Shown: one piece after another, positions 1 to 64,000 of the stretch
Layout of the letters: each line of letters starts with the position of its first letter
Numbering within the stretch: position 1 is the first letter of the stretch
NCBI RefSeq assembly: GCF_014196715.1
Contig: NZ_JACIEF010000002.1
Coordinates: forward strand, 124,001 to 188,000
DNA length: 64,000 nucleotides
Source: Pedobacter zeae
Lineage (GTDB): Bacteria > Bacteroidota > Bacteroidia > Sphingobacteriales > Sphingobacteriaceae
Direction: 5' to 3'
Translations under genes and position numbers: made by a program
The notes under the pieces: model-generated
What the model was told of the DNA's origin: nothing
What the model saw: the letters and a program-made list of their open reading frames with translations, nothing else
The model's database searches: none

Positions 1-2
1 TG

Positions 3-1649
3 TTGTCGCGTTACCGCGGCAAAACCACCTGCCCTGATTGTAAGGGGTCGCGTTTGCGTAAAGATGCATCTTATGTCAAAATAGCTGAAAAATCCATTAT
101 CGATGTGGTTTTAATGCCTCTATCAAAAGCTTTGGCTTTTTTTAATGAACTTACCTTAAATGCTAACGATGCCAAAATTGCCAAACGTTTACTGGCCGAA
201 ATCAATAACCGTTTTCTTTACTTAAATAATGTAGGCCTGGGTTACCTTACGCTTAACCGTTTATCGAATACTTTGTCGGGAGGAGAATCACAAAGGATTA
301 ACCTGGCTACCTCTTTGGGGAGTAGTTTGGTGGGGTCTGTTTATGTACTGGATGAACCGAGTATCGGTTTGCACCCGCGCGATACGAATAAACTGATAGA
401 GGTACTGGTTTCGCTACGCAATGTAGGCAATACGGTGCTGGTGGTAGAACACGAAGAAGAAATGATGCGTGCTGCCGATTATATTATCGATATTGGTCCG
501 GAGGCCGGTACGCACGGAGGGAACCTGGTTTTCAGTGGTCATTACGAAGAGATTTTAAAAGATAATAATAGCTTAACCGGCCGTTATTTATCCGGGCAGG
601 AAAAAATCGCTATTCCGGAGAAACGCCGGAAGTGGAAAGACCATATCCTGATTAAAGGTGCAAGGGAAAACAACCTGAAAAACATCGATGTTAAATTTCC
701 ATTGGGCGTATTTACCGCAGTAAGTGGGGTTTCTGGTTCGGGAAAAACCAGTTTAGTTAAAAAGATTTTATATCCTGCACTGCAAAAGGCAATTGGAAAT
801 TATGCCGGCGAACAAACAGGTGCTTACGATGGTATTTTTGGAAATTACGACTTGGTAAGTGCGGTAGAACTGGTTGATCAGAACCCTATCGGGCGTTCGA
901 GCCGTTCCAATCCGGTTACCTATGTAAAAGCCTGGGATGATATACGCGCCTTATTTTCGGGACTTGCTTCTGCAAAAGCTGCCGGACTGAAACCTGCTGC
1001 GTTCTCATTTAACGTAGAGGGCGGCCGGTGTGATGTTTGCCAGGGTGAGGGCGAGGTAAAGATCGAAATGCAGTTTATGGCCGATATTTATCTTCCTTGC
1101 GAGGCCTGTAATGGTAAGCGGTTTAAACAACAGGTATTAGATGTAACCTATAAAGAGAAAAATGTTTCTGAGATTTTAGACATGACCATTGATGAAGCGG
1201 TTGATTTTTTTAAGGATGAACAAAAAATCCTGAATAAGTTAAACCCATTGGTGGATGTTGGCTTGGGCTATGTGCATTTGGGGCAATCGTCTAATACATT
1301 ATCGGGCGGTGAGGCGCAACGGATTAAGCTGGCTTCGTTCCTTATTAAGGGTAATAATGCCAACAAAACGGTATTTATTTTTGACGAACCCACCACAGGG
1401 CTGCATTTTCACGATATTAAAAAGCTCTTAAAAGCATTAAATACACTGATTGAACAAGGCAATACCATCCTGGTTATCGAACACAATATGGATATGATTA
1501 AATGTGCCGATTGGGTGATTGATATCGGTCCTGAAGGTGGCGATGAGGGCGGTCATGTAGTATTTGAAGGAGTGCCTGAAGACCTGGTTAAAGTAGAAAA
1601 TTCGTATACCGGAAAATATTTGGCTGCGCATTTAAATTTAAATCCATAA
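3..1649 (+). CDS. uvrA: UvrA excinuclease ABC subunit A, 5'-truncated by window edge
   Basis: This is the C-terminal ~548 residues of the DNA-damage recognition ATPase of nucleotide excision repair; the family is about 940 residues, so the start lies before the window and the apparent TTG start is only the edge. Visible in order: second half of the first zinc module (CPDCKG, residues 10-15), ABC signature LSGGESQR (91-98) followed by the Walker B VLDEPSIGLHPRD, second Walker A SGVSGSGKTSL, second zinc finger built from CDVC and CEAC pairs, second signature LSGGEAQRIKLA and Walker B FDEPTTGLHFHD, ending with the VIEHNMD switch region. The domain order matches complete UvrA. Bacteroidota often carry two UvrA paralogues and I cannot tell from this part which one it is. 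The next gene starts 8 nt after the stop, so co-transcription is plausible. Confidence 0.95.
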   Translation: MSRYRGKTTCPDCKGSRLRKDASYVKIAEKSIIDVVLMPLSKALAFFNELTLNANDAKIAKRLLAEINNRFLYLNNVGLGYLTLNRLSNTLSGGESQRINLATSLGSSLVGSVYVLDEPSIGLHPRDTNKLIEVLVSLRNVGNTVLVVEHEEEMMRAADYIIDIGPEAGTHGGNLVFSGHYEEILKDNNSLTGRYLSGQEKIAIPEKRRKWKDHILIKGARENNLKNIDVKFPLGVFTAVSGVSGSGKTSLVKKILYPALQKAIGNYAGEQTGAYDGIFGNYDLVSAVELVDQNPIGRSSRSNPVTYVKAWDDIRALFSGLASAKAAGLKPAAFSFNVEGGRCDVCQGEGEVKIEMQFMADIYLPCEACNGKRFKQQVLDVTYKEKNVSEILDMTIDEAVDFFKDEQKILNKLNPLVDVGLGYVHLGQSSNTLSGGEAQRIKLASFLIKGNNANKTVFIFDEPTTGLHFHDIKKLLKALNTLIEQGNTILVIEHNMDMIKCADWVIDIGPEGGDEGGHVVFEGVPEDLVKVENSYTGKYLAAHLNLNP

Positions 1650-1657
1650 TTTCGGCA

Positions 1658-2311
1658 ATGCTTTTTCTGACGTTTTTCATTGGCATCGTTCTCAATGCTA
1701 TGGGGTATATTCCTCCGGGCAACATTAATCTCACGGTTGCGCAGCTCGCCATTAACAAGGGCATGCGGCAGGTTTGGTATTTCATTTTGTCGTTCTCTTG
1801 TGTAGAAGTATTTTTTACTTTCGGTATGATGCGCTTTGCCCGTTGGGCAATGAGTGATATCAACCCGAATGAGGCCATTAGCGAAGTGCGCCTGAGTACC
1901 CTGGTAGATTGTTTTATGATCGTGATGTTCCTCGTGATGGGAACCATTACCTGGAAAAACCGGAAAAAAGTGCCTAAAACCAGTAATGCCAAAGAAGATA
2001 AACGTAGCGGCAGTGTACTTTACGGATTGATTTTAGGTGTATTAAACCCTGTTCAGATTCCATTCTGGTTGTTTTTTGGAAACTATGTAATTTTACACCA
2101 ATGGATCGAAACGGATTACCTCTCATTGGTAATCTTTAGCCTGGGCTCTGGGGTAGGTTCAGCGTTGGCCTTGTATTTATACGCACACTTTGCTACTTAC
2201 ATTCAGGAAAAATTTGCCCTGAGCAGCCTGATCATCAATAAATCGATCGCCATATTTCTATTTGCCCTGGCAGGATATTTAATGGTGAAACAGGCAATTG
2301 TTATTTTTTAA
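1658..2311 (+). CDS. LysE/RhtB-family translocator
   Basis: A 217-residue integral membrane protein with about six hydrophobic segments. The N-terminus has the GYIPPGNINLTVAQLAINKG block, equivalent to the PGP/N-rich first helix of LysE/RhtB amino-acid exporters, and a second conserved-looking block GVLNPVQIPFWLFFG with the internal NP motif. The family exports amino acids or derivatives across the inner membrane; the substrate cannot be read from the sequence. It follows uvrA by 8 nt, probably in one transcript, but no functional link to repair is implied. Confidence 0.8.
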   Translation: MLFLTFFIGIVLNAMGYIPPGNINLTVAQLAINKGMRQVWYFILSFSCVEVFFTFGMMRFARWAMSDINPNEAISEVRLSTLVDCFMIVMFLVMGTITWKNRKKVPKTSNAKEDKRSGSVLYGLILGVLNPVQIPFWLFFGNYVILHQWIETDYLSLVIFSLGSGVGSALALYLYAHFATYIQEKFALSSLIINKSIAIFLFALAGYLMVKQAIVIF

Positions 2312-2333
2312 ATAAGTGAAGGCCTGTGTCAGC

Positions 2334-2501
2334 ATGGATCATTTCGTGGTGGCACCTTTAAAAATTGATCAGCGGAATTTGTGGGGTCAGCGGGAGCCTT
2401 TTTTGTTTTTCCCCGCAGATTTAAAAAGAGAAACGCCGATTGCCTTTCATTCCGATTTAAATAGTTTTAGTGCCATGGAGGCACAGATCATTTCTTTATA
2501 A
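2334..2501 (+). CDS. small unrecognised ORF, possibly a gene remnant
   Basis: A 55-codon ORF from an ATG at 2334 (a GTG at 2316 would add six codons). Codon use looks coding-like (PLKIDQRNLWGQREP, then FFPADLKRETPIAFHSDL). No signal peptide, membrane segment or known motif is visible. It may be a genuine small protein or the remaining fragment of a longer gene; homology was not tested. Confidence 0.25.
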   Translation: MDHFVVAPLKIDQRNLWGQREPFLFFPADLKRETPIAFHSDLNSFSAMEAQIISL

Positions 2502-2683
2502 TTATCTGGGTGTCGGCACCGTTAAAAAATCATCAGCTGGATCAGCGGGAAACTCCATCGGCCATCTCTCTGTTATAAAATTGATACACAGATAAGGTTC
2601 GTTTAACCTAATCATAACATTAAATTTATGTTTAAGAAGCCTGACTGGCCGAATTTTGCCAGTTGAAACAAAACATATTTAAT

Positions 2684-3529
2684 ATGATGTCTGACAGACG
2701 GTTTTTTCTGAAAAGTGGCCTGGCTGCTGCGGTAGTGGCCAGTTTATCACCAGTGCTCCCATCATTTGCTGAAGAAAACGGCATTCCGGCCACACCGGGA
2801 AAAGGGCCAAAACTGCGTTTCGCCATCGCATCCGACGGACATTATGGGCAACCAGGAACGGAGTATAAGCTTCATCACGAGAATATTGTAAAATGGCTTA
2901 ACCAGGCACATGAGCAAAACCCACTGAGTTTTGTGATTATCAACGGCGATCTGGTGCATGACAGGCCAGAATTACTGAAGGAAGTAAAAAAGGATTATTA
3001 CGATCGTTTAAAAGTTCCTTTTTATGCCGTACCCGGCAACCACGATCATGCAGATACCCCACTCTGGAAATCGGTATTTGGCTATGAGGATAACTTTTCT
3101 TTCGAAAAAAACGGGGTTGGTTTTGTACTGGCCAATACTTCCGATACCAAAGGAACTTATTTATGCCCCAACAATGATTTTTTAAAGCAGGAACTGGATC
3201 AGTTTAAAGATTTAAAAACCGTGTTTGTGGTATTGCATATCCCGCCACATTTCTGGGTGCCGGAGAGCCCCTTTGTAGATTGCCCCGATACCATTAAACT
3301 TTTGCACAGTTATGCCAATGTAAAAGCTGTATTTCACGGGCACGACCACAGTCTGGATGCCGTTTTTTATACCAATAAACTCCCTCATTTTTTTGATGCG
3401 CATATCGGCGGAAACTGGGGCACGGCTTATAAAGGCTACCGGATAGTAGAGGTTGACGAAAATGATAAGATTAAAACCTATCAGGTAAATGCAAGTCAAT
3501 CGCCTTTGTTAAATGAAACCAAATTTTAA
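2684..3529 (+). CDS. Tat-type secreted metallophosphoesterase
   Basis: Calcineurin-like phosphoesterase of 281 residues if started at the ATG at 2684; a TTG at 2663 is in frame but less likely. The N-terminus SDRRFFLKSGLAAAVV resembles a twin-arginine signal, with cleavage probably after PSFA. The metal-binding blocks of the family are present in order: ASDGHYG (first D/H pair), NGDLVHD, PGNHDH, then VVLHIPPH and FHGHDHS. The enzyme would hydrolyse phosphoesters in the periplasm or at the surface. The next two genes follow at 19-nt spacings and include a second phosphoesterase, so the three likely form one operon. The exact substrate is not visible. Confidence 0.85.
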   Translation: MMSDRRFFLKSGLAAAVVASLSPVLPSFAEENGIPATPGKGPKLRFAIASDGHYGQPGTEYKLHHENIVKWLNQAHEQNPLSFVIINGDLVHDRPELLKEVKKDYYDRLKVPFYAVPGNHDHADTPLWKSVFGYEDNFSFEKNGVGFVLANTSDTKGTYLCPNNDFLKQELDQFKDLKTVFVVLHIPPHFWVPESPFVDCPDTIKLLHSYANVKAVFHGHDHSLDAVFYTNKLPHFFDAHIGGNWGTAYKGYRIVEVDENDKIKTYQVNASQSPLLNETKF

Positions 3530-3548
3530 CAGCTTTTAAGCATTATAA

Positions 3549-4388
3549 ATGAAAAAGATATTTTTTGCAGCTCTTTTTGCCGCAATTACACTCCATGGTT
3601 CAGCCCAGAACCTGGCAACTGTTAACCCTGGATTAAAAACAGGTAGCGATGCTGCCCAACCCTTTTTATTTACCTTAAACACCCTTACTGCGGAAAATCC
3701 GCGATGGAATATCCATTATTCCGGAAGTTATGGCGAACGCACCACCGGGCAATTCGGCTATGATGGCTTAGGGCAGCAATTTGGTGTTAAGGGTTATTTA
3801 GGAAGTCGGTTAACACTTTATGCTACAGCCGCCCTGGGTTTTGCTAATGGTGGCGGTGTAGCCTCTGCAGAGCAGGCCGAAGTCATCAGGGATTTGATAG
3901 GTGGTAAAGGAATTCCGGGCTTTAGATTAGGCGCGGGCCTGGGTTTAAGTCGCGACTGGTCTAATACCGGATCGGCCATTAGCCGTATTACAGCTTCATT
4001 CGATCGTACCAACTGGCGTATGGCAGGTAATTTACGCTTCGAAAAAGCTTTTAGCCGTACACGCGATAAGCTCGATTTTATTACCAGTATGGGTTTTCAG
4101 CACCGCATTTCAAACACTTTATACCTGGGTTTTGAAGCGCTTGGCCAGGATTTGGAAGGCTTTTGGGAAAAAGACGAAGCAGAAGGTGGTGCAAAATTAT
4201 TAATTGGGCCATCTGTTAACCTGGAACCTAATCACAGTAAACTTTCATTCTCCATTTCAGGAGGACCGGTGTTTTATGCTACACGCAGCCAGGTTACTTC
4301 TCCTGCGGCGATACGTGAGATTGGCAACTTAGCTTCGGGCAATGGCTATACCATCAGGGCCCTGGTAAACTTTAATCTTCACCGGTAA
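3549..4388 (+). CDS. predicted outer-membrane beta-barrel protein
   Basis: A 279-residue exported protein with a clear signal peptide (MKKIFFAALFAAITLHGSAQ). The mature part is rich in alternating aromatic and small residues with Gly turns, such as WNIHYSGSYGERTTG, GVKGYLGSRLTLYATAALGF and FKSI-like strands, and ends NFNLHR; this suggests an 8-12-strand barrel. It lies 19 nt after the metallophosphoesterase and 19 nt before the YncE-phosphoesterase, so it may provide an outer-membrane function for that pair. I do not recognise the family. Confidence 0.6.
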   Translation: MKKIFFAALFAAITLHGSAQNLATVNPGLKTGSDAAQPFLFTLNTLTAENPRWNIHYSGSYGERTTGQFGYDGLGQQFGVKGYLGSRLTLYATAALGFANGGGVASAEQAEVIRDLIGGKGIPGFRLGAGLGLSRDWSNTGSAISRITASFDRTNWRMAGNLRFEKAFSRTRDKLDFITSMGFQHRISNTLYLGFEALGQDLEGFWEKDEAEGGAKLLIGPSVNLEPNHSKLSFSISGGPVFYATRSQVTSPAAIREIGNLASGNGYTIRALVNFNLHR

Positions 4389-4407
4389 TATTTCAACAAT
4401 CAAAACA

Positions 4408-6846
4408 ATGAAAAAGTCATATATCCTTATTCTTTTTACTTTTTTGCTGGTACAGCGGGGCTTTGCACAATGGCCAGGTAAAAACGAAACTACACAACAG
4501 ATTTTGTTGCCCAACGGCTGGAAATTAAGTCCGGCGGGGCATTCGGTGCAACTGGGCGATCTGCCCTTAAACATGCAACTCAGTGCATCGGGCAAATACC
4601 TGGCCGTTACCAATAACGGTCAGAGCACACAGTCGTTGCAGCTTATCGATCCTAAAACCGAACAGCTAATCGACGAAAAGGTGCTGGCAAAATCGTGGTA
4701 CGGAATCGCTTTTAGTAAAGATGAAAAACACCTGTACGCCTCGGGTGGTAACGACAACTGGATCCTGGATTTTAATATCCGCAATAATAAATTGGATAAA
4801 AGCGATACGATTAAACTGGGGCCGGTATGGCCGAAAGGTAAAATATGTCCTGCCGGCATTGTGGTTAACAAAAGCAACAGTAAATTATTTACCGTTACCA
4901 AAGAAGACAGTGCCCTGTATATCATTGACCCGGCAGCGAAAAAGATTTTAAAACGCGTTCAGCTTCCGGCTATTGCCTACAGCTGTGCACTGGCTGCTGA
5001 TGAGCGCAAATTATATGTTTCACTTTGGGGTGGAAAAGCGGTAGCTGTTGTCGATTTGCAATCTGAAAATATTGTTCAGCAGATTCCTGTTGGCGATCAT
5101 CCGAATGAACTTTTGCTCAATAAAAAGGGTAATATTCTTTTTGTAGCCAATGCCAACGATAATACGGTTTCTGTAATTAATACGGTTAACAATAAAGTTA
5201 TCGAAACCATTGCAACTACACTTTATGCCACTCAGCTAACCGGTTCGACCACTAATGGCCTGGCCTTAAGTGCCAATGAGAAAACATTGTACATTGCCAA
5301 CGCCGATAACAATTGCCTGGCTGTTTTCGATGTGAGCAAACCAGGGGTGAGCCAGAGTGAGGGTTTTATTCCGGTAGGCTGGTACCCAACCAGTGTTAAG
5401 GTTTTAGGTTCGAAGGTGTTGGTTACCAATGGTAAGGGTAATACTTCTATGGCGAACCCGAAAGGGCCGCAACCGGTTTCGAAAGTGGATAACAGCGATT
5501 ACCACATGGGGAGCACGGCTAATAGCAGGCTGCAATATATTGCCGGTTTGTTTAAAGGTACTTTATCTGTTATCGATGCACCAAAACCCGAACAATTAAA
5601 AGTGTATACCAGACAGGTTTATGCCAATACGCCTTTCAGCGATAAAAGGGCAATAACTGCCGATGGTGAAGCCGGAAATCCGATTCCCAGAAAACAGGGC
5701 GAAAAATCGCCTATCAAACATGTTTTCTATATTATTAAAGAAAACCGCACTTACGATCAGGTATTGGGCGATATTAAAAAAGGAAACGGAGATTCTACAC
5801 TAACGCTTTTCGGACGCCGCGTAACACCTAACCAACATGCTTTGGCAGAGAACTTTGTGTTACTTGATAATTTTTATGTAGATGCCGAAGTAAGTGCCGA
5901 TGGGCATAACTGGAGCATGGCAGCTTATGCAACCGATGTGGTAGAAAAAACATGGCCAACCAGTTACGGTGCCCGTGGCGGCAGTACCACCTTTGAAGGT
6001 GGCAGGCCTGTAACTTATCCTAAAGGAGGCTTTATCTGGGATTATTGCCAGCGGGCAGGCATAAGCTACCGCAGTTATGGCGAGTTTGGCGATTATGGTA
6101 AGGCCAATATAAAATCTTTACAGGGGCATATGTGTCCGGCTTCTCCGGGTTTTAATATGGATATTAAAGACCAGGTGCGTGTAGATGCCTGGCAGCACGA
6201 TTTCGATTCGTTACTGGTAGCTGGTGCAGTACCTCAATTTAATACATTAAGAATTTCTAACGACCATACCAGCGGTCAGAAGAAAGGCAAATACTCGCCA
6301 CAGGCCGCTGTTGCCGATAACGATCTGGCCGTAGGCCGTATTATTGAGCACCTTTCGCACAGTAAGGTTTGGAACGAATCGGTGGTATTTATTTTAGAAG
6401 ATGATGCACAAAACGGGCCAGACCATGTGGATGCCCACCGTTCTCCGGCTTACGTAATCGGGCCATATGTAAAAAGAAATGCTGTAGTGCATACCATGTA
6501 CTCTACTTCGGGATTTTTGCGTACCATGGAGCTGATTTTAGGCTTACCACCCATGAGCCAGTACGATGCAGGGGCAATGCCGTTGTACGAATGTTTTACG
6601 GCTAAGGCAGACTTTACGCCTTACACTGTATTGCAACCCCTTATTGATTTAGATACCCGGAATGTGGCTGTTAACGAAAGCAGCAGGCGTTCAGAATTCT
6701 TTAATTTTGCAAAAGAAGATTCGGCTCCTGATTTAGATTTAAATGAAGTGGTGTGGAAATCGGTCAAAGGTGAACAATCGGTAATGCCGGCCCCCAAGCG
6801 GAGTGCCTTTGTGATTCTTGAAAAGAAGAAAAAAGACGACGATTAG
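4408..6846 (+). CDS. YncE-like beta-propeller fused to phosphoesterase (PF04185-type) domain
   Basis: An 812-residue secreted fusion with signal peptide MKKSYILILFTFLLVQRGFAQ. Roughly residues 40-400 form a YncE/NHL-like seven-bladed propeller with recurring blade ends (LYASGGND, LYVSLWGG, LFVANAND, LYIANADN). From about residue 430 comes a phospholipase C/acid-phosphatase-type phosphoesterase domain: IKENRTYDQVLGD (the ENxxxD metal/nucleophile block), VDAEVSADGHNWS, NDHTSGQ, and FILEDDAQNGPDHVDAHRSP. This fusion is known in Bacteroidota as a bifunctional YncE/alkaline-phosphatase-family protein. Last gene of the phosphoesterase operon; a palindromic repeat follows its stop. Confidence 0.8.
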   Translation: MKKSYILILFTFLLVQRGFAQWPGKNETTQQILLPNGWKLSPAGHSVQLGDLPLNMQLSASGKYLAVTNNGQSTQSLQLIDPKTEQLIDEKVLAKSWYGIAFSKDEKHLYASGGNDNWILDFNIRNNKLDKSDTIKLGPVWPKGKICPAGIVVNKSNSKLFTVTKEDSALYIIDPAAKKILKRVQLPAIAYSCALAADERKLYVSLWGGKAVAVVDLQSENIVQQIPVGDHPNELLLNKKGNILFVANANDNTVSVINTVNNKVIETIATTLYATQLTGSTTNGLALSANEKTLYIANADNNCLAVFDVSKPGVSQSEGFIPVGWYPTSVKVLGSKVLVTNGKGNTSMANPKGPQPVSKVDNSDYHMGSTANSRLQYIAGLFKGTLSVIDAPKPEQLKVYTRQVYANTPFSDKRAITADGEAGNPIPRKQGEKSPIKHVFYIIKENRTYDQVLGDIKKGNGDSTLTLFGRRVTPNQHALAENFVLLDNFYVDAEVSADGHNWSMAAYATDVVEKTWPTSYGARGGSTTFEGGRPVTYPKGGFIWDYCQRAGISYRSYGEFGDYGKANIKSLQGHMCPASPGFNMDIKDQVRVDAWQHDFDSLLVAGAVPQFNTLRISNDHTSGQKKGKYSPQAAVADNDLAVGRIIEHLSHSKVWNESVVFILEDDAQNGPDHVDAHRSPAYVIGPYVKRNAVVHTMYSTSGFLRTMELILGLPPMSQYDAGAMPLYECFTAKADFTPYTVLQPLIDLDTRNVAVNESSRRSEFFNFAKEDSAPDLDLNEVVWKSVKGEQSVMPAPKRSAFVILEKKKKDDD

Positions 6847-6852
6847 AAAAGT

Positions 6853-6943
6853 ACCGTCATTTCGAGCGGAGTGCAGCAAAGTCGAGAAATCTAATTAAAT
6901 AGATCTCTCCACTTTGCGTTGCTCCGGCGGGGATGTCGACTTA
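6853..6943. repeat. Pedobacter-type intergenic palindrome
   Basis: An imperfect inverted repeat: the left arm begins GTCATTTCGAGCGGAGTGC and the right arm from AGATCTCTCCACTTTGCG roughly mirrors it around an AATTAAAT centre. It sits between the convergent ends of the phosphoesterase operon and msrA. Such GTCATTTCGAG palindromes are dispersed in Pedobacter-like genomes and could act as a bidirectional terminator. Family membership is from memory, not from a search. Confidence 0.55.
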
Positions 6944-7026
6944 TTTATTGGTCTGCCCTAGCGGGAAAACGAAGTAATCTTATTAATAAAGGGTTAATAA
7001 ACTCCATACCCAAACTCTAAACTGAT

Positions 7027-7515
7027 TTATAGTTTCCAGTCTGGCCTTTCAAAGTGGCAGGTATAACCATAAGGGTTTTTCTGTAAATAGTCCTGATGTT
7101 CTTCTTCAGCATTCCAGAAAGCTGTTTCGGGTACAACTTCTGTTACAATTTTGCCGGGCCATTTGCCTGAGGCATCCATTTCGGCAATTAATGCCTGGGC
7201 AGTTTCTTTCTGTTCTTCACTATTGTAAAAAATAGCCGAGCGGTAAGAAGTACCAATATCGTTTCCTTGTCTGTTACGTGTTGTGGGATCGTGGATCTGG
7301 AAAAAATACGCCAATAAATTACGGTATGATAAAATGGTGGGGTCAAAAGTAATTTCAATGCCTTCAGCGTGCGTTCCATGGTTCCGGTAAGTAGCATTTG
7401 GCACATCTCCACCGGTATATCCAACTACAGTCGAAATTACACCCGGCTGATGGCGAATCAATTCTTCTACTCCCCAAAAACAACCGCCAGCAAGAATGGC
7501 TTTTTCAGTATTCAT
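7027..7515 (-). CDS. msrA: peptide methionine sulfoxide reductase MsrA
   Basis: A 162-residue enzyme that reduces methionine-S-sulfoxide in proteins, using thioredoxin. The active-site block is [10 protein letters not shown] with catalytic Cys12, followed by the family signatures [53 protein letters not shown] and [11 protein letters not shown]. Length is that of a full single-domain MsrA; there is no fused MsrB. No export signal, so cytoplasmic. Unusually for this genome it has a strong Shine-Dalgarno AAGGAGA five bases before the ATG (7521-7527). Confidence 0.97.
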
Positions 7516-8066
7516 ATGTATCTCCTTTTTCTAGTGAATAAAGATACGGTGAAGATGTGTAAAAGGAAAGTAAAGAAGGGCGTTATTGGTATCTTTGCCA
7601 GCAGGTAACATACTAAACTTACATGATCTTATATTCCTTCTATGGTTAAACGGATCTAGGGTTCTTCGACTTCGCTAAGACTGACAAAATGGGGCGACTG
7701 TGAGCTTATTTTGGAGCGCAAGGCTTCTGCAAACACACTAAATTTCTTCCCGTCTTCCGCTTTCCCGAAAGTTCGGGGTACCTCGTTGCTGCAGGGTAAC
7801 GCTTCAACCGGGGCTAATAGGTTAAGGTGTTTTTTTCATTTGTTAGGTTGCCGGGTGCACAATCCGTAGCTTATAAACCCAATTGCAATGCAAAGCCCGT
7901 AAGCGAGGTACGATTGCGGACTCGAAATGGAAAGCGGGGTTACAAGTCGCCAAGAACCACAAGCCTTCCATTTCCTAATTTCAATATACAAACAATTCCG
8001 TTTTCGGTCGGTGAGACACCAACCGATAGACGATATGCTATTTATTGTTGAGCTTAGTACCAAGCG
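7516..8066. other. 551-bp gene-less region with repeat-like sequence
   Basis: No convincing gene. It holds a small hairpin CCCGAAAGTTCGGGG near 7770 and a segment at about 7840-8050 that has open frames on both strands without family motifs. That segment looks like a dispersed intergenic element rather than a gene. A TATCTTTG promoter-like octamer occurs on the plus strand at 7590-7597 with no gene downstream on that strand. Confidence 0.4.
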
Positions 8067-8942
8067 CTACCCGCCAAACTTAAAATCCATAAAGCTTACA
8101 TTGTTCTTGCGTGAAGAACTTACCGCAATGCCTTTACTGGCTTGCCCGGTAAAGGTAAAACCTTCCAGTTCATCTGGTTTATCCGTGTCGATTACACTCA
8201 AAACCGCCTCATGGCCGGTAGTGATCGATTGCTGCAGATCGAGGAAAGTTAAGCGCCATTTCCGACCTTCAACCTGGTTTTGAATCAATACAAGGATACC
8301 CTTATTGGCAATGAAGTGGAGATTTTGCACCCAGGGTGAGCAGGTAAATTTTTGAACCACTACCCCTTTTTGGCTGGTTTTAGTTGCTTTTGCCAAAGCT
8401 TGCGGATCCATTAAGCGAACTTCATTGACTTTGTTGCCATAATCGGCCGTGGCCACGTACCATTTTCCTTTATACTTTACATACTCTGGTCTTACACCCT
8501 GTATGCAGGCATCATCATCAATGGTTCGCAATAAATTACCATCTAATGTTCCGGTTTTTAAAAAACCATCCCAATTAATACAGTTAATAACAGCTTTCCA
8601 CAGCGTTCCTGCTTCGTTTTGCCTTACCGAATTCCCGATAAAAGTAGGTAAGCCTTCATGACAGGCTATTCCTGTAGGATGTTTAATGATATTTTGGCCT
8701 TTTACGGTAAAACGGTATTCTTTGTGCTGATAGCTTAAGGAATCCTTCTCCAGTTTATATTCGCGCATTACCCCAACTTCGCGGTCGCCATAGAGGAAAT
8801 ACCGCCCGTTTTGGCAGGTAATGCCCTGGCAGGCCCCCAACGAATCGATCGTTATGTTTTTGGTAATTTTTCCATCCATTTTACTGTTTTTGGCTACCAA
8901 AAACATGACCAGCAATATTAATATGGGGTTCAAAGTTTTCAT
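8067..8942 (-). CDS. exported propeller-like protein of unknown function
   Basis: A 291-residue protein with a hydrophobic N-terminus (MKTLNPILILLVMFLVAKNS). The sequence has repeated beta-rich units such as GITCQNGRYFLYGD, GIACHEGLPTFIGN, VKYKGKWYVATADYGN and HFIANKGILVLIQNQ, consistent with a beta-propeller fold. No catalytic motif was recognised. It starts 2 nt after the stop of the upstream DUF218 gene, so the pair is almost certainly one operon. Confidence 0.6.
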   Translation of the reverse strand: MKTLNPILILLVMFLVAKNSKMDGKITKNITIDSLGACQGITCQNGRYFLYGDREVGVMREYKLEKDSLSYQHKEYRFTVKGQNIIKHPTGIACHEGLPTFIGNSVRQNEAGTLWKAVINCINWDGFLKTGTLDGNLLRTIDDDACIQGVRPEYVKYKGKWYVATADYGNKVNEVRLMDPQALAKATKTSQKGVVVQKFTCSPWVQNLHFIANKGILVLIQNQVEGRKWRLTFLDLQQSITTGHEAVLSVIDTDKPDELEGFTFTGQASKGIAVSSSRKNNVSFMDFKFGG

Positions 8943-8944
8943 GG

Positions 8945-10192
8945 CTATGGGTCTAAAGGTTCGTCAAAATCAATCTGTAATGAGGTTGTATCGGGATAGA
9001 ATTCTGATTCGGTATCGCTTAAACGTTTCCCGTTCCGGTAAGGGTAATACCCAAGCTCTTTTTTACAACGTTCGAGCAACACTGTGGTAATGTAATAGCT
9101 TTGCGATTTAACCGTACTCACCATGGCGGGTTGATCAACAGGTATACCGTACCTGAACATCAGCCTTACGCAGTTACGCATGTTGGTGGTAGTATGGCGG
9201 GCATGAGGTTCGATAATGATGGCACTTTCGGGGATTTGTAAGGTTTCGATCAGAAATTTTTTCATTTCGAATGCTTCACTGAATTTAGTTTTATAGGGAT
9301 GTACGCGTCCGCCAGATACCACGATAAAGGGTGCTTGCCCTTTCTGGTATTGTATGGCGGCCAGCCTGCAACGGATCATCCCCCCGGCACTTAAAGCCGT
9401 TTCTTTATCCTCAGGACCAGCGCCAGGTACCAGGATCACGCTATAAGGATATTTCTTCCAATCGGTTTTTTTGATCTGGTTAATTGCTGGTTGGTTTGCC
9501 CCGCTAACCATTGGCTCATAATCGGCAGCATCATTTCTTTCATTCAGCTCTAAACCGACCAGCGCAAAATGTAATGCAGGTTCGAAAAACAGCTCGTTTT
9601 GGGCTTGCACAGCCATCGAAGCATTGGCGGCAGTAAGCTCTGCATATTCTTTATCTTTTATGTTCAGGCTGATCGAATCTATTTTAGGGTAATTGGGTTT
9701 ATTACCTTCTACATATACACCAATGGTGTAATTCAAGGCATTGGCATCCTGCTCCCAGGCCTTTAACAGCAGGTTTTTTGGGGTTTCGTTCGCATATAAA
9801 GTATAACAGCCCGAAGGAACCAGGTGATGGCTTACCAGTTTTCCAAGTGCATTGTTTTCGCCATAGCTGTTGCCTAACTCCTGACCAATTTCCGTAATTT
9901 CTTTGGCACTAAACTTTAATGCATTGGCGTAACAACCGATATCGGCTTTGCAGTTTTTTAATGCCTCATTTACCAGGGCTCTTTTAGCATCGGCAAATTT
10001 TTTTAGCGTACCGTTTGCTTTCAGCATTTTATTAAGCTCGGGTAATTGTTGAAATAGCGTTAGCAAATAGTAGTTTTTGTATTGTACTGCATTATAGCTT
10101 TTTATTAACTGATAGGCTTGTTCGGGTTTATGCTGTGCCTGTATACCCTGGCCTAACAGGAAGGAAATTAAAAAGGGATAGACGACTTTCAT
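8945..10192 (-). CDS. DUF218/YdcF-ElyC-type protein with extra N-terminal domain
   Basis: A 415-residue protein with signal peptide MKVVYPFLISFLLGQGIQAQ. The C-terminal half contains the DUF218 core: SVILVPGAGPED, RCRLAAIQYQKGQAPFIVVSGGRVHP, MKKFLIETLQIPESAIIIEPHARHTTTNMRN and the YYITTVLLERC helix. This domain occurs in SanA, ElyC and YdcF, linked to envelope or vancomycin-resistance functions, but the biochemical role is poorly known. The N-terminal ~230 residues are helical and unrecognised. First gene of a two-gene operon; unusual in being secreted rather than membrane-anchored. Confidence 0.75.
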   Translation of the reverse strand: MKVVYPFLISFLLGQGIQAQHKPEQAYQLIKSYNAVQYKNYYLLTLFQQLPELNKMLKANGTLKKFADAKRALVNEALKNCKADIGCYANALKFSAKEITEIGQELGNSYGENNALGKLVSHHLVPSGCYTLYANETPKNLLLKAWEQDANALNYTIGVYVEGNKPNYPKIDSISLNIKDKEYAELTAANASMAVQAQNELFFEPALHFALVGLELNERNDAADYEPMVSGANQPAINQIKKTDWKKYPYSVILVPGAGPEDKETALSAGGMIRCRLAAIQYQKGQAPFIVVSGGRVHPYKTKFSEAFEMKKFLIETLQIPESAIIIEPHARHTTTNMRNCVRLMFRYGIPVDQPAMVSTVKSQSYYITTVLLERCKKELGYYPYRNGKRLSDTESEFYPDTTSLQIDFDEPLDP

Positions 10193-10512
10193 TAAATATT
10201 TTAGACGCTAAGTAACAGCCCGGCTATTAAATCAGTATTAAGCTGATGTTATTCTTATGGGTAATTAAATCGATTTAGTAGTATTTAATATAGATTTAAT
10301 GTGAACTTAAAATAACCCAAGGATCTTTGCATAGAGTTAACATATCGGATATATAGTGTTAAAAGTATAGCTCTACTTTTGTCGCCGTAGAACGCTCAGG
10401 AAATAAGTTATTAACCTCTAAGGATAAGCCTATGTAAATGTGAAATCTACGATCTCTACCACCAAAAACATAAAGCCCAATACATTTCAAAACCATTACT
10501 AAGAACAAAAAG
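10193..10512. other. 320-bp divergent intergenic region before the first susC
   Basis: AT-rich spacer between the minus-strand DUF218 gene and the plus-strand susC. It carries a promoter-like octamer (listed separately) and a leader of about 130 nt before susC. No ORF, riboswitch or regulator site was recognised. Confidence 0.4.
10374..10381 (+). promoter_or_regulatory. candidate -7 element of the first susC promoter
   Basis: TACTTTTG matches the Bacteroidota -7 consensus TAnnTTTG, 131 nt before the susC ATG. No good TTTG -33 box lies at the expected distance, so the assignment is tentative. Confidence 0.35.
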
Positions 10513-13500
10513 ATGACATCATTTTTTTTAACCGCAGGTATAAAAAATACCTGCAGGAAATTGCTTTTTCCATTAGGATTACTGGCCATCTGTAATACTA
10601 ATGCAATTGCAATAAACCGTGTAACTCCCATAACGGGATTGCAGCACCATGCATTTGCCTCGGTAAGTGGAACGGTTACCGATCAGAATAACCAACCTTT
10701 GCCAGGTGTAAGTGTATTTGAGAGAAAGACAAAAAAAACAACCGTTACCGATAGCAATGGTAAATACTCGATTACCGTTGATGAAGGCGCCGTGCTGGTT
10801 TTTTCTTATATCGGTTACGATAACCAGGAAGTTGTGGTTAACGGCCGTCAGAATATCAATATCATTTTAAAAGAAAGCAGCAACACACTCAATGAAGTGG
10901 TGGCAATTGGTTACCAAAAGATCAGAAAATCGGATGTTACCGGAGCCATCAGCAGTGTTAAAGCAAGTGAAATGAATTTAACTTCTCCTACCGTTGGCCA
11001 GGCATTAGTTGGTAAAGTTGCAGGTGTGCAGGTATCGCAAACCAGTGGTGCGCCATATTCCGGTACTAAAATAAGGGTACGGGGTATCGGTTCCATTAAC
11101 GCCAGTTCGGATCCTCTGTATGTAATTGATGGTTATCCGGCAGGAAATAACGTATCAATCAATCCTGAGGATATCGAAACCATTGATATCCTGAAGGATG
11201 CTGCATCTGCAGCCATTTATGGTTCAAGGGCATCGGGTGGGGTAGTGTTAATTACCACCAAAAGAGGTACAGATGGAAAAGGGAAATTTGAGTATGATGT
11301 TCAGGGCGGTATTTCTCAATTGGCCAAAAAGGTGAAACTGCTGGATGCCAACCAGTTTATACAGCTTTTAATTGACGGACGTAACAATGCCTATAAAGAT
11401 TTGTGGGTAAATGCTGGAAAAACCTGGAACGATGCCATGTTCAGTGATAACAATGCTGCGCGTATTGCCAATGTAGGTAACGGAAGCAGTGTGAGTATTC
11501 CGGCAGATCTTTATAACTTTAGTACGCAACAGGCCATTCCTGCTACCTACAATACCGATTGGCAGGACGAACTCTATCGTAATGCTGCTTTTCAGCGCCA
11601 TAACCTTTCCTTTTCTGGTGGTACCAAGGATATAAAATACTTTTTAAGCGGTGGCTACCAGAATAACAATGGTATTGTAACCAATACCAACCAAAAGGTA
11701 ACCAACTTTAGAGGCAATATAGATGGCAAGGTTAACGAGCGTTTACGTGTGGGCGCAAACATTTCATATACGCAGAATGATAACCGTGAGGTAAGGGAAG
11801 GGCGCTACGATCTGAGTCCGATGATGTCGGCTTTGATATACCTGCCTTATCTGCCTGCCAGGGATGCCAATGGAAATCCGATCCAGTTTGGCATGGGTGC
11901 TTTAGCCTCGCAATACGGTATCCAAAACCCTGAAAATCCTTTGGCTACAGTTGAACAGGTGAAAATTACCAGAAAAGGCGCCAGGAGTACCTATAATGCC
12001 AATGCCACTTACAACATACTGAGTGGATTGGATTTTAAAGCCAATTTAGGTACACAGACTTATAACGAAAAATACGATTTTTATTTGCCCACCAGCTTAA
12101 GTAATGGTAATAACCCACCTTATTCTACTGCGGCAATAACAGCGGCGAATGCCATTGCACAAACCCTTAACCAGGTAGATCAGCTAGGGGAGTTTACGCT
12201 AAATTACAATAAAACTTTTGGCAAGCACAAAATTGACGTGCTTGGCGGGTATTCTGCGCAAAAAACCACCAGTGATTTACTGCGCGTCTCTGCTAAAGGT
12301 TTTCAGAATGATAATATTGGAGAAATTACCGATAAAGGTGCCGATGCCAGTTTCTTCACTTTGGATAATGCAGCAAAATCCACCAATACCTTACTTTCTT
12401 ATTTTGGCCGTTTTAGTTATAATTATGCAGGAAGATATTTTCTGACAGGTTCATTCCGTCGCGATGGTTCATCCCGGTTTGGTCCGTTAAATAAGTACGG
12501 TAACTTCCCTTCTGTTGCTGCAGGCTGGAACCTATCGGATGAAAGTTTTTATAAGGATTTTCTTGGTGAGCAATCTACAGTGAAGCTGAGAGCTAGCTGG
12601 GGATTGAGCGGTAACAATAATATTCCAAACTACAGAACTGCACAGGAAATGAGTGCACCGAGTGGTGTGGTGTTTGGCAATGCGATTTCAACGGCCATCT
12701 GGCCGAACGCCATTCAGGACCCGAAACTGGGATGGGAATCTACTTCTCAGTACAATTTTGGTACCGATATCAGCCTCTTCAAAAACCGTTTAAATATTAT
12801 TGCCAATTATTACCTGAGTTACTCGTACAATCTGTTGTTCAACCAACCTATTTCTGCCGTATCGGGAACTTCTTCTATCTTAACCAATCTGGCTGATAGC
12901 AAAATCAGGAATAAAGGCTTCGATTTACAGTTAGACGGAAGAATGATTCAAAACCAGGATTTTACCCTGGGCCTTAGCGGAAATATTGCTGTAAACCGTA
13001 ATAAAGTACTAAATATGGGTGGTGCGAGTACTATTCTAACCAATGGTGCAGAACGTTCCTATTTAACACATATTACGCAGGAAGGTCAGCCGGTAGGTAT
13101 GTTTTACGGTTTTAAAGTGCTGGGCCGGATCACTGCTGATAATTTAGGGAAGGTTGCCCCATCAGCTTCCTCAACCAATCCGGCAAAAATAGGTGATCTA
13201 TATTTTCAGGATACCGATGGAAATGGCATTGTAAACGATGCAGATAAAACTGTTATTGGTACGCCATATCCAAAATTTACCTATGGTTTTGCCTTAAATA
13301 CCACTTACAAAACGTTCGATTTAAGGGCATCATTTAACGGATCGTACGGAAACCAGGTTTTAGATGGACAAGATTATTACCTGTATAACTTTGAGGGTTC
13401 CGGAAATCAATATGCAGAGGTTGCCAATCGGTATAGAAACGAAGCTAACCCTGGTAATGGTTTAAACTACCGTGCATCGAGGGCAGGTACACAAAGTAAC

Positions 13501-13779
13501 AGTACCCGTTTATCGTCTTTCTACATTCAGGATGGATCTTATTTCAGGTGTACCAATATTACTTTAGGCTATAGCTTCCCTAAAATGCTCGCAAATGCCA
13601 TAAAAGTGAGCAACATTCGCGTTTATGCCAGTGTTGATAATGCTTTTACCATTACCGATTACAAAGGTTATAACCCGGAGGTGGATTATAGCGGAGGCTC
13701 TAACTTAACACCGGGTGTTGATTATGGAAACTACCCATTGGCAAGAACCTATAATTTGGGTGTTAAACTTACTTTTTAG
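10513..13779 (+). CDS. SusC/RagA-family TonB-dependent outer-membrane transporter
   Basis: A 1088-residue SusC-like transporter. After an N-terminal export region (about 1-36) comes a carboxypeptidase-regulatory-like domain (VSGTVTDQNNQPLPGVSV to FSYIGYDNQEVVV, about 50-115), then the plug with LNEVVAIGYQK, VGKVAGVQVSQTSG, IRVRGIGSINASSDPLYVIDG and ILKDAASAAIYGSRASGGVVLITTKRG, then a ~750-residue barrel ending NLGVKLTF with terminal Phe. It imports a glycan or peptide with its SusD partner 9 nt downstream. No sugar-processing enzyme, sigma factor or HTCS is adjacent, so the substrate is unknown. Confidence 0.95.
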   Translation: MTSFFLTAGIKNTCRKLLFPLGLLAICNTNAIAINRVTPITGLQHHAFASVSGTVTDQNNQPLPGVSVFERKTKKTTVTDSNGKYSITVDEGAVLVFSYIGYDNQEVVVNGRQNINIILKESSNTLNEVVAIGYQKIRKSDVTGAISSVKASEMNLTSPTVGQALVGKVAGVQVSQTSGAPYSGTKIRVRGIGSINASSDPLYVIDGYPAGNNVSINPEDIETIDILKDAASAAIYGSRASGGVVLITTKRGTDGKGKFEYDVQGGISQLAKKVKLLDANQFIQLLIDGRNNAYKDLWVNAGKTWNDAMFSDNNAARIANVGNGSSVSIPADLYNFSTQQAIPATYNTDWQDELYRNAAFQRHNLSFSGGTKDIKYFLSGGYQNNNGIVTNTNQKVTNFRGNIDGKVNERLRVGANISYTQNDNREVREGRYDLSPMMSALIYLPYLPARDANGNPIQFGMGALASQYGIQNPENPLATVEQVKITRKGARSTYNANATYNILSGLDFKANLGTQTYNEKYDFYLPTSLSNGNNPPYSTAAITAANAIAQTLNQVDQLGEFTLNYNKTFGKHKIDVLGGYSAQKTTSDLLRVSAKGFQNDNIGEITDKGADASFFTLDNAAKSTNTLLSYFGRFSYNYAGRYFLTGSFRRDGSSRFGPLNKYGNFPSVAAGWNLSDESFYKDFLGEQSTVKLRASWGLSGNNNIPNYRTAQEMSAPSGVVFGNAISTAIWPNAIQDPKLGWESTSQYNFGTDISLFKNRLNIIANYYLSYSYNLLFNQPISAVSGTSSILTNLADSKIRNKGFDLQLDGRMIQNQDFTLGLSGNIAVNRNKVLNMGGASTILTNGAERSYLTHITQEGQPVGMFYGFKVLGRITADNLGKVAPSASSTNPAKIGDLYFQDTDGNGIVNDADKTVIGTPYPKFTYGFALNTTYKTFDLRASFNGSYGNQVLDGQDYYLYNFEGSGNQYAEVANRYRNEANPGNGLNYRASRAGTQSNSTRLSSFYIQDGSYFRCTNITLGYSFPKMLANAIKVSNIRVYASVDNAFTITDYKGYNPEVDYSGGSNLTPGVDYGNYPLARTYNLGVKLTF

Positions 13780-13788
13780 AATTACGAA

Positions 13789-15318
13789 ATGAAGAACAAT
13801 ATTTATACAATTTTGGCCCTTGGCGTGGTTTTAACCCTGGGGGCATGCAAAAAAGATTTTTTGGCGCAAAACAACCCCAACGCTGTTACTGTTGAAAACT
13901 ATTTTAAAACTGAAAACGATGTACTGCTGGCCGTTAACGGTGCTTACCAATCGTTAAGGAGTAGCAACACCATGGGCGAGAACAGCGGACTGTTTACGGA
14001 TGAACGCTCGGACGATACGGGAAGAAATGACAATCAAAGTAATGCGGGTGAACCCTTTCAGTTTAACGATTTCTCCCTATTGCCAAGTAACTCTTATTTA
14101 AAAGCCCACTGGCTGGCACTTTTCAACGCAATTACCCGAAGCAATGTCATTTTATCAAACGTTGACAGGGTAACATTTACAACACCGGCGAACAAGATTA
14201 ATTATGTTGCCGAGGCCAAGTTTATCAGGGCAATTATGTATTTCGAACTGGTAAGAAAATGGGGCCCTGTGCCTTTGGTTACCAAACAATTGCAAAATAC
14301 TGATGAGGTTACTGCAGCAACCTTCCGTGTACCTGAAGCTGATGTGTACAACCAGATTGTTGCCGATTTAAAGGATGGCTTAAACAGTACATTGCCCAAC
14401 TTTCAGTCGACTGTCAATATCGGCAGAACATCCAAAGCAGCGATTAATGCTTATTTGGGTAAGGTTTACCTCACCATGGCTTCAACACTGCCAAACAATA
14501 AGGCCGAAAACCTCACCAATGCCAATACTTACCTAACGGCGGCTTATAATATGAGGGCCTTCGGCAACTTATCTGAAATACCTTATACCGATGTTTTCGA
14601 TGTAACCAAGAAAACTACCTGTAAGGAACTTATTTTTCAGATCCCTTATAAACAGGGCGATATTAATTACAGCTCGAGCATTGCTGCAAACAACCAGGCA
14701 AAAGGCGAAACAATCAACTCCTTAAAAGTTTCTACAGGTGTTGGGGGGAATGTAACGCTGGATCTGATCAACGAGTACGAAACTGCCGACCCAAGAAAAG
14801 ATTTCTCAGTGAAATATGCTAACGATGCAACGGTAAAGGATTGGTTTATTACTAAATTCCGTGATGCCAGTGCCTTGGCCACCAATAATGGTTATGGTGG
14901 TAACGACTGGATTTTAATGCGTTACGCTGATGTGATCTTAATGTTGGCCGAAGTAAATATGCTGCAGGGTAACGATGCCCTGGCCATTCAATACCTGGAT
15001 ATGGTTAGGGCAAGGGCCGGAATGCAGCTTTACGCCATAGCCAAAAACGATCCGGCCTATGCAGCTAAATTCCCGAATTTAAAATTGGCTATTCTGCATG
15101 AACGCAGGGTAGAATTTGCTTTTGAGCACCAAAGATGGTTCGATCTGATCAGGAATTTTACCGCTGCCGAACTGGTTACCTATTTAAAAGCTAAACCACA
15201 ATCTGCTTTCGGTATAGCCAAACTGGCCAATGTAACCACAAAAGACAGGTATTATCCTATTCCTTTTGATGAGGTAAAATTAGATCCGGTTAAAATGTAT
15301 CAAAACCCTGGTTATTAA
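13789..15318 (+). CDS. SusD/RagB-family substrate-binding lipoprotein
   Basis: A 509-residue surface lipoprotein with lipobox LTLGAC (Cys at about 20) followed by KKDF. The N-terminal SusD block (VENYFKTENDVLLAVNGAYQSLR), the central FIRAIMYFELVRKWGPVPLVT and the C-terminal block (DWILMRYADVILMLAEVNM, HERRVEFAFEHQRWFDLIRNF, RYYPIPFDEVKLDP, MYQNPGY) are all present. It would cap the preceding SusC barrel and bind substrate. An intrinsic terminator 20 nt downstream ends the two-gene operon. Confidence 0.95.
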   Translation: MKNNIYTILALGVVLTLGACKKDFLAQNNPNAVTVENYFKTENDVLLAVNGAYQSLRSSNTMGENSGLFTDERSDDTGRNDNQSNAGEPFQFNDFSLLPSNSYLKAHWLALFNAITRSNVILSNVDRVTFTTPANKINYVAEAKFIRAIMYFELVRKWGPVPLVTKQLQNTDEVTAATFRVPEADVYNQIVADLKDGLNSTLPNFQSTVNIGRTSKAAINAYLGKVYLTMASTLPNNKAENLTNANTYLTAAYNMRAFGNLSEIPYTDVFDVTKKTTCKELIFQIPYKQGDINYSSSIAANNQAKGETINSLKVSTGVGGNVTLDLINEYETADPRKDFSVKYANDATVKDWFITKFRDASALATNNGYGGNDWILMRYADVILMLAEVNMLQGNDALAIQYLDMVRARAGMQLYAIAKNDPAYAAKFPNLKLAILHERRVEFAFEHQRWFDLIRNFTAAELVTYLKAKPQSAFGIAKLANVTTKDRYYPIPFDEVKLDPVKMYQNPGY

Positions 15319-15337
15319 ATGGTTGTAATGTATGAGG

Positions 15338-15376
15338 AAAGCGGGCTGATCATCGATCGGACCGCTTTTTTTTTTT
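15338..15376 (+). terminator. rho-independent terminator after the first susCD
   Basis: Stem AAAGCGG / CCGCTTT with an internally pairing GATC region, followed by an uninterrupted run of about ten T. Confidence 0.8.
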
Positions 15377-15565
15377 GGAGTTTTGAGCGTGTGTTTTATC
15401 TTTAAGTCTATTCAATAAGCTGTGCGATTTGATTAAATTTTTCCCGGTTTTCTCGAGAAGCGACCATGACAGATTCTCAAGAAGGGGCGTCATACCCTCG
15501 CATGCTTATCGTGTGGGTATATCTCTGTTAATTTACATTTGTTTTTAGCGTAGTTACCTAGGTCG

Positions 15566-15735
15566 ATCGTCATGCTGAATTTATTTCAGCATCTTTCCTG
15601 CGCATGCGGGAATCTTAATGCAACATAAAAAAACTGCTAAGGCATTACGGTTATTCATAAGTTTTCGTTTATTCAACGGTATTCATGAGCACCCCGTGGT
15701 TCCCAATCAAGTTAGGAATGACGATATCTCGCTGC
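15566..15735. repeat. dispersed intergenic palindrome (GTCATGCTGAA type)
   Basis: In the 513-bp spacer 15319-15831. The hairpin ATGCTGAATTTATTTCAGCAT at 15572-15592 opens the unit, and GGAATGACGATAT near 15715-15728 closes it, the usual layout of this class of repeat in Pedobacter-like genomes. The remainder of the spacer shows no gene. Confidence 0.45.
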
Positions 15736-15831
15736 CTTTCCTCTTCCCCACAATGTTTTTCTGAAAAACTGAACCATTAGGATGTCAATTTTTTAATCCC
15801 AACTCGAACTCAAGACCGTGAGCTGCTTTGC

Positions 15832-16479
15832 CTAAATCACATTCCTCGTAATTTTCCCTTTAATGATATAAAGTGACAGGATATTCTTTTTACTGATTAC
15901 CGTATCGCCTTTAAAATTTGGATTTGAAGAGCGGAGGATTAATTTGTTATCATCGGCGTGCTGGAAAATTAATTTGATGGTGCGTAAACTGTTACTGTCT
16001 TCATCTGTCATGACCACATAAGCCTCTCCCCACTGGAGAACTTCGTAATTGGTAATTTCTTTTATGGCTATAATTTCGCCTGCGGCATATTTAGGATACA
16101 TGCTATCGCCATAAACCGGTAAATAGGCCGTGCAATCGTTAAAAGGAAGGTAGTTTACCAGGTATTCTGCCCGCTGTTCTTCTACAATAAAATCTTTTGC
16201 ATCCGAGAGGCTCATGTCAAAGTAAGGAACGCCCTCTTTGCTTTCGCCAACTGCGGGCTTCTTTTTAAAAAACGGCTCACCCGTTCCGTTTTCAAGCCAT
16301 GTTAAATTGACATCGAATTTCATCTCCAGCTTATCTTTAATGGCGTTAGATACATTGATCCTTTCTCTTAAAATATCTGATAAAGAGCCCTGTTTGATAT
16401 TCAATGCAGCAGCAAAATCCTTTTGGGTTCGGAAATCCAACAAATCCATTAATTTTTTTAAGCGTAGATTTTCATTCAT
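15832..16479 (-). CDS. XRE-type HTH / S24 LexA-like repressor
   Basis: A 215-residue phage-repressor-type regulator. Residues about 5-60 form a helix-turn-helix (TQKDFAAALNIKQGSLSDILRERINVSNAI); residues about 110-215 are an S24 peptidase-like domain with the Ser block PVYGDSMYPKYAAGEIIAI and the Lys region LRTIKLIFQ. The Ala-Gly self-cleavage site normally upstream is not evident, so induction by self-cleavage is uncertain. It is divergent from a four-repeat protein gene across a 98-bp spacer with inverted repeats, which makes it the likely regulator of that operon and of itself. No phage genes are adjacent. Confidence 0.85.
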   Translation of the reverse strand: MNENLRLKKLMDLLDFRTQKDFAAALNIKQGSLSDILRERINVSNAIKDKLEMKFDVNLTWLENGTGEPFFKKKPAVGESKEGVPYFDMSLSDAKDFIVEEQRAEYLVNYLPFNDCTAYLPVYGDSMYPKYAAGEIIAIKEITNYEVLQWGEAYVVMTDEDSNSLRTIKLIFQHADDNKLILRSSNPNFKGDTVISKKNILSLYIIKGKITRNVI

Positions 16480-16494
16480 GGTGATGATGTTGAT

Positions 16495-16549
16495 AAGTTA
16501 TACTTAAAAATTATAGTTAAACTTATTTATGTTTGCTAAATTCGTTAGC
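16495..16549. promoter_or_regulatory. inverted repeats in the divergent promoter of the S24 regulator
   Basis: Two dyads lie in the 98-bp spacer: AAGTTATACT / AGTTAAACTT (16495-16504 and 16515-16524, 8 of 10 positions mirror) and GCTAA / TTAGC (16535-16539 and 16545-16549, perfect). Their place between a repressor gene and the divergent operon makes them operator candidates. Confidence 0.4.
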
Positions 16550-16577
16550 TAATATAATCATTTAAAAAATATACGCT

Positions 16578-17750
16578 ATGAATGGGAACCCGAATTTTAA
16601 AAAAGAAACGATGGCATTTATTGATGCGATTAAAAGCTTTTTTTCATTAAATGGTGTAAGCTACCACCTGAATTTTTTAAAGAACTGGTTAAACCCACCG
16701 CAGAACGAATTCGATTTTTCGCCACAAAAGCATCCGGCAAAGCTGTTGGTTTTTTACGAAAAACTGGTGCCGCTTTTCGATTATTCGGATTTAATTTTTA
16801 ACCGCATTGAATCCGATACTGCATTTGTGAAAGCTATTGGCGCTGATGAATGTGGGGTAGAACGCGAAACGGTATTGCTTGATTATTGTCCGAAGTTGCT
16901 GAGCATTGGAGAGATGCAAAATCCAAATCTTACCTTTTTTGATATTTTCTTATTTCTTCAATCAGATACCTATAAAGTGATGTATAAAGAATGGTTATTG
17001 GCGGCATTGGAAAATAACCTCGATCTGGATTGGGACGAGTATATTTTTATGTTTTACGAAAATACAAAAAAAATGCTGGAGGCCTGCTGGCTCATCCACG
17101 AAAGGATAATTACCAAAAATAGTTTTAAAAGTATCGACCATTACTATCATATGGCCATATTCGAAAGTACATCGCCTTTAGCTTTTGAGCCGGAATTACT
17201 TCAGGATCCGTTTAAGGCAATTGAGTTTTTCTTCAGTTTGGATAATCTTACCGGGCATAAAGCTTATCTGAAAAACTGGTATAAAGCTGCCCTGGCAGAA
17301 GAGCAGTGTTTAAGTAATGTCGCCGATTATTTTTTTCTCTATAACCAGTTTACAAAACTGCTTAATGCGGGGTATTTGATCACGGCTAAAAAACTGATTT
17401 ACCAGGGCGCTCCTCCCGAAGGTTTACCTCCTGCTGCAGCTCATTCCATAAATGGCGGTACCTCCTCCAAAGAACGCTGCGAAGTGAATACACTGGCGGC
17501 AGAACATATCGCAAATCCTTACCTGTTTGTAGCGTCTTTGTTTATCCCCGAAAAAATTAAACAGCTGCGTTTAGGGCTTTTAGAGTGGTTATATGCTGCG
17601 TTCAGTACCAGGAGCAGCATTAAACTGATGGATAAGGAGTTCCTGTTTGAGCAGTACGAAGCCATGATGATGATGATGGAAGCTTTTTTCGTGATGATCA
17701 GTGATCCTACATTAAGTGAAAGTGATGAAAGTGATTATTATGCGGAGTAA
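16578..17750 (+). CDS. protein of four ~100-residue helical repeats, unknown function
   Basis: A 390-residue cytoplasmic protein of no family I recognise. It contains four diverged copies of one unit, at about residues 13-77, 116-178, 211-275 and 313-375. Each copy has an aliphatic/Phe-rich start (AIKSFFSL, DIFLFLQS, AIEFFFSL, FVASLFIP), a central LKNWL or KEWLLAA motif (LKNWLN, KEWLLAAL, LKNWYKAAL, LEWLYAAF), and a YE-type helix (VFYEKLVPL, MFYENTKKM, FLYNQFTKL, LFEQYEAMM). The acidic tail ESDESDYYAE overlaps the next gene. Operon with a HEPN-type gene; divergent from an S24 repressor. A scaffold or recognition role is inference. Confidence 0.75.
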   Translation: MNGNPNFKKETMAFIDAIKSFFSLNGVSYHLNFLKNWLNPPQNEFDFSPQKHPAKLLVFYEKLVPLFDYSDLIFNRIESDTAFVKAIGADECGVERETVLLDYCPKLLSIGEMQNPNLTFFDIFLFLQSDTYKVMYKEWLLAALENNLDLDWDEYIFMFYENTKKMLEACWLIHERIITKNSFKSIDHYYHMAIFESTSPLAFEPELLQDPFKAIEFFFSLDNLTGHKAYLKNWYKAALAEEQCLSNVADYFFLYNQFTKLLNAGYLITAKKLIYQGAPPEGLPPAAAHSINGGTSSKERCEVNTLAAEHIANPYLFVASLFIPEKIKQLRLGLLEWLYAAFSTRSSIKLMDKEFLFEQYEAMMMMMEAFFVMISDPTLSESDESDYYAE

Positions 17751-18567
17751 ATCTTTAAATCTGGGCCACGAAGCGCTAAAAGAAGAGCGGATGATGCGTT
17801 TGTTAAAGGGCATTACAGCTGCAGTACCCGTTCAGTATATTTATCTCCATTACAACTTTTTGGCCGGTAAGGCAGCACGGGAAATACTGATTTTAGTTTC
17901 GTTTAAACATGTGCGTATTTTAAACGAACTTACGCCGATATTAAATATTATATTTAGCGGGCAAATGGAATTGGGCTACCGTGTTTTCCATGTACACGAG
18001 GTGGAGCAGGCCTTGCTGGAGGGGAGTTTGTTTTTTTACTATGCCACTGCCGCCCAAAATTGCCTGTTCAGTAAATCAGGAATTTTTTTAAACAGCGGCG
18101 CACCTAAGCTTATTGCAGGCCAGGTTAGCGCTATGTACCAGAATGGCATTGATAAGGCCAATAAGTTTTTGTCGGGCGCAACCTTCTATTTTAAACGGCA
18201 GAATTTCGAATATTGTGCTTTTATGCTGCATCAGGTTTTCGATCTGATGTACCGGGCCATTGAAATGCTGGTTATGGGAAAGGATAAAAGAACACACCGC
18301 ATTAAAATCCATCAATTGTATATTAAACCTTATGTAAAGCCGCTTTCCGGGCTGTTTAATTGCAGTGAAGAAGAAGCTGGCCTGTTGCATTTGCTGGATG
18401 AGGCTTACCTGGCCGTCCGCTACGAAAATAATTACAAGATTACTGAACCAGAGGTCGTACGCCTGTTTGAGAAGGCAGATTTATTGTATGTGTTTGCAGA
18501 ACAGGTTTACCAGGGGGTGATGAACAGGCATTTCGATCAACAGGTGGGCGGAATAGATGTGCGCTAA
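17740..18567 (+). CDS. degenerate nucleotidyltransferase-HEPN protein
   Basis: A 275-residue protein from ATG 17740 (in-frame ATGs at 17716 and 17725 are alternatives; all overlap the upstream gene). Residues about 15-110 look like a minimal nucleotidyltransferase fold in which IYLHYNFLAGKAAREILILVS replaces the usual GSxxxG...DxD, so catalytic residues appear lost. Residues about 145-260 match the HEPN pattern: a helix pair with FYFKRQNFEYCAFMLHQ, then DKRTHRIKIHQLY, and the strongly family-like LDEAYLAVRYENNYKITEPEV. HEPN domains bind or cut RNA in toxin-antitoxin and defence systems; an R-x6-H (RTHRIKIH) is present but the usual RNxxxH is not evident. Its end overlaps the HTCS gene tail to tail by 4 bp. 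Confidence 0.65.
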   Translation: MRSKSLNLGHEALKEERMMRLLKGITAAVPVQYIYLHYNFLAGKAAREILILVSFKHVRILNELTPILNIIFSGQMELGYRVFHVHEVEQALLEGSLFFYYATAAQNCLFSKSGIFLNSGAPKLIAGQVSAMYQNGIDKANKFLSGATFYFKRQNFEYCAFMLHQVFDLMYRAIEMLVMGKDKRTHRIKIHQLYIKPYVKPLSGLFNCSEEEAGLLHLLDEAYLAVRYENNYKITEPEVVRLFEKADLLYVFAEQVYQGVMNRHFDQQVGGIDVR

Positions 18568-21500
18568 TCATTGCTCATAAACTCGCTCGGTGTTTTACCA
18601 AAATGTTTCTTAAACTCTGAACTAAAGTATTTACGATCGTTAAAACCGACCGAGTAGGCAATTTCTGAAATATTACCGGCACCTTGTTTCAATAGCTGCG
18701 CAGCACGTTTTATGCGTATCGATTTAATAAAATCGTTAACCGAAAGATCGGTCAGTGCTCTTATTTTTTTGTATAGCACCGGCTGGCTCATGCCAATTTC
18801 AGCAGCCAGGGTGGGTACATCAAAAGCTGTATCGGCAATCCGGTCTTCGATAATCTGAATAATTTTATTTAAAAAGTTTTGTTCGGTGGTGTTAATCACC
18901 AGGTTTTTAGGCTCCAGCCTAACCACCTGTGCGAATTTCTGTTTAATGGTTTCGCGTGCATTTAAGAGGTTCTGAATATTCAACGCTACTATTTTCAGGT
19001 TAAATGGTTTCATAATGTAGGCATCGGCACCATTTTCGAAACCATTTACCTGGTGTATATAGGCTGAGCGGGCGGTGAGGAGTACCACCGGGATATGACT
19101 GGTTCTTTCGTCGGTTTTAAGCTTGCGGCATAATTCGAGCCCGTCCATAACCGGCATCATCACATCGCTGATAATGAGATCGGGAATAATTTCCAGGGCC
19201 ATTTCCAAACCCAAAGCCCCATTTTCGCTTTCGTAAATGGTGTAAATGGCATTCAGTGCATTTTTAATAAATGCCCTGACATCTTCATTATCTTCTACCA
19301 GTAAAATACTATATTTTTTAGTGCCAGGAGACACAAGACCTTCCTCTCTCTTAGCCTGAAGTTCGGCACGATTAACCGGCTGTTCGTAGTTGGAAGCGTC
19401 ATCATAATATACGTAATCCTTTAAAAAATCGGCTGGCTTAAAATGTGATTTTCCTGTTTTTAAACTAACCGTAAAAGAGGTTGAACCAAATGATTTTTCA
19501 GTTTGTGGCGTACTTTGAAAGGTAATTTCGCCATGATGCAGTTCTACTATGCTTTTAGATAACGATAAACCTAAGCCTGTACCAATGCTGGTTGTTGGGT
19601 TAGCCTGGTAAAAATTGGTGAACAGGCCGGCCTGATCGGCTGGCGAAATTCCTTTTCCATTATCGCTTACCTTCACCTGTACACGGTGACTTCCCTGGCT
19701 GATTTTTAAACTGATTTTACCCTGTGGGGCGGTAAATTTAAATGCATTGGAGAGGAGGTTAAACAGCACTTTCTCCAGTTGCACTTTATCAAAATAAAGC
19801 TCAATAGCCGGGTGCTCGGTTTCGAAGCTGTAATCGATGTTTTTGGCAATAGCAATATTCTGGAAAGCCAGAAATATTTCACGGCAGAATTTTACAATGT
19901 CTCCGGGGCTGATGTGCAGGGTCATTTTCCCACTTTCTGCTTTTCTGAAATCGAGTAATTCGGTTACCAGGTTCATCAGGCGGTAAGCATTGTTTTTAAT
20001 GGGTTGCAGTTCGCGGTTTAAAGCGGGATTGTCTTTAGCATTTTCAATCAGTTTATCGAGCGGGCCTACAATCAGTGTTAAAGGTGTGCGGATTTCGTGG
20101 GAAATGTTAGTGAAAAACTCGAGCTTATGCTCATTAATTTCTTTTTCCTTTTTAAGTACGGCTTTAATCAGCAAATAGCGGATAAACACAAACGATATGG
20201 CAATAAAGGCAACCAAATAAAACAGATACGCCCACCAGGTACGGTAAAAAGGCGGCAAAACAGTAATGTTAAGGGTACTTATTTTTGGGGTCCACAAACC
20301 ATCGTTATTGGTACCTTTTACCATGAGGGTATAATGGCCGGGCGAAAGGTTGGTATAGGTGGCAGAAGGGTTATCTACATAGTTCCAGTTTTTTTCGAAA
20401 CCACTGAGCTTATACGCATAATGGCTTTTGTTCGATTTAATGAAATTGAGGACGGTAAAATCAACTGAAAAAACATTCTGATCAGATTCAAAAGTAATGG
20501 CCTTTAAGGTACTGATGTTCTGTTTCAGTAAACCATCTTCGCCGTTTATTACCACAGGTTTGTTAAAGAGCTTAAGGCCGGTAAAAATTACCGGCGAAGT
20601 GTTTTTGTTTTCCCTGATCTGGTTGGGATAGAAACTGATCATACCGCTCAGGCTACCGAAGAAAAATTGGCCCTGACTGTCTTTTAAAAACGATCTGTAA
20701 TTGAACTCGTTGCCGGGCAGGCCATCTTTAATGTTATATACCTTAAAGATACGCGAAGCCGGATTGTATTTACATAGCCCTTTGTCGGTCGTGATCCACA
20801 GGTTTTGAAAATCATCCTCCAAAATACCCATAATGGAGTTGCTAGGCAGGCCGTCAAGAGAGGTTAGCCGTGTAACCCGGTGTTTTTCGGGATGGAGTTT
20901 AAACAATCCGTTTCTGATGGTGCCAATTAACAGGTAACCGGCCTTATCTTCGGTAATGCAACTGATTTCGTTGTACTTTAAAATTTCAGGATTGACAGCC
21001 ACCCGGTTTACAAATTTGGTTGCCCCGTTTTTTAATTGGTAAAGCCCCGAGTTGGTAGCCACCCACAAGGTTCGTTTGCTGTCTTCAAAAATGTAAAGGA
21101 CCGCATCGGTAAGGCCATTTATCCGGTTTCGGCTAAATTTACCCGTTTGTGTATTAAAGCTGTTTAAGCCCCCATTGGTACCTACCCAAAACCTGCCGAA
21201 ACTGTCTTCAAAAACAACCGTAAGTTCATCGTTGCTTAGTGAAGAAGTATCGTTTTTTCGGCTGGTATACCTAACAAAACTTTTAGTATCGGGGTTAAAA
21301 AGGTTTAGTCCGCCATAATGCGTACCAATCCATACTTTATTGTTTTTATCGCGGATAACCGATTTTACCAGATTAGCGCTTAGGCTTGAAGGGTTATTAG
21401 GGTTATTTTTGTAGCGGGTGAACGTATTGTTTTTCCTGTCGTAATAATTAATACCTTCACCTTCGGTGGCAATCCATAGGTTCCGGTACTGATCTTCCAT

Positions 21501-22610
21501 TATTGAACTCACTACATTGCTGCTCAGGCCATTTGGGGTAGCCGTACTGCGATAAACCTTAAAAGGCGTGTAATTGGGATAAACCATGTTGATGGCGCCA
21601 TAATAAGTACCCACCCAGATAATGCCCTGACGGTCCTGAAAAATATCGTAAACCGAATTTTGGCTTAAACTGGTGGGGTTTCCGGGCTCATTTTGCAGCG
21701 TGCTGAAATTTTTGGCGACCGGGTTATAGATGCTAATGCCATGCAGGGTACCGATCCACAGCTTGCCTTCCTGGTCGAGCATGATTTTACGTACATTATT
21801 ACTACTGATACCCCGGGGGTTAAGGCTCGAGTATTTATAGTTGGTAATGCTTTCGGTACTTAAGTTGAGTTTACTTACGCCGGTTTGTTTAGTGCCAAGC
21901 CAAAGGTTTTTTTCCCGATCTTCTACCATGGTGGTGATGTGGTTATCAATGGCTTTAGCCAGCTCATCGCTATAGGCCTTAAAATGTTTATAGATAACCC
22001 TGTTCCCACTGAAGCGCATATTCATTAAACCATTGCTGGTACTTAGCCACAAAGTGCCATTGTGGTCTTCAGTAATGGCATAAATTTGTAAACCCTGTTT
22101 TTTCTGGTATAAAAAACGTTTAAAATGATAGTGAATGGTGTCGGTTAGTAAATTAAGTCCATTTGATGTGCCTACCCAAAGCCTGTTTTTTTTATCCTGG
22201 TAAATGCAGTTGACGGCGGAGTTGCTCAGGCTGTTGGGAAGGCTGTCATGGTGCTGATAACGGTCAAAATTATCATCTTTTTCATTGTATTTATTCAACC
22301 CGTTTTGAGTGCCAATTAATAAAGCCCCGTTTTTAAGCGATACGATGGAAGAGAGATAGGCAGATGTGCTTATGCTTTTTTTATTGCCTTTTTCGTTATT
22401 GTAGATTTTAAAAGTTTGGGAATCGTATTTGTTGAGTCCAAAACGGGTTCCGAACCAGAGAAATCCCCTGGCATCCTGGGCAATTGACAGTACCGAACTT
22501 TGTGAAAGTCCGTTCTCTACATTCAGGTGTTTAAAAGTGTATTGGTCCTGCGCTTTGCCTGCTATAGCGAAGAGTGTAAATATAAAGAGGAGCAGGGCTT
22601 TCATGTTCAC
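18564..22610 (-). CDS. hybrid two-component system regulator (HTCS) of the PUL
   Basis: A 1348-residue one-protein two-component system. Signal peptide 1-20; periplasmic two-bladed propeller sensor made of many Reg_prop repeats (FLWFGTRFGLNKYD, LWVGTSNGLNLL, IWIGT/LWIATEGEG) to about 690; Y_Y_Y domain about 700-780; one TM helix near 790-810; HisKA with NISHEIRTPLTLI near 835; HATPase with NLLSNAFKFT, DNGKGIS and GTGLGLSLS; receiver with VEDNEDV and phospho-acceptor Asp in ISDVMMPVMDG near 1150; C-terminal AraC HTH ending GKTPSEFM. It senses an oligosaccharide from the target glycan and activates the divergent susCD-GH95-PL8-GH88 genes. Confidence 0.95.
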   Translation of the reverse strand: MNMKALLLFIFTLFAIAGKAQDQYTFKHLNVENGLSQSSVLSIAQDARGFLWFGTRFGLNKYDSQTFKIYNNEKGNKKSISTSAYLSSIVSLKNGALLIGTQNGLNKYNEKDDNFDRYQHHDSLPNSLSNSAVNCIYQDKKNRLWVGTSNGLNLLTDTIHYHFKRFLYQKKQGLQIYAITEDHNGTLWLSTSNGLMNMRFSGNRVIYKHFKAYSDELAKAIDNHITTMVEDREKNLWLGTKQTGVSKLNLSTESITNYKYSSLNPRGISSNNVRKIMLDQEGKLWIGTLHGISIYNPVAKNFSTLQNEPGNPTSLSQNSVYDIFQDRQGIIWVGTYYGAINMVYPNYTPFKVYRSTATPNGLSSNVVSSIMEDQYRNLWIATEGEGINYYDRKNNTFTRYKNNPNNPSSLSANLVKSVIRDKNNKVWIGTHYGGLNLFNPDTKSFVRYTSRKNDTSSLSNDELTVVFEDSFGRFWVGTNGGLNSFNTQTGKFSRNRINGLTDAVLYIFEDSKRTLWVATNSGLYQLKNGATKFVNRVAVNPEILKYNEISCITEDKAGYLLIGTIRNGLFKLHPEKHRVTRLTSLDGLPSNSIMGILEDDFQNLWITTDKGLCKYNPASRIFKVYNIKDGLPGNEFNYRSFLKDSQGQFFFGSLSGMISFYPNQIRENKNTSPVIFTGLKLFNKPVVINGEDGLLKQNISTLKAITFESDQNVFSVDFTVLNFIKSNKSHYAYKLSGFEKNWNYVDNPSATYTNLSPGHYTLMVKGTNNDGLWTPKISTLNITVLPPFYRTWWAYLFYLVAFIAISFVFIRYLLIKAVLKKEKEINEHKLEFFTNISHEIRTPLTLIVGPLDKLIENAKDNPALNRELQPIKNNAYRLMNLVTELLDFRKAESGKMTLHISPGDIVKFCREIFLAFQNIAIAKNIDYSFETEHPAIELYFDKVQLEKVLFNLLSNAFKFTAPQGKISLKISQGSHRVQVKVSDNGKGISPADQAGLFTNFYQANPTTSIGTGLGLSLSKSIVELHHGEITFQSTPQTEKSFGSTSFTVSLKTGKSHFKPADFLKDYVYYDDASNYEQPVNRAELQAKREEGLVSPGTKKYSILLVEDNEDVRAFIKNALNAIYTIYESENGALGLEMALEIIPDLIISDVMMPVMDGLELCRKLKTDERTSHIPVVLLTARSAYIHQVNGFENGADAYIMKPFNLKIVALNIQNLLNARETIKQKFAQVVRLEPKNLVINTTEQNFLNKIIQIIEDRIADTAFDVPTLAAEIGMSQPVLYKKIRALTDLSVNDFIKSIRIKRAAQLLKQGAGNISEIAYSVGFNDRKYFSSEFKKHFGKTPSEFMSND

Positions 22611-22959
22611 AAAATACAGGGTGGTTAGCTTAATGGTATTAAATGTACAACTCTATTTTTATTATTAAAATCAAATCAGACTACTGTTGGCAATTTTAAC
22701 ACATTATCTGCTTAAAGCCTTATTATCATGCCAAATTTCCATGTTTTTTAGAATTTTAGGCCCATTTGTTTAGGATTTTACCCCTCTCTTTCTCTCCAAA
22801 AGCAACAATTTTGGATAACCAAATATTAGAGCAAAACCAAACCCTTTAAGCCGATATCTTTTTTCTGATAGCGGGAGCTCACGTTCCGGCTGTTTGCAGT
22901 TACAGGTTATGCCCATAATTTTTTGCGATTAGAAAAAATGTTAGTCAACTAAACAAACA
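22611..22959. other. 349-bp divergent regulatory region of the PUL
   Basis: AT-rich spacer between the HTCS and susC starts, expected to hold both promoters and the HTCS binding site. A tentative susC promoter is listed separately. No ORF is visible. Confidence 0.4.
22893..22925 (+). promoter_or_regulatory. candidate promoter of the PUL susC
   Basis: TTTG (22893-22896), then 19 nt, then TAATTTTTTG (22916-22925). Spacing fits the Bacteroidota consensus, but the -7 box has two extra T. The ATG follows 34 nt later. Confidence 0.3.
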
Positions 22960-25900
22960 ATGGAAAAACTTTACAAACATCCCAAAATTGCAGGGCCAAA
23001 ACCAGGCAATTTTAACTGGTGGGCAAAATTATGCTCACTGATTATGATTTTGAGTGTTATGGCATTATCTGCCTTTGCTCAAACCGTAAAAATTACAGGA
23101 ACGGTAAAAGATACGCAAGGCGGGGTATTACCCGGAGTAAGTGTAAAAATAAAAGGAACATCTACAGTTACCTTAACAGCCAGCGACGGTAAGTTTTCTT
23201 TAACCATCCCATCAACGCAGAGTGTACTGATTTTTTCCTATATCGGTTATGATGCTAAAGAGGTAGTTGTAGGTAATTCGACCAATTTACAGGTAACGCT
23301 AGAGGACCAGAATAATAGTTTAAATGATGTAGTAGTTGTTGGTTACGGTGTGCAAAAGAAAGTAAATGTTATAGGCTCGGTAGCGACAATTGATGCGAAA
23401 GCCATTGAAAACCGTCCTGTTACCAACCTTTCATCTTCTTTAGGTGGCTTAAGTTCAGGTGTTTCGGTCAGACAATCATCAGGTAAACCGGGTGCAGATG
23501 GAGCAACTATTCGGATCCGTGGAACAGGAACCTTGAATAGTAACAATGCTTTAATTATTGTTGATGGTATTGTAGGTAGTATGGATGCTGTAAACCCGAA
23601 TGATGTGGAAACAGTTTCGATTTTAAAAGATGCTGCCGCCGCATCTATTTATGGCTCGCTAGCGGCCAATGGGGTAATTTTAATCACCACAAAAAAAGGT
23701 AAACAAGGAAAAACTACGGTAACTTACAGCGGACTTGGCTCAGTGGCTAAACCTGCTAACCTACCAACTTTCGTAACTGATTATGTTACGCACATGCAAT
23801 TGGTTAACGAAGGCTATAAAAATTTGGGGCAAACACCAATTTATACCGATGCTACCATAGCCTTGTGGACAGCTGCAAATGCTAATCCAGATGGTTTAAC
23901 CTCACAGGGAATTCCAAATTATGTAGCTTATCCAAATACAGACTGGGGTAAAACAATTTTTGAAAATAATTTTGCCCAACAACATAATATTTCATTAAAT
24001 GGTGGAAGTGAAAACACACAGTACCTATTGTCTGCATTTTATATTAACAACCCGGGTACGATGGCGAATACGGGATCTGATAAGTATAATCTGAGGATCA
24101 ATCTGCAATCGAAAGTTGCCAGTTTCTTAACAGTAGGAACTCAAACCTTTGCATCAAACCAAACTTTTGGTTTGGCAAGCACTGATAATGCATTTAATTT
24201 TTTGCGTCAAACTACACCGGGGGTTTATCCTGTTTACAATGGTAAATATGGTTTCCCGGCAGCTGCCGAAGAATCATCAACTGCAAATAACATTTCTTCG
24301 TATTTATACAGCACCGGAGGAAATGATAATGAAACTCGCATTAACACAACAGTTTTTGCCAGGTTCGATATATTAAAAGGCTTAAACTTTGAAACCAGAT
24401 TTAATTATCAGGCTCGTCAGGAAGAATTTAATACGCATTCTATAACAAATGAACGTTGGAACTTTGCAACAAACACTTTGAAAACTGCGGCGACAACTCC
24501 TGATCAGTTGAGTACAAACTATGGGTTTAATAAAAACTATTCGTATACAATTGATAATATTTTAAACTATAAAACCACTATTGCTAAAGTGCATGATATT
24601 GGGGTGTTGGCAGGTTATAATCAGTATTATTACAACTATTATAATTTTGGTGCAAGCAAGAAAGGTTTGATCGATGAAACTATTACTACCCTTGGTTCTG
24701 CAACGACTTTGACTTCCGCATCAGGTGATGAGTACGATTACGCATTACGTTCTTATTTTGGCCGTTTAAACTATGCATTCAAAAACAGGTATCTGGTAGA
24801 AGGTGTTTTCAGATATGATGGTTCGTCAAGATTTTCGGCCGATAACAGATGGGGATTCTTTCCTGCAGTATCTGCCGGATGGCGTATTTCTGAAGAACCT
24901 TTTATGAAAGGTTTGAATAAATATGTTGGTAACCTTAAATTAAGAGCATCTTGGGGTAAAACAGGTAACAATGCTTCTGGCAATTACGATTATCAGGCAG
25001 TATATGGTGCCACCAATTATTCTTTCAATGGGTTACAGTCAACAGGTCTTGTTTCAACTAAGTTTGCTAACAATGATTTAAAATGGGAAACCACCACAAC
25101 AACTAACATTGGTTTAGATGGTAACTTATTTAAGGGAGCATTAACTTTCGAAATTGACTTGTATAAAAAATACACCGATGGAATTCTGTTTACCCCAACT
25201 ATTCCATTAACAACTGGTACTGCAACCGCGGCTACTCAAAACATTGCCGAAGTTTCTAACAAAGGGGTGGAGCTGACACTTGGTTATAATGGAAAAGTTG
25301 GCGATTTCAAATATGGTGTATCAGGAAATTTTGCCTATAATTTTAACAGGGTTTCTAAATATAAAGGTTTGTTTAACGCTGGTTATACGACCGATGCATT
25401 GGGCAATAGAGTGTATACTTCAAACTTAGGAAATGTTTCGAGCGGCAGTACAAACAGAATTTTAGAAAAGCATGAGATTAATGAATATTATCTTCAAACA
25501 GTTTATAAAGGAACAGGCGATTATTTTACCGATGGTAAGGTTAATATAAACGGTGGACCAAAAGATGGTATGATTCGTACAACCGATGATATGAACTGGT
25601 TGAATGCGATGATTGCAGCTGGTTATACTTTCCAGCCAGCAGGTGGGGTGAGTAAAACTAAAATTTATTACGGCGACTTAATTTATGCGGATAATAATGG
25701 TGACGGTTTATACGGCAACTCTTTTGACGCACAGTTTCTTAACAAATCATCAACACCAAGATATAACTATGGTTTCAATGTAAACTTTTCTTATAAAAAT
25801 ATAGATATGTCTATGCTATGGTCGGGTAGTGCAGGCATGTGGTATTATTGGAATTCAACCGGTTACAATAACTCCATTGTATCTTTGGGTAATGCAGTAA

Positions 25901-26259
25901 GTACCTTAATTGCAGGCGACCATTATTATTATAACGATGCCAATCCGTCTGATCCGGCAAATAATATTTCGGCTCATTACCCCCGTTTAAAAAATACTAC
26001 GGATGCACAGAATGCAGCTGTAGCCAGTGACTTTTATTTGTACAATGCATCTTATCTGAAGCTGAAGAATTTACAGATTGGTTATACCATTCCTGAAAAA
26101 ATTTCTAAAAAAGCTTTAATCAGCAGGGCGAGAATTTATGTATCGGGAGAAAACCTTTGGACGATAACCAATTACCCAGGTTTAGATCCAGAAATAGGTG
26201 CTGGTATTGGTTATCCAACGATGCGTCAGTACTCTGTAGGATTAAATGTTACTTTTTAA
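22960..26259 (+). CDS. SusC-family TonB-dependent transporter of the uronate-glycan PUL
   Basis: A 1099-residue SusC-like transporter. A longer-than-usual N-terminal extension (MEKLYKHPKIAGPKPG) precedes the hydrophobic signal (LCSLIMILSVMALSAFAQ). Then the carboxypeptidase-regulatory domain (ITGTVKDTQGGVLPGVSVKIKG), plug blocks (LNDVVVVGYGVQKK, IRIRGTGTLNSNNALIIVDG, ILKDAAAASIYGSLAANGVILITTKKG) and a barrel ending SVGLNVTF. The usual RG in SRASNGV is replaced by SLAANGV. Paired with the SusD 18 nt downstream; divergent from the HTCS that should control it. Imports oligosaccharides made by surface or secreted lyases. Confidence 0.95.
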   Translation: MEKLYKHPKIAGPKPGNFNWWAKLCSLIMILSVMALSAFAQTVKITGTVKDTQGGVLPGVSVKIKGTSTVTLTASDGKFSLTIPSTQSVLIFSYIGYDAKEVVVGNSTNLQVTLEDQNNSLNDVVVVGYGVQKKVNVIGSVATIDAKAIENRPVTNLSSSLGGLSSGVSVRQSSGKPGADGATIRIRGTGTLNSNNALIIVDGIVGSMDAVNPNDVETVSILKDAAAASIYGSLAANGVILITTKKGKQGKTTVTYSGLGSVAKPANLPTFVTDYVTHMQLVNEGYKNLGQTPIYTDATIALWTAANANPDGLTSQGIPNYVAYPNTDWGKTIFENNFAQQHNISLNGGSENTQYLLSAFYINNPGTMANTGSDKYNLRINLQSKVASFLTVGTQTFASNQTFGLASTDNAFNFLRQTTPGVYPVYNGKYGFPAAAEESSTANNISSYLYSTGGNDNETRINTTVFARFDILKGLNFETRFNYQARQEEFNTHSITNERWNFATNTLKTAATTPDQLSTNYGFNKNYSYTIDNILNYKTTIAKVHDIGVLAGYNQYYYNYYNFGASKKGLIDETITTLGSATTLTSASGDEYDYALRSYFGRLNYAFKNRYLVEGVFRYDGSSRFSADNRWGFFPAVSAGWRISEEPFMKGLNKYVGNLKLRASWGKTGNNASGNYDYQAVYGATNYSFNGLQSTGLVSTKFANNDLKWETTTTTNIGLDGNLFKGALTFEIDLYKKYTDGILFTPTIPLTTGTATAATQNIAEVSNKGVELTLGYNGKVGDFKYGVSGNFAYNFNRVSKYKGLFNAGYTTDALGNRVYTSNLGNVSSGSTNRILEKHEINEYYLQTVYKGTGDYFTDGKVNINGGPKDGMIRTTDDMNWLNAMIAAGYTFQPAGGVSKTKIYYGDLIYADNNGDGLYGNSFDAQFLNKSSTPRYNYGFNVNFSYKNIDMSMLWSGSAGMWYYWNSTGYNNSIVSLGNAVSTLIAGDHYYYNDANPSDPANNISAHYPRLKNTTDAQNAAVASDFYLYNASYLKLKNLQIGYTIPEKISKKALISRARIYVSGENLWTITNYPGLDPEIGAGIGYPTMRQYSVGLNVTF

Positions 26260-26277
26260 CGATTTAGAAAGAAGAAA

Positions 26278-28038
26278 ATGAAAAAGATTTTAACCATAAT
26301 ACTTACAATTGCTGTACTTACAGGTTGTAAAAAAGATTTATTAGAAACAGCCCCTTACTCTCAGGTTGCATCTGAAACCATGTGGAGTACCGATAACTTA
26401 ACTGATCAGGGGGTAACGGGTGTTTATGCTTTACTTCGATATGGCATTCAATCAGGGGGAGCATCAGGACTGGAACTTTATCAAATGGATGCTTTAGGTT
26501 TTACCGGACAAACATCTGGAGCCGAATCATTACTCTCAGGAACAATTACACCATCAAACGGATACTTCAGTTCGCACTGGCAAAACCTTTACGAAGGGAT
26601 TCAAAGAGCTAATGATGCCATAAAAAATATTGCTTTGAAATCTCCATCCTCTCCTGAAAAAAAAGCAAGGTATATTGCAGAATGTAAATTCTTACGGGCA
26701 TATTTTTATTTAAGGTTAAATCAGCTTTATAAAGGGGTGCCTATTTATTTAGAACCGTTTACTGCTGCTGATGCCACAAAAGCCCGTTCTACAGAAACAG
26801 AGGTTTGGGCTCAGGTGATCAGTGATTTAACCGCCGCAATTGCAGAGCCAAACCTGCCTGATAGATATGCAAGTGGTAATGCGAATTACGGGCATATTAC
26901 TAAAGGCGCCGCTTATGCTTTGCGTGGAAAAGCTTATATGTACACGCAAAAATGGGATTTAGCTGCCGTAGATTTTCAAAAAGTTAAAGATGCTGGTTAT
27001 GCCTTATTTTCCAATTATTCAACCTTATTTAAAACGGCAAACGAGCAATCGACTGAAATGATCTTTTCTATTCAAAATGTAGGCGTTAGTGGTTTTGGTT
27101 CAGATACCCAGTTTTATTGCGGTACCCGTTCTTCTTTCGGCTCTTGCTGGAATACGTACCACGTATCTCCAAATTTAGTTGATTTGTATGAGAACATAGA
27201 TGGCTCTAAGTTTGATTGGGAAGCTGCTATTCCAGGGTACAATGCTTTAAGTGTTGCTGAACGTGAGGTTTACTTTTTAAGGAACAATTTAACAGCAGCT
27301 GAAATTGCTGCAGCAACAACAAGGGGAGCAAAAATGAATTTGTATTTGCCAACCGGTAATGAAGCCCGTTTGCTTAAAGCTTATACCAATCGCGATCCAA
27401 GATTAGCAGCGAATGTAATTACGCCGTATTCTACTTACGTTGGGGTATTCGGCGGTGCAAACGCAGTGGTAACCTCAAGGTGGCCATATCGCGCGGAAGC
27501 AGCAACCAACGGAGATTTACGTACAGATACTCAAAGTTTATTCTATTACTTATATAGGAAATATGTTTATGAAGGCACTGCAGAAACGCCAGCAAGAGAT
27601 TATGGTCCAACAGATATGGTTTTAATCAGATATGCGGATGTACTTTTAATGTGGGCAGAAGCACTAAATGAACAAGGTTTAACTGCCGAAGCAATTGCTA
27701 AAGTAAATGAAGTAAGAACCCGTGCAGGAGTTGCGCTACTTCAAAATACAAATGCTGCTTTGCCAACATTCGTAACCGGACAAACAGATCTAAGAGAAAG
27801 GATCCGCAACGAAAGAAGGGTAGAATTCCCTAATGAGGGTATAAATTTCTTTGATGAAATGAGGTGGAAAAGCTGGAAAGACAAAGTTTTTTATGCCGGT
27901 AACGGTGTAAAGCAAGTGTGGGGTAAAGTGGTATATGCCTACTCTTTTAAAGGTGATTACCTTTACAATTGGCCAGTTCCGGCAGTAGAGATTGAAAGAA
28001 ACCCTAACCTGACTCAAAATCCGGGTTGGATAAATTAG
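26278..28038 (+). CDS. SusD-family glycan-binding lipoprotein of the PUL
   Basis: A 586-residue lipoprotein with lipobox VLTGC then KKDL. The SusD blocks are present: NLTDQGVTGVYALLRYG, the central ECKFLRAYFYLRLNQLYKGVPIYLEP with two TPR-like repeats (GAAYALRGKAYMYTQKWDLAAVDFQKV), and the C-terminal VLIRYADVLLMWAEALNEQG, RIRNERRVEFPNEGINFFDEMRW and WPVPAVEIERNPNLTQNPGW. It binds the glycan at the surface and lids the SusC. A hairpin terminator follows, which probably sets a higher transcript level for susCD than for the downstream enzymes. Confidence 0.95.
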   Translation: MKKILTIILTIAVLTGCKKDLLETAPYSQVASETMWSTDNLTDQGVTGVYALLRYGIQSGGASGLELYQMDALGFTGQTSGAESLLSGTITPSNGYFSSHWQNLYEGIQRANDAIKNIALKSPSSPEKKARYIAECKFLRAYFYLRLNQLYKGVPIYLEPFTAADATKARSTETEVWAQVISDLTAAIAEPNLPDRYASGNANYGHITKGAAYALRGKAYMYTQKWDLAAVDFQKVKDAGYALFSNYSTLFKTANEQSTEMIFSIQNVGVSGFGSDTQFYCGTRSSFGSCWNTYHVSPNLVDLYENIDGSKFDWEAAIPGYNALSVAEREVYFLRNNLTAAEIAAATTRGAKMNLYLPTGNEARLLKAYTNRDPRLAANVITPYSTYVGVFGGANAVVTSRWPYRAEAATNGDLRTDTQSLFYYLYRKYVYEGTAETPARDYGPTDMVLIRYADVLLMWAEALNEQGLTAEAIAKVNEVRTRAGVALLQNTNAALPTFVTGQTDLRERIRNERRVEFPNEGINFFDEMRWKSWKDKVFYAGNGVKQVWGKVVYAYSFKGDYLYNWPVPAVEIERNPNLTQNPGWIN

Positions 28039-28059
28039 AATTATAAAAAGTATTTTTTC

Positions 28060-28084
28060 GCCGTCACAAAGGTGGCGGCTTTTT
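28060..28084 (+). terminator. intrinsic terminator after PUL susD
   Basis: Near-perfect stem GCCGTCAC / GTGGCGGC with an AAAG loop, then TTTTT. It separates susCD from the enzyme genes. Confidence 0.75.
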
Positions 28085-28284
28085 ACTTAAATTTCTATAC
28101 AGAGTGGAGAGGTTGTTTTAAAGTGTTGATATATAGATGGACGACATCTCCCAGGTGTTACACGCTGTCCGGATTTGAAATTTACAATTGCCAAAAATAT
28201 AGCCTTGATACAAAATGCAGGTTGGTAAAAAAATAAAAAAAATCGGCTTTGTCCGGTCAAATTTAGTTAGTTTGAGTTGGTTGG

Positions 28285-28314
28285 GCCACCTTGCCCGGGC
28301 TTGGTGGCTTTTTT
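28285..28314 (+). terminator. terminator-like hairpin in the leader of the GH95 gene
   Basis: GCCACC-TT-GCCCGGGC-TT-GGTGGC followed by six T, ending 32 nt before the GH95 ATG. It is the second such structure in the 308-bp gap 28039-28346. It could be a back-up terminator or an attenuator; a promoter downstream of it is not evident. Confidence 0.55.
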
Positions 28315-28346
28315 CAGCATCCTCATCCAATTAAATAGTTGAACAC

Positions 28347-30641
28347 ATGAAGCATCACACCTTGTTACAACATTGCAGAATAATCGTTAATTACAGCCTG
28401 TTGCTCCTGTTTTTAGGAGTACCTTTTTGGGGTGCGGCGCAGGTGCCTGCCCGCGAAGTAAACTGGCCGGTATTTATGGCCCGGCAAAATTTAAAATGGG
28501 ACCAGCCCGGAAAAGATTATTATAGTGGTATGATTCTGGGGAATGGTTTGCTGGGTACCAATATTTACCAGGAAAACGATAGCTCAATCCGTTTCGATAT
28601 CGGGCGTACTGATGTTGTCGATCACCGCGAAAAACTTTTGCCCAATGCAGGCAAATTGTATACGCAGGCACGTTTACCCCTTGGTTATTTTACCCTTAAA
28701 ACTGCTGGCAAAATAACCGGTGCCAAAATGGAACTGGATATTTACAATGCCACAGCCAGCGGAACGGTTTTTACCACGCAGGGTACACTCAGTTTTACTG
28801 CTTTTGTTGCCGCAACGCAAAATGTGATCAGCATTGACCTAAAAGCGACGGCGAGAGAGCAGGCAAGAGGCTGGAAATGGAATCCGGGGAAGAGCATTAG
28901 TCCGCGGTATTTTCAAAGATACCCTACCGATAAACCTGTAAATTATCCTGAAAACCCGCCGGTAAAATGGAGTACGGCAAAGGGTTACACTTTTTGCAAT
29001 CAACCATTGCTCAATAACGGCGGTTACACCACCGCATATAAAATATTAAACAACAGCGGGGCACAACAATTAATAGTGAGCGTAGGCTACGATGGGGAAG
29101 GGACAGCCGACGAAAATAAAGAAGCGGAGAATAACCTGCGGAGGTTTGAAAATGATAAGCAAAGTTTGATTTCGCACCGCAATTGGTGGCACCAGTATTA
29201 CCAGAAAAGCTTCATTGCCTTGCCCGATAAGCGGATGGAAAACTTCTATTGGATACAGCTGTATAAGCTGGCATCGGTAACCCGCGCCGATAAACCTGTT
29301 GCCGATTTAATGGGACCCTGGACCGCCGCCACACCATGGCCGGCCATCTGGTGGAATTTGAACGCGCAGCTTACTTATTCGCCGATTTTTACAGCCAACC
29401 ATCTCGAACTGGGCGAATCACTGTTCAGCTCATTAAACCGCAACCGGCAAAACCTGATTAACAATGTACCCGAACAATGGCGTAACGATGCTGCTGCGAT
29501 AGGCAGAAGTTCTGCTTATGGCCTGGTAAGCCCCATCAGCGAGGCCGAAATCAGCAAAGGTACTTTTGAACCCGCCAATCTTACCTGGCTGCTTTATTAT
29601 TACTACCAGTATTATGCTTACAGCCGCGACGAGCAAACGCTTAAAACTAAAATATATCCTTTGTTAAAGCGATCAGCAAATTTTTTGATTTACCAGCTTA
29701 AGCCAGACGACCAGGGAATTTATCATTTCCCCATGTCGCATTCGCCCGAATATAAAAATGCCGAGGATGCCAATTATACTTTGGCCAGTTTAAGCTGGGC
29801 CCTGCAAACGCTGATCAAGGTAAATGATGAACAGCAGTTAAACGATGCAGATGCCGGTAAATGGAAAACGATTTTGAAAAATCTTACGCCTTTTCCGGTT
29901 GGCGAAAGTGGATTTTTAATCGGTAAAGATGTGCCCCTGAATAGTTCGCACAGGCATTATTCGCACCTGTTGATGATTTACCCTTATAACCTGGTTAACT
30001 GGGACCAGCCCGAAAACAGGGCGCTGATCAGCCGATCGTTACAAAACTGGCTATCCTACAAAAACGCGTTGGCCGGTTTTTCGTTTACGGGAGCAGCCTC
30101 CATTTATGCCGGCACCGGGAACGGCGATATGGCTTACCAGTGGTTAAACGAGTTGCTGGATCGGTTTATACAGGTAAATACCCTTTACCGCGAATCGGGT
30201 CCGGTTATCGAAACGCCTTTGGCTGCGGCCACTTCTATCCAGGAAATGCTGTTGCAGAGCTGGGGCGGAAAAATCAGGGTTTTCCCGGCAATTCCAACAA
30301 GCTGGCAAAACACATCGTTTAAACAACTCCTTGCTGAAGGGGCATTTTTAGTGAGTGCCGACAGGCAGAAAGGCAGTACACAACAGATACAAATAACCAG
30401 CTTAAAAGGAGGCGGTCTTACCCTGGTAACCGATATGCCTGAGTTTACTATCCACTCTAACAAACGTACAAAGGTTGATTTTCGAATTCAAAAAACTGCC
30501 GGAAAAACCATCGTCGAAGTTGCAAAAACCATCATCGGAGAAACGATACAATTTGTTTCGGCCAGCTTTGAAAAAAAACAGGCACCTGGTTTTCCTTACA
30601 GTAAATATCAGGACTGGTTTTGGGGGCTCAATAAAAAATAA
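28347..30641 (+). CDS. glycoside hydrolase family 95-like enzyme
   Basis: A 764-residue secreted enzyme, the usual size of GH95. Signal peptide about 1-31 (LLFLGVPFWGAAQ). The N-terminal beta domain begins with KDYYSGMILGNGLLGTNIYQE, the family's substrate-site start. The (alpha/alpha)6 barrel contains WWNLNAQLTYSP around residue 335, equivalent to the catalytic NxN of GH95, and SHRHYSHLLMIYPY near 531, equivalent to the conserved HRHxSHL. GH95 members cleave terminal alpha-L-fucose or L/D-galactose. In this PUL it would remove a side-chain sugar before or after backbone lysis. First enzyme gene; PL8 starts 3 nt later. Confidence 0.85.
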   Translation: MKHHTLLQHCRIIVNYSLLLLFLGVPFWGAAQVPAREVNWPVFMARQNLKWDQPGKDYYSGMILGNGLLGTNIYQENDSSIRFDIGRTDVVDHREKLLPNAGKLYTQARLPLGYFTLKTAGKITGAKMELDIYNATASGTVFTTQGTLSFTAFVAATQNVISIDLKATAREQARGWKWNPGKSISPRYFQRYPTDKPVNYPENPPVKWSTAKGYTFCNQPLLNNGGYTTAYKILNNSGAQQLIVSVGYDGEGTADENKEAENNLRRFENDKQSLISHRNWWHQYYQKSFIALPDKRMENFYWIQLYKLASVTRADKPVADLMGPWTAATPWPAIWWNLNAQLTYSPIFTANHLELGESLFSSLNRNRQNLINNVPEQWRNDAAAIGRSSAYGLVSPISEAEISKGTFEPANLTWLLYYYYQYYAYSRDEQTLKTKIYPLLKRSANFLIYQLKPDDQGIYHFPMSHSPEYKNAEDANYTLASLSWALQTLIKVNDEQQLNDADAGKWKTILKNLTPFPVGESGFLIGKDVPLNSSHRHYSHLLMIYPYNLVNWDQPENRALISRSLQNWLSYKNALAGFSFTGAASIYAGTGNGDMAYQWLNELLDRFIQVNTLYRESGPVIETPLAAATSIQEMLLQSWGGKIRVFPAIPTSWQNTSFKQLLAEGAFLVSADRQKGSTQQIQITSLKGGGLTLVTDMPEFTIHSNKRTKVDFRIQKTAGKTIVEVAKTIIGETIQFVSASFEKKQAPGFPYSKYQDWFWGLNKK

Positions 30642-30644
30642 CAG

Positions 30645-32762
30645 ATGTTCGCTAACAATACAATAAAGGTTTTTCCCCTGTCCGCTTCCGGAATCATCAG
30701 ATCAGGAGTGCTGAAAATGATGCTGCTCTGCCTGCTGTTCAGCACGGCCAGGGCACAGCAGGAGCCTTATCAAACCATTTTGCAACGCATCAGTGCCGAT
30801 TTGCAGACTTTTGTGAAGGATCAAGACCTGGCCAGGGAAGTGGAGGCTAACCTGAAAAATTTAAATCCCGACGGAAGCTGGGCCGATATCAATTATGCCG
30901 ATGTGCAGTATGTCCCGCTGAAAAGAATTAAGGATATGGCCACAGCTTATATCCGCCCGGGTAACAAATGGTACAATGATGCCACAATCCATGCTTCAAT
31001 TGTAAAGGCCCTGCAAAACTGGTTCGATAAAAATCCAAAGAATAAGAATTGGTGGTATAACGATATTTTCTACCCGCAAGCCATCGGGCAAACGCTCATT
31101 TTAATGCGGAATGCGAAGGTACAGCTGCCGGCCAATCTTGAGCAGGCACTGATTCAGCGAATGGTCATTCGCCGTTTCAGGACCGGCGATGGTGCCAACA
31201 CGTCAGATGAAGCTTTACATTGCCTTTACCGGGCCTGTTTAACCAGGAATAAAGCCACCTTAGATTCAGCCGCAAAGTATTTATTCGAACCGATTGCTAT
31301 TGCCGATGGGAAAGAAGGTGTGCAGGTAGATGGCAGTTATTACCAGCATGGCAAACAACAGGCCATTGCCAGTTATGGGCGTGTTTTTGCCGGTAACTCT
31401 GTAAATGCTGCATTTTACTTAAGGGAAACCGGTTATGCCTTACCTAAAGCTCAACTGATTATCCTGGTAAACTACCTTAAAAATACTTTTCTGCGAACCA
31501 TACGCGGTTCGTTCTATGATTTTAATGTACGTGGCAGGGGCATTAGCCGCAAAGATTCGTTAAGCAGCGGCATGGGAGGGATGATCGAGAAAATTAAGTT
31601 ATTTGACCCCGAAAATGCCCGCTACTGGGAGGCTTCGGCCCAGAGAACATCCAATAAAAAGCCTGCCGATTATGGTATTGTAGCTGGCCATGCCCAATTT
31701 TGGAAAAGCAATTACACGCTGCATGTGCGGCCCGCTTATACCTTCAGTGTGCAAACCGCATCTGACCGTACTTTACGCACCGAACGCGGGAATAACGAAA
31801 ACATCCTGGGGAGATTTTTACCAGATGGTGCAACCAATATTCAGCGCAGCGGATCGGAATATGCTAATTTAATGCCTGTATGGGAATGGGATAAAATACC
31901 CGGAACCACCAGCAGGGATTATCCCGACGATGAGGGGGCAACCATACGTAAAGATTGGGGAGTACCCGGTACCACCAGGTTTTCAGGTGGAGTAACCGAT
32001 GGTATTTACGGTGTATCGTGCTACGATTTAAATTACGACAGTGTTCAGGCCAAAAAGGCCTGGTTCTTTTTCGATAAGGAAGTGGTTTGTTTAGGGGCTG
32101 GAATTAAGAGCGATAGCCCCGAGCCCATTACCACCACCATTAATCAGGCCTGGTTAAGGGGCGAAATAGGTCGCTCACCAATTGCAAAGGGCGAAAAAGG
32201 ATTTTGGGCATTGCACGATAGTATTGCTTATATTTTTCCGGAGGGCAGCCATCCCGAAATCAGTAATGCCCTGCAAAATGGCAGCTGGTACCGCATCAAT
32301 CAGTTTCAGTCCAAAACCGAACTGAAGCACCCGGTATTTAAAATCTGGATAAACCACGGCATAAAACCCGGTCATGCCAGTTATCAATATATCGTTGTTC
32401 CGGGAATTACTGCCGCGGGCCTAAAAAAATACGATCGCAGTATGGTACAGATTTTAAAGAATACAGCCGAACTGCAGGCGGTAAAACATAAGGGCTTAAA
32501 TATGCTGCAGGCCGTATTTTACACTGCTGGAACATTGACCTGTGATGGCGCTATGCTTACCGTTGATAAGCCTTGTACCATATACATCAAAAATTTAAAT
32601 ACAGCCGTTCCGGTGCTTTATATTGCCGATCCGGCCCAGGAAAATGCTTCCGTTCAGGTACAGTTTAAGCCTGCCGGATCATCAAAGCCTAAAAACATAA
32701 CCTGTAATCTGCCTGTCGGTGCCTTTGCTGGCGCCACGGCAAGTTTTAAAATAACAGAATAA
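30645..32762 (+). CDS. polysaccharide lyase family 8-like enzyme
   Basis: A 705-residue secreted lyase (signal peptide near 24-38, MMLLCLLFSTARAQ; ATG 30645 adopted). It carries the PL8 catalytic set with family spacing: NWWYNDIFYP (135), Asn in GDGAN (185), His in DGSYYQHG (235), Tyr nine residues on in ASYGRVF (244), and the Arg pair in VRGRGISR (298/302). PL8 enzymes split hyaluronan, chondroitin or xanthan-type chains at uronic acid by beta-elimination, giving unsaturated uronyl ends. Genes for GH88, KduI and KduD downstream fit that product. Which polymer is cut cannot be decided from the motifs. Four-nt gap from GH95 shows operon structure. Confidence 0.9.
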   Translation: MFANNTIKVFPLSASGIIRSGVLKMMLLCLLFSTARAQQEPYQTILQRISADLQTFVKDQDLAREVEANLKNLNPDGSWADINYADVQYVPLKRIKDMATAYIRPGNKWYNDATIHASIVKALQNWFDKNPKNKNWWYNDIFYPQAIGQTLILMRNAKVQLPANLEQALIQRMVIRRFRTGDGANTSDEALHCLYRACLTRNKATLDSAAKYLFEPIAIADGKEGVQVDGSYYQHGKQQAIASYGRVFAGNSVNAAFYLRETGYALPKAQLIILVNYLKNTFLRTIRGSFYDFNVRGRGISRKDSLSSGMGGMIEKIKLFDPENARYWEASAQRTSNKKPADYGIVAGHAQFWKSNYTLHVRPAYTFSVQTASDRTLRTERGNNENILGRFLPDGATNIQRSGSEYANLMPVWEWDKIPGTTSRDYPDDEGATIRKDWGVPGTTRFSGGVTDGIYGVSCYDLNYDSVQAKKAWFFFDKEVVCLGAGIKSDSPEPITTTINQAWLRGEIGRSPIAKGEKGFWALHDSIAYIFPEGSHPEISNALQNGSWYRINQFQSKTELKHPVFKIWINHGIKPGHASYQYIVVPGITAAGLKKYDRSMVQILKNTAELQAVKHKGLNMLQAVFYTAGTLTCDGAMLTVDKPCTIYIKNLNTAVPVLYIADPAQENASVQVQFKPAGSSKPKNITCNLPVGAFAGATASFKITE

Positions 32763-32842
32763 CACAGCTAAACTATGAAACCATCAGGCTTACCGTTGTA
32801 CAGGTAGAACGGATAATCTTGTTACAGAAGCACAAAAATGAT

Positions 32843-34030
32843 ATGATGAAAAAAATCAACTTAGCCGCTACATTGCTCCTTTTAATCGGGAGTGTTTCGT
32901 ATGCCCAAAGCCCAAAGAAGCCAATGGCTCAATTAATTAACGACGAATTTAAATTCGCTGCCAATCAATATCAGGTATTGGCCAAAAATATCCCTGCAGG
33001 TAAAACACCGCAGAGTTTTGATAAAGGCAAATCTATTAATTACGATATTAAATGGTGGTGCAGTGGTTTTTATTCGGGCAGTTTGTGGTACATCTATGAA
33101 CAGACCAAAGATGCCGGTATAAAACAGGAAGCCGAAGCAGCCTTAAAAACAATAGAACCCAACCAAACCTATACCGGTAACCATGATCTGGGTTTTATGA
33201 TGTACTGCAGTTTTGGTAACGCTTACCGCATAACCGGCAAACCCGAATATAAAGCGATCATCCAGCGGTCTGCCGAATCATTAGCTACCCGCTATCGTCC
33301 GGTTGTAAAATCAATTCAGTCATGGAACAAGAGCAAATTATGGGAGTGCCCTGTAATTATCGATAATATGATGAACCTGGAAATGTTAAACTGGGCAAGC
33401 GATAATGGTGGCAATTCAAAGTATAAAGAAATTGCCATTACCCACGCCAATACCACCATCAAAAACCATTTCCGCCCTGATTTTAGTTCTTACCACGTGG
33501 TGGATTATAATCCCCAGACGGGCGATGTAATCAGGAAAGCCACCTGGCAGGGAGCCGCAAACTGTTCGGCATGGTCGCGCGGGCAGGGTTGGGCATTATA
33601 TGGCTATACCATGATGTACCGTTTTACCAAAGATGAAACGTATTTAAAACAGGCCAAAGGAATTGCCCACTTTATTTTAAATCATCCGAATTTACCAGCA
33701 GATAAAATTCCTTTTTGGGATTTCGATGCACAGGGTATTCCGTTTGCCAAACGCGATGCCTCTGCAGGTGCACTGATGGCTTCAGCCTTATTGGAACTTG
33801 CACAATATACTACAGATCATGAGAAAGCAGAATTCAAATCTGCAGCCGAAACCATGATCTATTCGCTTTCCAGCAATGCATACCATGCCAAACTGGGCGA
33901 AAACGGAGGCTTTTTGTTGATGCACAGTACAGGTGCTTACCCTTTAAACAGTGAAATAGACGTACCCCTGGTTTATGCCGATTACTATTACCTGGAAGCT
34001 TTGGCGAGGTATAAAAAATGGTATCTATAA
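32843..34030 (+). CDS. GH88 unsaturated uronyl hydrolase
   Basis: About 395 residues from ATG 32843 or 32846 (a TTG 24 nt upstream is in frame but leaves the signal peptide misplaced). Signal peptide MKKINLAATLLLLIGSVSYAQ, so periplasmic. GH88 motifs: TGNHDLGFMMYCSFGNAYR and PVIIDNMMNLEML, each with one of the two catalytic Asp, then WSRGQGWALYGYTMMY and FDAQGIPFAKRDASAGALMASALLEL. It hydrates and releases the 4,5-unsaturated uronic acid left by the lyase; the free product rearranges to the substrate of KduI, encoded two genes downstream. Confidence 0.93.
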   Translation: MMKKINLAATLLLLIGSVSYAQSPKKPMAQLINDEFKFAANQYQVLAKNIPAGKTPQSFDKGKSINYDIKWWCSGFYSGSLWYIYEQTKDAGIKQEAEAALKTIEPNQTYTGNHDLGFMMYCSFGNAYRITGKPEYKAIIQRSAESLATRYRPVVKSIQSWNKSKLWECPVIIDNMMNLEMLNWASDNGGNSKYKEIAITHANTTIKNHFRPDFSSYHVVDYNPQTGDVIRKATWQGAANCSAWSRGQGWALYGYTMMYRFTKDETYLKQAKGIAHFILNHPNLPADKIPFWDFDAQGIPFAKRDASAGALMASALLELAQYTTDHEKAEFKSAAETMIYSLSSNAYHAKLGENGGFLLMHSTGAYPLNSEIDVPLVYADYYYLEALARYKKWYL

Positions 34031-34428
34031 CAATTTATTGAACCCGGGTTTTGGATGCTATATGCCAGATTAACTTAAATTTAAGTAAAACTGATTGTTT
34101 TTATCAGGAAATGAAGGCTCCGTTTTTCTTCGGCAACAGCAGTCCCCTTATCCGCTATAGTCCCGGCCTGAAGTCGGGAGCTGCCGCTGCTACCGGGTTT
34201 ATGAACAAGGGACGGTGCAAAACTGCCAAAAGCTACTGTTTACCGGCCGGTTTACCCTTTAATAGTAATGCTAGCCGGGACACTTAGGCCGATTGATTGA
34301 ACACGAGCCCGATATGTCATCGGGTGAGTAAAACGGAAAGCGCGAAGAAACCTTGATAATTGCACGTAGCCGCTCTCCAAGCTCTTTTAACAGAACCTGA
34401 TTTTAATGTAAAACCGCATACTAAAGAA
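34031..34428. other. 398-bp spacer within the PUL
   Basis: Gap between GH88 and the DUF2264 gene. It contains a GC-rich hairpin CCCGGCCTGAAGTCGGG near 34163-34179 and an ORF without motifs or codon bias that I regard as non-coding. Looks like an inserted intergenic element. Confidence 0.4.
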
Positions 34429-35652
34429 ATGAAACACAAACTTATTTTTTCTCTCCTGCTCATCTGTACGCAGTTCACTTATGCACAAAAGAAACCAGCA
34501 ACCGGTGCCGAAGACCGTGCATTTTGGGTAAAAACGTTAAACCGTATTGCCTACCCCGTAATCCACAACCTGGCCAACGAAACGCTGAAAAAGAATATGC
34601 CGGTAGAAAAAGCTCCTGGTTATGGCTTAAATGCGGCCAGAGTTACCTATCTCGAAGCATTAGGGCGTACGGTTGCCGGTGTGGCGCCATGGCTGGCTTT
34701 GCCTGATGATGAAACTGCTGAAGGTAAATTGCGAAAAAACATGCGTACTGAACTTTTAAAGGCCCTAACCAATTCTGTTAACCCGGAGAGTCCTGATTAC
34801 ATCAGTTACCGTTCCGAAAGTCAGCCAATTGTTGATGCCGCTTATGTTGCCCATGCTTTTTTGCGTGCACCAAAAGCTTTGTGGGAACCGCTTGACGAAA
34901 CCACTAAAAAAAGGTTTGTAGAAGAGTTTAAATCGCTCAGAACCCGTACAGGTGCTTACAATAACTGGTTATTGTTTGCGGGCTTAACCGAAGGCTTTTT
35001 ATTAAGCATTGGCGAACAGTACGATCCGGCCCGTGTGCAGTTTTCAATCAATAAAATGAAAGAATGGTATGTTGGCGACAGCTGGTACAGTGATGGCGAA
35101 AAATTCAGCATGGATTATTACAATTCTTATGTGATCCACCCCATGCTGGTTGATCTTTTAAAAGTGCTGGTTGACAAAAAGAGGGCACAGCAGGCCGATT
35201 ACGACCTGGCTTTAAAACGGATGGTACGCTATTCGGAATATCTGGAAAGGATCATCTCGCCTGAAGGTACATATCCTGCTTATGGCCGCTCCATTACCTA
35301 CCGCACTGCGGCCTTTCAGGCATTGGCGCAAACGGCTTTGATGGAAAAACTACCCGAATACATAAAGCCTGCGCAGGTACGTGGCGCGTTAACCAAGGTG
35401 ATGCACAATCTTTACGATGGAAACCAGAATTTCGACGATAAAGGCTGGCTGGTGCTGGGTTTTAACGGCCATCAGCCCGAAGTAGCCGATACCTATACCT
35501 CTACCGGGAGTTTGTACATAGCCAGCCTTGGTTTTTTAACCTTAGGCCTGCCTGCCGGTCATAAATTCTGGACCGATGCACCTGCTCCCTGGACCAGTTT
35601 AAAAGCCTGGAATGGAGAAACGATAAAAAAGGATTATAAAGTTGAGTATTAA
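34429..35652 (+). CDS. DUF2264 protein of the uronate-glycan PUL
   Basis: 407 residues from ATG 34429, which places the signal peptide (MKHKLIFSLLLICTQFTYAQ) correctly. Contains the DUF2264 pattern: AARVTYLEALGRTVAGVAPWLALPDDE, SQPIVDAAYVAHAFLRAP, NNWLLFAGLTEGFLLSIGE, WYSDGEKFSMDYYNSYVIHPML, SPEGTYPAYGRSITYRTAAFQALAQ. The composition suggests an (alpha/alpha)-barrel like GH88/GH105. The family is common in uronate-glycan loci but has no settled biochemical role that I know. Its place between GH88 and KduI suggests action on an unsaturated or acidic oligosaccharide in the periplasm. Confidence 0.8.
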   Translation: MKHKLIFSLLLICTQFTYAQKKPATGAEDRAFWVKTLNRIAYPVIHNLANETLKKNMPVEKAPGYGLNAARVTYLEALGRTVAGVAPWLALPDDETAEGKLRKNMRTELLKALTNSVNPESPDYISYRSESQPIVDAAYVAHAFLRAPKALWEPLDETTKKRFVEEFKSLRTRTGAYNNWLLFAGLTEGFLLSIGEQYDPARVQFSINKMKEWYVGDSWYSDGEKFSMDYYNSYVIHPMLVDLLKVLVDKKRAQQADYDLALKRMVRYSEYLERIISPEGTYPAYGRSITYRTAAFQALAQTALMEKLPEYIKPAQVRGALTKVMHNLYDGNQNFDDKGWLVLGFNGHQPEVADTYTSTGSLYIASLGFLTLGLPAGHKFWTDAPAPWTSLKAWNGETIKKDYKVEY

Positions 35653-35676
35653 TATCAATAATAGGTATCGTATAAA

Positions 35677-35684
35677 TATATTTG
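35677..35684 (+). promoter_or_regulatory. candidate -7 element upstream of kduI
   Basis: TATATTTG fits TAnnTTTG, 52 nt before the kduI ATG. No clear -33 box; suggests that kduID may have its own promoter. Confidence 0.35.
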
Positions 35685-35736
35685 CGTGTAAGATCTGATC
35701 TGTTCAGTTCTTACCTCACAACTCAATTTTTAATCA

Positions 35737-36576
35737 ATGAACAAATTCGAAAGCCGTTACGCTCAAAGCCCTAAAGAAGTTAAACAAATGGATACCGCAG
35801 CGCTGCGGGAAAATTTCTTAATCGAAAACGTATTTGAAGCCAACCAGGTAAACCTTACCCTATCTCATTTTGACAGGTATATTGTTGGTGGCGCCATGCC
35901 AACCGACCAGAAAATAGCCCTGCCAAATCCCGATGATTTAAAAGCGGCTTACTTTTTAGAACGCAGAGAGTTGGGCATTATCAACGTAGGCGGAAAAGCA
36001 ATCGTTACGGCTGATGACGAAAGCTACGAATTGGATTACAAGGAAGCTTTATATATTGGCAAAGGCACTAAAGAAGTGTTCTTCGAATCGGCAGATAAAG
36101 GTGTAGCCACCAAGTTATACCTTAATTCGGCACCTGCACACCATACTTACCCTACTAAAAAGGTGAGCAAGGCAGAAGCGGAGATTGTTGAGCTGGGCTC
36201 GCCCGAAACGGCTAACCACAGGGTTATTAATAAACTATTGGTGAATAGCGTATTACCAACTTGCCAGCTGCAGATGGGCATGACCGAGTTAAAATCGGGC
36301 AGCGTTTGGAATACCATGCCGGCACATACACACGACAGGCGGATGGAAGCTTATTTCTATTTTGAGGTTCCTCAGGGGCAAAGCGTTTGCCACTTTATGG
36401 GGCAGCCACAGGAAACACGCCACATCTGGATGCAGGGCGATCAGGCGGTAATTTCGCCAAACTGGTCAATTCATTCAGGTGCTGGTACCAGTAACTATAC
36501 CTTTATCTGGGGCATGGCTGGCGAAAACCTGGATTATGGCGACATGGACCACTGCGCTATTACCGAATTGAAATAA
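35737..36576 (+). CDS. kduI: 5-dehydro-4-deoxy-D-glucuronate isomerase KduI
   Basis: A 279-residue cupin isomerase, the same length as E. coli KduI. It converts 4-deoxy-L-threo-5-hexosulose uronate, formed after lyase and GH88 action, to 3-deoxy-D-glycero-2,5-hexodiulosonate in the cytoplasm. The metal-binding motif PAHTHDRRMEAYFYFEV is intact, followed by MGQPQETRHIWM and SPNWSIHSGAGTSNYTFIWGMAGEN, which are signature blocks. kduD follows after 33 nt. Confidence 0.97.
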   Translation: MNKFESRYAQSPKEVKQMDTAALRENFLIENVFEANQVNLTLSHFDRYIVGGAMPTDQKIALPNPDDLKAAYFLERRELGIINVGGKAIVTADDESYELDYKEALYIGKGTKEVFFESADKGVATKLYLNSAPAHHTYPTKKVSKAEAEIVELGSPETANHRVINKLLVNSVLPTCQLQMGMTELKSGSVWNTMPAHTHDRRMEAYFYFEVPQGQSVCHFMGQPQETRHIWMQGDQAVISPNWSIHSGAGTSNYTFIWGMAGENLDYGDMDHCAITELK

Positions 36577-36609
36577 ATTACCATCATCAAAAAGAATTAA
36601 TAACAGATC

Positions 36610-37374
36610 ATGTCGAACCAATTTAATTTAGCAGGTAAAACTGCCTTGGTTACCGGTTGTAAAAGGGGCATTGGTAAAGCCATGGCTTTAGCTTTGGCCG
36701 AAGCAGGAGCCGATGTTATCGGTGTTTCTGCCAGCCTTGAGTTACAAGGCAGCTCCATTGAAAAAGAAGTTTTGGCCCTTGGCCGTAAATTTTTTGCTTA
36801 TCAGTGCGATTTCGGTAAACGCGAAAACACCCTGGCCTTTGCGGCCCGGGTAAAAGCCGATCACCCGGTAATTGATATCCTGGTAAACAACGCCGGAACC
36901 ATTTTGCGAAAGCCCATCGCCGAACACCCTGATGAGTATTGGGATGAGGTAATTGCCGTAAACCAAACTGCTCCGTTTATCTTAACCCGCGAGGTAGGCC
37001 GCGATATGGTGGCCAGAGGTAGCGGAAAAATTATTTTTACCGCGTCATTACTGTCGTTCCAGGGAGGTATTACCGTACCGGGTTATGCAGCAAGTAAAGG
37101 GGCAATTGCTTCCTTAACCAAAGCATTTGCTAATGAGTGGGCAGCCAAAGGCGTAAATGTAAATGCCATCGCGCCGGGCTATATTGCTACTGATAATACT
37201 ACTGCTTTACGCGATGACCAGGAAAGAAGTACGTCAATTTTATCGCGTATTCCGGCAGGAAGGTGGGGCACACCAGAAGATTTTAAAGGGCCAACTTTAT
37301 TCCTTGCCTCGCCGGCAAGTGATTATGTTCACGGAACAATATTAACCGTTGATGGCGGTTGGATGGGACGGTAG
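36610..37374 (+). CDS. kduD: 2-dehydro-3-deoxy-D-gluconate 5-dehydrogenase KduD
   Basis: A 254-residue short-chain dehydrogenase that reduces the KduI product to 2-keto-3-deoxygluconate. NAD site TGCKRGIGKAMA, NNAGTILRKPIAE, catalytic Ser in FTASLLSFQGG and YAASKGA with Tyr/Lys, and the C-terminal LFLASPASDYVHGTILTVDGGWMGR are present. Context with kduI makes KduD much more likely than a generic dehydrogenase. KDG kinase and aldolase genes are not in the window and must lie elsewhere. Confidence 0.95.
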   Translation: MSNQFNLAGKTALVTGCKRGIGKAMALALAEAGADVIGVSASLELQGSSIEKEVLALGRKFFAYQCDFGKRENTLAFAARVKADHPVIDILVNNAGTILRKPIAEHPDEYWDEVIAVNQTAPFILTREVGRDMVARGSGKIIFTASLLSFQGGITVPGYAASKGAIASLTKAFANEWAAKGVNVNAIAPGYIATDNTTALRDDQERSTSILSRIPAGRWGTPEDFKGPTLFLASPASDYVHGTILTVDGGWMGR

Positions 37375-37464
37375 GCTAGTTCTTAGTCGGTAGTCTTTAG
37401 TCCTGGGAACGTCTTAGTCATTATTCAAACCTTGCAGATTTTAAAAACCTGTGAAGGTTACGTT

Positions 37465-37501
37465 AAAGAAGTCAAGTTTTTTTAAACTTGACTTCTTTTT
37501 T
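37465..37501 (+). terminator. terminator at the end of the PUL
   Basis: Perfect 15-bp stem AAAGAAGTCAAGTTT / AAACTTGACTTCTTT with a 4-nt loop and a T-rich tail, about 90 nt after kduD. Confidence 0.85.
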
Positions 37502-37558
37502 GCTCATTCCGAAATAGAGAGGGTGTTGATGCTTACGCTCCGGTTTCTGAATCACCGG

Positions 37559-38185
37559 CTAGTACAGCTTATAAATCTCTGTAATATCTTTCAATATTTT
37601 TTCGAAGTCGATTTTCAGATCAATTAACCGGCCGGTTCTGATGTCGAAAACCCAGCCCTGAACGGTTAAGCCACGGTGAACGATGGCTTCCTGTACTGCT
37701 GCCGTTTTAAGCAGGTTAACACACTGTTCCTGTACATTCAGTTCAACAAGGCGGTTGTATCGTGCATCCTCATCGGCAATCACATTCAATTCATCTTTGT
37801 GTAAACGGTAAACATCGCGGATATTTCTTAACCAGGGGTTTAAAATACCCAAATCCGCAGGCTGCATAGCTGCTTTTACACCCCCGCAATTATAGTGGCC
37901 GCAAACTACAATGTGATTTACCTTTAAATGTCGTACGGCGTAATTTAAAACCGTCATTACGCTTAAATCTACGTTATTTACCAGGTTGGCAATGTTACGG
38001 TGTACAAATGCCTGGCCGGGCTGGATTCCCATTAAATCTTCTGCCGTAACACGACTATCCGAACATCCGATATATAAAAATTCAGGGCTCTGGCCTTTAG
38101 CCAGATCGGTAAAATAGTCCGGATTGATGGATAGTTTTTCAGCAATCCATTTTTCGTTGTTCTTAAAAACTTCTTCTACATTCAT
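37559..38185 (-). CDS. beta-class carbonic anhydrase
   Basis: A 208-residue zinc enzyme that interconverts CO2 and bicarbonate. The zinc ligands are Cys41 and Asp43-Arg45 dyad in IGCSDSRVTAED, and His97/Cys100 in VVCGHYNCGGVKAAM. FVHRNIANLVNNVDLSVMTVLNYAV matches the plant/type-I beta-CA core. No signal peptide, hence cytoplasmic. Single gene, convergent with the PUL. Confidence 0.96.
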   Translation of the reverse strand: MNVEEVFKNNEKWIAEKLSINPDYFTDLAKGQSPEFLYIGCSDSRVTAEDLMGIQPGQAFVHRNIANLVNNVDLSVMTVLNYAVRHLKVNHIVVCGHYNCGGVKAAMQPADLGILNPWLRNIRDVYRLHKDELNVIADEDARYNRLVELNVQEQCVNLLKTAAVQEAIVHRGLTVQGWVFDIRTGRLIDLKIDFEKILKDITEIYKLY

Positions 38186-38489
38186 AATTAACTTGGATAA
38201 AATATATTGTTGTTAAGCGGAAAAACATAGTGTATATACGGGCATAAAACTATAAAAGATTTCCAGATTCTGATAACAAATGAAGGCTGCAAATGTTTAG
38301 CGAAACAGAAGATGTTGGCAATAAATATCTTTACCCAGGCATGCAGAGGGTTAAGTGAAGATAAGGGGCCGGAATTGATGGAGTAGCCATTGGCAGGCTT
38401 CAAAACTGGCAATAAGAATTATTCACTTAATGGGAAGAGATACTTCCGAAGCCTGGCAGATCCAACCTTCGGAAGTGGGTAGATTTTTT
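38186..38489. other. 304-bp spacer with a strong hairpin
   Basis: Contains a perfect 10-bp stem ACTTCCGAAG / CTTCGGAAGT (38442-38451, 38467-38476) just downstream of the minus-strand gene ending at 38490, with A/T-rich sequence between. It may terminate that gene. No ORF supported. Confidence 0.45.
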
Positions 38490-39098
38490 TTAGCTGGCTA
38501 CTGCCACCGCATTTTTATTAATGTGGTTTGGAAGTTCTTCAAGGGTATACAGGTTAACCAACGATTCCCTTAATACATTTTTTGAATCGTACCAGGTATT
38601 TTCTTTTGTAAAGTGGCAAAGGCCTTTGCTCAGTTCGGTAATAATTGCACCGATTAATGTGGCAAAATGGTTTTCAAAAACATCACCAGGATGGTATTTT
38701 ATAGAAAAAACCTTACTGTAATTTTGAAGTTGTGCTTCTACTTCAGCGCTAAGTTTTACCGGTTTGGCAACTTTTCTTTTTTTCTTTTTAAAAAGCCCCA
38801 ATAATTTTTGGATAAAGCTCTGTTTGATGATTTTCTCTTTAAAAAGTTTTTTCTTGTACGCTTTAAGGTCGAAAGATTTTAGCGATACGTTAAAATTAAG
38901 TTTTAAGTTGTTTTCGTTAAAAATTTCAAGGCTTGGTTTATCCCATTTAAAAACGATAGGCAGGTTGCCGTTTGCATTTCTGAATGAAAATGAAGAGTTA
39001 AGGTCAAGAACATGTTCATGTTCATTCAACCGTTTTAAAATGGTTGGAATAAGGTCGTCAGTTAAAGTATTGGTGTAGATGTTAATATAAGCACTCAT
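38490..39098 (-). CDS. unrecognised 202-residue cytoplasmic protein
   Basis: No known motif. The N-terminal ~80 residues look like a small alpha/beta domain (MSAYINIYTNTLTDDLIPTI...), followed by a very basic linker (IIKQSFIQKLLGLFKKKKRKV), then a C-terminal domain with SIKYHPGDVFENHFATLIGAII and ITELSKGLCHFTKENTWYDS. That last pattern resembles small conserved domains of hypothetical proteins in Bacteroidota. Monocistronic; neighbours give no hint. Confidence 0.7.
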   Translation of the reverse strand: MSAYINIYTNTLTDDLIPTILKRLNEHEHVLDLNSSFSFRNANGNLPIVFKWDKPSLEIFNENNLKLNFNVSLKSFDLKAYKKKLFKEKIIKQSFIQKLLGLFKKKKRKVAKPVKLSAEVEAQLQNYSKVFSIKYHPGDVFENHFATLIGAIITELSKGLCHFTKENTWYDSKNVLRESLVNLYTLEELPNHINKNAVAVAS

Positions 39099-39406
39099 GT
39101 TAGGTTAAGATTAACTAAAGTCAATGTAAATGGCGGATAAGCTTTTGGCCATGCGCCCTGTTTAAATGATAATTAAGGATATCATTGCGTTGAAGAACCC
39201 TCTGTTTTCCAGATAGCGCTCTTCACATCGATTAACTTGGAGATCTTAATAGGAATTGATGGTTGTGGTTTTTCATTTGTATATGTGGTATTTGTGTGTG
39301 TCTTATTTGGTGTTGCAAAGTAATTTTATACCTAAACGGGCGAAAGTGCCAAAGCGTTACAGTTAACTGCAAATTTTTTAAGCAATAATTATACCATAAT
39401 ACTATT
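39099..39406. other. 308-bp spacer, nothing recognised
   Basis: AT-rich sequence between two minus-strand genes; expected to hold the promoter of the 202-residue protein. No element could be assigned with confidence. Confidence 0.35.
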
Positions 39407-40051
39407 TTACGATTTCAACCGTTGCAGCAGTTTTTTCATGTGGCCTAACTGTAAAATGTTTTCGAATTCGGAGGTATCGAAACCACCTTTGTTTATTAAA
39501 AGCTTTAAGCTTCTGTTAAAGCTTCTTACAGATATGCCTAAGTAGGCAGCCATGTCTTCTTTGGAGATGGAGATGTGCTCGTCGGCCTGCAGTTTTAACA
39601 ATTTTAAAAGTGCATACTCCAGCGTATACAGCTGCTGGAAGGCGGCCCTTGTGCTGGTTTGTATAATCCGGGTAGACAGTTCCTGGAGTAAGATTGTAGT
39701 AAATTCACTACTTTTATCAATCAACGAATGAAAAAGATGATCAGGGATTACATAGGCCGTAACATCGCTAATGGCAGCCACATTGCATAAGCAATCTATC
39801 TTTTTTAAGGCTTCAAGCTCGCCCACAACTTCCCCTTTGCTTAAAAATTCGATGATAAAATCCTTGCCGTTCTCTTCAGAAATGAAACATTTGCTTATCC
39901 CGTCTTTAATCACGTAAATATTGCTGATTCTTTCGCCCTGTTCAATAAAACGGTATCCGGCGCTAAAGCTTTTGAGGGTAATTTTGGCTTCAGTATTTTC
40001 CTCGTAGAAACGTTCGATAAAGGATAAGAAAGTAAGATTGGTACGTAACAT
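39407..40051 (-). CDS. Crp/Fnr-family transcriptional regulator
   Basis: A 214-residue regulator: N-terminal cyclic-nucleotide-binding-like barrel (YRFIEQGERISNIYVIKDGISKCF, EFLSKGEVVGELEAL) and C-terminal winged helix (ISKEDMAAYLGISVRSFNRSLKLLINKG). The Arg needed for cAMP phosphate binding is not evident, so another ligand or none is likely. Divergent from the HAD-catA pair with overlapping promoters and a dyad in between, implying it controls them or itself. Confidence 0.88.
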   Translation of the reverse strand: MLRTNLTFLSFIERFYEENTEAKITLKSFSAGYRFIEQGERISNIYVIKDGISKCFISEENGKDFIIEFLSKGEVVGELEALKKIDCLCNVAAISDVTAYVIPDHLFHSLIDKSSEFTTILLQELSTRIIQTSTRAAFQQLYTLEYALLKLLKLQADEHISISKEDMAAYLGISVRSFNRSLKLLINKGGFDTSEFENILQLGHMKKLLQRLKS

Positions 40052-40064
40052 ATGCTATCGGTCG

Positions 40065-40120
40065 GGACAAATGTCCTTTTTTAAAGGGATGCACCGCGTT
40101 ATTTTTGTGCCACAAAAGTA
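40065..40120. promoter_or_regulatory. divergent promoters and operator dyad between Crp/Fnr and HAD-catA
   Basis: Plus-strand -7 box TATTTTTG at 40100-40107 (toward the HAD gene), minus-strand -7 box TACTTTTG (read as CAAAAGTA, 40113-40120, toward the regulator) and a perfect dyad GGACA-AA-TGTCC at 40065-40076, next to the regulator start. The dyad is Crp/Fnr-site-like in size and symmetry. Confidence 0.5.
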
Positions 40121-40129
40121 AACATAACC

Positions 40130-40825
40130 ATGAAAAATAAGATTACCATAATTGCTTTTGATGCCGATGATACCCTTTGGGTAAACGAACCTTATTTCCG
40201 TGAAACCGAAGAACGCTTTGCCGATCTCTTAGAAGATTTTATGCCACGCCACAGCATTATGGCAGCGTTATATAAAACTGAAGTGGCCAATTTATCCCTT
40301 TATGGTTATGGCATTAAAGGTTTTATGCTGAGCATGATCGAAACAGCCATGCAGATTACCATGGGGAAAATCGATCCCATCATTGTTGAAAAAGTTCTCG
40401 AACTGGGGAAAGAGATGCTTAATAAACCGATAGAATTGTTGGATGGGGTAGAGGAAGTACTGAAAGCTTTACATGGAAAATACAGGTTGGTGGTGGCTAC
40501 CAAAGGCGATCTGCTCGATCAGCAGCGAAAACTCACCAAATCGGGGCTTGATCATTATTTTCATCATATTGAAATCATGAGTGATAAACAGGAAAAAGAC
40601 TATCAAAAACTGATCAGGCACCTGGATTGTAAACCAGAGGAGTTTATGATGTTGGGCAATTCCTTAAAATCGGATATTTTGCCGGTACTCAACATCGGTG
40701 GCCATGCCGTACACATCCCTTATCACACCACCTGGATACACGAAAGCATCGATCATACCATCGAACACCCCAATTTTTATGAGGTGGAAAGTCTGTCCGG
40801 GGTTTTACCGCAATTAATAGCATGA
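40130..40825 (+). CDS. HAD-superfamily hydrolase
   Basis: A 231-residue phosphatase of the haloacid dehalogenase type. Motif I is IIAFDADDTLWVNE (Asp11 nucleophile, Asp13 acid/base), motif II LVVATKGD, motif III Lys region EKDYQKLIR, motif IV MLGNSLKSDILPVLNIGG. The helical cap between I and II suggests a small-molecule phosphatase. Its stop overlaps the catA start by 4 nt, so the two are translationally coupled. Confidence 0.9.
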   Translation: MKNKITIIAFDADDTLWVNEPYFRETEERFADLLEDFMPRHSIMAALYKTEVANLSLYGYGIKGFMLSMIETAMQITMGKIDPIIVEKVLELGKEMLNKPIELLDGVEEVLKALHGKYRLVVATKGDLLDQQRKLTKSGLDHYFHHIEIMSDKQEKDYQKLIRHLDCKPEEFMMLGNSLKSDILPVLNIGGHAVHIPYHTTWIHESIDHTIEHPNFYEVESLSGVLPQLIA

Positions 40826-41481
40826 AAGAAAAAATAGATATCAACAACTGGATCAGAAAAGATCATTTTAATTTTTTTAGCACTTTTGAAGAACCCTTCT
40901 TTGGTGTTACGGTAGAGGTAGATTGCACCGCTACCTACCAGGAGGCAAAAGAAAACAACCTTTCGTTCTTTTTGCTTTACCTGCACAAATCGTTGCTCGC
41001 CGTAAACCGGGTAGAACCGTTTAGTTACCGGATTATAAATGGAGAAGTCTGGAAATATGATACCGTAAATGCAGCCGCTACCATCAACAGGCCAAACGGT
41101 ACTTTTGGGTTTGGTTACCTGGATTTTTACGAAGATTTTGAAGATTTCAAAACCGAAGCCGGTAAGGAAATTGAAAAAGTACAGGCTACAACCGGTTTAA
41201 TCCCATCCTCATCAGGTGAAAATGTAATCCATTATTCTGCATTGCCCTGGTTAAATTTCACTTCTTTGTCGCACGCCCGCAATTATGCTCATCATGACAG
41301 CTGCCCGAAAATATCTTTTGGTAAAGTGCGCGAAGAGAAAGGAAGAAAAATAATGCCGCTTTCCATCCATGTGAACCATGCGCTAATGGATGGCTATCAT
41401 GTTGGTGAGTTTGTAGAGACCTATCAGGATTTATTAAGCAAAAAGAGTTTAAATCCCAGCTTTAGTCCGGCACTCAAATAA
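40822..41481 (+). CDS. CatA-type chloramphenicol O-acetyltransferase homologue
   Basis: A 219-residue acyltransferase of the classical CAT trimer family. The catalytic His/Asp motif HALMDG is at about 186-191 in SIHVNHALMDGYHVGEF; earlier blocks NNWIRKDHFNFFSTFEEPFFGVTVEVD and LPWLNFTSLSHARN align in order with CAT. Family members acetylate chloramphenicol, but chromosomal homologues in environmental Bacteroidota may have another native substrate. Coupled to the HAD gene (ATGA overlap). Confidence 0.88.
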   Translation: MKEKIDINNWIRKDHFNFFSTFEEPFFGVTVEVDCTATYQEAKENNLSFFLLYLHKSLLAVNRVEPFSYRIINGEVWKYDTVNAAATINRPNGTFGFGYLDFYEDFEDFKTEAGKEIEKVQATTGLIPSSSGENVIHYSALPWLNFTSLSHARNYAHHDSCPKISFGKVREEKGRKIMPLSIHVNHALMDGYHVGEFVETYQDLLSKKSLNPSFSPALK

Positions 41482-41536
41482 ATTAAACCTAAAAAAAACT
41501 TAATACGAGGTTAACATAGGGATTTTATTTTCGGTA

Positions 41537-41743
41537 ATGTTTATAGCTGCCGTAATTATTCCTTTCTATCTGCTGGCCATGGTAACCATGTGTTATATGG
41601 ATACGGTATACAAAGCAATAATGTTTTTGGTGATGCTGTTGATAGCTACATTTATACTGTTCCTGTTCATCAATTATCCTTTCCAATCGGCGGTTACGGT
41701 AATCTTTTTTATGGGCATGTTTGCCTTTAAACCCAAAGATTGA
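41537..41743 (+). CDS. small two-helix membrane protein
   Basis: 68 residues, almost entirely hydrophobic (MFIAAVIIPFYLLAMVTMCY; FLVMLLIATFILFLFINYPF), ending AFKPKD. Two or three TM segments. No family recognised; it starts 55 nt after catA and may share its transcript. Confidence 0.5.
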   Translation: MFIAAVIIPFYLLAMVTMCYMDTVYKAIMFLVMLLIATFILFLFINYPFQSAVTVIFFMGMFAFKPKD

Positions 41744-41762
41744 TCAAAAAGATCAATTATCA

Positions 41763-41793
41763 TTTGCAATCGACAAAGTATTTGCTATTTTTG
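41763..41793 (+). promoter_or_regulatory. promoter of tRNA-Ala
   Basis: TTTG (41763-41766), exactly 19 nt, then TATTTTTG (41786-41793): a textbook Bacteroidota -33/-7 promoter, 60 nt before the mature tRNA 5' end. Confidence 0.75.
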
Positions 41794-41853
41794 CAGCGCA
41801 AGCCGGAAATCTTGCTTTCATAACCGGTTCGGGTTATGGAATAATCAAAACTC

Positions 41854-41927
41854 GGGGGATTAGCTCATTTGGCTAGAGCGCTTGCCTGGCAGGCAAGAGG
41901 TGACCGGTTCGAATCCGGTATTCTCCA
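41854..41927 (+). tRNA. tRNA-Ala (anticodon GGC)
   Basis: Full cloverleaf of 74 nt. Acceptor GGGGGAT / ATTCTCC with G3-U70, the alanine identity pair; D-arm GCTC...GAGC; anticodon stem CTTGC/GCAAG with loop CTGGCAG, anticodon GGC at 41888-41890 (reads GCC, Ala); T-arm ACCGG-TTCGAAT-CCGGT. The CCA end is not encoded. Its last 20 nt are repeated at 43349, so it is a probable integration site. Confidence 0.96.
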
Positions 41928-42306
41928 CAACGAAAGCCTTTTAACGAAAGTTGAAAGGCTTTTTTTGTGACCGATATTAAAATAAGTTGATACTGTAGAT
42001 GGCTTATTGTCAAAAAATGGACAAAAGATCATTAAGTACAGTTAAATGCTTGCCTTTAAATTGTAGGTTGTTCAAGAAGTTGAAAAAATGATTAAGTCTC
42101 AAAAAGAAGAGATGGTAGTCATAATAATAAAATAAATTTCCCCGGATTAAAATTCCTGTGAGTGCCAAAATATTCAAAAGGTAAAGTTCGTTTGATGGGG
42201 TAGGAAATAATATATTCGTAATCAAAATTAGCCATTATATGGCTCCCATTCACCTACTACGACAGTGTTGAAGTAAGTTGGTGGCGATCATAATAGATAT
42301 ACTTCA
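41928..42306. other. gene-less left part of the tRNA-Ala insertion
   Basis: After the terminator the sequence is AT-rich. An open frame on the minus strand (42010-42225) encodes a Phe/Leu-rich peptide without support. The stretch at 42240-42300 before the lipoprotein gene is more GC-rich than its surroundings. Confidence 0.35.
41933..41967 (+). terminator. terminator of tRNA-Ala
   Basis: AAGCCTTT...AAAGGCTT stem followed by seven T, immediately after the tRNA. Confidence 0.75.
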
Positions 42307-43281
42307 ATGACAATAAGACGAGTAATAATTTTAGTTTTAACAATTTCAATTTTAACAAGTTGCAAGCGTGGCTATAAGATTGAAGGAGACAAAGTTTATT
42401 ATGAATCTTGGAATGAGGGAAGCGGCAAGAATAAGCGAATAATTAAACAAGCTGATGCAAATACTTTTAAAGAATTAACTTTTGACTGCGATTGTAATTT
42501 TGAGTTTGGCAGGGATAAAAATCACCTGTTTATAGACGGAACACTTATACAAAATATCGATCCTAACACTTTTGAATTTATTGGAAATTATATTTTTCGT
42601 GATAAAGACTCCGCTTATTTTTTTGGTTTTTATAACGACATAAACGATTGTGTAATTAAAGGTATTAATCCCGACAAAATAAAATTGATTAAATATCCCT
42701 GGGCAAAGGCTGATAGTTTTTTAATTCATGGGACAGACGCTATTAAAATTGACGATTTAAATGAATTTGTACCTATTGACGATAATTGGGGAAAGACAAA
42801 AAAACACATCATTAATAACAATCAAATTCTATATGGAGCAGATGTAGAAACTTTTAAAATCACAAGTCCTTTTCAAGGTAAAGACAAAAGCTACAGTTAT
42901 GAATTTGGTATTGTTAACGAAGATGATTTTAAAAAAACAAGCATTAAAACCTTTGACTTTGATAGAAAGGATTTTTGCGGATACGAACCTACGGCATTTG
43001 AAGATATCTATAATAGTTTGGTATCATATGAAGAAGATCAAAAAAAAGGAATTGAAATTGTGGAAAAACTAAAATCGAAAGGTTTTACAATTCAGAATAT
43101 TAGATATTTAAATTGGTCAGGTGAATCAAAAATAATCAGTGTTTCATTGGTAAAAGATAAATGTAATTGCATTGTTGAGAAACTTTACCGTTACGATTAT
43201 TCGAAGCTTCCTGAAACTAAAAATATATTTAAAGTAACCGAAAGACTACGCTGTGCAAGCCCTAGTGATCCAGGAAAGTAG
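42307..43281 (+). CDS. DKNYY-type lipoprotein carried by the insertion
   Basis: A 324-residue lipoprotein: lipobox ILTSC (Cys at about 19). Repeats of the kind GDKVYYES, FGRDKNHLFIDGTLIQNIDPNTFEFIGNYIFRDKDSAYFFG follow the DKNYY-family pattern (repeat of D-K-x-x-V/A-Y-x). Function unknown. The C-terminal region is different, with a helical FEDIYNSLVSYEEDQKKGIEIV stretch and a Cys-x-Cys pair (CNC). Base composition is clearly more AT-rich than the genes around, which together with its position at the tRNA suggests transfer. Confidence 0.7.
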   Translation: MTIRRVIILVLTISILTSCKRGYKIEGDKVYYESWNEGSGKNKRIIKQADANTFKELTFDCDCNFEFGRDKNHLFIDGTLIQNIDPNTFEFIGNYIFRDKDSAYFFGFYNDINDCVIKGINPDKIKLIKYPWAKADSFLIHGTDAIKIDDLNEFVPIDDNWGKTKKHIINNNQILYGADVETFKITSPFQGKDKSYSYEFGIVNEDDFKKTSIKTFDFDRKDFCGYEPTAFEDIYNSLVSYEEDQKKGIEIVEKLKSKGFTIQNIRYLNWSGESKIISVSLVKDKCNCIVEKLYRYDYSKLPETKNIFKVTERLRCASPSDPGK

Positions 43282-43348
43282 GGTGTAGATTATTCCAAAA
43301 CTGGCTTAAAGTACCAAAACAGCGCTTGGGTAATGCAATTGATGAAAT

Positions 43349-43408
43349 TTCGAATCCGGTATTCTCCACTTAACGGAACATTGCAAAAGCAGTGTTCCGT
43401 TTTTTTGT
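43349..43408 (+). other. distal tRNA-Ala 3' end copy with terminator
   Basis: 21-bp copy of the tRNA 3' end (43349-43369) followed by the hairpin CGGAACATTGC / GCAGTGTTCCG (one G-T pair) and seven T (43374-43407). Without the upstream half of a cloverleaf it cannot make a tRNA. It lies in the 318-bp gap 43282-43599, the rest of which is featureless. Confidence 0.7.
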
Positions 43409-43599
43409 GTAAAATTTGATAGTCAATAGGTTTCGGTCATCCGGATGTTGTGCCCGATTTTCTTCCCGGATTCCCATAGTCTTTGCAGGATGAAATTTGA
43501 AAAAATGTGATGCCTTAATAATTGGTTTACAGCAATTATTGAAGTATTAAATTAAATCAAAAAGAGTAACCGGATTTTTGAATTGCGCTCTTCTTAAAA

Positions 43600-45000
43600 T
43601 CAATTTTCCAAATAATCCACTGCAAATGTTACCCAGTCTTTCACGGTATTTTCCAGGTAAATGTCGGGTTGTATGCCGATGTTGTCAATAGGATAATCTG
43701 GCAGGCGCAATGCCCTGTAAGTGGGCAGGAAAACCTGGTAACCGCAATCCAAATCAGTAAGGAAGGCATTGCCGTAATCTAAAGCACCGTAGCTGGGCTT
43801 ACCGAAAATTTTCACTTTTTTACTTTGTTTTGCAATAAATAAAAAATATTCAGCCGAACTGCCAGTCATTTTATTGGCAAGAATGATAATATGCTTCGGA
43901 CTTTTTGATGCTACCTCTACTTTTTCGTCATAGTAAGGAAGATCGCCGTCTTTATTGAAATTGACAAAATTCCCGAGATGCTCTTTCAGTACTTTTATTT
44001 TGGCATCCAGTCCTTTGGTATCCGTGTTTTGATCAAGCGTTTTTTTGTATTTCTCCAGTTGGTCAATATAGGTTTGTGTAGCCAAAAATTCTGCTCCTGT
44101 ATTGCGGATGATTTTTCCCGAAATATATGGAAGCAATTTTTGATAAGAATCGGTAGTTCCACCCGGATTTCCTCTCAGGTCGATAATCAGATTTTCGCTG
44201 TTTTCGAGGAGTGATTTATTATTTTCAATCAGGCTGTCGATAGTAGCAAGGTATTTTTGCTCCATGCTCGGCAATTTTAGAAGAGCTGTTTTAGGAGTTA
44301 CAGATTTAAAATAAAATCCGTTTAATGCTCTTATTTTTTCTTCGATCTGTAATTTGTTCAGAACCGGTTTTGGTGTTTGCTTTACCAGCGTAACGCTTAC
44401 ATCTTCCAGGTAAAGAATACTCTTATCCAGTAAACGGTAATCGCCTCTTTTTATGGTACCATCCAGCAAGGCATATTCAAAAGTGCCGTTGGGTAATAGC
44501 TTAAACTTGATATTTTTGCTTTTCCATTGGGGGTATTTGGAATCGATAATGAAACCGGTGTGTTCTATACTTCCGGTTTTTTTAACGCCGAAAACGTAAT
44601 TTTCATTCGTCCAAATGCCTTCGTACTCATCTTTGGTTTGATTGATCTTGTTTTTGAAATCAGGCAAATCAATTTCTAAAGATTGGATTTCGGTATTGCC
44701 AGGTGCTGAAAAAGGAGTACCATTGGTACCTACCCAAAGATGGGGGTCTTTAAAAAAATCGGTGTATTGTTTTAAAATTCGCCGGCAAGCCTCATTATTT
44801 GCAGCGTGTGATTGGTTCAGTAGGTTGTTTTTCAGTGTTTTATAGCTGGAGTAATCGATGGTTTTATGTGCAAAGCCGGGGTATTCGGTTTCAATTTTAG
44901 TTATTAATTTTTCCATTACCTGGCTACAGCTGCAAGTATTATCCTGTGCCAAAAGCGAAAGCGGAAAAAAAGCCGAAAGAAAGAAAAAAAGGTGTTTCAT
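43600..45000 (-). CDS. secreted S41-family (C-terminal-processing-like) peptidase
   Basis: A 466-residue exported protein (MKHLFFFLSAFFPLSLLAQ). The tail-specific protease core is in the second half: LIIDLRGNPGGTTDSYQKLLPYISG, IIILANKMTGSSAEYFLFIAKQS with nucleophile Ser in GSSAE, and GKPSYGALDYGNA supplying the second active-site region. No PDZ domain; an N-terminal helical S41 cap and a beta segment precede the core. Acts in the periplasm; substrate unknown. The AraC gene upstream is separate by 144 bp. Confidence 0.8.
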   Translation of the reverse strand: MKHLFFFLSAFFPLSLLAQDNTCSCSQVMEKLITKIETEYPGFAHKTIDYSSYKTLKNNLLNQSHAANNEACRRILKQYTDFFKDPHLWVGTNGTPFSAPGNTEIQSLEIDLPDFKNKINQTKDEYEGIWTNENYVFGVKKTGSIEHTGFIIDSKYPQWKSKNIKFKLLPNGTFEYALLDGTIKRGDYRLLDKSILYLEDVSVTLVKQTPKPVLNKLQIEEKIRALNGFYFKSVTPKTALLKLPSMEQKYLATIDSLIENNKSLLENSENLIIDLRGNPGGTTDSYQKLLPYISGKIIRNTGAEFLATQTYIDQLEKYKKTLDQNTDTKGLDAKIKVLKEHLGNFVNFNKDGDLPYYDEKVEVASKSPKHIIILANKMTGSSAEYFLFIAKQSKKVKIFGKPSYGALDYGNAFLTDLDCGYQVFLPTYRALRLPDYPIDNIGIQPDIYLENTVKDWVTFAVDYLEN

Positions 45001-45144
45001 CTGTTTTTTTAAATTGTTTTTTAGACTCAGATGGAATTCGCCAATAATGATTGTTCTGCTTGTGTGGAACTCTTAAGGCTCATTTCATCTGTTTTTTACA
45101 AACCTACCGACAGCGCCTTCGGCAAAATTGTAAAAATGTAAAGT

Positions 45145-45951
45145 CTATACAAAAAGCCAGATGTTTTCCTTAGCGGTATCTACATTTTTAAAAAAAGAAT
45201 TGGGGCTTATTTTGGTAAGGTCTTTAAAATCTTTAATCATATGCGACTGGTCATAGAAAAGGCTGTCGTAGGTTAAATGTGTCAGATTTTTTGCCTTGTT
45301 CTGCTTCATAATTGCTGAGCGGAAACGCAGGATTTTCCGGTACTCTGCTGCGGGCTTGCCGAGGTTCTTAATAAAGAGTTGATTGAGATGCTGTCTGGAA
45401 AAATTATATTTTGAGGCAAGGTCGGCTATTTTTATATCAGACTCTAAATCGGATAGAATGCTGTTCATCAACTCTAAATTCCTGTTCTTAATTTTAGAAA
45501 CCCAATACCTTTCCAAAAGTTCTATTTGTAACGACCGGTCTTCTGTTTCCATTATGGTTTTCATAGCAGAAATAAAATCCGGAAACGGGTTAAAGTCTAC
45601 GTCACTTTTCTTCTGAAAAAAAGGCTGTGCATCATCCACAAAAAAATTGATTCCTAATGGTTTGAAATAAAGGGTAATTTCCAGCACCGAATTTTCATAA
45701 ACAATTTCAATGGGAGCAGTATAGCGGGCTACAAAATTGGCACTTATGTTCTCTTTTTTTGATTGGCTTACGATGATAGAATTCTGTTCCTGCCGGATTT
45801 TGATGTTTTGATTGACTGAAACAATAAAAAAATTATTAGGAAAAGTAAAGTACCGCAATGGCTTTGAATATTTACCCGGGGTCATAAAATAATAACCTTT
45901 TATATACTTCTTTAAGACTTCATTTTCCGGAGTATAAAATTCTATTTTCAT
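45145..45951 (-). CDS. AraC-family transcriptional regulator
   Basis: A 268-residue regulator. The N-terminal sensory part begins EFYTPENEVLKKYIKGYYFM, a pattern of the short AraC regulators of Bacteroidota. The C-terminal double HTH includes IKIADLASKYNFSRQHLNQLFIKNLGKPAAEYRKILRFRSA and YDQSHMIKDFKDLTKISPNSFFK. Ligand and targets are unknown; the S41 gene downstream on the same strand is the nearest candidate. Confidence 0.88.
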   Translation of the reverse strand: MKIEFYTPENEVLKKYIKGYYFMTPGKYSKPLRYFTFPNNFFIVSVNQNIKIRQEQNSIIVSQSKKENISANFVARYTAPIEIVYENSVLEITLYFKPLGINFFVDDAQPFFQKKSDVDFNPFPDFISAMKTIMETEDRSLQIELLERYWVSKIKNRNLELMNSILSDLESDIKIADLASKYNFSRQHLNQLFIKNLGKPAAEYRKILRFRSAIMKQNKAKNLTHLTYDSLFYDQSHMIKDFKDLTKISPNSFFKNVDTAKENIWLFV

Positions 45952-46431
45952 TTAAAATAAACGGTCAAACGCGATAATGTATTTTGCGGGCTGAAGTTCC
46001 GTGATTTCGTAATTTGCCCAATCATTTTTGTTTGAAATGGTCATCTTCCAAAATGCTTTTCAGTATAGTTTAGAAAAAATGTTCGCCAAAATGACCCGCC
46101 TGTTCTTCGAAAATAAAGGGGCAAATGTTGAATCTACCAACAGCGTTGGCAAGACATTTTTGCAATTTACATTTTTCAACGCAAATAAAAATGGCTTTTA
46201 CTGATTGAGATAGCATAGTGGAGAATAACTTTTGCTGGTGGTACTGGTTTATAATAATCATTAACGAACAGGTATTCCGGTGCAATTTGTCAATCAAATC
46301 TGCATCCGGTTTGGCCCGAAACGGGCTGATCCATTGCATTGAAATACACAGCTTATGTTATTGAACTATACGCTTAATAAGGCGAAATAAAATATTTTTA
46401 AATAAAAACTATAAAATCTATAGAAATTATA
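45952..46431. other. about 480-bp spacer before the SAM riboswitch
   Basis: No gene supported; one minus-strand frame at 46070-46339 lacks motifs. AT-rich, with the riboswitch promoter at its end. Confidence 0.35.
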
Positions 46432-46439
46432 TACATTTG
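46432..46439 (+). promoter_or_regulatory. -7 element upstream of the SAM riboswitch
   Basis: TACATTTG fits TAnnTTTG, and 20 nt later the riboswitch P1 stem begins, which is the right distance for a transcript starting near 46446. Confidence 0.5.
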
Positions 46440-46458
46440 TGCCATTAATATTTTTTGA

Positions 46459-46551
46459 CTTATCCAGAAAGACGGAGGGAAAGGCCCTATGATGTCTTAG
46501 CAACCTGTTGCCAAATAAGGTGCTAAATCCTTCCCGTAAGGGAAAGATAAG
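46459..46551 (+). promoter_or_regulatory. SAM-I (S-box) riboswitch
   Basis: The S-box layout is present: P1 closed by CTTATC (46459-46464) and GATAAG (46546-46551), the conserved AGACGGAGGGAAAGGCCC kink-turn region, GATG...TTAGCAACC, AAGGTGCTAAATCC, and the P4 hairpin TTCCCGTAAGGGAA. It binds S-adenosylmethionine and normally lowers expression when SAM is high. It lies 51 nt before the cysteine desulfurase gene. No terminator is obvious between P1 and the ATG, so translational control is more likely; that is inference. Confidence 0.92.
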
Positions 46552-46602
46552 AATAACTTTCTCCGGAAATCTGAATAAGCAGTGGTGATTTAAAATTGAA
46601 AG

Positions 46603-47757
46603 ATGAATATTTATTTAGATAATGCAGCTACCACCCCGCTTGCCAATGAGGTTTTTACAGCCATGAAACCCTTTATTTTTGAATCATTTGCTAACCCGTC
46701 TTCGGCACACGCTTTAGGCAGGTACGCCAGAGAAGCCGTTGAGCGATCGAGAAAAGTGATTGCAGATGCTTTACATACAGGACCTGGAAATATTTTCTTT
46801 ACTTCCGGCGGAACCGAAGGTGATAATACCGCCATACTTTCGGCTATTTATCATCATAATATCCGCCTGGTCATTACGTCAAGGTTAGAGCATTATGCCG
46901 TTTTGAATCCACTCAAATCCTTAGCTGAAAGAGGGCTGATCAGGCTGGTCTATCTGGAAAACGATAGCAAGGGGAAATTATCGCTCACCGAGCTGGATAC
47001 TTTGCTCGAAAACGGAGAACCAGCTCTCATATCCTTAATGCATGGTAACAACGAAATCGGAAATTTAAATCCTATTTTGGAAATTGCCGATCTTGCTGAG
47101 CATCATGGAGCCATCTTCCATTCAGATACGGTGCAAACCATTGGCCATATCGATATTAATACGCGGCAGCTGGCACCCGATTTTCTGGTGGGCTCGGCAC
47201 ATAAATTTCACGGGCCGAAAGGTGTTGGCTTTTTATACGCAAAAGAACCGGCTAATTTGCATGCTTTTATTAAGGGAGGGGCTCAGGAATCGGGAAAGCG
47301 GGCAGGTACCGAAAACGTAGCGGGTATTGTGGGGATGGCAGCCGCACTTCAGCATGCCTGTAATAACCAAAAACTTTACGAAACACATATCCAATCGCTC
47401 AAAAAAAGACTGCTCAACGGGCTTACAAACCTTGCAGGAGTAAGCTTTAATGGCTATTCAGATCATCCTGACAGAAGTTTACCCACCGTATTGAGTGTTT
47501 CCATACCTACGCTACCCGATGGCACCAATCTGCTGCAGACTTTAGACAGGGCCGGCATATTTGTTTCTGGCGGAAGTGCCTGTTCTTCCAATCATTCCTC
47601 GCACGTGATTGAAGCTTTGAGAAACGGTAAAAATGAAGAAACCATCAGGTTCTCTTTCAGCCGGTATAATACCGGGGCAGAAATAGATGAAGTGGTTGCG
47701 CAATTGAACAACCTTTACCGCAATCGCCGGGAACAGCCGAAACTGCGTTATGCTTAA
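46603..47757 (+). CDS. cysteine desulfurase (NifS/IscS-like), SAM-riboswitch controlled
   Basis: A 384-residue PLP enzyme that removes sulfur from cysteine as an enzyme-bound persulfide, leaving alanine. Visible: YLDNAATTPL start, TSGGTEGDN, LMHGNNEIGN, HSDTVQTIGH, PLP lysine K201 in SAHKFHGPKGVG, and the persulfide Cys327 in SGGSACSSNHSSHV. No IscU, SufE or Fe-S assembly gene is nearby, and it is preceded by a SAM riboswitch, so a role in sulfur scavenging is more likely than housekeeping Fe-S assembly. It shares the family with the gene at 57377-58531. TlpA follows 39 nt downstream. Confidence 0.93.
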   Translation: MNIYLDNAATTPLANEVFTAMKPFIFESFANPSSAHALGRYAREAVERSRKVIADALHTGPGNIFFTSGGTEGDNTAILSAIYHHNIRLVITSRLEHYAVLNPLKSLAERGLIRLVYLENDSKGKLSLTELDTLLENGEPALISLMHGNNEIGNLNPILEIADLAEHHGAIFHSDTVQTIGHIDINTRQLAPDFLVGSAHKFHGPKGVGFLYAKEPANLHAFIKGGAQESGKRAGTENVAGIVGMAAALQHACNNQKLYETHIQSLKKRLLNGLTNLAGVSFNGYSDHPDRSLPTVLSVSIPTLPDGTNLLQTLDRAGIFVSGGSACSSNHSSHVIEALRNGKNEETIRFSFSRYNTGAEIDEVVAQLNNLYRNRREQPKLRYA

Positions 47758-47796
47758 AAATAATTCCTAATCATACATCAATAAAATCAATCTGAA

Positions 47797-48924
47797 ATGA
47801 AAAAAACACTACTCGCTGCAGTTGCTGTACTGCCACTGGCTGCACTGGCACAAAAGCCATTCTCGTTAAACGGAACCCTAAAAAATGATAAAGGCAATGA
47901 GAAAATTTACCTCAGCTATTCGAAAGAAGGTAAAACGTTTTTAGACTCCACTGAATTAAAAAACGGCACTTTTGCTTTTAAAGGCGAAATAGGTGATCCG
48001 TTAAGGGCCTCGGTTTATAAAAAGCCGGCAGAGAAGAATGGGAAACGCGATTTCTTGTCCATTTACCTGGAACCTGCCAATATTCAGCTGGTATCGGCCG
48101 ATTCATTAAAAAATGCTTCCATCAGCGGGTCGAAAGTAAATGCCGATAATGAAAAACTTAAGGCTTTAACCAAGCCGGTTCAGGATAAACTGGCTGCAAT
48201 TAATAGCGAATTTGGTAAATTAACCGCCGAACAACGGAAAGACAAAGCCTTAACTGAAGCCATTTATAAACGCTATGAGACTGCCAGTAAAGAACTGGAG
48301 CCCATTTATATCGGTTTTGCCCGTTCAAACCCGCAATCTTACGTCAGCTTATCAGCCATCTCCCAGATCGCAACCAGCGAATCTGCCCAGCCTGAAGCAG
48401 AAAAGGCTTACGCAGCTTTAAGCCAGGACCTTAAAGACAGCAAATCGGGCAGAGATATTTCAACCTATTTCAACGCCGTAAAAAATACCAAAATAGGCCT
48501 TCGGGCGATAGATTTTACACAAAATGATGTGAATGACAAACCTGTAAAATTATCTGATTTTAAAGGTAAATATGTTCTGGTCGATTTCTGGGCATCGTGG
48601 TGTGGTCCGTGCAGACAGGAAAACCCTAATGTAGTGGCTGCCTATAACCAATATAAAGACAAAGGTTTTACTGTTTTAGGGGTTTCTCTGGATCAGCCTG
48701 GTAAAAAAGAAGCCTGGTTAAAAGCCATTGCCGACGATCAGTTAGCCTGGACACACGTTTCTGATTTAAAATTCTGGGATAATGCCGTAGCCAAACAATA
48801 TGGTATCCGTTCCATTCCGGCAAATTTCCTGATTGATCCAAACGGAAAAATTGTTGCCAAAGGACTCAGGGGGGAGGCTTTAAAAGAAAAACTGGCTTCG
48901 TTACTTGATGCTAAAACCAAATAA
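47797..48924 (+). CDS. TlpA-like thiol:disulfide oxidoreductase
   Basis: A 375-residue periplasmic protein with signal peptide MKKTLLAAVAVLPLAALAQ. The first ~200 residues are a DUF4369-like beta domain plus helical linker (FSLNGTLKNDKGNEKIYLSYS), the last ~140 a thioredoxin fold with active site FWASWCGPCRQENP and cis-Pro region IRSIPANFLIDPNGKI. It reduces disulfides in the periplasm. Located between the desulfurase and SusC; it could reduce imported cystine-like substrates. The periplasmic electron supply may be the DsbD pair at 59-61 kb. Confidence 0.93.
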   Translation: MKKTLLAAVAVLPLAALAQKPFSLNGTLKNDKGNEKIYLSYSKEGKTFLDSTELKNGTFAFKGEIGDPLRASVYKKPAEKNGKRDFLSIYLEPANIQLVSADSLKNASISGSKVNADNEKLKALTKPVQDKLAAINSEFGKLTAEQRKDKALTEAIYKRYETASKELEPIYIGFARSNPQSYVSLSAISQIATSESAQPEAEKAYAALSQDLKDSKSGRDISTYFNAVKNTKIGLRAIDFTQNDVNDKPVKLSDFKGKYVLVDFWASWCGPCRQENPNVVAAYNQYKDKGFTVLGVSLDQPGKKEAWLKAIADDQLAWTHVSDLKFWDNAVAKQYGIRSIPANFLIDPNGKIVAKGLRGEALKEKLASLLDAKTK

Positions 48925-49316
48925 TCACATTTAATAAAATTTAGAAAAAACAGGGGCAAAAATGACAACCAGCTTTTGCGCAATTGCGTAAAAGTTTACC
49001 GGATAAAAAACAGGGGCGATTGAGGCCGCCCCTGAATAAGTGATCGATCACGGTATGTGACTACTAATGCTGAATTAATATTTAACCACTTAAAATCTAA
49101 TATAATGAAAATATCCTAATTATTTAGTTGCTCCTGCAACTTATTAGCGAAACTATGTGCCCAATCATTGGCAACATGCGCTAGATCTATTTATGCCACT
49201 GCATTTTTTTTGACATATTTTAAGGTTAAAGGTTTAACCAAACGTGTTAAAACCGGCTTTGGCGAATACATAAATGCCGTTTGGCATCACTAATCATATT
49301 AATCTTCATAAATGAA
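48925..49316. other. 392-bp spacer inside the sulfur locus
   Basis: Between tlpA and susC. It contains a perfect 8-bp stem CAGGGGCG / CGCCCCTG (49011-49018, 49027-49034) without a T tract, and the 13-bp repeat AAAAAACAGGGGC near 48944 and 49004. No ORF. Whether the SAM-controlled transcript crosses this gap is open. Confidence 0.45.
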
Positions 49317-52307
49317 ATGAAACGAAAAATACTTTCGCTTGTTATACTATGCCTTGTCGTAACCTTTCCGGTATTTTCACAAAATAAAGTGATTACCGGA
49401 AAAGTTGTAGCAGCAGAAGATGGTCTTCCCATCCCCGCTGTATCTATCCGGATTCCGGGAACAAAAGCCGGGACACAAACTGACGCAAATGGTAACTATT
49501 CCATCGCTCTTCCGCCATCTGCCAGATCAATCGAATTCAGCTTTCTGGGCTTCATTACTGTCCGCGAAACGATCAATGCCAGAAGGGTAATCAACATCTC
49601 TTTAAAATCAGACGCAACGGGTTTGGATGAAGTGGTGGTAACCGGATTTGGGCAAACCACAAAAAAAAGGGATATTACCGGAGCTGTATCGAGTATTTCT
49701 TCAAAAGAAATTGAAAAAGTGCCCCTGGTAAGCTTCGACAGGGCCATGCAAGGTACGTTGCCTGGCGTGCGCGTAAATACCAATTCAGGTACACCTGGTT
49801 CGTCGGTAAGTGTTTTAATCCGTGGTACGGGTTCATTTAATGCCAGCACGGCTCCATTATATATTGTTGATGGTATCCAGGTTAACTCAGGCGATTTAAC
49901 CCGAAGCTTATCCACGTCCAATATTCTCAGTAACCTTAACCCTGATGATATTGAAACCATCGATGTGTTAAAAGATGCTTCGTCAGCGTCCATTTATGGC
50001 TCGCAAGCCGCAAATGGTGTGGTTATTATTACTACCAAACGGGGTAAAGCGGGTAGGACCGAATTCGATTTCAGCAGCTATTTTGGTTATGCCGAAGAGG
50101 TAGATCGTTTAGATGTATTAAACGGACCGGAATGGTTATCGGTTTATACCGAAGAAAACGTTAACCGTTATGGTGCCAACAGTTCGCAGGTTGTGGGTAC
50201 CTCAGGCGTTAAAACTGTTTTTGGCGCAGATCCGGCCGCAGCCCCAACCTATAGCTGGTACGATGCTGCATACCGTAAAGGCCATACCCAAAACTATCAG
50301 CTTACCGCCCGGGGAGGCGATGCCAAAACCAAATTTTATATCTCGGCAGGTTTATTTGACCAAAAAGGTCAGCAAATACAACAGGATTTTAAAAGGGGTA
50401 CATTTAAAACCAATCTCGAGCATCATGTAAACAACAAGCTTTCGCTCGAAGCCAATATCAACTTAAGTACCTTTACCCAGAACGGTACACTCAGCGGTTC
50501 TACATTTGCTAATCCATCATTTGGGGCCAATTTCCTTATTCCTACCCAGGCGGTTTACACAGCCAGCGGAGATTATAATGAGCCCCTGCTCGGGGCGGTA
50601 GCCACTAACCCCATCAAATCGGCTAATTACGATATCAATAAAGGTACCACTAACCAGCTGCAGGGGATTTTTGCTTTAAATTATAAGATTATCGATGACC
50701 TCAAATTCAGGGTTACCGGTTCGATAGATTATGGCGATATCAAAGAAGACCGTTTCCAGGATCCGAGAACCAGGGATGGGGCGGCACCCAATGGCCGTTA
50801 TACCTTTCTCGATACCGAGTTTAAAAATTATCAAACCAATGCCACATTAAACTACAGCCATTTATTTGGCGCCAAACATAAAGTTTCCGGTCTGGTAGGT
50901 TTCGAGTATCGCCACCAGGTTAATAATACCGTTACCACCCAAAAAACCGGCTTCCCTAACTATTTATTCCGGACCCTGAACGGAGGTACTGTTCTGGCAT
51001 CTATATCATCGGGCTTTACCGAGTTTAAAAATCTGGGTTATTTTGCAAGGGGCGAATATGCTTTTGACGATAAGTATATTGTTAACGGAACCATCCGTTA
51101 CGACGGAAACTCCCGCTTTGGCGAAAATCGGAAATTCGGGCTCTTTGGTTCGGGTTCATTAACCTGGAGACTGTCGAGAGAAAATTTCCTGAAAGAGGTG
51201 AGATGGCTTAGCGACTGGAAAATCAGAACCAGCTACGGAAAAGTGGGTAACTCTGGTATTGGTAATTTTGCCTCCCTTTCTACCTTTGGTTCCAACTCCG
51301 GTTACAACGGGATCGGTGGTATTTCGCCCGGCGGTTTACCTAATGTGGAGCTGACCTGGGAAGATAGTTACACCCTTAATTTAGGAACTGATGTTTCGTT
51401 ATTTAACAACCGGTTGAGTTTTACAGCAGAATTCTATAATAAACTGAATAAAAACCTGCTCTTAACCCGCACATTGCCCAGTACAAGTGGTTACAGCGGG
51501 GTAAGTGATAATGCCGGCAAAATGCAGAACCGGGGTTTCGAATTCCAGCTCAACTCCCAAAATTTAACCGGAAAATTTAAATGGAATACCTCATTCAATA
51601 TTTCCTACAATAAAAATAAAGTTCTTCAGCTCATTACGGATGATCTTGACCCGAGGTTCCAATTGGTTGGAAATTCGGTAAGCAGGGTTTTATCTTACCA
51701 GTATGCCGGGGTGAATCCGGCTGATGGAAGGCCACTTTGGTTAGATGCCAATAATAACCTTACCTATAACTTAACGGCTAACGACAGGAGGATAATCGGA
51801 GATACCCAGCAGAAATATTTTGGTGGTTTTACCAATAACTTTTCTTACGAGGGTATTGGCCTCGATATTTTCTTCCAGTATGCTACCGGTTTCTTACTGT
51901 TCGATCAGAACAAAAACTTCCTTGATAGTTATGCCAATGCATCGAACCGCAGTACTGATGTATTTAGAAGATGGACAAGCCCCGGGCAGATTACTGATGT
52001 TCCGCAGGCCTATACAGGAGGTAATTATGTGAGTGGCGGAGTGGCTTCGAGTGCTTACAGCACCTCCTCAACACAGTGGTATAAACCCGGCGATTACCTC
52101 AGGTTAAAAGAGGTAAGGTTATCTTACCAACTGCCTAAAGCTTTAATTACTAAAGCCAGGTTAAATAATGTACTGCTTTATGCAACCGGAACCAATCTGT
52201 TAACCTGGACCAAGTATACCGGTATTGATCCTGAAACGGTATTATCTGATAATGGAGGTGTACCGCAGGCAAGAACCTATACCCTTGGCTTCCAAATTGG
52301 ACTGTAA
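49317..52307 (+). CDS. SusC-family TonB-dependent transporter of the sulfur locus
   Basis: A 996-residue SusC (ATG 49317; the in-frame TTG at 49281 is upstream of the signal peptide MKRKILSLVILCLVVTFPVFSQ). Domains as in the family: ITGKVVAAEDGLPIPAVSIRIPG, LDEVVVTGFGQTTKKR, IRGTGSFNASTAPLYIVDG, VLKDASSASIYGSQAANGVVIITTKRG, barrel to TLGFQIGL. It is about 90 residues shorter than the two other SusC here, the range often seen for transporters of small or peptide-like substrates. SusD follows at 11 nt. The substrate is inferred, from context only, to be a sulfur compound. Confidence 0.93.
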   Translation: MKRKILSLVILCLVVTFPVFSQNKVITGKVVAAEDGLPIPAVSIRIPGTKAGTQTDANGNYSIALPPSARSIEFSFLGFITVRETINARRVINISLKSDATGLDEVVVTGFGQTTKKRDITGAVSSISSKEIEKVPLVSFDRAMQGTLPGVRVNTNSGTPGSSVSVLIRGTGSFNASTAPLYIVDGIQVNSGDLTRSLSTSNILSNLNPDDIETIDVLKDASSASIYGSQAANGVVIITTKRGKAGRTEFDFSSYFGYAEEVDRLDVLNGPEWLSVYTEENVNRYGANSSQVVGTSGVKTVFGADPAAAPTYSWYDAAYRKGHTQNYQLTARGGDAKTKFYISAGLFDQKGQQIQQDFKRGTFKTNLEHHVNNKLSLEANINLSTFTQNGTLSGSTFANPSFGANFLIPTQAVYTASGDYNEPLLGAVATNPIKSANYDINKGTTNQLQGIFALNYKIIDDLKFRVTGSIDYGDIKEDRFQDPRTRDGAAPNGRYTFLDTEFKNYQTNATLNYSHLFGAKHKVSGLVGFEYRHQVNNTVTTQKTGFPNYLFRTLNGGTVLASISSGFTEFKNLGYFARGEYAFDDKYIVNGTIRYDGNSRFGENRKFGLFGSGSLTWRLSRENFLKEVRWLSDWKIRTSYGKVGNSGIGNFASLSTFGSNSGYNGIGGISPGGLPNVELTWEDSYTLNLGTDVSLFNNRLSFTAEFYNKLNKNLLLTRTLPSTSGYSGVSDNAGKMQNRGFEFQLNSQNLTGKFKWNTSFNISYNKNKVLQLITDDLDPRFQLVGNSVSRVLSYQYAGVNPADGRPLWLDANNNLTYNLTANDRRIIGDTQQKYFGGFTNNFSYEGIGLDIFFQYATGFLLFDQNKNFLDSYANASNRSTDVFRRWTSPGQITDVPQAYTGGNYVSGGVASSAYSTSSTQWYKPGDYLRLKEVRLSYQLPKALITKARLNNVLLYATGTNLLTWTKYTGIDPETVLSDNGGVPQARTYTLGFQIGL

Positions 52308-52318
52308 AAAATATCAAA

Positions 52319-53767
52319 ATGAAAACATACATATATATATTTATCTTCTTAACACTTTTGGGGTTTTCGGGTTGTAAAAAAACGCTCGAAACTGCTCCGA
52401 AAGATTCCATAGCCTCATCGCAGGCGCTAACCAATTTAACCGGTGTAAGCAGTTTACTCAATACCGTTTACAGTAACCTAAGGGGAACCGGTTATTATGG
52501 GCAGTCGTTTAAAATTAATCCGGATATTATGGCCGACAACATTTATCCGATTCCGGGGCTTAATTCCAATCGCCTGATCACCAATTCGATAAATGCACCG
52601 GGTGCCCACATGAGCCTGTGGGGCTTATATACCTCGGGCATTAATCAGGCAAACCTGGTGATCCAGGCAGTGGGCAATGTTGCCGGGAGCCAGGCAGACA
52701 AGAATAAAATTTTAGGTCAGGCTTATGGCCTCCGGGCCTTGTTTTACTGGGACCTGGTAAAACTTTACGGTTATAACCCTCAATTTATTGTTAACGGATT
52801 TAACAAAGGGGTTCCGCTGGTTTTAAAACCTACGGCAACATTGGCCGATGTAGCTTTTCCGGCCAGGAACACAGTTGAAGAAGTTTATAAACAGGTCGAA
52901 ACCGATCTTTTGGCGGCAGAAAACCTGCTCGATAATTCGGCAGGAAACCGTTACGTAACCAAAACCGTGGCTCAGGCTATTTTATCAAAAGTTTATTTAT
53001 ACTGGGGTAAATATACCGAATCTGCAACTTATGCCGATAAGGCTATTGCTGCGGCAGGCTCTACTTTTGTTACGGGGGCAGCTTATACTTCGAGCTTTTA
53101 TGCCGACAATAATCCGGAGGCTATATTCAATATTGTAATCACTTCAGAACAATCGAACATTAACGAATCTTTACAATCGTACTATGCCCAGTTTCCGGCC
53201 GATTACAGTAAACGCCAGGATCAGGCAGCTTTTGATAACAATAGCGAACCGAAAGTGGGTTACGGCGATTTTACACCAACACCTGAGTTGCTGGCTTTAT
53301 ACGAAAATGACGATGTAAGAAGGGGAACCATTACTACAGGGAAGAAAAGTAATGTAACTGTTAATTATGTACGTAAATGGGTACCCACCAATGGCGTTAA
53401 TTTTTTGCAGAATATTCCGTTGTTACGGATTTCGGAGTTATACCTCATCCGGGCAGAAGCGAATTTCAGGGCGGGCACCGCTATAGGTGCAACTGCACAG
53501 AGCGATTTGGATAAAATCCGCAACAGGGCAGGTTTAACCAGTGTGCCGGTTTCGATCGCTGCAATTTTAAAAGAACGTAGAATTGAACTTGCTTTTGAAG
53601 GCGACCGCTGGTTTGATCTGGTGCGGCTTGGTCTCGATGTGCCCAAATCGAGCGCATTAGGTTCAATTGCACCCATCGCCTACAATACCGATTACCGGAT
53701 CCTTGCGCCAATACCACAATCAGACCTAAGCGTTAACCCAAATCTTATTAAAAATCCAGGTTATTAA
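52319..53767 (+). CDS. SusD-family lipoprotein of the sulfur locus
   Basis: A 482-residue lipoprotein with lipobox LGFSGC then KKTL. SusD blocks: ASSQALTNLTGVSSLLNTVYSNLR, ILGQAYGLRALFYWDLVKLYGYNP, VAQAILSKVYLYWGKYTESATYADKAI, LLRISELYLIRAEANFRAG, ILKERRIELAFEGDRWFDLVRLG, RILAPIPQSDLSVNPNLIKNPGY. It binds substrate at the cell surface for the preceding SusC. A small lipoprotein gene follows 14 nt downstream. Confidence 0.94.
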   Translation: MKTYIYIFIFLTLLGFSGCKKTLETAPKDSIASSQALTNLTGVSSLLNTVYSNLRGTGYYGQSFKINPDIMADNIYPIPGLNSNRLITNSINAPGAHMSLWGLYTSGINQANLVIQAVGNVAGSQADKNKILGQAYGLRALFYWDLVKLYGYNPQFIVNGFNKGVPLVLKPTATLADVAFPARNTVEEVYKQVETDLLAAENLLDNSAGNRYVTKTVAQAILSKVYLYWGKYTESATYADKAIAAAGSTFVTGAAYTSSFYADNNPEAIFNIVITSEQSNINESLQSYYAQFPADYSKRQDQAAFDNNSEPKVGYGDFTPTPELLALYENDDVRRGTITTGKKSNVTVNYVRKWVPTNGVNFLQNIPLLRISELYLIRAEANFRAGTAIGATAQSDLDKIRNRAGLTSVPVSIAAILKERRIELAFEGDRWFDLVRLGLDVPKSSALGSIAPIAYNTDYRILAPIPQSDLSVNPNLIKNPGY

Positions 53768-53781
53768 AAACGATTATCAAT

Positions 53782-54210
53782 ATGAAAAGAATACAAGTTC
53801 CGGCCATTTTAATGCTGCTTTTTCTGTTTAGCTGCAAGAAATACCGGGTTGAATACGATCAGCCTTCGCAGGTAGAATTTAAGCCCATTACCGCCACCCT
53901 GGCAAAAGGAACAGTGGCTGCTCCTGGCAGTGTAACCATCCTGGTGCAGTTGGTTGGGCCGCAAAGGGATGCCGATGTAAATGTAGAGTATGTAGTAGAT
54001 CCGGCCAGTACGGCTGTTTCAGGTACCCATTATACCACATCCGGTGCGGCCGGGAAAATTACCATACCGGCCCACAGCAGTTCGGCCCAGATTGTGCTCA
54101 CGGCAATTCCGGCTAACCTGACAATAGCTAAAAAGTTAATATTAACGCTTAAAGACGGCGCTTTACCGGTAAGTCCAAATTATAAAACTTCTACTATAAC
54201 GCTTCAATAA
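53782..54210 (+). CDS. small DUF4843/calx-beta-like surface lipoprotein
   Basis: 142 residues; lipobox LFLFSC then KKYRV. The mature part is an immunoglobulin-like beta sandwich with GSVTILVQLVGPQRDADVNVEYVVDPASTAVSGTHYTT and IPAHSSSAQIVLTAIP, the pattern of DUF4843/calx-beta proteins that follow susCD genes. It probably joins the SusCD complex at the surface. A hairpin follows. Confidence 0.75.
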   Translation: MKRIQVPAILMLLFLFSCKKYRVEYDQPSQVEFKPITATLAKGTVAAPGSVTILVQLVGPQRDADVNVEYVVDPASTAVSGTHYTTSGAAGKITIPAHSSSAQIVLTAIPANLTIAKKLILTLKDGALPVSPNYKTSTITLQ

Positions 54211-54216
54211 CTATAT

Positions 54217-54244
54217 GCCGGCAGCAGGCAATGTTGCCGGCTTT
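54217..54244 (+). terminator. terminator after the sulfur-locus susCD operon
   Basis: GCCGGCA / TGCCGGC stem with a short weak T tract (CTTTAT). Confidence 0.55.
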
Positions 54245-54626
54245 ATAATTTGCCTCATGAAAAGAGTTTAAAGGCTATTCTCTTAATTTTAATTAACATG
54301 TGTGATTGCACGATCATGCTCTTTGCCCAACTGTACAGGATATAAATGGCAAAGGGATATCAGGTGAAAAGTGATAATCGGAATTGCCTGCACGGCATTC
54401 CTGTTCACTGGGTTTTCAATAGGAGTTAGTCTATCAGGACTATGGATATAATAGCTTTATCTGTCGATTAATTTTCGTATTTTGTTTGTTTTTCTGGTTT
54501 ATTTTTTTGTTATTGAAAAGAATGTCGATTTTATTTCAGCAGTATTTTCAGTTTGCTGAATTATTTTTATTTTTAAAGAATTAAATCTGGTAGTATGCAC
54601 TACCTCCGGAACCAAGGCTAACTTAT
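54245..54626. other. about 380-bp spacer before the Lrp/AsnC regulator
   Basis: No gene. AT-rich in the last 150 bp where the regulator's promoter should lie; a TATTTTG box near 54477 is one base short of consensus. Confidence 0.35.
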
Positions 54627-55100
54627 ATGAACGAAACGATCAGGGATCTTGACCCTACAGACCAGGAGATTTTGAGGATTCTTCAGCATGATGCATCCAT
54701 CACGCATAAACAGCTCTCCGATAAGCTTCATAAATCGATAGCCACCATTCACGAGCGTATCCGCAAGTTAAAGAACCTGGGCTATATCCTTAAAACTGTT
54801 GCCATTCTCGACAGAAAAAAGATCAACCGTAATTTAATAGCCTTCAGCCAGGTACTGCTGAACGATCATACCGCCGAAACCCTTAAAGGTTTCGAGGATG
54901 CGGTGGCCAAATACCCCGAAGTGATGGAATGTTTTCAGATGACCGGCTCCTTTGACTTCGTTCTTCGTGTAGCAACCAGCGACATGGAAGCTTATCACGA
55001 CTTCTATCGCAACAAGCTGGCCATTTTACCGAATATTACAACGGTGCAAAGTTTTTTTGTGCTTTCTGAGACGAAGAGCGAAACAGCGTACCCGATTTAA
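54627..55100 (+). CDS. Lrp/AsnC-family regulator
   Basis: A 157-residue regulator: winged HTH at the N-terminus (LDPTDQEILRILQHDASITHKQLSDKLHKSIATIHERIRKLKNLGYI) and the RAM/AsnC ligand domain (MECFQMTGSFDFVLRVATSDMEAYHDFYRNKLA). Lrp/AsnC proteins sense amino acids; some, such as E. coli DecR, sense cysteine and control its degradation. Between two divergently organised sulfur operons it is the obvious candidate regulator for both. Ligand is inference. Confidence 0.9.
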   Translation: MNETIRDLDPTDQEILRILQHDASITHKQLSDKLHKSIATIHERIRKLKNLGYILKTVAILDRKKINRNLIAFSQVLLNDHTAETLKGFEDAVAKYPEVMECFQMTGSFDFVLRVATSDMEAYHDFYRNKLAILPNITTVQSFFVLSETKSETAYPI

Positions 55101-55160
55101 ACTTTTAAACCCATTTCTGGTTTTGAGGGATAGAGTCCTCAATAAGGCAGGCATATTACC

Positions 55161-56555
55161 TTATTGGGACACCGCTGCAGCGTCGTCTTTTGGAATGGCC
55201 GCAAAGCCACCTCGCACATTGATCAGGTTAAATATTCCGAGGCTTCTGAGAATTGAAATAAACATCATCGATCTGTAACCGCCGGCACAGTAAACCAAAT
55301 GAACTTTTTCCTTGTCAATTCTTTCTGCTGATCGATAAACCTGGTCTAATGGGAGCAATACGGCATCCCTTACATGGCCAAGTTCATATTCTGATGGCTT
55401 TCTTACATCGATGAGGCCCATGTTTTTTTCAGCTACATAAGCAGGGAGTTGATCACCATCCACCTCTTTGATCAGGCATACCTCATGCCCCTGATTAATC
55501 CACTCATCTATACCCCCTTCTAGGTATCCGCTAACCTGGTGAAAACCTACCCTGGCCAGTCTTTTAACAACTTCGGCTTCTTTACCTGGTTCGGCTAAAA
55601 AGATGATTTCCCGTTGCGATAGCTGCAGCAGTTCTCCGGCCCATGGGGCAAAATTTCCATTTAACCCAATATTAATGGCACCAGATATATGTCCGGCGGC
55701 GTAAGCAGAGGGCATTCGTGTATCCAGTATTAGTGTTCCCATTCTACGGCTTCGTTCCAAAAACGCTGCAGGATTCATGGCGCGCAGCCCTGTATCCATT
55801 AAATGATCAAGATTAGGGTATCCGGATGCATTGATCTTTACATTTTCGGGAAAATAAGCCGGAGGATTGTCAAGTCCTTCGCAGAGCAGGTTTATAAACT
55901 CTTCCCTTGAAAGTTGGGTATTGAGCGCGTAATTGTCTGTTTTCTGTGCTGCAAGCGTTCCGGAGGTTTCCTTGCTCATGTTCTTTCCACAGGCACTTCC
56001 GGCCCCATGTCCGGGATATACGATAGTTTCGCCGGGTATGGGCAGGATTTTCTCCCTGAGGGAATCGTAAAGCTTTCCTGCAAGATCTTGGCTGCTAATC
56101 TGCTTATCGGAAGATTGCGCAAGGTCAGGACGGCCAACATCTCCTAAAAAGAGTGTATCTCCGGTAAACAGGGCAAGTTCTTTTTGATCAGAATCCCTGA
56201 GCAGAAGGCATACGCTTTCAAGGGTATGCCCGGGAGTATGTAAGAGTTCGATACTCGCTGAACCGATTTTAAAGATCTCGCCATCTTTCGCACTGTAAGA
56301 ATCGAACTCCGTATTTGCTCCCGGGCCAAACACAATCTCTGCTCCGGTTTTTCTGGCCAGTTCGAGGTGGCCGCTTATAAAATCTGCATGGAAATGGGTT
56401 TCAAAGATGTAGCTGATCCTGGCCTGGTTTTTCTCTGCCAGATCGAGGTACTGCTGGATATCCCGGAGCGGGTCAACAATAACCGCTATGCCATTATCTT
56501 CGATGTAATACGATGCCTGCGAAAGGCATTTCTCATAAAATTGCTCAATTTTCAT
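55161..56555 (-). CDS. CstB-like persulfide dioxygenase-rhodanese fusion
   Basis: 464 residues from ATG 56555, which fits MKIEQFYEKCLSQASYYIED; the upstream start at 56606 lies within tauE. Order: ETHE1-type metallo-beta-lactamase domain with THFHADFISGH, HTPGHTLESV and TGDTLFLGDVGRPDL; a pseudo-rhodanese with no Cys in its loop (IIFLAEPGKE); an active rhodanese with VYCAGGYRS (Cys at about 423). This is the three-domain layout of Staphylococcus CstB, which oxidises persulfide and makes thiosulfate. Last gene of an operon behind desulfurase and TauE. Cytoplasmic: no signal peptide. Confidence 0.88.
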   Translation of the reverse strand: MKIEQFYEKCLSQASYYIEDNGIAVIVDPLRDIQQYLDLAEKNQARISYIFETHFHADFISGHLELARKTGAEIVFGPGANTEFDSYSAKDGEIFKIGSASIELLHTPGHTLESVCLLLRDSDQKELALFTGDTLFLGDVGRPDLAQSSDKQISSQDLAGKLYDSLREKILPIPGETIVYPGHGAGSACGKNMSKETSGTLAAQKTDNYALNTQLSREEFINLLCEGLDNPPAYFPENVKINASGYPNLDHLMDTGLRAMNPAAFLERSRRMGTLILDTRMPSAYAAGHISGAINIGLNGNFAPWAGELLQLSQREIIFLAEPGKEAEVVKRLARVGFHQVSGYLEGGIDEWINQGHEVCLIKEVDGDQLPAYVAEKNMGLIDVRKPSEYELGHVRDAVLLPLDQVYRSAERIDKEKVHLVYCAGGYRSMMFISILRSLGIFNLINVRGGFAAIPKDDAAAVSQ

Positions 56556-56571
56556 TTTTTTCTTTAGTATG

Positions 56572-57375
56572 TTAACCCATCCCGAAAAGTTTAATAAACT
56601 GCCCAAGGAGAATCATAAAACCTAAAAACATAACCGTCCATCCAAATATTTTCTTTAAGGATGCAGCGTTTACTTTTTTCGCAAGCAGGTTTCCAACAAA
56701 GCTGCCGGCGATGGCGATCATTGAAAATATGATCAGCATCTGCCAGTTCACTTCTGCCTGAGAGGCTTCCAGCCCAAATCCGATGAGCGTATTGATGGTA
56801 ATGATCAGCAGGGAAGTCCCAACGGCTTTTTTAATGTCAATACCCAGGTAAAGCGTTAGTGCCGGTATCACTAAAAAACCACCACCTACGCCCAAAAAAC
56901 CGGTAATCATGCCTGTAACGGCGGCACAAAGCGTTAACCGGAATGTAGCCGCATCCGGATTGCTGATCCTGGTGCTTTTTTGTTGCTCCAGGATCATCTG
57001 GTTCGACGCCCAGATCATTATTACAGCAAAAACAACCATGCTTAGCCACTCATACCTTATCGTACAGGCGCCCAGGTGCCCAAGCACTGTGGGCATATGT
57101 GGCTGGATTAAAATTTTAACCAGGTAGATAGCCAGGCCCGAAATTAGCGAGAAAGGTAAGGCAATAGCCGGCAATACTTCTTTCGCTGCCCATTTCGGGC
57201 CGGTTGAAATAAAGCTGCAGGCACCAACCACAAACATGGCATGTCGCTGGGCAACAAAAGGACTTAACGAGAAAAAGTACACCAGTACAGGAACCGTTAG
57301 GATACTGCCGCCTGCACCGATCATGCCCAATGATACCCCTATTATGGCCATGAGAAAGTAGCCAGCTATTTCCAT
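56572..57375 (-). CDS. TauE/SafE-family sulfite or sulfonate exporter
   Basis: 267 residues from ATG 57375, one base after the desulfurase stop; the longer start at 57438 adds a non-membrane tail inside the upstream gene. About eight TM helices in two repeats, each with the Gly-rich signature: LGMIGAGGSILTVPVLVYFF and TGFLGVGGGFLVIPALTLYL. The family moves sulfite, sulfoacetate and similar anions; next to a CstB-like protein and a desulfurase, sulfite or thiosulfate export is expected. Confidence 0.88.
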   Translation of the reverse strand: MEIAGYFLMAIIGVSLGMIGAGGSILTVPVLVYFFSLSPFVAQRHAMFVVGACSFISTGPKWAAKEVLPAIALPFSLISGLAIYLVKILIQPHMPTVLGHLGACTIRYEWLSMVVFAVIMIWASNQMILEQQKSTRISNPDAATFRLTLCAAVTGMITGFLGVGGGFLVIPALTLYLGIDIKKAVGTSLLIITINTLIGFGLEASQAEVNWQMLIIFSMIAIAGSFVGNLLAKKVNAASLKKIFGWTVMFLGFMILLGQFIKLFGMG

Positions 57376-57376
57376 C

Positions 57377-58531
57377 TTAGGCCACCGGTACTGTTGACTG
57401 GAAAATGGCCGATAAGGCCCTAACTGCCTCGTCAACATCGGTAGCGCTGGTCAGCTTGCTAAATGAGAACCTGACTGTTGACCCCGATGACGATAGCCCA
57501 AGGGCATTGATCACATGTGAGCCGCCATCACTTCCGCTGCTGCATGCACTGCCTCCCGATGCACAGATTCCGGCCCGGTCGAGGTGAGCCAGTAAAAGAC
57601 TTCCTGGCATCGCATTTAGGAAGTTTACACTCAAAACTGTATATAGGCCATCGATAGGACTGTTAAAGCTAACGTCCGGAATGCTCTGGCTAAGGGCATT
57701 TCTCATCAACTCGTTTAACGAACGGATATAGGTGCTCTCCTCCGGGTGATTTCTCATACTCAGCTCCAGCGCTTTCCCAAAACCTACAATTCCGGCCACA
57801 TTCTCTGTTCCGGCCCTTGATTGACGTTCTTGTCCGCCACCTATGATTAATGGGGATAATTTTACCCGTTCTGAAGCATACAAAATGCCGGTACCTTTAG
57901 GTCCATGAAACTTATGGCCCGAAGCTGAAGCAAAATGCAGTTTGTATTTTTTGAGGTCCATCTCTAAATGGCCGATGGTCTGAACACAGTCGGAGTGGAA
58001 GATTGCATTGTATTTTTCACAGAGATTACCTACTTTTTCGATATCCAGCAATACGCCTATTTCGTTATTGGCATGCATAAGGGAAACCAGGCATTTGATC
58101 CCTTCCTTATTTTTCTCGATGAGTTTATCTTCCAGCTCCTGCAAGTTCAGAAAACCTTGTGTGGAGGGAGTTAGAATGGTGCAATCAATAGCACTTCTTT
58201 CACAATAACGCTTTACCGTATTGAGTACTGCATGGTGCTCTATTGAGGAGGTGATGATATGCTTGCAACCCAGTTCGTTAACCGCGCATGCAATAGCTGT
58301 GTTGTTACTTTCAGTACCTCCGCTGGTAAAATAGATATTCAGGGGGCTTACGCCCAACGCAAGGGCAACCGATTTTCGGTTTGCCTCTATTGCGGCCTTA
58401 GCCTCTCTGCCCAGCGCATAAGAAGAAGACGGATTACCATAATGCTCAGTGAGGTAAGGTAACATTGCCGAAAGAACTTCAGCGTCCAGTGCTGTTGTGG
58501 CTGCATTGTCCAGATAGATGTATTTTTTCAT
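57377..58531 (-). CDS. second cysteine desulfurase (NifS/IscS-like)
   Basis: 384 residues. YLDNAATTALDAEVL, TSGGTESNNTAIA, LMHANNEIGV, HSDCVQTIGH, PLP lysine K207 in SASGHKFHGPKGTG and persulfide Cys330 in ASGGSACSSGSDGGSHV. It is the same length as the desulfurase at 46603-47757 and a clear paralogue, in an operon with TauE and CstB-like genes. Likely makes persulfide from cysteine that the downstream fusion oxidises. Confidence 0.93.
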   Translation of the reverse strand: MKKYIYLDNAATTALDAEVLSAMLPYLTEHYGNPSSSYALGREAKAAIEANRKSVALALGVSPLNIYFTSGGTESNNTAIACAVNELGCKHIITSSIEHHAVLNTVKRYCERSAIDCTILTPSTQGFLNLQELEDKLIEKNKEGIKCLVSLMHANNEIGVLLDIEKVGNLCEKYNAIFHSDCVQTIGHLEMDLKKYKLHFASASGHKFHGPKGTGILYASERVKLSPLIIGGGQERQSRAGTENVAGIVGFGKALELSMRNHPEESTYIRSLNELMRNALSQSIPDVSFNSPIDGLYTVLSVNFLNAMPGSLLLAHLDRAGICASGGSACSSGSDGGSHVINALGLSSSGSTVRFSFSKLTSATDVDEAVRALSAIFQSTVPVA

Positions 58532-58800
58532 TTATTTCGAATTATAAGTAGTAGAACCAAAATATTTATTACAAAAATCGCTGATAACCGTATATCCTTC
58601 AAGCATTCCTGAAAAATCCATATTTTTTACGTATTTGTGTGTTTTTTTTTATTTTATTCGTTGTCATTTTGGTTATATGCGCATCAGAACCCGTAATTTT
58701 TCTGGATGTTAAACCGGCTGTCGTTCCTAACCAATCCCGGGATAGTGGCAGAACTTTTTTCTGAGGTGCCCAACTCAGAATTTTATTTAAATGGTAAACA

Positions 58801-58828
58801 AAACGGGCAGTATAACTACCGCCCGTTT
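58801..58828 (-). terminator. minus-strand terminator
   Basis: AAACGGGC / GCCCGTTT perfect stem; on the minus strand it is followed by TTTTGTTT. It ends the transcript reading down from DsbD and a small ORF just before it. Confidence 0.6.
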
Positions 58829-58837
58829 AGCTATTAA

Positions 58838-58921
58838 CTAAAACTGAAGACCAGCTTTATCTCCTTCAATGTTGTCCTCTTTCGATTCATTAAAGTATTC
58901 GAGAGAAGTTGCTACAGGCAT
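58838..58921 (-). CDS. 27-residue small ORF with strong Shine-Dalgarno
   Basis: Reads MPVATSLEYFNESKEDNIEG and seven more residues ending GLQF. AGGAG lies five bases before the ATG (58927-58931) and a terminator starts ten bases after the stop. Acidic peptide of no known family. The frame directly upstream (to about 59030) also looks coding-like (LYQGTHNYPGIVLGFKALLR), so the whole may instead be the tail of a decayed outer-membrane protein gene. The remaining gaps in 58532-59099 show nothing. Confidence 0.3.
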   Translation of the reverse strand: MPVATSLEYFNESKEDNIEGDKAGLQF

Positions 58922-59099
58922 GTTCTCTCCTCAATAATGCTTTGAAACCAAGAACAATACCTGGATAGTTATGCGTTCCCTGGTAGAGGACTTTCAAAGA
59001 ATTTAATTGCTGGCCTGAAAAAGGTGCTTGCCATCCGGCGTAAGCCCTCTTACATCACTAACTAATTTTACGGGCTTCTATCCCCTCCGTAAAATGATT

Positions 59100-60743
59100 T
59101 TATTTATAAGCGGCAAGCCCTGCCGCCAGAAATTTCCGGTAATTGGCCGCATCGTAGTCTGCTCCCTGTGGAGCAACTAGTTTTTCTTCGGTATTAGGAT
59201 CGAGTATCACATAAAATGGTTGTGAGTTGGATGCGAATTTTCTCGCCTGAAGATCACTCCATTTCTTTCCGATCGTGCTCAGCGTTTTGCCTTCAGGGGT
59301 TATTACTTTGTCTTCCGGTGAGAGTTCCGATTTATCATCTACGTACAACTGGATGATTACATAATCCTCATTTAACAGCTGATACACCTGTTTATCCGGC
59401 CATACATTTGCTTCCATTTTTCTGCAGTTTACACAGGCATGTCCTGTAAAATCGATTAACACCGGTTTGTTCTGCTGTTTCGCGGCAGCAAGCCCCTCGG
59501 CATAATCGAAATAAACATTAAGCTTTAGCGGTGCATGAAATTTATCTGCATATTTATGGGGTTTACTATCTGAATGCTGATTGCCGGTATGGCCCACCAG
59601 CGCATTTGTATATAAATCAAAATCCTGGGTTTCCTGGGGAGGGAGAAATGCAGATACCGATTTTAGCGGAGCACCCCACATTCCCGGAATAAGGTATATG
59701 GTGAAGGCCAGTACAATTGTGGCAAGGAACACTCTCGGTACCGATAGATAAGCCAACGGGCTATCGTGCGAAAAACGAAGCTTTCCGAGTAAATAAAATC
59801 CCATAAGACCAAAGATGACAATCCACAATGAAAGGAATAATTCCCTGTCGAACCACTCCCAGTGATAAGCCAGATCCACATTACTTAAGAATTTTAAAGC
59901 AAAAGCCAGTTCAAGCAATCCGAGAACCACTTTTACACTGTTAAGCCAACCGCCCGATTTCGGGAGTTTGTTCATGGCTGAAGGAAACAGTGCAAATAGG
60001 GCAAAGGGAATGGCCAATGCCAGAGAGAAACCGAACATGCCCACCGCTGGCCCTAATAAGGCTCCTGTGGTTGCAGCCTGGACCAAAAGTGTTCCGATGA
60101 TCGGTCCGGTGCAGGAAAAGGAAACCAATGCCAATGTTCCGGCCATAAAAAATAAGCCTGAAATACCGCCCCTGTCTGAATTGGCATCCATCTTATTTAC
60201 CCATGATGAGGGGAGGGTAATTTCAAATGCACCGAGGAACGAAGCGGCAAATACAACCAGTAACAAAAAGAACATAAAGTTAAATATTCCATTGGTTGAT
60301 AAATTGTTCAGTGCATCTGCACCAAAAATTACCGTAATAATCAGCCCCAGGATCACATAAATGAGGATGATGAACAGGCCGTAAAGGGATGCCCGCTGGA
60401 AGGCCCTTCCTTTTTCGGATCCTTTAGTGAAAAAGCTTACCGTGAGGGGCAGCATAGGGAAGATACACGGCATCAGTAACGCTGCAAGCCCGCCAATAAA
60501 ACCTGCTGCAAATATTCCCATCAATGTGGTATCATCCTTTGGTACGGGGGTAGTTTTAACACTGCCCTTTTCTTTTTGTGGTTGTTGAATAGCTGATACC
60601 GCAGTCGTGTCGCTTACCTGGCTATCGGGTTTAATTTCAGTGAAAACCAGATCGTCAGCCGCTGTGCTATCCTGGCTGTGGGACTGAAAACCCAAAAGGA
60701 GAAACAGAAGCAGGGCAGGAAGAATTTTTCTCAGGTTGTTCAT
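59100..60743 (-). CDS. DsbD-type transmembrane thiol reductant conductor
   Basis: A 547-residue inner-membrane protein. Signal peptide 1-23; a short linker in place of the usual N-terminal immunoglobulin-like domain; eight TM helices from about 75 to 360 with the two transmembrane cysteines in MPCIFPMLP and FSCTGPIIG; C-terminal thioredoxin domain with GHACVNCRKMEA. It passes electrons from cytoplasmic thioredoxin to periplasmic partners. The missing N-domain is encoded separately 8 nt upstream. Confidence 0.93.
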   Translation of the reverse strand: MNNLRKILPALLLFLLLGFQSHSQDSTAADDLVFTEIKPDSQVSDTTAVSAIQQPQKEKGSVKTTPVPKDDTTLMGIFAAGFIGGLAALLMPCIFPMLPLTVSFFTKGSEKGRAFQRASLYGLFIILIYVILGLIITVIFGADALNNLSTNGIFNFMFFLLLVVFAASFLGAFEITLPSSWVNKMDANSDRGGISGLFFMAGTLALVSFSCTGPIIGTLLVQAATTGALLGPAVGMFGFSLALAIPFALFALFPSAMNKLPKSGGWLNSVKVVLGLLELAFALKFLSNVDLAYHWEWFDRELFLSLWIVIFGLMGFYLLGKLRFSHDSPLAYLSVPRVFLATIVLAFTIYLIPGMWGAPLKSVSAFLPPQETQDFDLYTNALVGHTGNQHSDSKPHKYADKFHAPLKLNVYFDYAEGLAAAKQQNKPVLIDFTGHACVNCRKMEANVWPDKQVYQLLNEDYVIIQLYVDDKSELSPEDKVITPEGKTLSTIGKKWSDLQARKFASNSQPFYVILDPNTEEKLVAPQGADYDAANYRKFLAAGLAAYK

Positions 60744-60751
60744 TTCTGCGT

Positions 60752-61201
60752 TTATTTAACTGGAACATTAAACTCAACCTCGTCCGGTGGAAGGCATTGG
60801 GTATCATTACAGACCATGAATTCTACTTTGCCCTTTACAGTGGTTGACTTTCCCTTTAACTTTATTTTTTGCTGAAAAATGGCACTTTGTTCAAAAAAGC
60901 TCACATCCATCTTAAATGTCGGCTCGTGCCTGGTTACCGGTTTAGGCTCAGTTGTTTTGCCGATAAGGCTATAACCCGGAGCGGGATTGAACGTAAAGGT
61001 GGTTTTTACCGGCCCGCCTTCTTTTACAAATTGGGAGTAAAGGTGCCAGCCTTTATCAATCGTTGCCTTCATATAAATAATGGCCTCACTGGCATTGATG
61101 CGTTTTGCGGCATAACTCCAGGTAACAGGTTTCATAATCTGCCCAAAACTATTAATGCTGATCAATAGTACTGTGGCTAAGGTTAACAAGGTTTTTTTCA
61201 T
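60752..61201 (-). CDS. stand-alone DsbD N-terminal domain protein
   Basis: 149 residues; signal peptide MKKTLLTLATVLLISINSFG. Immunoglobulin-like domain with WHLYSQFVKEGGPV and the redox pair in VCNDTQCLPP (Cys about 131 and 136), equivalent to the two cysteines of nDsbD. It would accept electrons from the membrane protein encoded next and give them to periplasmic targets, TlpA at 47.8 kb being an obvious candidate. Operon with DsbD. Confidence 0.88.
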   Translation of the reverse strand: MKKTLLTLATVLLISINSFGQIMKPVTWSYAAKRINASEAIIYMKATIDKGWHLYSQFVKEGGPVKTTFTFNPAPGYSLIGKTTEPKPVTRHEPTFKMDVSFFEQSAIFQQKIKLKGKSTTVKGKVEFMVCNDTQCLPPDEVEFNVPVK

Positions 61202-61756
61202 CTCAGATTTAGGTTGTTGTGTTTGGTCGGTACCGTACAGTTCTTTTTTGCAGAAGAAAGGCCCGGGGAAATCTCAAAAGTGAAACCTCAATGGCCTAGC
61301 AGCACGAAGTTAAGTAGTGGTACTTATGACAAATCTCTACATCTCCGCAATCTGAAACAATCAGCGTCTATATTTTCGTATTTTTTATGGTTTTTTGCGA
61401 TTTTTTTATGATTTGTTTCGGATTTTGTACCGATATCTCTTGTCTTATGGTGTTTTTTTTCAATCCTGAATCTACTGTGTATGTTTATTCACATCACAAT
61501 TCCGAATTGCCAAGCATAAGGCGATGTTGGCTACGCTTGATAATACAGAAAGAAAATCGTCTGGGTTTTGGTATAGGCCGGGATAACCGCTGCGGCTATT
61601 ATCGTGGAGTTGGTGCGGGTTTCTTATTCTACTGCCAAAAATACCTAGGCGTCATTGAACAGCCTGGGAAAAAGATGTTTGGTTGGAGGCTTTTAAAGCC
61701 GATGGCTTGCCCTATGTTGGCTTTAGGAAAATTCCCTGTTATCCATGGTAACAGGT
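61202..61756. other. 555-bp gene-less region, possible remnants
   Basis: The part at 61500-61745 keeps short coding-like stretches in alternating frames (GFGIGRDNRCGYYRG; KADGLPYVGFRK), consistent with a decayed gene, but I cannot assign a family. A plus-strand frame of 129 codons crosses it and is not credible as a protein. Confidence 0.3.
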
Positions 61757-63601
61757 TTAAAAATCACTTAAGGTAGCATATACACCATAAGATTGGGTAT
61801 CTATATCATATAATGGCCTGAGTATATAATTCTTCTTAAAGTTTTTAATTTGGAAAGTAGCATTGCTGTGATCTAATACCGTGAGGTTTTTCAGCAGATC
61901 ATTTGCCTCACCTTTCAAAATCACTTCGTTGCCCGTTTCAAAGGCCAGTAAAGCCGGACCATAAGAAATGGATATTACCTGAGGGCTATTGGGCATTTGT
62001 TTGACCTGGAAACTATAGTGAAATTTAAGTTGCACCTGGTCGTTATCCATCCAGGTTCTGTTCAGGCTAAGATACGATCCGGGTTTTGGGTTAATGGATA
62101 ACTTCTTTTGGTTAAGGTATACTTCTGTACCTTGAGCCCAGGATGGGATAAAGAGCTTAAGCGAAAAACCAGTACTCTTTTTTGTTTTTACCAGGAAGTT
62201 TACAAGAGAATCTTTTGGCAATTCTCCTTTTTGTTCCAGGCTAATATGTTTTCCTTTCCAGTTAACCTTTGAGGGCAGGTAAAGATTAACATAAAGTGCC
62301 GAATCGTTATGATAGTAAATACCGGTATTGAGCTGGGCGAAGGCTTCAGCGCAGGAACCGGTACAGCAGGCATAGTCATTTTCCTTAAGGTATTTTTTGT
62401 TTCGGGGCGATCCCAGTGGCAAATGATAAATAAATGCCCCGGTATTTTTGCTTTGTACAGGCAATACTGCATTATAAAACATGTTCATATAAGCATCTGC
62501 ATATTTGGCATCTGCAGTCCAGGTAAAAAGATCGGAAGTCAGTTTTTGCGTATTATGCGAAACGCAACTTTCTGCAATTTCTTTTGAAAGGGTAAAAAGA
62601 TGTCCTGGCTCACCCCAGTGTTCAGCGGTAAGGGAAGTTTTGGTGGTGGCATTTGGCCTGGGGCCGCTGCTGGAGCCATTAACATAGGCGTGGTCTTTCA
62701 TCAGTATCTCCCAAAAATTTGTAGCGGCTTCACGGTAGCGGGTATCACCGGTAGCCGTATAACCTTTAGAAAATCCGTTCACCAATACCAGGTGCGTATT
62801 GGAATGAAGCCCGGAAAGGATATCACGGTTCTGCAGAAGTGGATTGAAAAACCATTGAGGATCGAAAATTTTGGCCAGGGCCAGGTGTTTTGGATCTTTG
62901 GAAATGGCGTAGAGTTTGTACAAAATTTCATTCATTGCACCCATCTCGTTCTGAGGGTTTGCCTCCACGGTGTACATCATTTTTTCCTGGGTTTCTTTGG
63001 GCAGTACAGCCATCCGCTTATCTACATAGGAAGCCATGCCCAACAGGATTTCATAAGCCTTTTTATTTTGCGTATGGAGGTAAACATCGAGCATGCCCTG
63101 CATCATCTTTTGATAAGTATAGTAGGGCGCCCAAACCCCGGTGAATTTAGTTTCAAGGGTGTTAAAGTCCTTGTCTGGAAAAGCACTCAGATAGCCGTTT
63201 CCGAAAGCTTTCTGGCATTTGTAAAGTTCATCGATCATGTATTTTAACTTCGATGTAAGCCCAGGCTGGTGGTACTTTTCTGCAAGGTGGGAAACGGCAG
63301 AAAGATAGTGGCCCACAAAATGCCCGCGGAGGCCAATGCCGGGGGCTTCCCATCCTGCAAGCGGTTTGGCAGTAGAGGGAAGACCTGCAGTAAGCCTGAA
63401 ATTATGCAATAACCTGTCGGGTTCCTGGGCATTTAGAAAGGAAATATCCAGTTCTTCCCGGTGTTTAACCTCCGAAATACCCAGGCTCACCTCCTTCTCG
63501 TTGAAAGGCGATACGGCGATGTTTAAAACCGGAGGGCGCTGAGAAAAGCAGTTTAAGGCGACCAGGATAAAAAGGAATGTGATAACTAATTTTTGAAACA
63601 T
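61757..63601 (-). CDS. GH127/DUF1680-family glycosidase (beta-L-arabinofuranosidase-like)
   Basis: 614 residues from ATG 63601, which sets the signal peptide MFQKLVITFLFILVALNCFSQ. An (alpha/alpha)6 barrel with family blocks LLHNFRLTAGLPSTAKPLAGWEAPGIGLRGHFVGHYLSA and YQKMMQGMLDVYLHTQ, AEHWGEP (a candidate catalytic Glu), the zinc set ESC (IAESCVSHN) and the CC pair in YACCTGSCAEA. The family removes L-arabinofuranose and related sugars. It is isolated from any PUL in the window; its partners may lie beyond the end. Confidence 0.88.
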   Translation of the reverse strand: MFQKLVITFLFILVALNCFSQRPPVLNIAVSPFNEKEVSLGISEVKHREELDISFLNAQEPDRLLHNFRLTAGLPSTAKPLAGWEAPGIGLRGHFVGHYLSAVSHLAEKYHQPGLTSKLKYMIDELYKCQKAFGNGYLSAFPDKDFNTLETKFTGVWAPYYTYQKMMQGMLDVYLHTQNKKAYEILLGMASYVDKRMAVLPKETQEKMMYTVEANPQNEMGAMNEILYKLYAISKDPKHLALAKIFDPQWFFNPLLQNRDILSGLHSNTHLVLVNGFSKGYTATGDTRYREAATNFWEILMKDHAYVNGSSSGPRPNATTKTSLTAEHWGEPGHLFTLSKEIAESCVSHNTQKLTSDLFTWTADAKYADAYMNMFYNAVLPVQSKNTGAFIYHLPLGSPRNKKYLKENDYACCTGSCAEAFAQLNTGIYYHNDSALYVNLYLPSKVNWKGKHISLEQKGELPKDSLVNFLVKTKKSTGFSLKLFIPSWAQGTEVYLNQKKLSINPKPGSYLSLNRTWMDNDQVQLKFHYSFQVKQMPNSPQVISISYGPALLAFETGNEVILKGEANDLLKNLTVLDHSNATFQIKNFKKNYILRPLYDIDTQSYGVYATLSDF

Positions 63602-64000
63602 CTTGTTGAATAATTGTAAATACAGACAATAAATAACAGAATGAATACTCTTTAACTGCATTTAATCAATAAAGCCTTCATCCTTTTTCCTGGAAAGGGG
63701 ACTGAAAAATAAACTTTTTGGTAAAGTAAACTAAGTATACCAACAATTCCTTTGCAGCGATTATAACAAAATTTTATGGGACGAGCTGTTCGCTAATTCC
63801 AAATCTTCGGTCGATGTTTTCGCCTTTACATTTACTTTTTTAAAAATAAATAGAGTATTAAATCTGATAAGCAGTGTCTATTGGTAAATAGTTTAAAAAA
63901 CTATAGATGAGTTGTGGAAGAGTTTAGCTTCATCCTTACGACCGGATAGATTAAGGAATGAAAATTTAAAATTTCATGTTGCTGTGGATAACATTTGCAT
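63602..64000. other. about 400-bp region upstream of the GH127-type gene
   Basis: AT-rich sequence to the window edge; should contain the promoter of the minus-strand glycosidase. No gene, RNA or clear promoter motif seen. Confidence 0.35.

Follow-up and report, generated by a model that had tools for sequence, protein, structure and literature searches.

Two adjoining gene units, one behind a SAM riboswitch

The window, i.e., the whole 64,000-nucleotide stretch of Pedobacter zeae DNA analyzed here, holds between positions 46432 and 61201 a set of sulfur- and thiol-related genes that is split into two units, not one. All elements listed for this interval by a first-pass annotation were recovered in Rfam covariance model, Pfam, and NCBIfam searches. 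Unit 1 (46457-54210, forward strand) comprises a SAM-I (S-box) riboswitch, a NifS/IscS-like cysteine desulfurase (D1), TlpA, SusC, SusD, and a small lipoprotein, while unit 2 (54627-61201) contains an Lrp/AsnC regulator, a CstB-like protein, a TauE/SafE-family exporter, a second NifS/IscS-like desulfurase (D2), DsbD, and a separate DsbD N-terminal domain protein (DsbD-N).

Unit 1 is preceded by the promoter-like TAnnTTTG box TACATTTG (46432..46439, forward strand), a pattern which we take to be the Bacteroidota -7 box; TACATTTG or TATATTTG was found in seven of seven aligned leaders. The box lies 5′ of a full-length RF00162 aptamer (46457..46553; 78.9 bits versus a gathering threshold of 44.4), the 3′ end of which is located 49 nt before the start codon of D1. 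D1 (46603..47757), the first gene after the riboswitch, encodes a PF00266 protein (245.3 bits) with the active-site loop GSACSS at residue 324 and matches solved desulfurases (down to 1.8e-69), but it scores below the NCBIfam equivalog cut-offs of TIGR03402 (356.2 versus 530.75 bits) and TIGR02006 (245.2 versus 643.2 bits). Since IscS itself is encoded elsewhere in the genome (locus L217) and exceeds its own cut-off, D1 is an extra paralogue, and a role as the housekeeping desulfurase was rejected. D1 is followed by a periplasmic thiol-disulfide oxidoreductase of DUF4369-TlpA architecture (47797..48924; PF14289 and PF00578, WCGPC at residue 268) and, after a gap of 392 nt, by the TonB-dependent importer SusC1 (49317..52307), which scores 823.7 bits against the TIGR04056 cut-off of 368.25 and contains Plug and CarbopepD_reg_2 domains. 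The gap carries two hairpins (48971..49034; folding z-score -3.89) without a T-run 3′ of them; the stem of the second is identical in three genomes and that of the first carries substitutions. The adjoining SusD1 lipoprotein (52319..53767; PF07980, 105.6 versus 23.1 bits; PF14322; Cys19 after the signal peptide) completes a SusCD pair, referred to as SusCD1. The last gene (53782..54210) encodes a lipoprotein with a cysteine after its signal peptide and a weak likeness to DUF4843 (PF16132, 20.0 bits, below the cut-off of 34.5).

In unit 2, the Lrp/AsnC gene (54627..55100; PF01037, PF13412) is on the forward strand, and the remaining genes are on the reverse strand: the CstB-like protein (55161..56555; PF00753 and two PF00581 stretches), TauE (56572..57375; PF01925, 113.1 bits versus a cut-off of 32.6), D2 (57377..58531; PF00266), DsbD with its membrane and thioredoxin domains (59100..60743; PF02683, PF13899), and DsbD-N (60752..61201; PF11412). 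Likely start codons, each followed by an open frame, are 49317 for SusC and, on the reverse strand, 57375 for TauE and 56555 for CstB. The CstB-like protein matches 3tp9 (residues 2-453) and 3r2u (residues 3-453) over nearly its full length. Its metallo-β-lactamase (MBL) domain, resembling persulfide dioxygenases, is followed by a first rhodanese domain devoid of cysteine (residues 266-354) and a second one harboring Cys423. This corresponds to what we take to be the CstB architecture, namely MBL, pseudo-rhodanese, and active rhodanese, and persulfide dioxygenase activity is predicted.

Recurrence of the riboswitch, the desulfurases, and SusCD pairs

D1 and D2 are 46% identical. A covariance model search placed a SAM riboswitch directly 5′ of the desulfurase in 16 of 80 D1-related loci, in 12 of which neither TlpA nor SusC adjoins D1. 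In a desulfurase tree built from frames with a DNAAT motif and within set length ranges, all 23 riboswitch-linked rows, two pairs of which represent the same genes entered twice (L014/L165 and L015/L166), fall inside one 27-row clade (support 96/99), and D2 forms its own clade of six rows (support 100/100). L072 and L088 are long branches of unsure placement; the tree omits three of the 80 loci (L066, L067, and L070) as well as the short frame at L181 and a 51% match of G075. SusD1 orthologues (95% identical) occur in two of 200 other family genomes, and unit 1, including the small lipoprotein, is collinear in two relatives in which the immediate flanks differ.

The genome contains six SAM riboswitches, which precede, among others, MetY-MetX-Hom, MetH-MetF, D1-TlpA-SusCD1, and a second, different SusCD pair (SusC2-SusD2, here SusCD2). 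SusCD2 orthologues were found in 41 of 201 family genomes, with a SAM riboswitch upstream in 38 of the 41, a TlpA-type gene either within the operon or transcribed divergently from it in 30, and a D1-type gene (in one case a short frame) between riboswitch and SusC2 in five; the other 36 loci lack D1 in the operon. In Segetibacter, a member of another family, both loci read have the order D1-SusC2-SusD2-TlpA. The riboswitch model gave no match at four SusCD2 loci outside the family, nor at the two Segetibacter loci. Riboswitch, desulfurase, and TlpA recur together with SusCD, the gene order varies, and SusCD pairs of two distinct types are involved. Of the 201 family genomes, 177 carry PAPS-reductase-family genes, among them every one of the 41 that have SusCD2; scavenging is therefore no replacement for sulfate assimilation, and the idea of SusCD as a substitute for a missing pathway was rejected. 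In a sample of the class (80 genomes, this one included; 69 of the 75 matches from other genomes read, i.e., all except those of G229, G258, G201, G237, G267, and G248:C32), a methionine gene lies behind 64 of 69 SAM riboswitches and a SusCD pair behind one.

As a control, 20 stretches of the same genome were hand-picked from its 55 PF07980 matches. No TlpA-type gene and no desulfurase occurs within 3 kb of any of the 21 SusC genes in these stretches, a count that refers to one genome and to PF07980, the SusD1 type, whereas the SusD2 type is PF12771. Neighbors were matched more loosely here, at E 1e-6 or by a CxxC pattern, compared with an earlier baseline (E 1e-8), and no riboswitch-model match below E 0.47 was obtained in the 20 stretches. 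The earlier baseline (nine other SusC genes, two with TlpA and two with a desulfurase within 3 kb; TlpA near 28 of 39 SusC2 copies) was set aside because desulfurase or SusCD2 had served to select its loci. Together with the recurrence described above, the control supports the first-pass proposal that SusCD is tied to sulfur and thiol metabolism rather than to glycans, and a sulfur role for unit 1 gains weight from the comparison.

Alternative readings and a proposed mechanism

The same annotation had joined both units in a single system leading from import through reduction, desulfuration, and persulfide oxidation to sulfite export. All of the genes do adjoin in this genome, and yet this part of the interpretation is unsupported and highly improbable: a near relative is collinear up to 54254 and again from 61758, with 54255-61757, and hence unit 2, missing in between. 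D2 recurs elsewhere with TauE, CstB, DsbD, or Lrp without an adjoining SusCD, and the riboswitch model has no match at unit 2 or at five other D2 loci. A single super-locus was rejected on these grounds; in related genomes the full gene set does not co-occur, which was the refuting outcome named by the first-pass annotation, but its left half does. TauE adjoins D2 in five of six D2 loci and Lrp in three. Lrp was placed in unit 2; among three SusCD1 loci read, it stands beside SusCD in this genome only, and it adjoins unit-2 genes in G162 (72%) and G197 (80%). Unit 2 is a separate sulfur-handling cassette that adjoins unit 1 in this genome, and it probably serves the disposal of excess cysteine sulfur through persulfide.

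For unit 1, an ordinary glycan-utilization SusCD that by chance lies downstream of a sulfur operon would agree with the long TlpA-SusC gap, with the resemblance of the SusD2 model to chitin- and glucan-binding SusD proteins, and with a GH127 β-L-arabinofuranosidase-like gene (61757-63661, reverse strand) 555 nt past the end of the interval. This explanation is very improbable, since unit 1 lacks a glycoside hydrolase and stays intact while its immediate flanks change, and since a riboswitch of this kind also precedes a different SusCD pair in 38 of its 41 genomes. Carbohydrate-active enzymes in the operon, the criterion for a polysaccharide utilization locus, were not found by Pfam among the genes of 46432-61201, so that the first-pass statement to this effect is true within this interval, GH127 being the next gene beyond. 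Comparison of the SusD folds does not separate glycans from peptides. SusD1 matches RagB at 2.4e-8 and SusD homologues such as 3kez better (2.2e-40), its predicted model (mean pLDDT 46.5) being too poor for substrate inference; SusD2 matches BT2263 at 2.3e-30 but 5j5u (7.8e-47) and glycan binders better, and the folds nearest to its model (mean pLDDT 71.6) are chitin- and glucan-binding SusD proteins, with BT2263 ranking lower. Deriving the substrate from structure was accordingly set aside. Import of methionine or methionine-rich peptides, with D1 and TlpA as regulon neighbors doing other jobs, is what one would normally expect of a transporter under a SAM riboswitch and fits both the many SusCD2 operons without D1 and the methionine genes behind most riboswitches of the class. 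We consider it a serious but less likely rival, as it leaves the recurrence of a desulfurase and a thiol-disulfide enzyme, absent around the control SusC genes, unexplained. That linkage is equally unaccounted for if what the SusCD pairs take up is no sulfur compound but a cofactor or methyl donor needed to make methionine (corrinoid, folate, betaine). MetH lies behind a SAM riboswitch here, and btuB belongs to the MetJ core regulon of Proteobacteria according to the excerpted text of PMC4239095; however, the loci for corrinoid transport in gut Bacteroidetes are described as regulated by B12 riboswitches (PMC6143338, as excerpted), and cofactor import appears improbable.

The reading that we favor on balance is a SAM-repressed sulfur-scavenging operon beside a separate sulfur cassette. 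The class of the riboswitch and the desulfurase neighbor suggest an importer that takes up sulfur compounds under methionine shortage. To judge from the riboswitch family, SAM binding would repress the downstream genes, so that low SAM would permit expression of D1 and TlpA and, assuming co-transcription across the 392-nt gap, probably of SusC, SusD, and the lipoprotein as well. SusCD would then carry a nutrient containing sulfur across the outer membrane, the likeliest candidates being a cysteine-type thiol or disulfide or a peptide; the first-pass annotation had proposed cystine, a glutathione-like compound, or a cysteine peptide. In the periplasm, TlpA may hold this nutrient, or its importer, in the reduced state. 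D1 would free sulfur from cysteine for MetY to form homocysteine, from which MetH/MetF would yield methionine and SAM, both enzyme sets being encoded behind SAM riboswitches. Counted against scavenging are the frequent separation of D1 and SusCD, the SusCD2 loci outside the family and in Segetibacter at which the riboswitch model had no match, the likeness of SusD2 to glycan-binding folds, the PAPS-reductase-family genes in all SusCD2 genomes, and the gap with stable hairpins between TlpA and SusC. Moreover, a cystathionine γ-synthase-like enzyme above its cut-off is encoded in the genome, so that D1 is not the sole possible link from cysteine to methionine. More tentatively, these pairs might represent an undescribed SusCD class, recruited at least twice and induced through SAM riboswitches for organic sulfur uptake, that is coupled to a dedicated desulfurase clade feeding the direct sulfhydrylation of O-acetylhomoserine rather than the classical transsulfuration route.

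Relation to known systems and implications

Among the open-licence PMC papers searched, none was found in which a SAM riboswitch occurs together with SusC and SusD, and the excerpt of a periodontitis metatranscriptome paper naming SAM riboswitch, Bacteroidetes, and TonB contains no SusCD link. With the SusCD/RagAB importers (BT2261-2264, RagAB), unit 1 shares the SusC plug and carboxypeptidase-like domains and the SusD lipoprotein; it differs in its SAM riboswitch, desulfurase, and TlpA and in an operon without hydrolase or peptidase domain. SAM-I methionine regulons are likewise marked by RF00162, as before the methionine operons of this genome, whereas here the aptamer also stands before SusCD and a cysteine desulfurase. 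The BtuB/BtuG loci of Bacteroides, as described in the excerpt of PMC6143338, also pair a riboswitch-controlled TonB-dependent importer with a surface lipoprotein and serve the uptake of a nutrient other than sugar, but riboswitch, importer family, and nutrient all differ. A cysteine desulfurase in a methionine regulon has a parallel in csd, which is predicted to be controlled by MetJ in Vibrionales (PMC4239095); that system employs a protein repressor in Proteobacteria, and SusCD is not mentioned in the excerpted text. Unit 2 resembles CstB/TauE persulfide detoxification systems in its MBL and two rhodanese domains and its TauE-family exporter, to which it adds a desulfurase, Lrp, and DsbD/DsbD-N. 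The cst operons presumably have a CstR-type repressor, and none is among the genes annotated at unit 2.

Bacteroidota genomes contain dozens of SusCD pairs, mostly without a known substrate and presumed to be glycan importers. A SAM riboswitch constitutes a readable label of nutrient class and would thus mark some of these pairs as sulfur or methionine importers, which provides a rule for finding further ones. The recurring riboswitch-desulfurase unit points to a SAM-controlled sulfur route from cysteine to methionine in the Sphingobacteriaceae.

Two adjoining units at the locus

In the 5.4-Mb genome of P. zeae, whose contig C2 contains the window, a SAM-I riboswitch (46457-46553, forward strand; RF00162) is followed on the same strand by genes for a cysteine desulfurase (D1), a DUF4369-TlpA protein, SusC, SusD, a small lipoprotein, and an Lrp regulator. 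Genes for a CstB-like protein, TauE, a second desulfurase (D2), DsbD, and a separate DsbD N-domain (DsbD-N) lie on the reverse strand. The first-pass annotation, which had proposed a single sulfur locus, was correct in its gene content: the riboswitch and all genes it named were recovered by riboswitch and protein-domain matches. By D1 identity, the nearest named loci belong to a Sphingobacteriaceae MAG (91%; L014/L165, genome G179) and to Pedobacter ghigonis (88%; L015/L166, G194). In blastn comparisons, the MAG is 89.9% identical and collinear across 46284-54254, carries different genes after 54254, and regains collinearity from 61758, at a GH127 beta-L-arabinofuranosidase-like gene directly past DsbD-N (61757-63661, reverse strand). 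P. ghigonis is collinear with 46386-54425, beyond which only a short SusC repeat aligns within the stretches read. Riboswitch-to-lipoprotein (unit 1, 46457-54210) therefore constitutes one block, and Lrp-to-DsbD-N (unit 2, 54627-61201) a separate piece.

Orthologues of D2 (at least 58% identity) occur in 6 of 201 Sphingobacteriaceae genomes (that of the window, G161, G140, G197, G167, and G162) and form a clade with support 100/100 in a 94-row desulfurase tree. TauE adjoins D2 in five of these six loci, CstB is next in line in four, DsbD adjoins D2 or lies within ~7 kb in four, and Lrp is part of the gene run in three; in G140, an Lrp-type frame (44%) is found ~4 kb from D2. The order in G162, from another genus, is DsbD-N, a 173-aa gene, DsbD, D2, TauE, CstB, Lrp. 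Close to three further matches at 51% (G143, G075, G002), none of TauE, CstB, and Lrp has a match; the tree places two of the three outside the D2 clade and does not include the other. None of the five non-window D2 loci has an adjoining SusCD, and the riboswitch model finds no match at them. Since CstB-like genes are widespread (104/201 family genomes) and D2 lies beside few of them (3 of 20 neighbourhoods read), D2 is the distinctive part of unit 2. Judging from the protein families, D2 would generate a persulfide from cysteine, CstB would oxidize it, and a sulfur oxyanion would leave through TauE, with DsbD providing periplasmic reductant and Lrp sensing amino acids. Around a second CstB-like gene of P. 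zeae (G000:C3:73806-75161; L317), the 14 kb read contain neither a TauE match nor a desulfurase match.

The riboswitch-linked desulfurase D1

Among 80 loci retrieved with D1, the riboswitch directly precedes the desulfurase gene in 16 (L014-L028 and L034). SusC shares the run with D1 in L014, L015, and L034, the last cut by a contig end and bearing a cysteine-synthase-like PALP gene ahead of the riboswitch; TlpA alone stands beside D1 in L016. In the other 12 of 16, neither TlpA nor SusC adjoins D1, and in L018 and L023 SusCD lies ~2 kb away with other genes between. All 23 riboswitch-linked rows of the tree fall into one 27-row clade (support 96/99), completed by two Segetibacter rows, Arcicella L072, and Larkinella L088. 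D1 is therefore a dedicated paralogue, with IscS encoded elsewhere in the genome. That D1 also follows SAM riboswitches where SusCD is lacking suggests a role in supplying methionine synthesis with sulfur freed from cysteine. Vibrionales provide a parallel, csd being predicted there to be under MetJ control (PMC4239095). Larkinella L088 also encodes a pair of TlpA-type proteins (425-431 aa), each located near a SusC. Desulfurases close to those of Bacteroidota are encoded on contigs that bear the labels Bifidobacterium breve and Thalassobius (L067, L064); these contigs may be binning errors.

SusCD pairs behind SAM riboswitches

Rfam identifies six SAM riboswitches in the P. zeae genome. They precede MetY-MetX-Hom, MetH-MetF (MetY identified by NCBIfam, the other four recognized from translations), D1-TlpA-SusCD1 (the window pair), SusC2-SusD2, and a DUF4833 gene; the sixth, weaker and on the opposite strand, lies ~840 nt from the DUF4833 site with no clear gene downstream. 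Since SusC2-SusD2 follows its riboswitch directly, a second SusCD stands behind a switch of this kind, and SusD2 (PF12771) belongs to a different Pfam family from SusD1. The DUF4833 gene and riboswitch sites are at L008:15367-15948 (reverse strand) and L009:1170-1267 (G000:C2:920232-921266); DUF4833 also adjoins D2-TauE in L328, and by eye a similar-looking protein follows a riboswitch-MetE-like gene in L247.

SusCD1 is rare, being found at E 1e-90 in 3/201 family genomes (P. zeae, G179, G194). Paralogous matches at 43-45% number two, one each in the own genome and G052, and neither is accompanied by a match to the riboswitch, D1, or TlpA. SusD2 matches (E 1e-90 or better) occur in 41/201 family genomes, P. 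zeae included, and in 7 of 25 genera. Each of the 41 neighbourhoods was read, and riboswitches were sought there with a covariance model derived from 11 RF00162 matches, Rfam itself having been applied to the own genome, the window, seven loci, and the class sample rather than to these 41. A same-strand riboswitch lies upstream in 38; the model finds none at L148, L160, and L162. The commonest layout (19/41) is riboswitch-SusC2-SusD2 with a divergent TlpA-type gene, followed by riboswitch-TlpA-SusC2-SusD2 (7), riboswitch-SusC2-SusD2 alone (4), riboswitch-D1-SusC2-SusD2 (4, including L181 with a 156-aa D1 frame), riboswitch-SusC2-SusD2-TlpA (3), and riboswitch-D1-TlpA-SusC2-SusD2 (1). The divergent TlpA-type protein (L007:17589-18857 and relatives) has ~420 aa, is transcribed away from riboswitch-SusCD2, and has no Pfam family match in its N-terminal part. 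In a class-wide sample, SusD2 was found in 9/295 genomes; the four of these outside the family lack a riboswitch match, and in one (L174) a TlpA-type gene precedes SusC2. Two Segetibacter loci (Chitinophagaceae) have the order D1-SusC2-SusD2-TlpA, likewise with no riboswitch match. As controls, 20 own-genome stretches were picked from 55 SusD (PF07980) matches: none of the 21 examinable SusC genes has a TlpA-type/CxxC protein or desulfurase within 3 kb, and the best riboswitch-model match is no better than E 0.47.

Cargo and distribution of the riboswitch-linked SusCD

That these SusCD pairs are SAM-controlled and related to sulfur or methionine is very probable; that they import a cysteine-type compound is a more tentative proposal, slightly short of even chances. 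Several points weaken the proposed mechanism: SusCD and D1 are often apart, every one of the 41 SusCD2 genomes has PAPS-reductase-family genes, and the P. zeae genome also encodes a cystathionine gamma-synthase-like enzyme. The fold neighbours of the predicted SusD2 model are headed by glycan binders; the SusD1 model was unusable. TlpA and SusC1 are separated by a 392-nt gap holding two stable hairpins (48971-49034, z -3.89), so that a shared transcript is only putative. Neither hairpin has a T-run, the second stem is identical in three genomes, and together they may split the operon, as a site of processing or attenuation. In Bacteroides, riboswitch-controlled import of a non-sugar nutrient, B12, is known (PMC6143338).

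The component parts of the locus are of known kinds; in a search of open-licence PMC papers, none was found joining SAM riboswitches to SusC/SusD. In a sample of 80 genomes of the class Bacteroidia (P. zeae included), 58 have a SAM riboswitch match. Outside the own genome there are 75 such matches, and the stretches around 69 of them were read. For 64, BLAST matches MetH, MetY, MetX, MetF, or Hom within the stretch; one (L247) has a MetE-like frame, recognized by eye, first behind it, and three (L192, L244, L268) are without clear assignment. The remaining one (L259, G257:C24:9499-9595), from another family, lies 502 nt upstream of a SusCD whose SusC is 32% identical to SusC1, possibly an independent case. 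With 1 of 69 riboswitches before a SusCD, the class as a whole does not share the arrangement, which is an extension concentrated in Sphingobacteriaceae.
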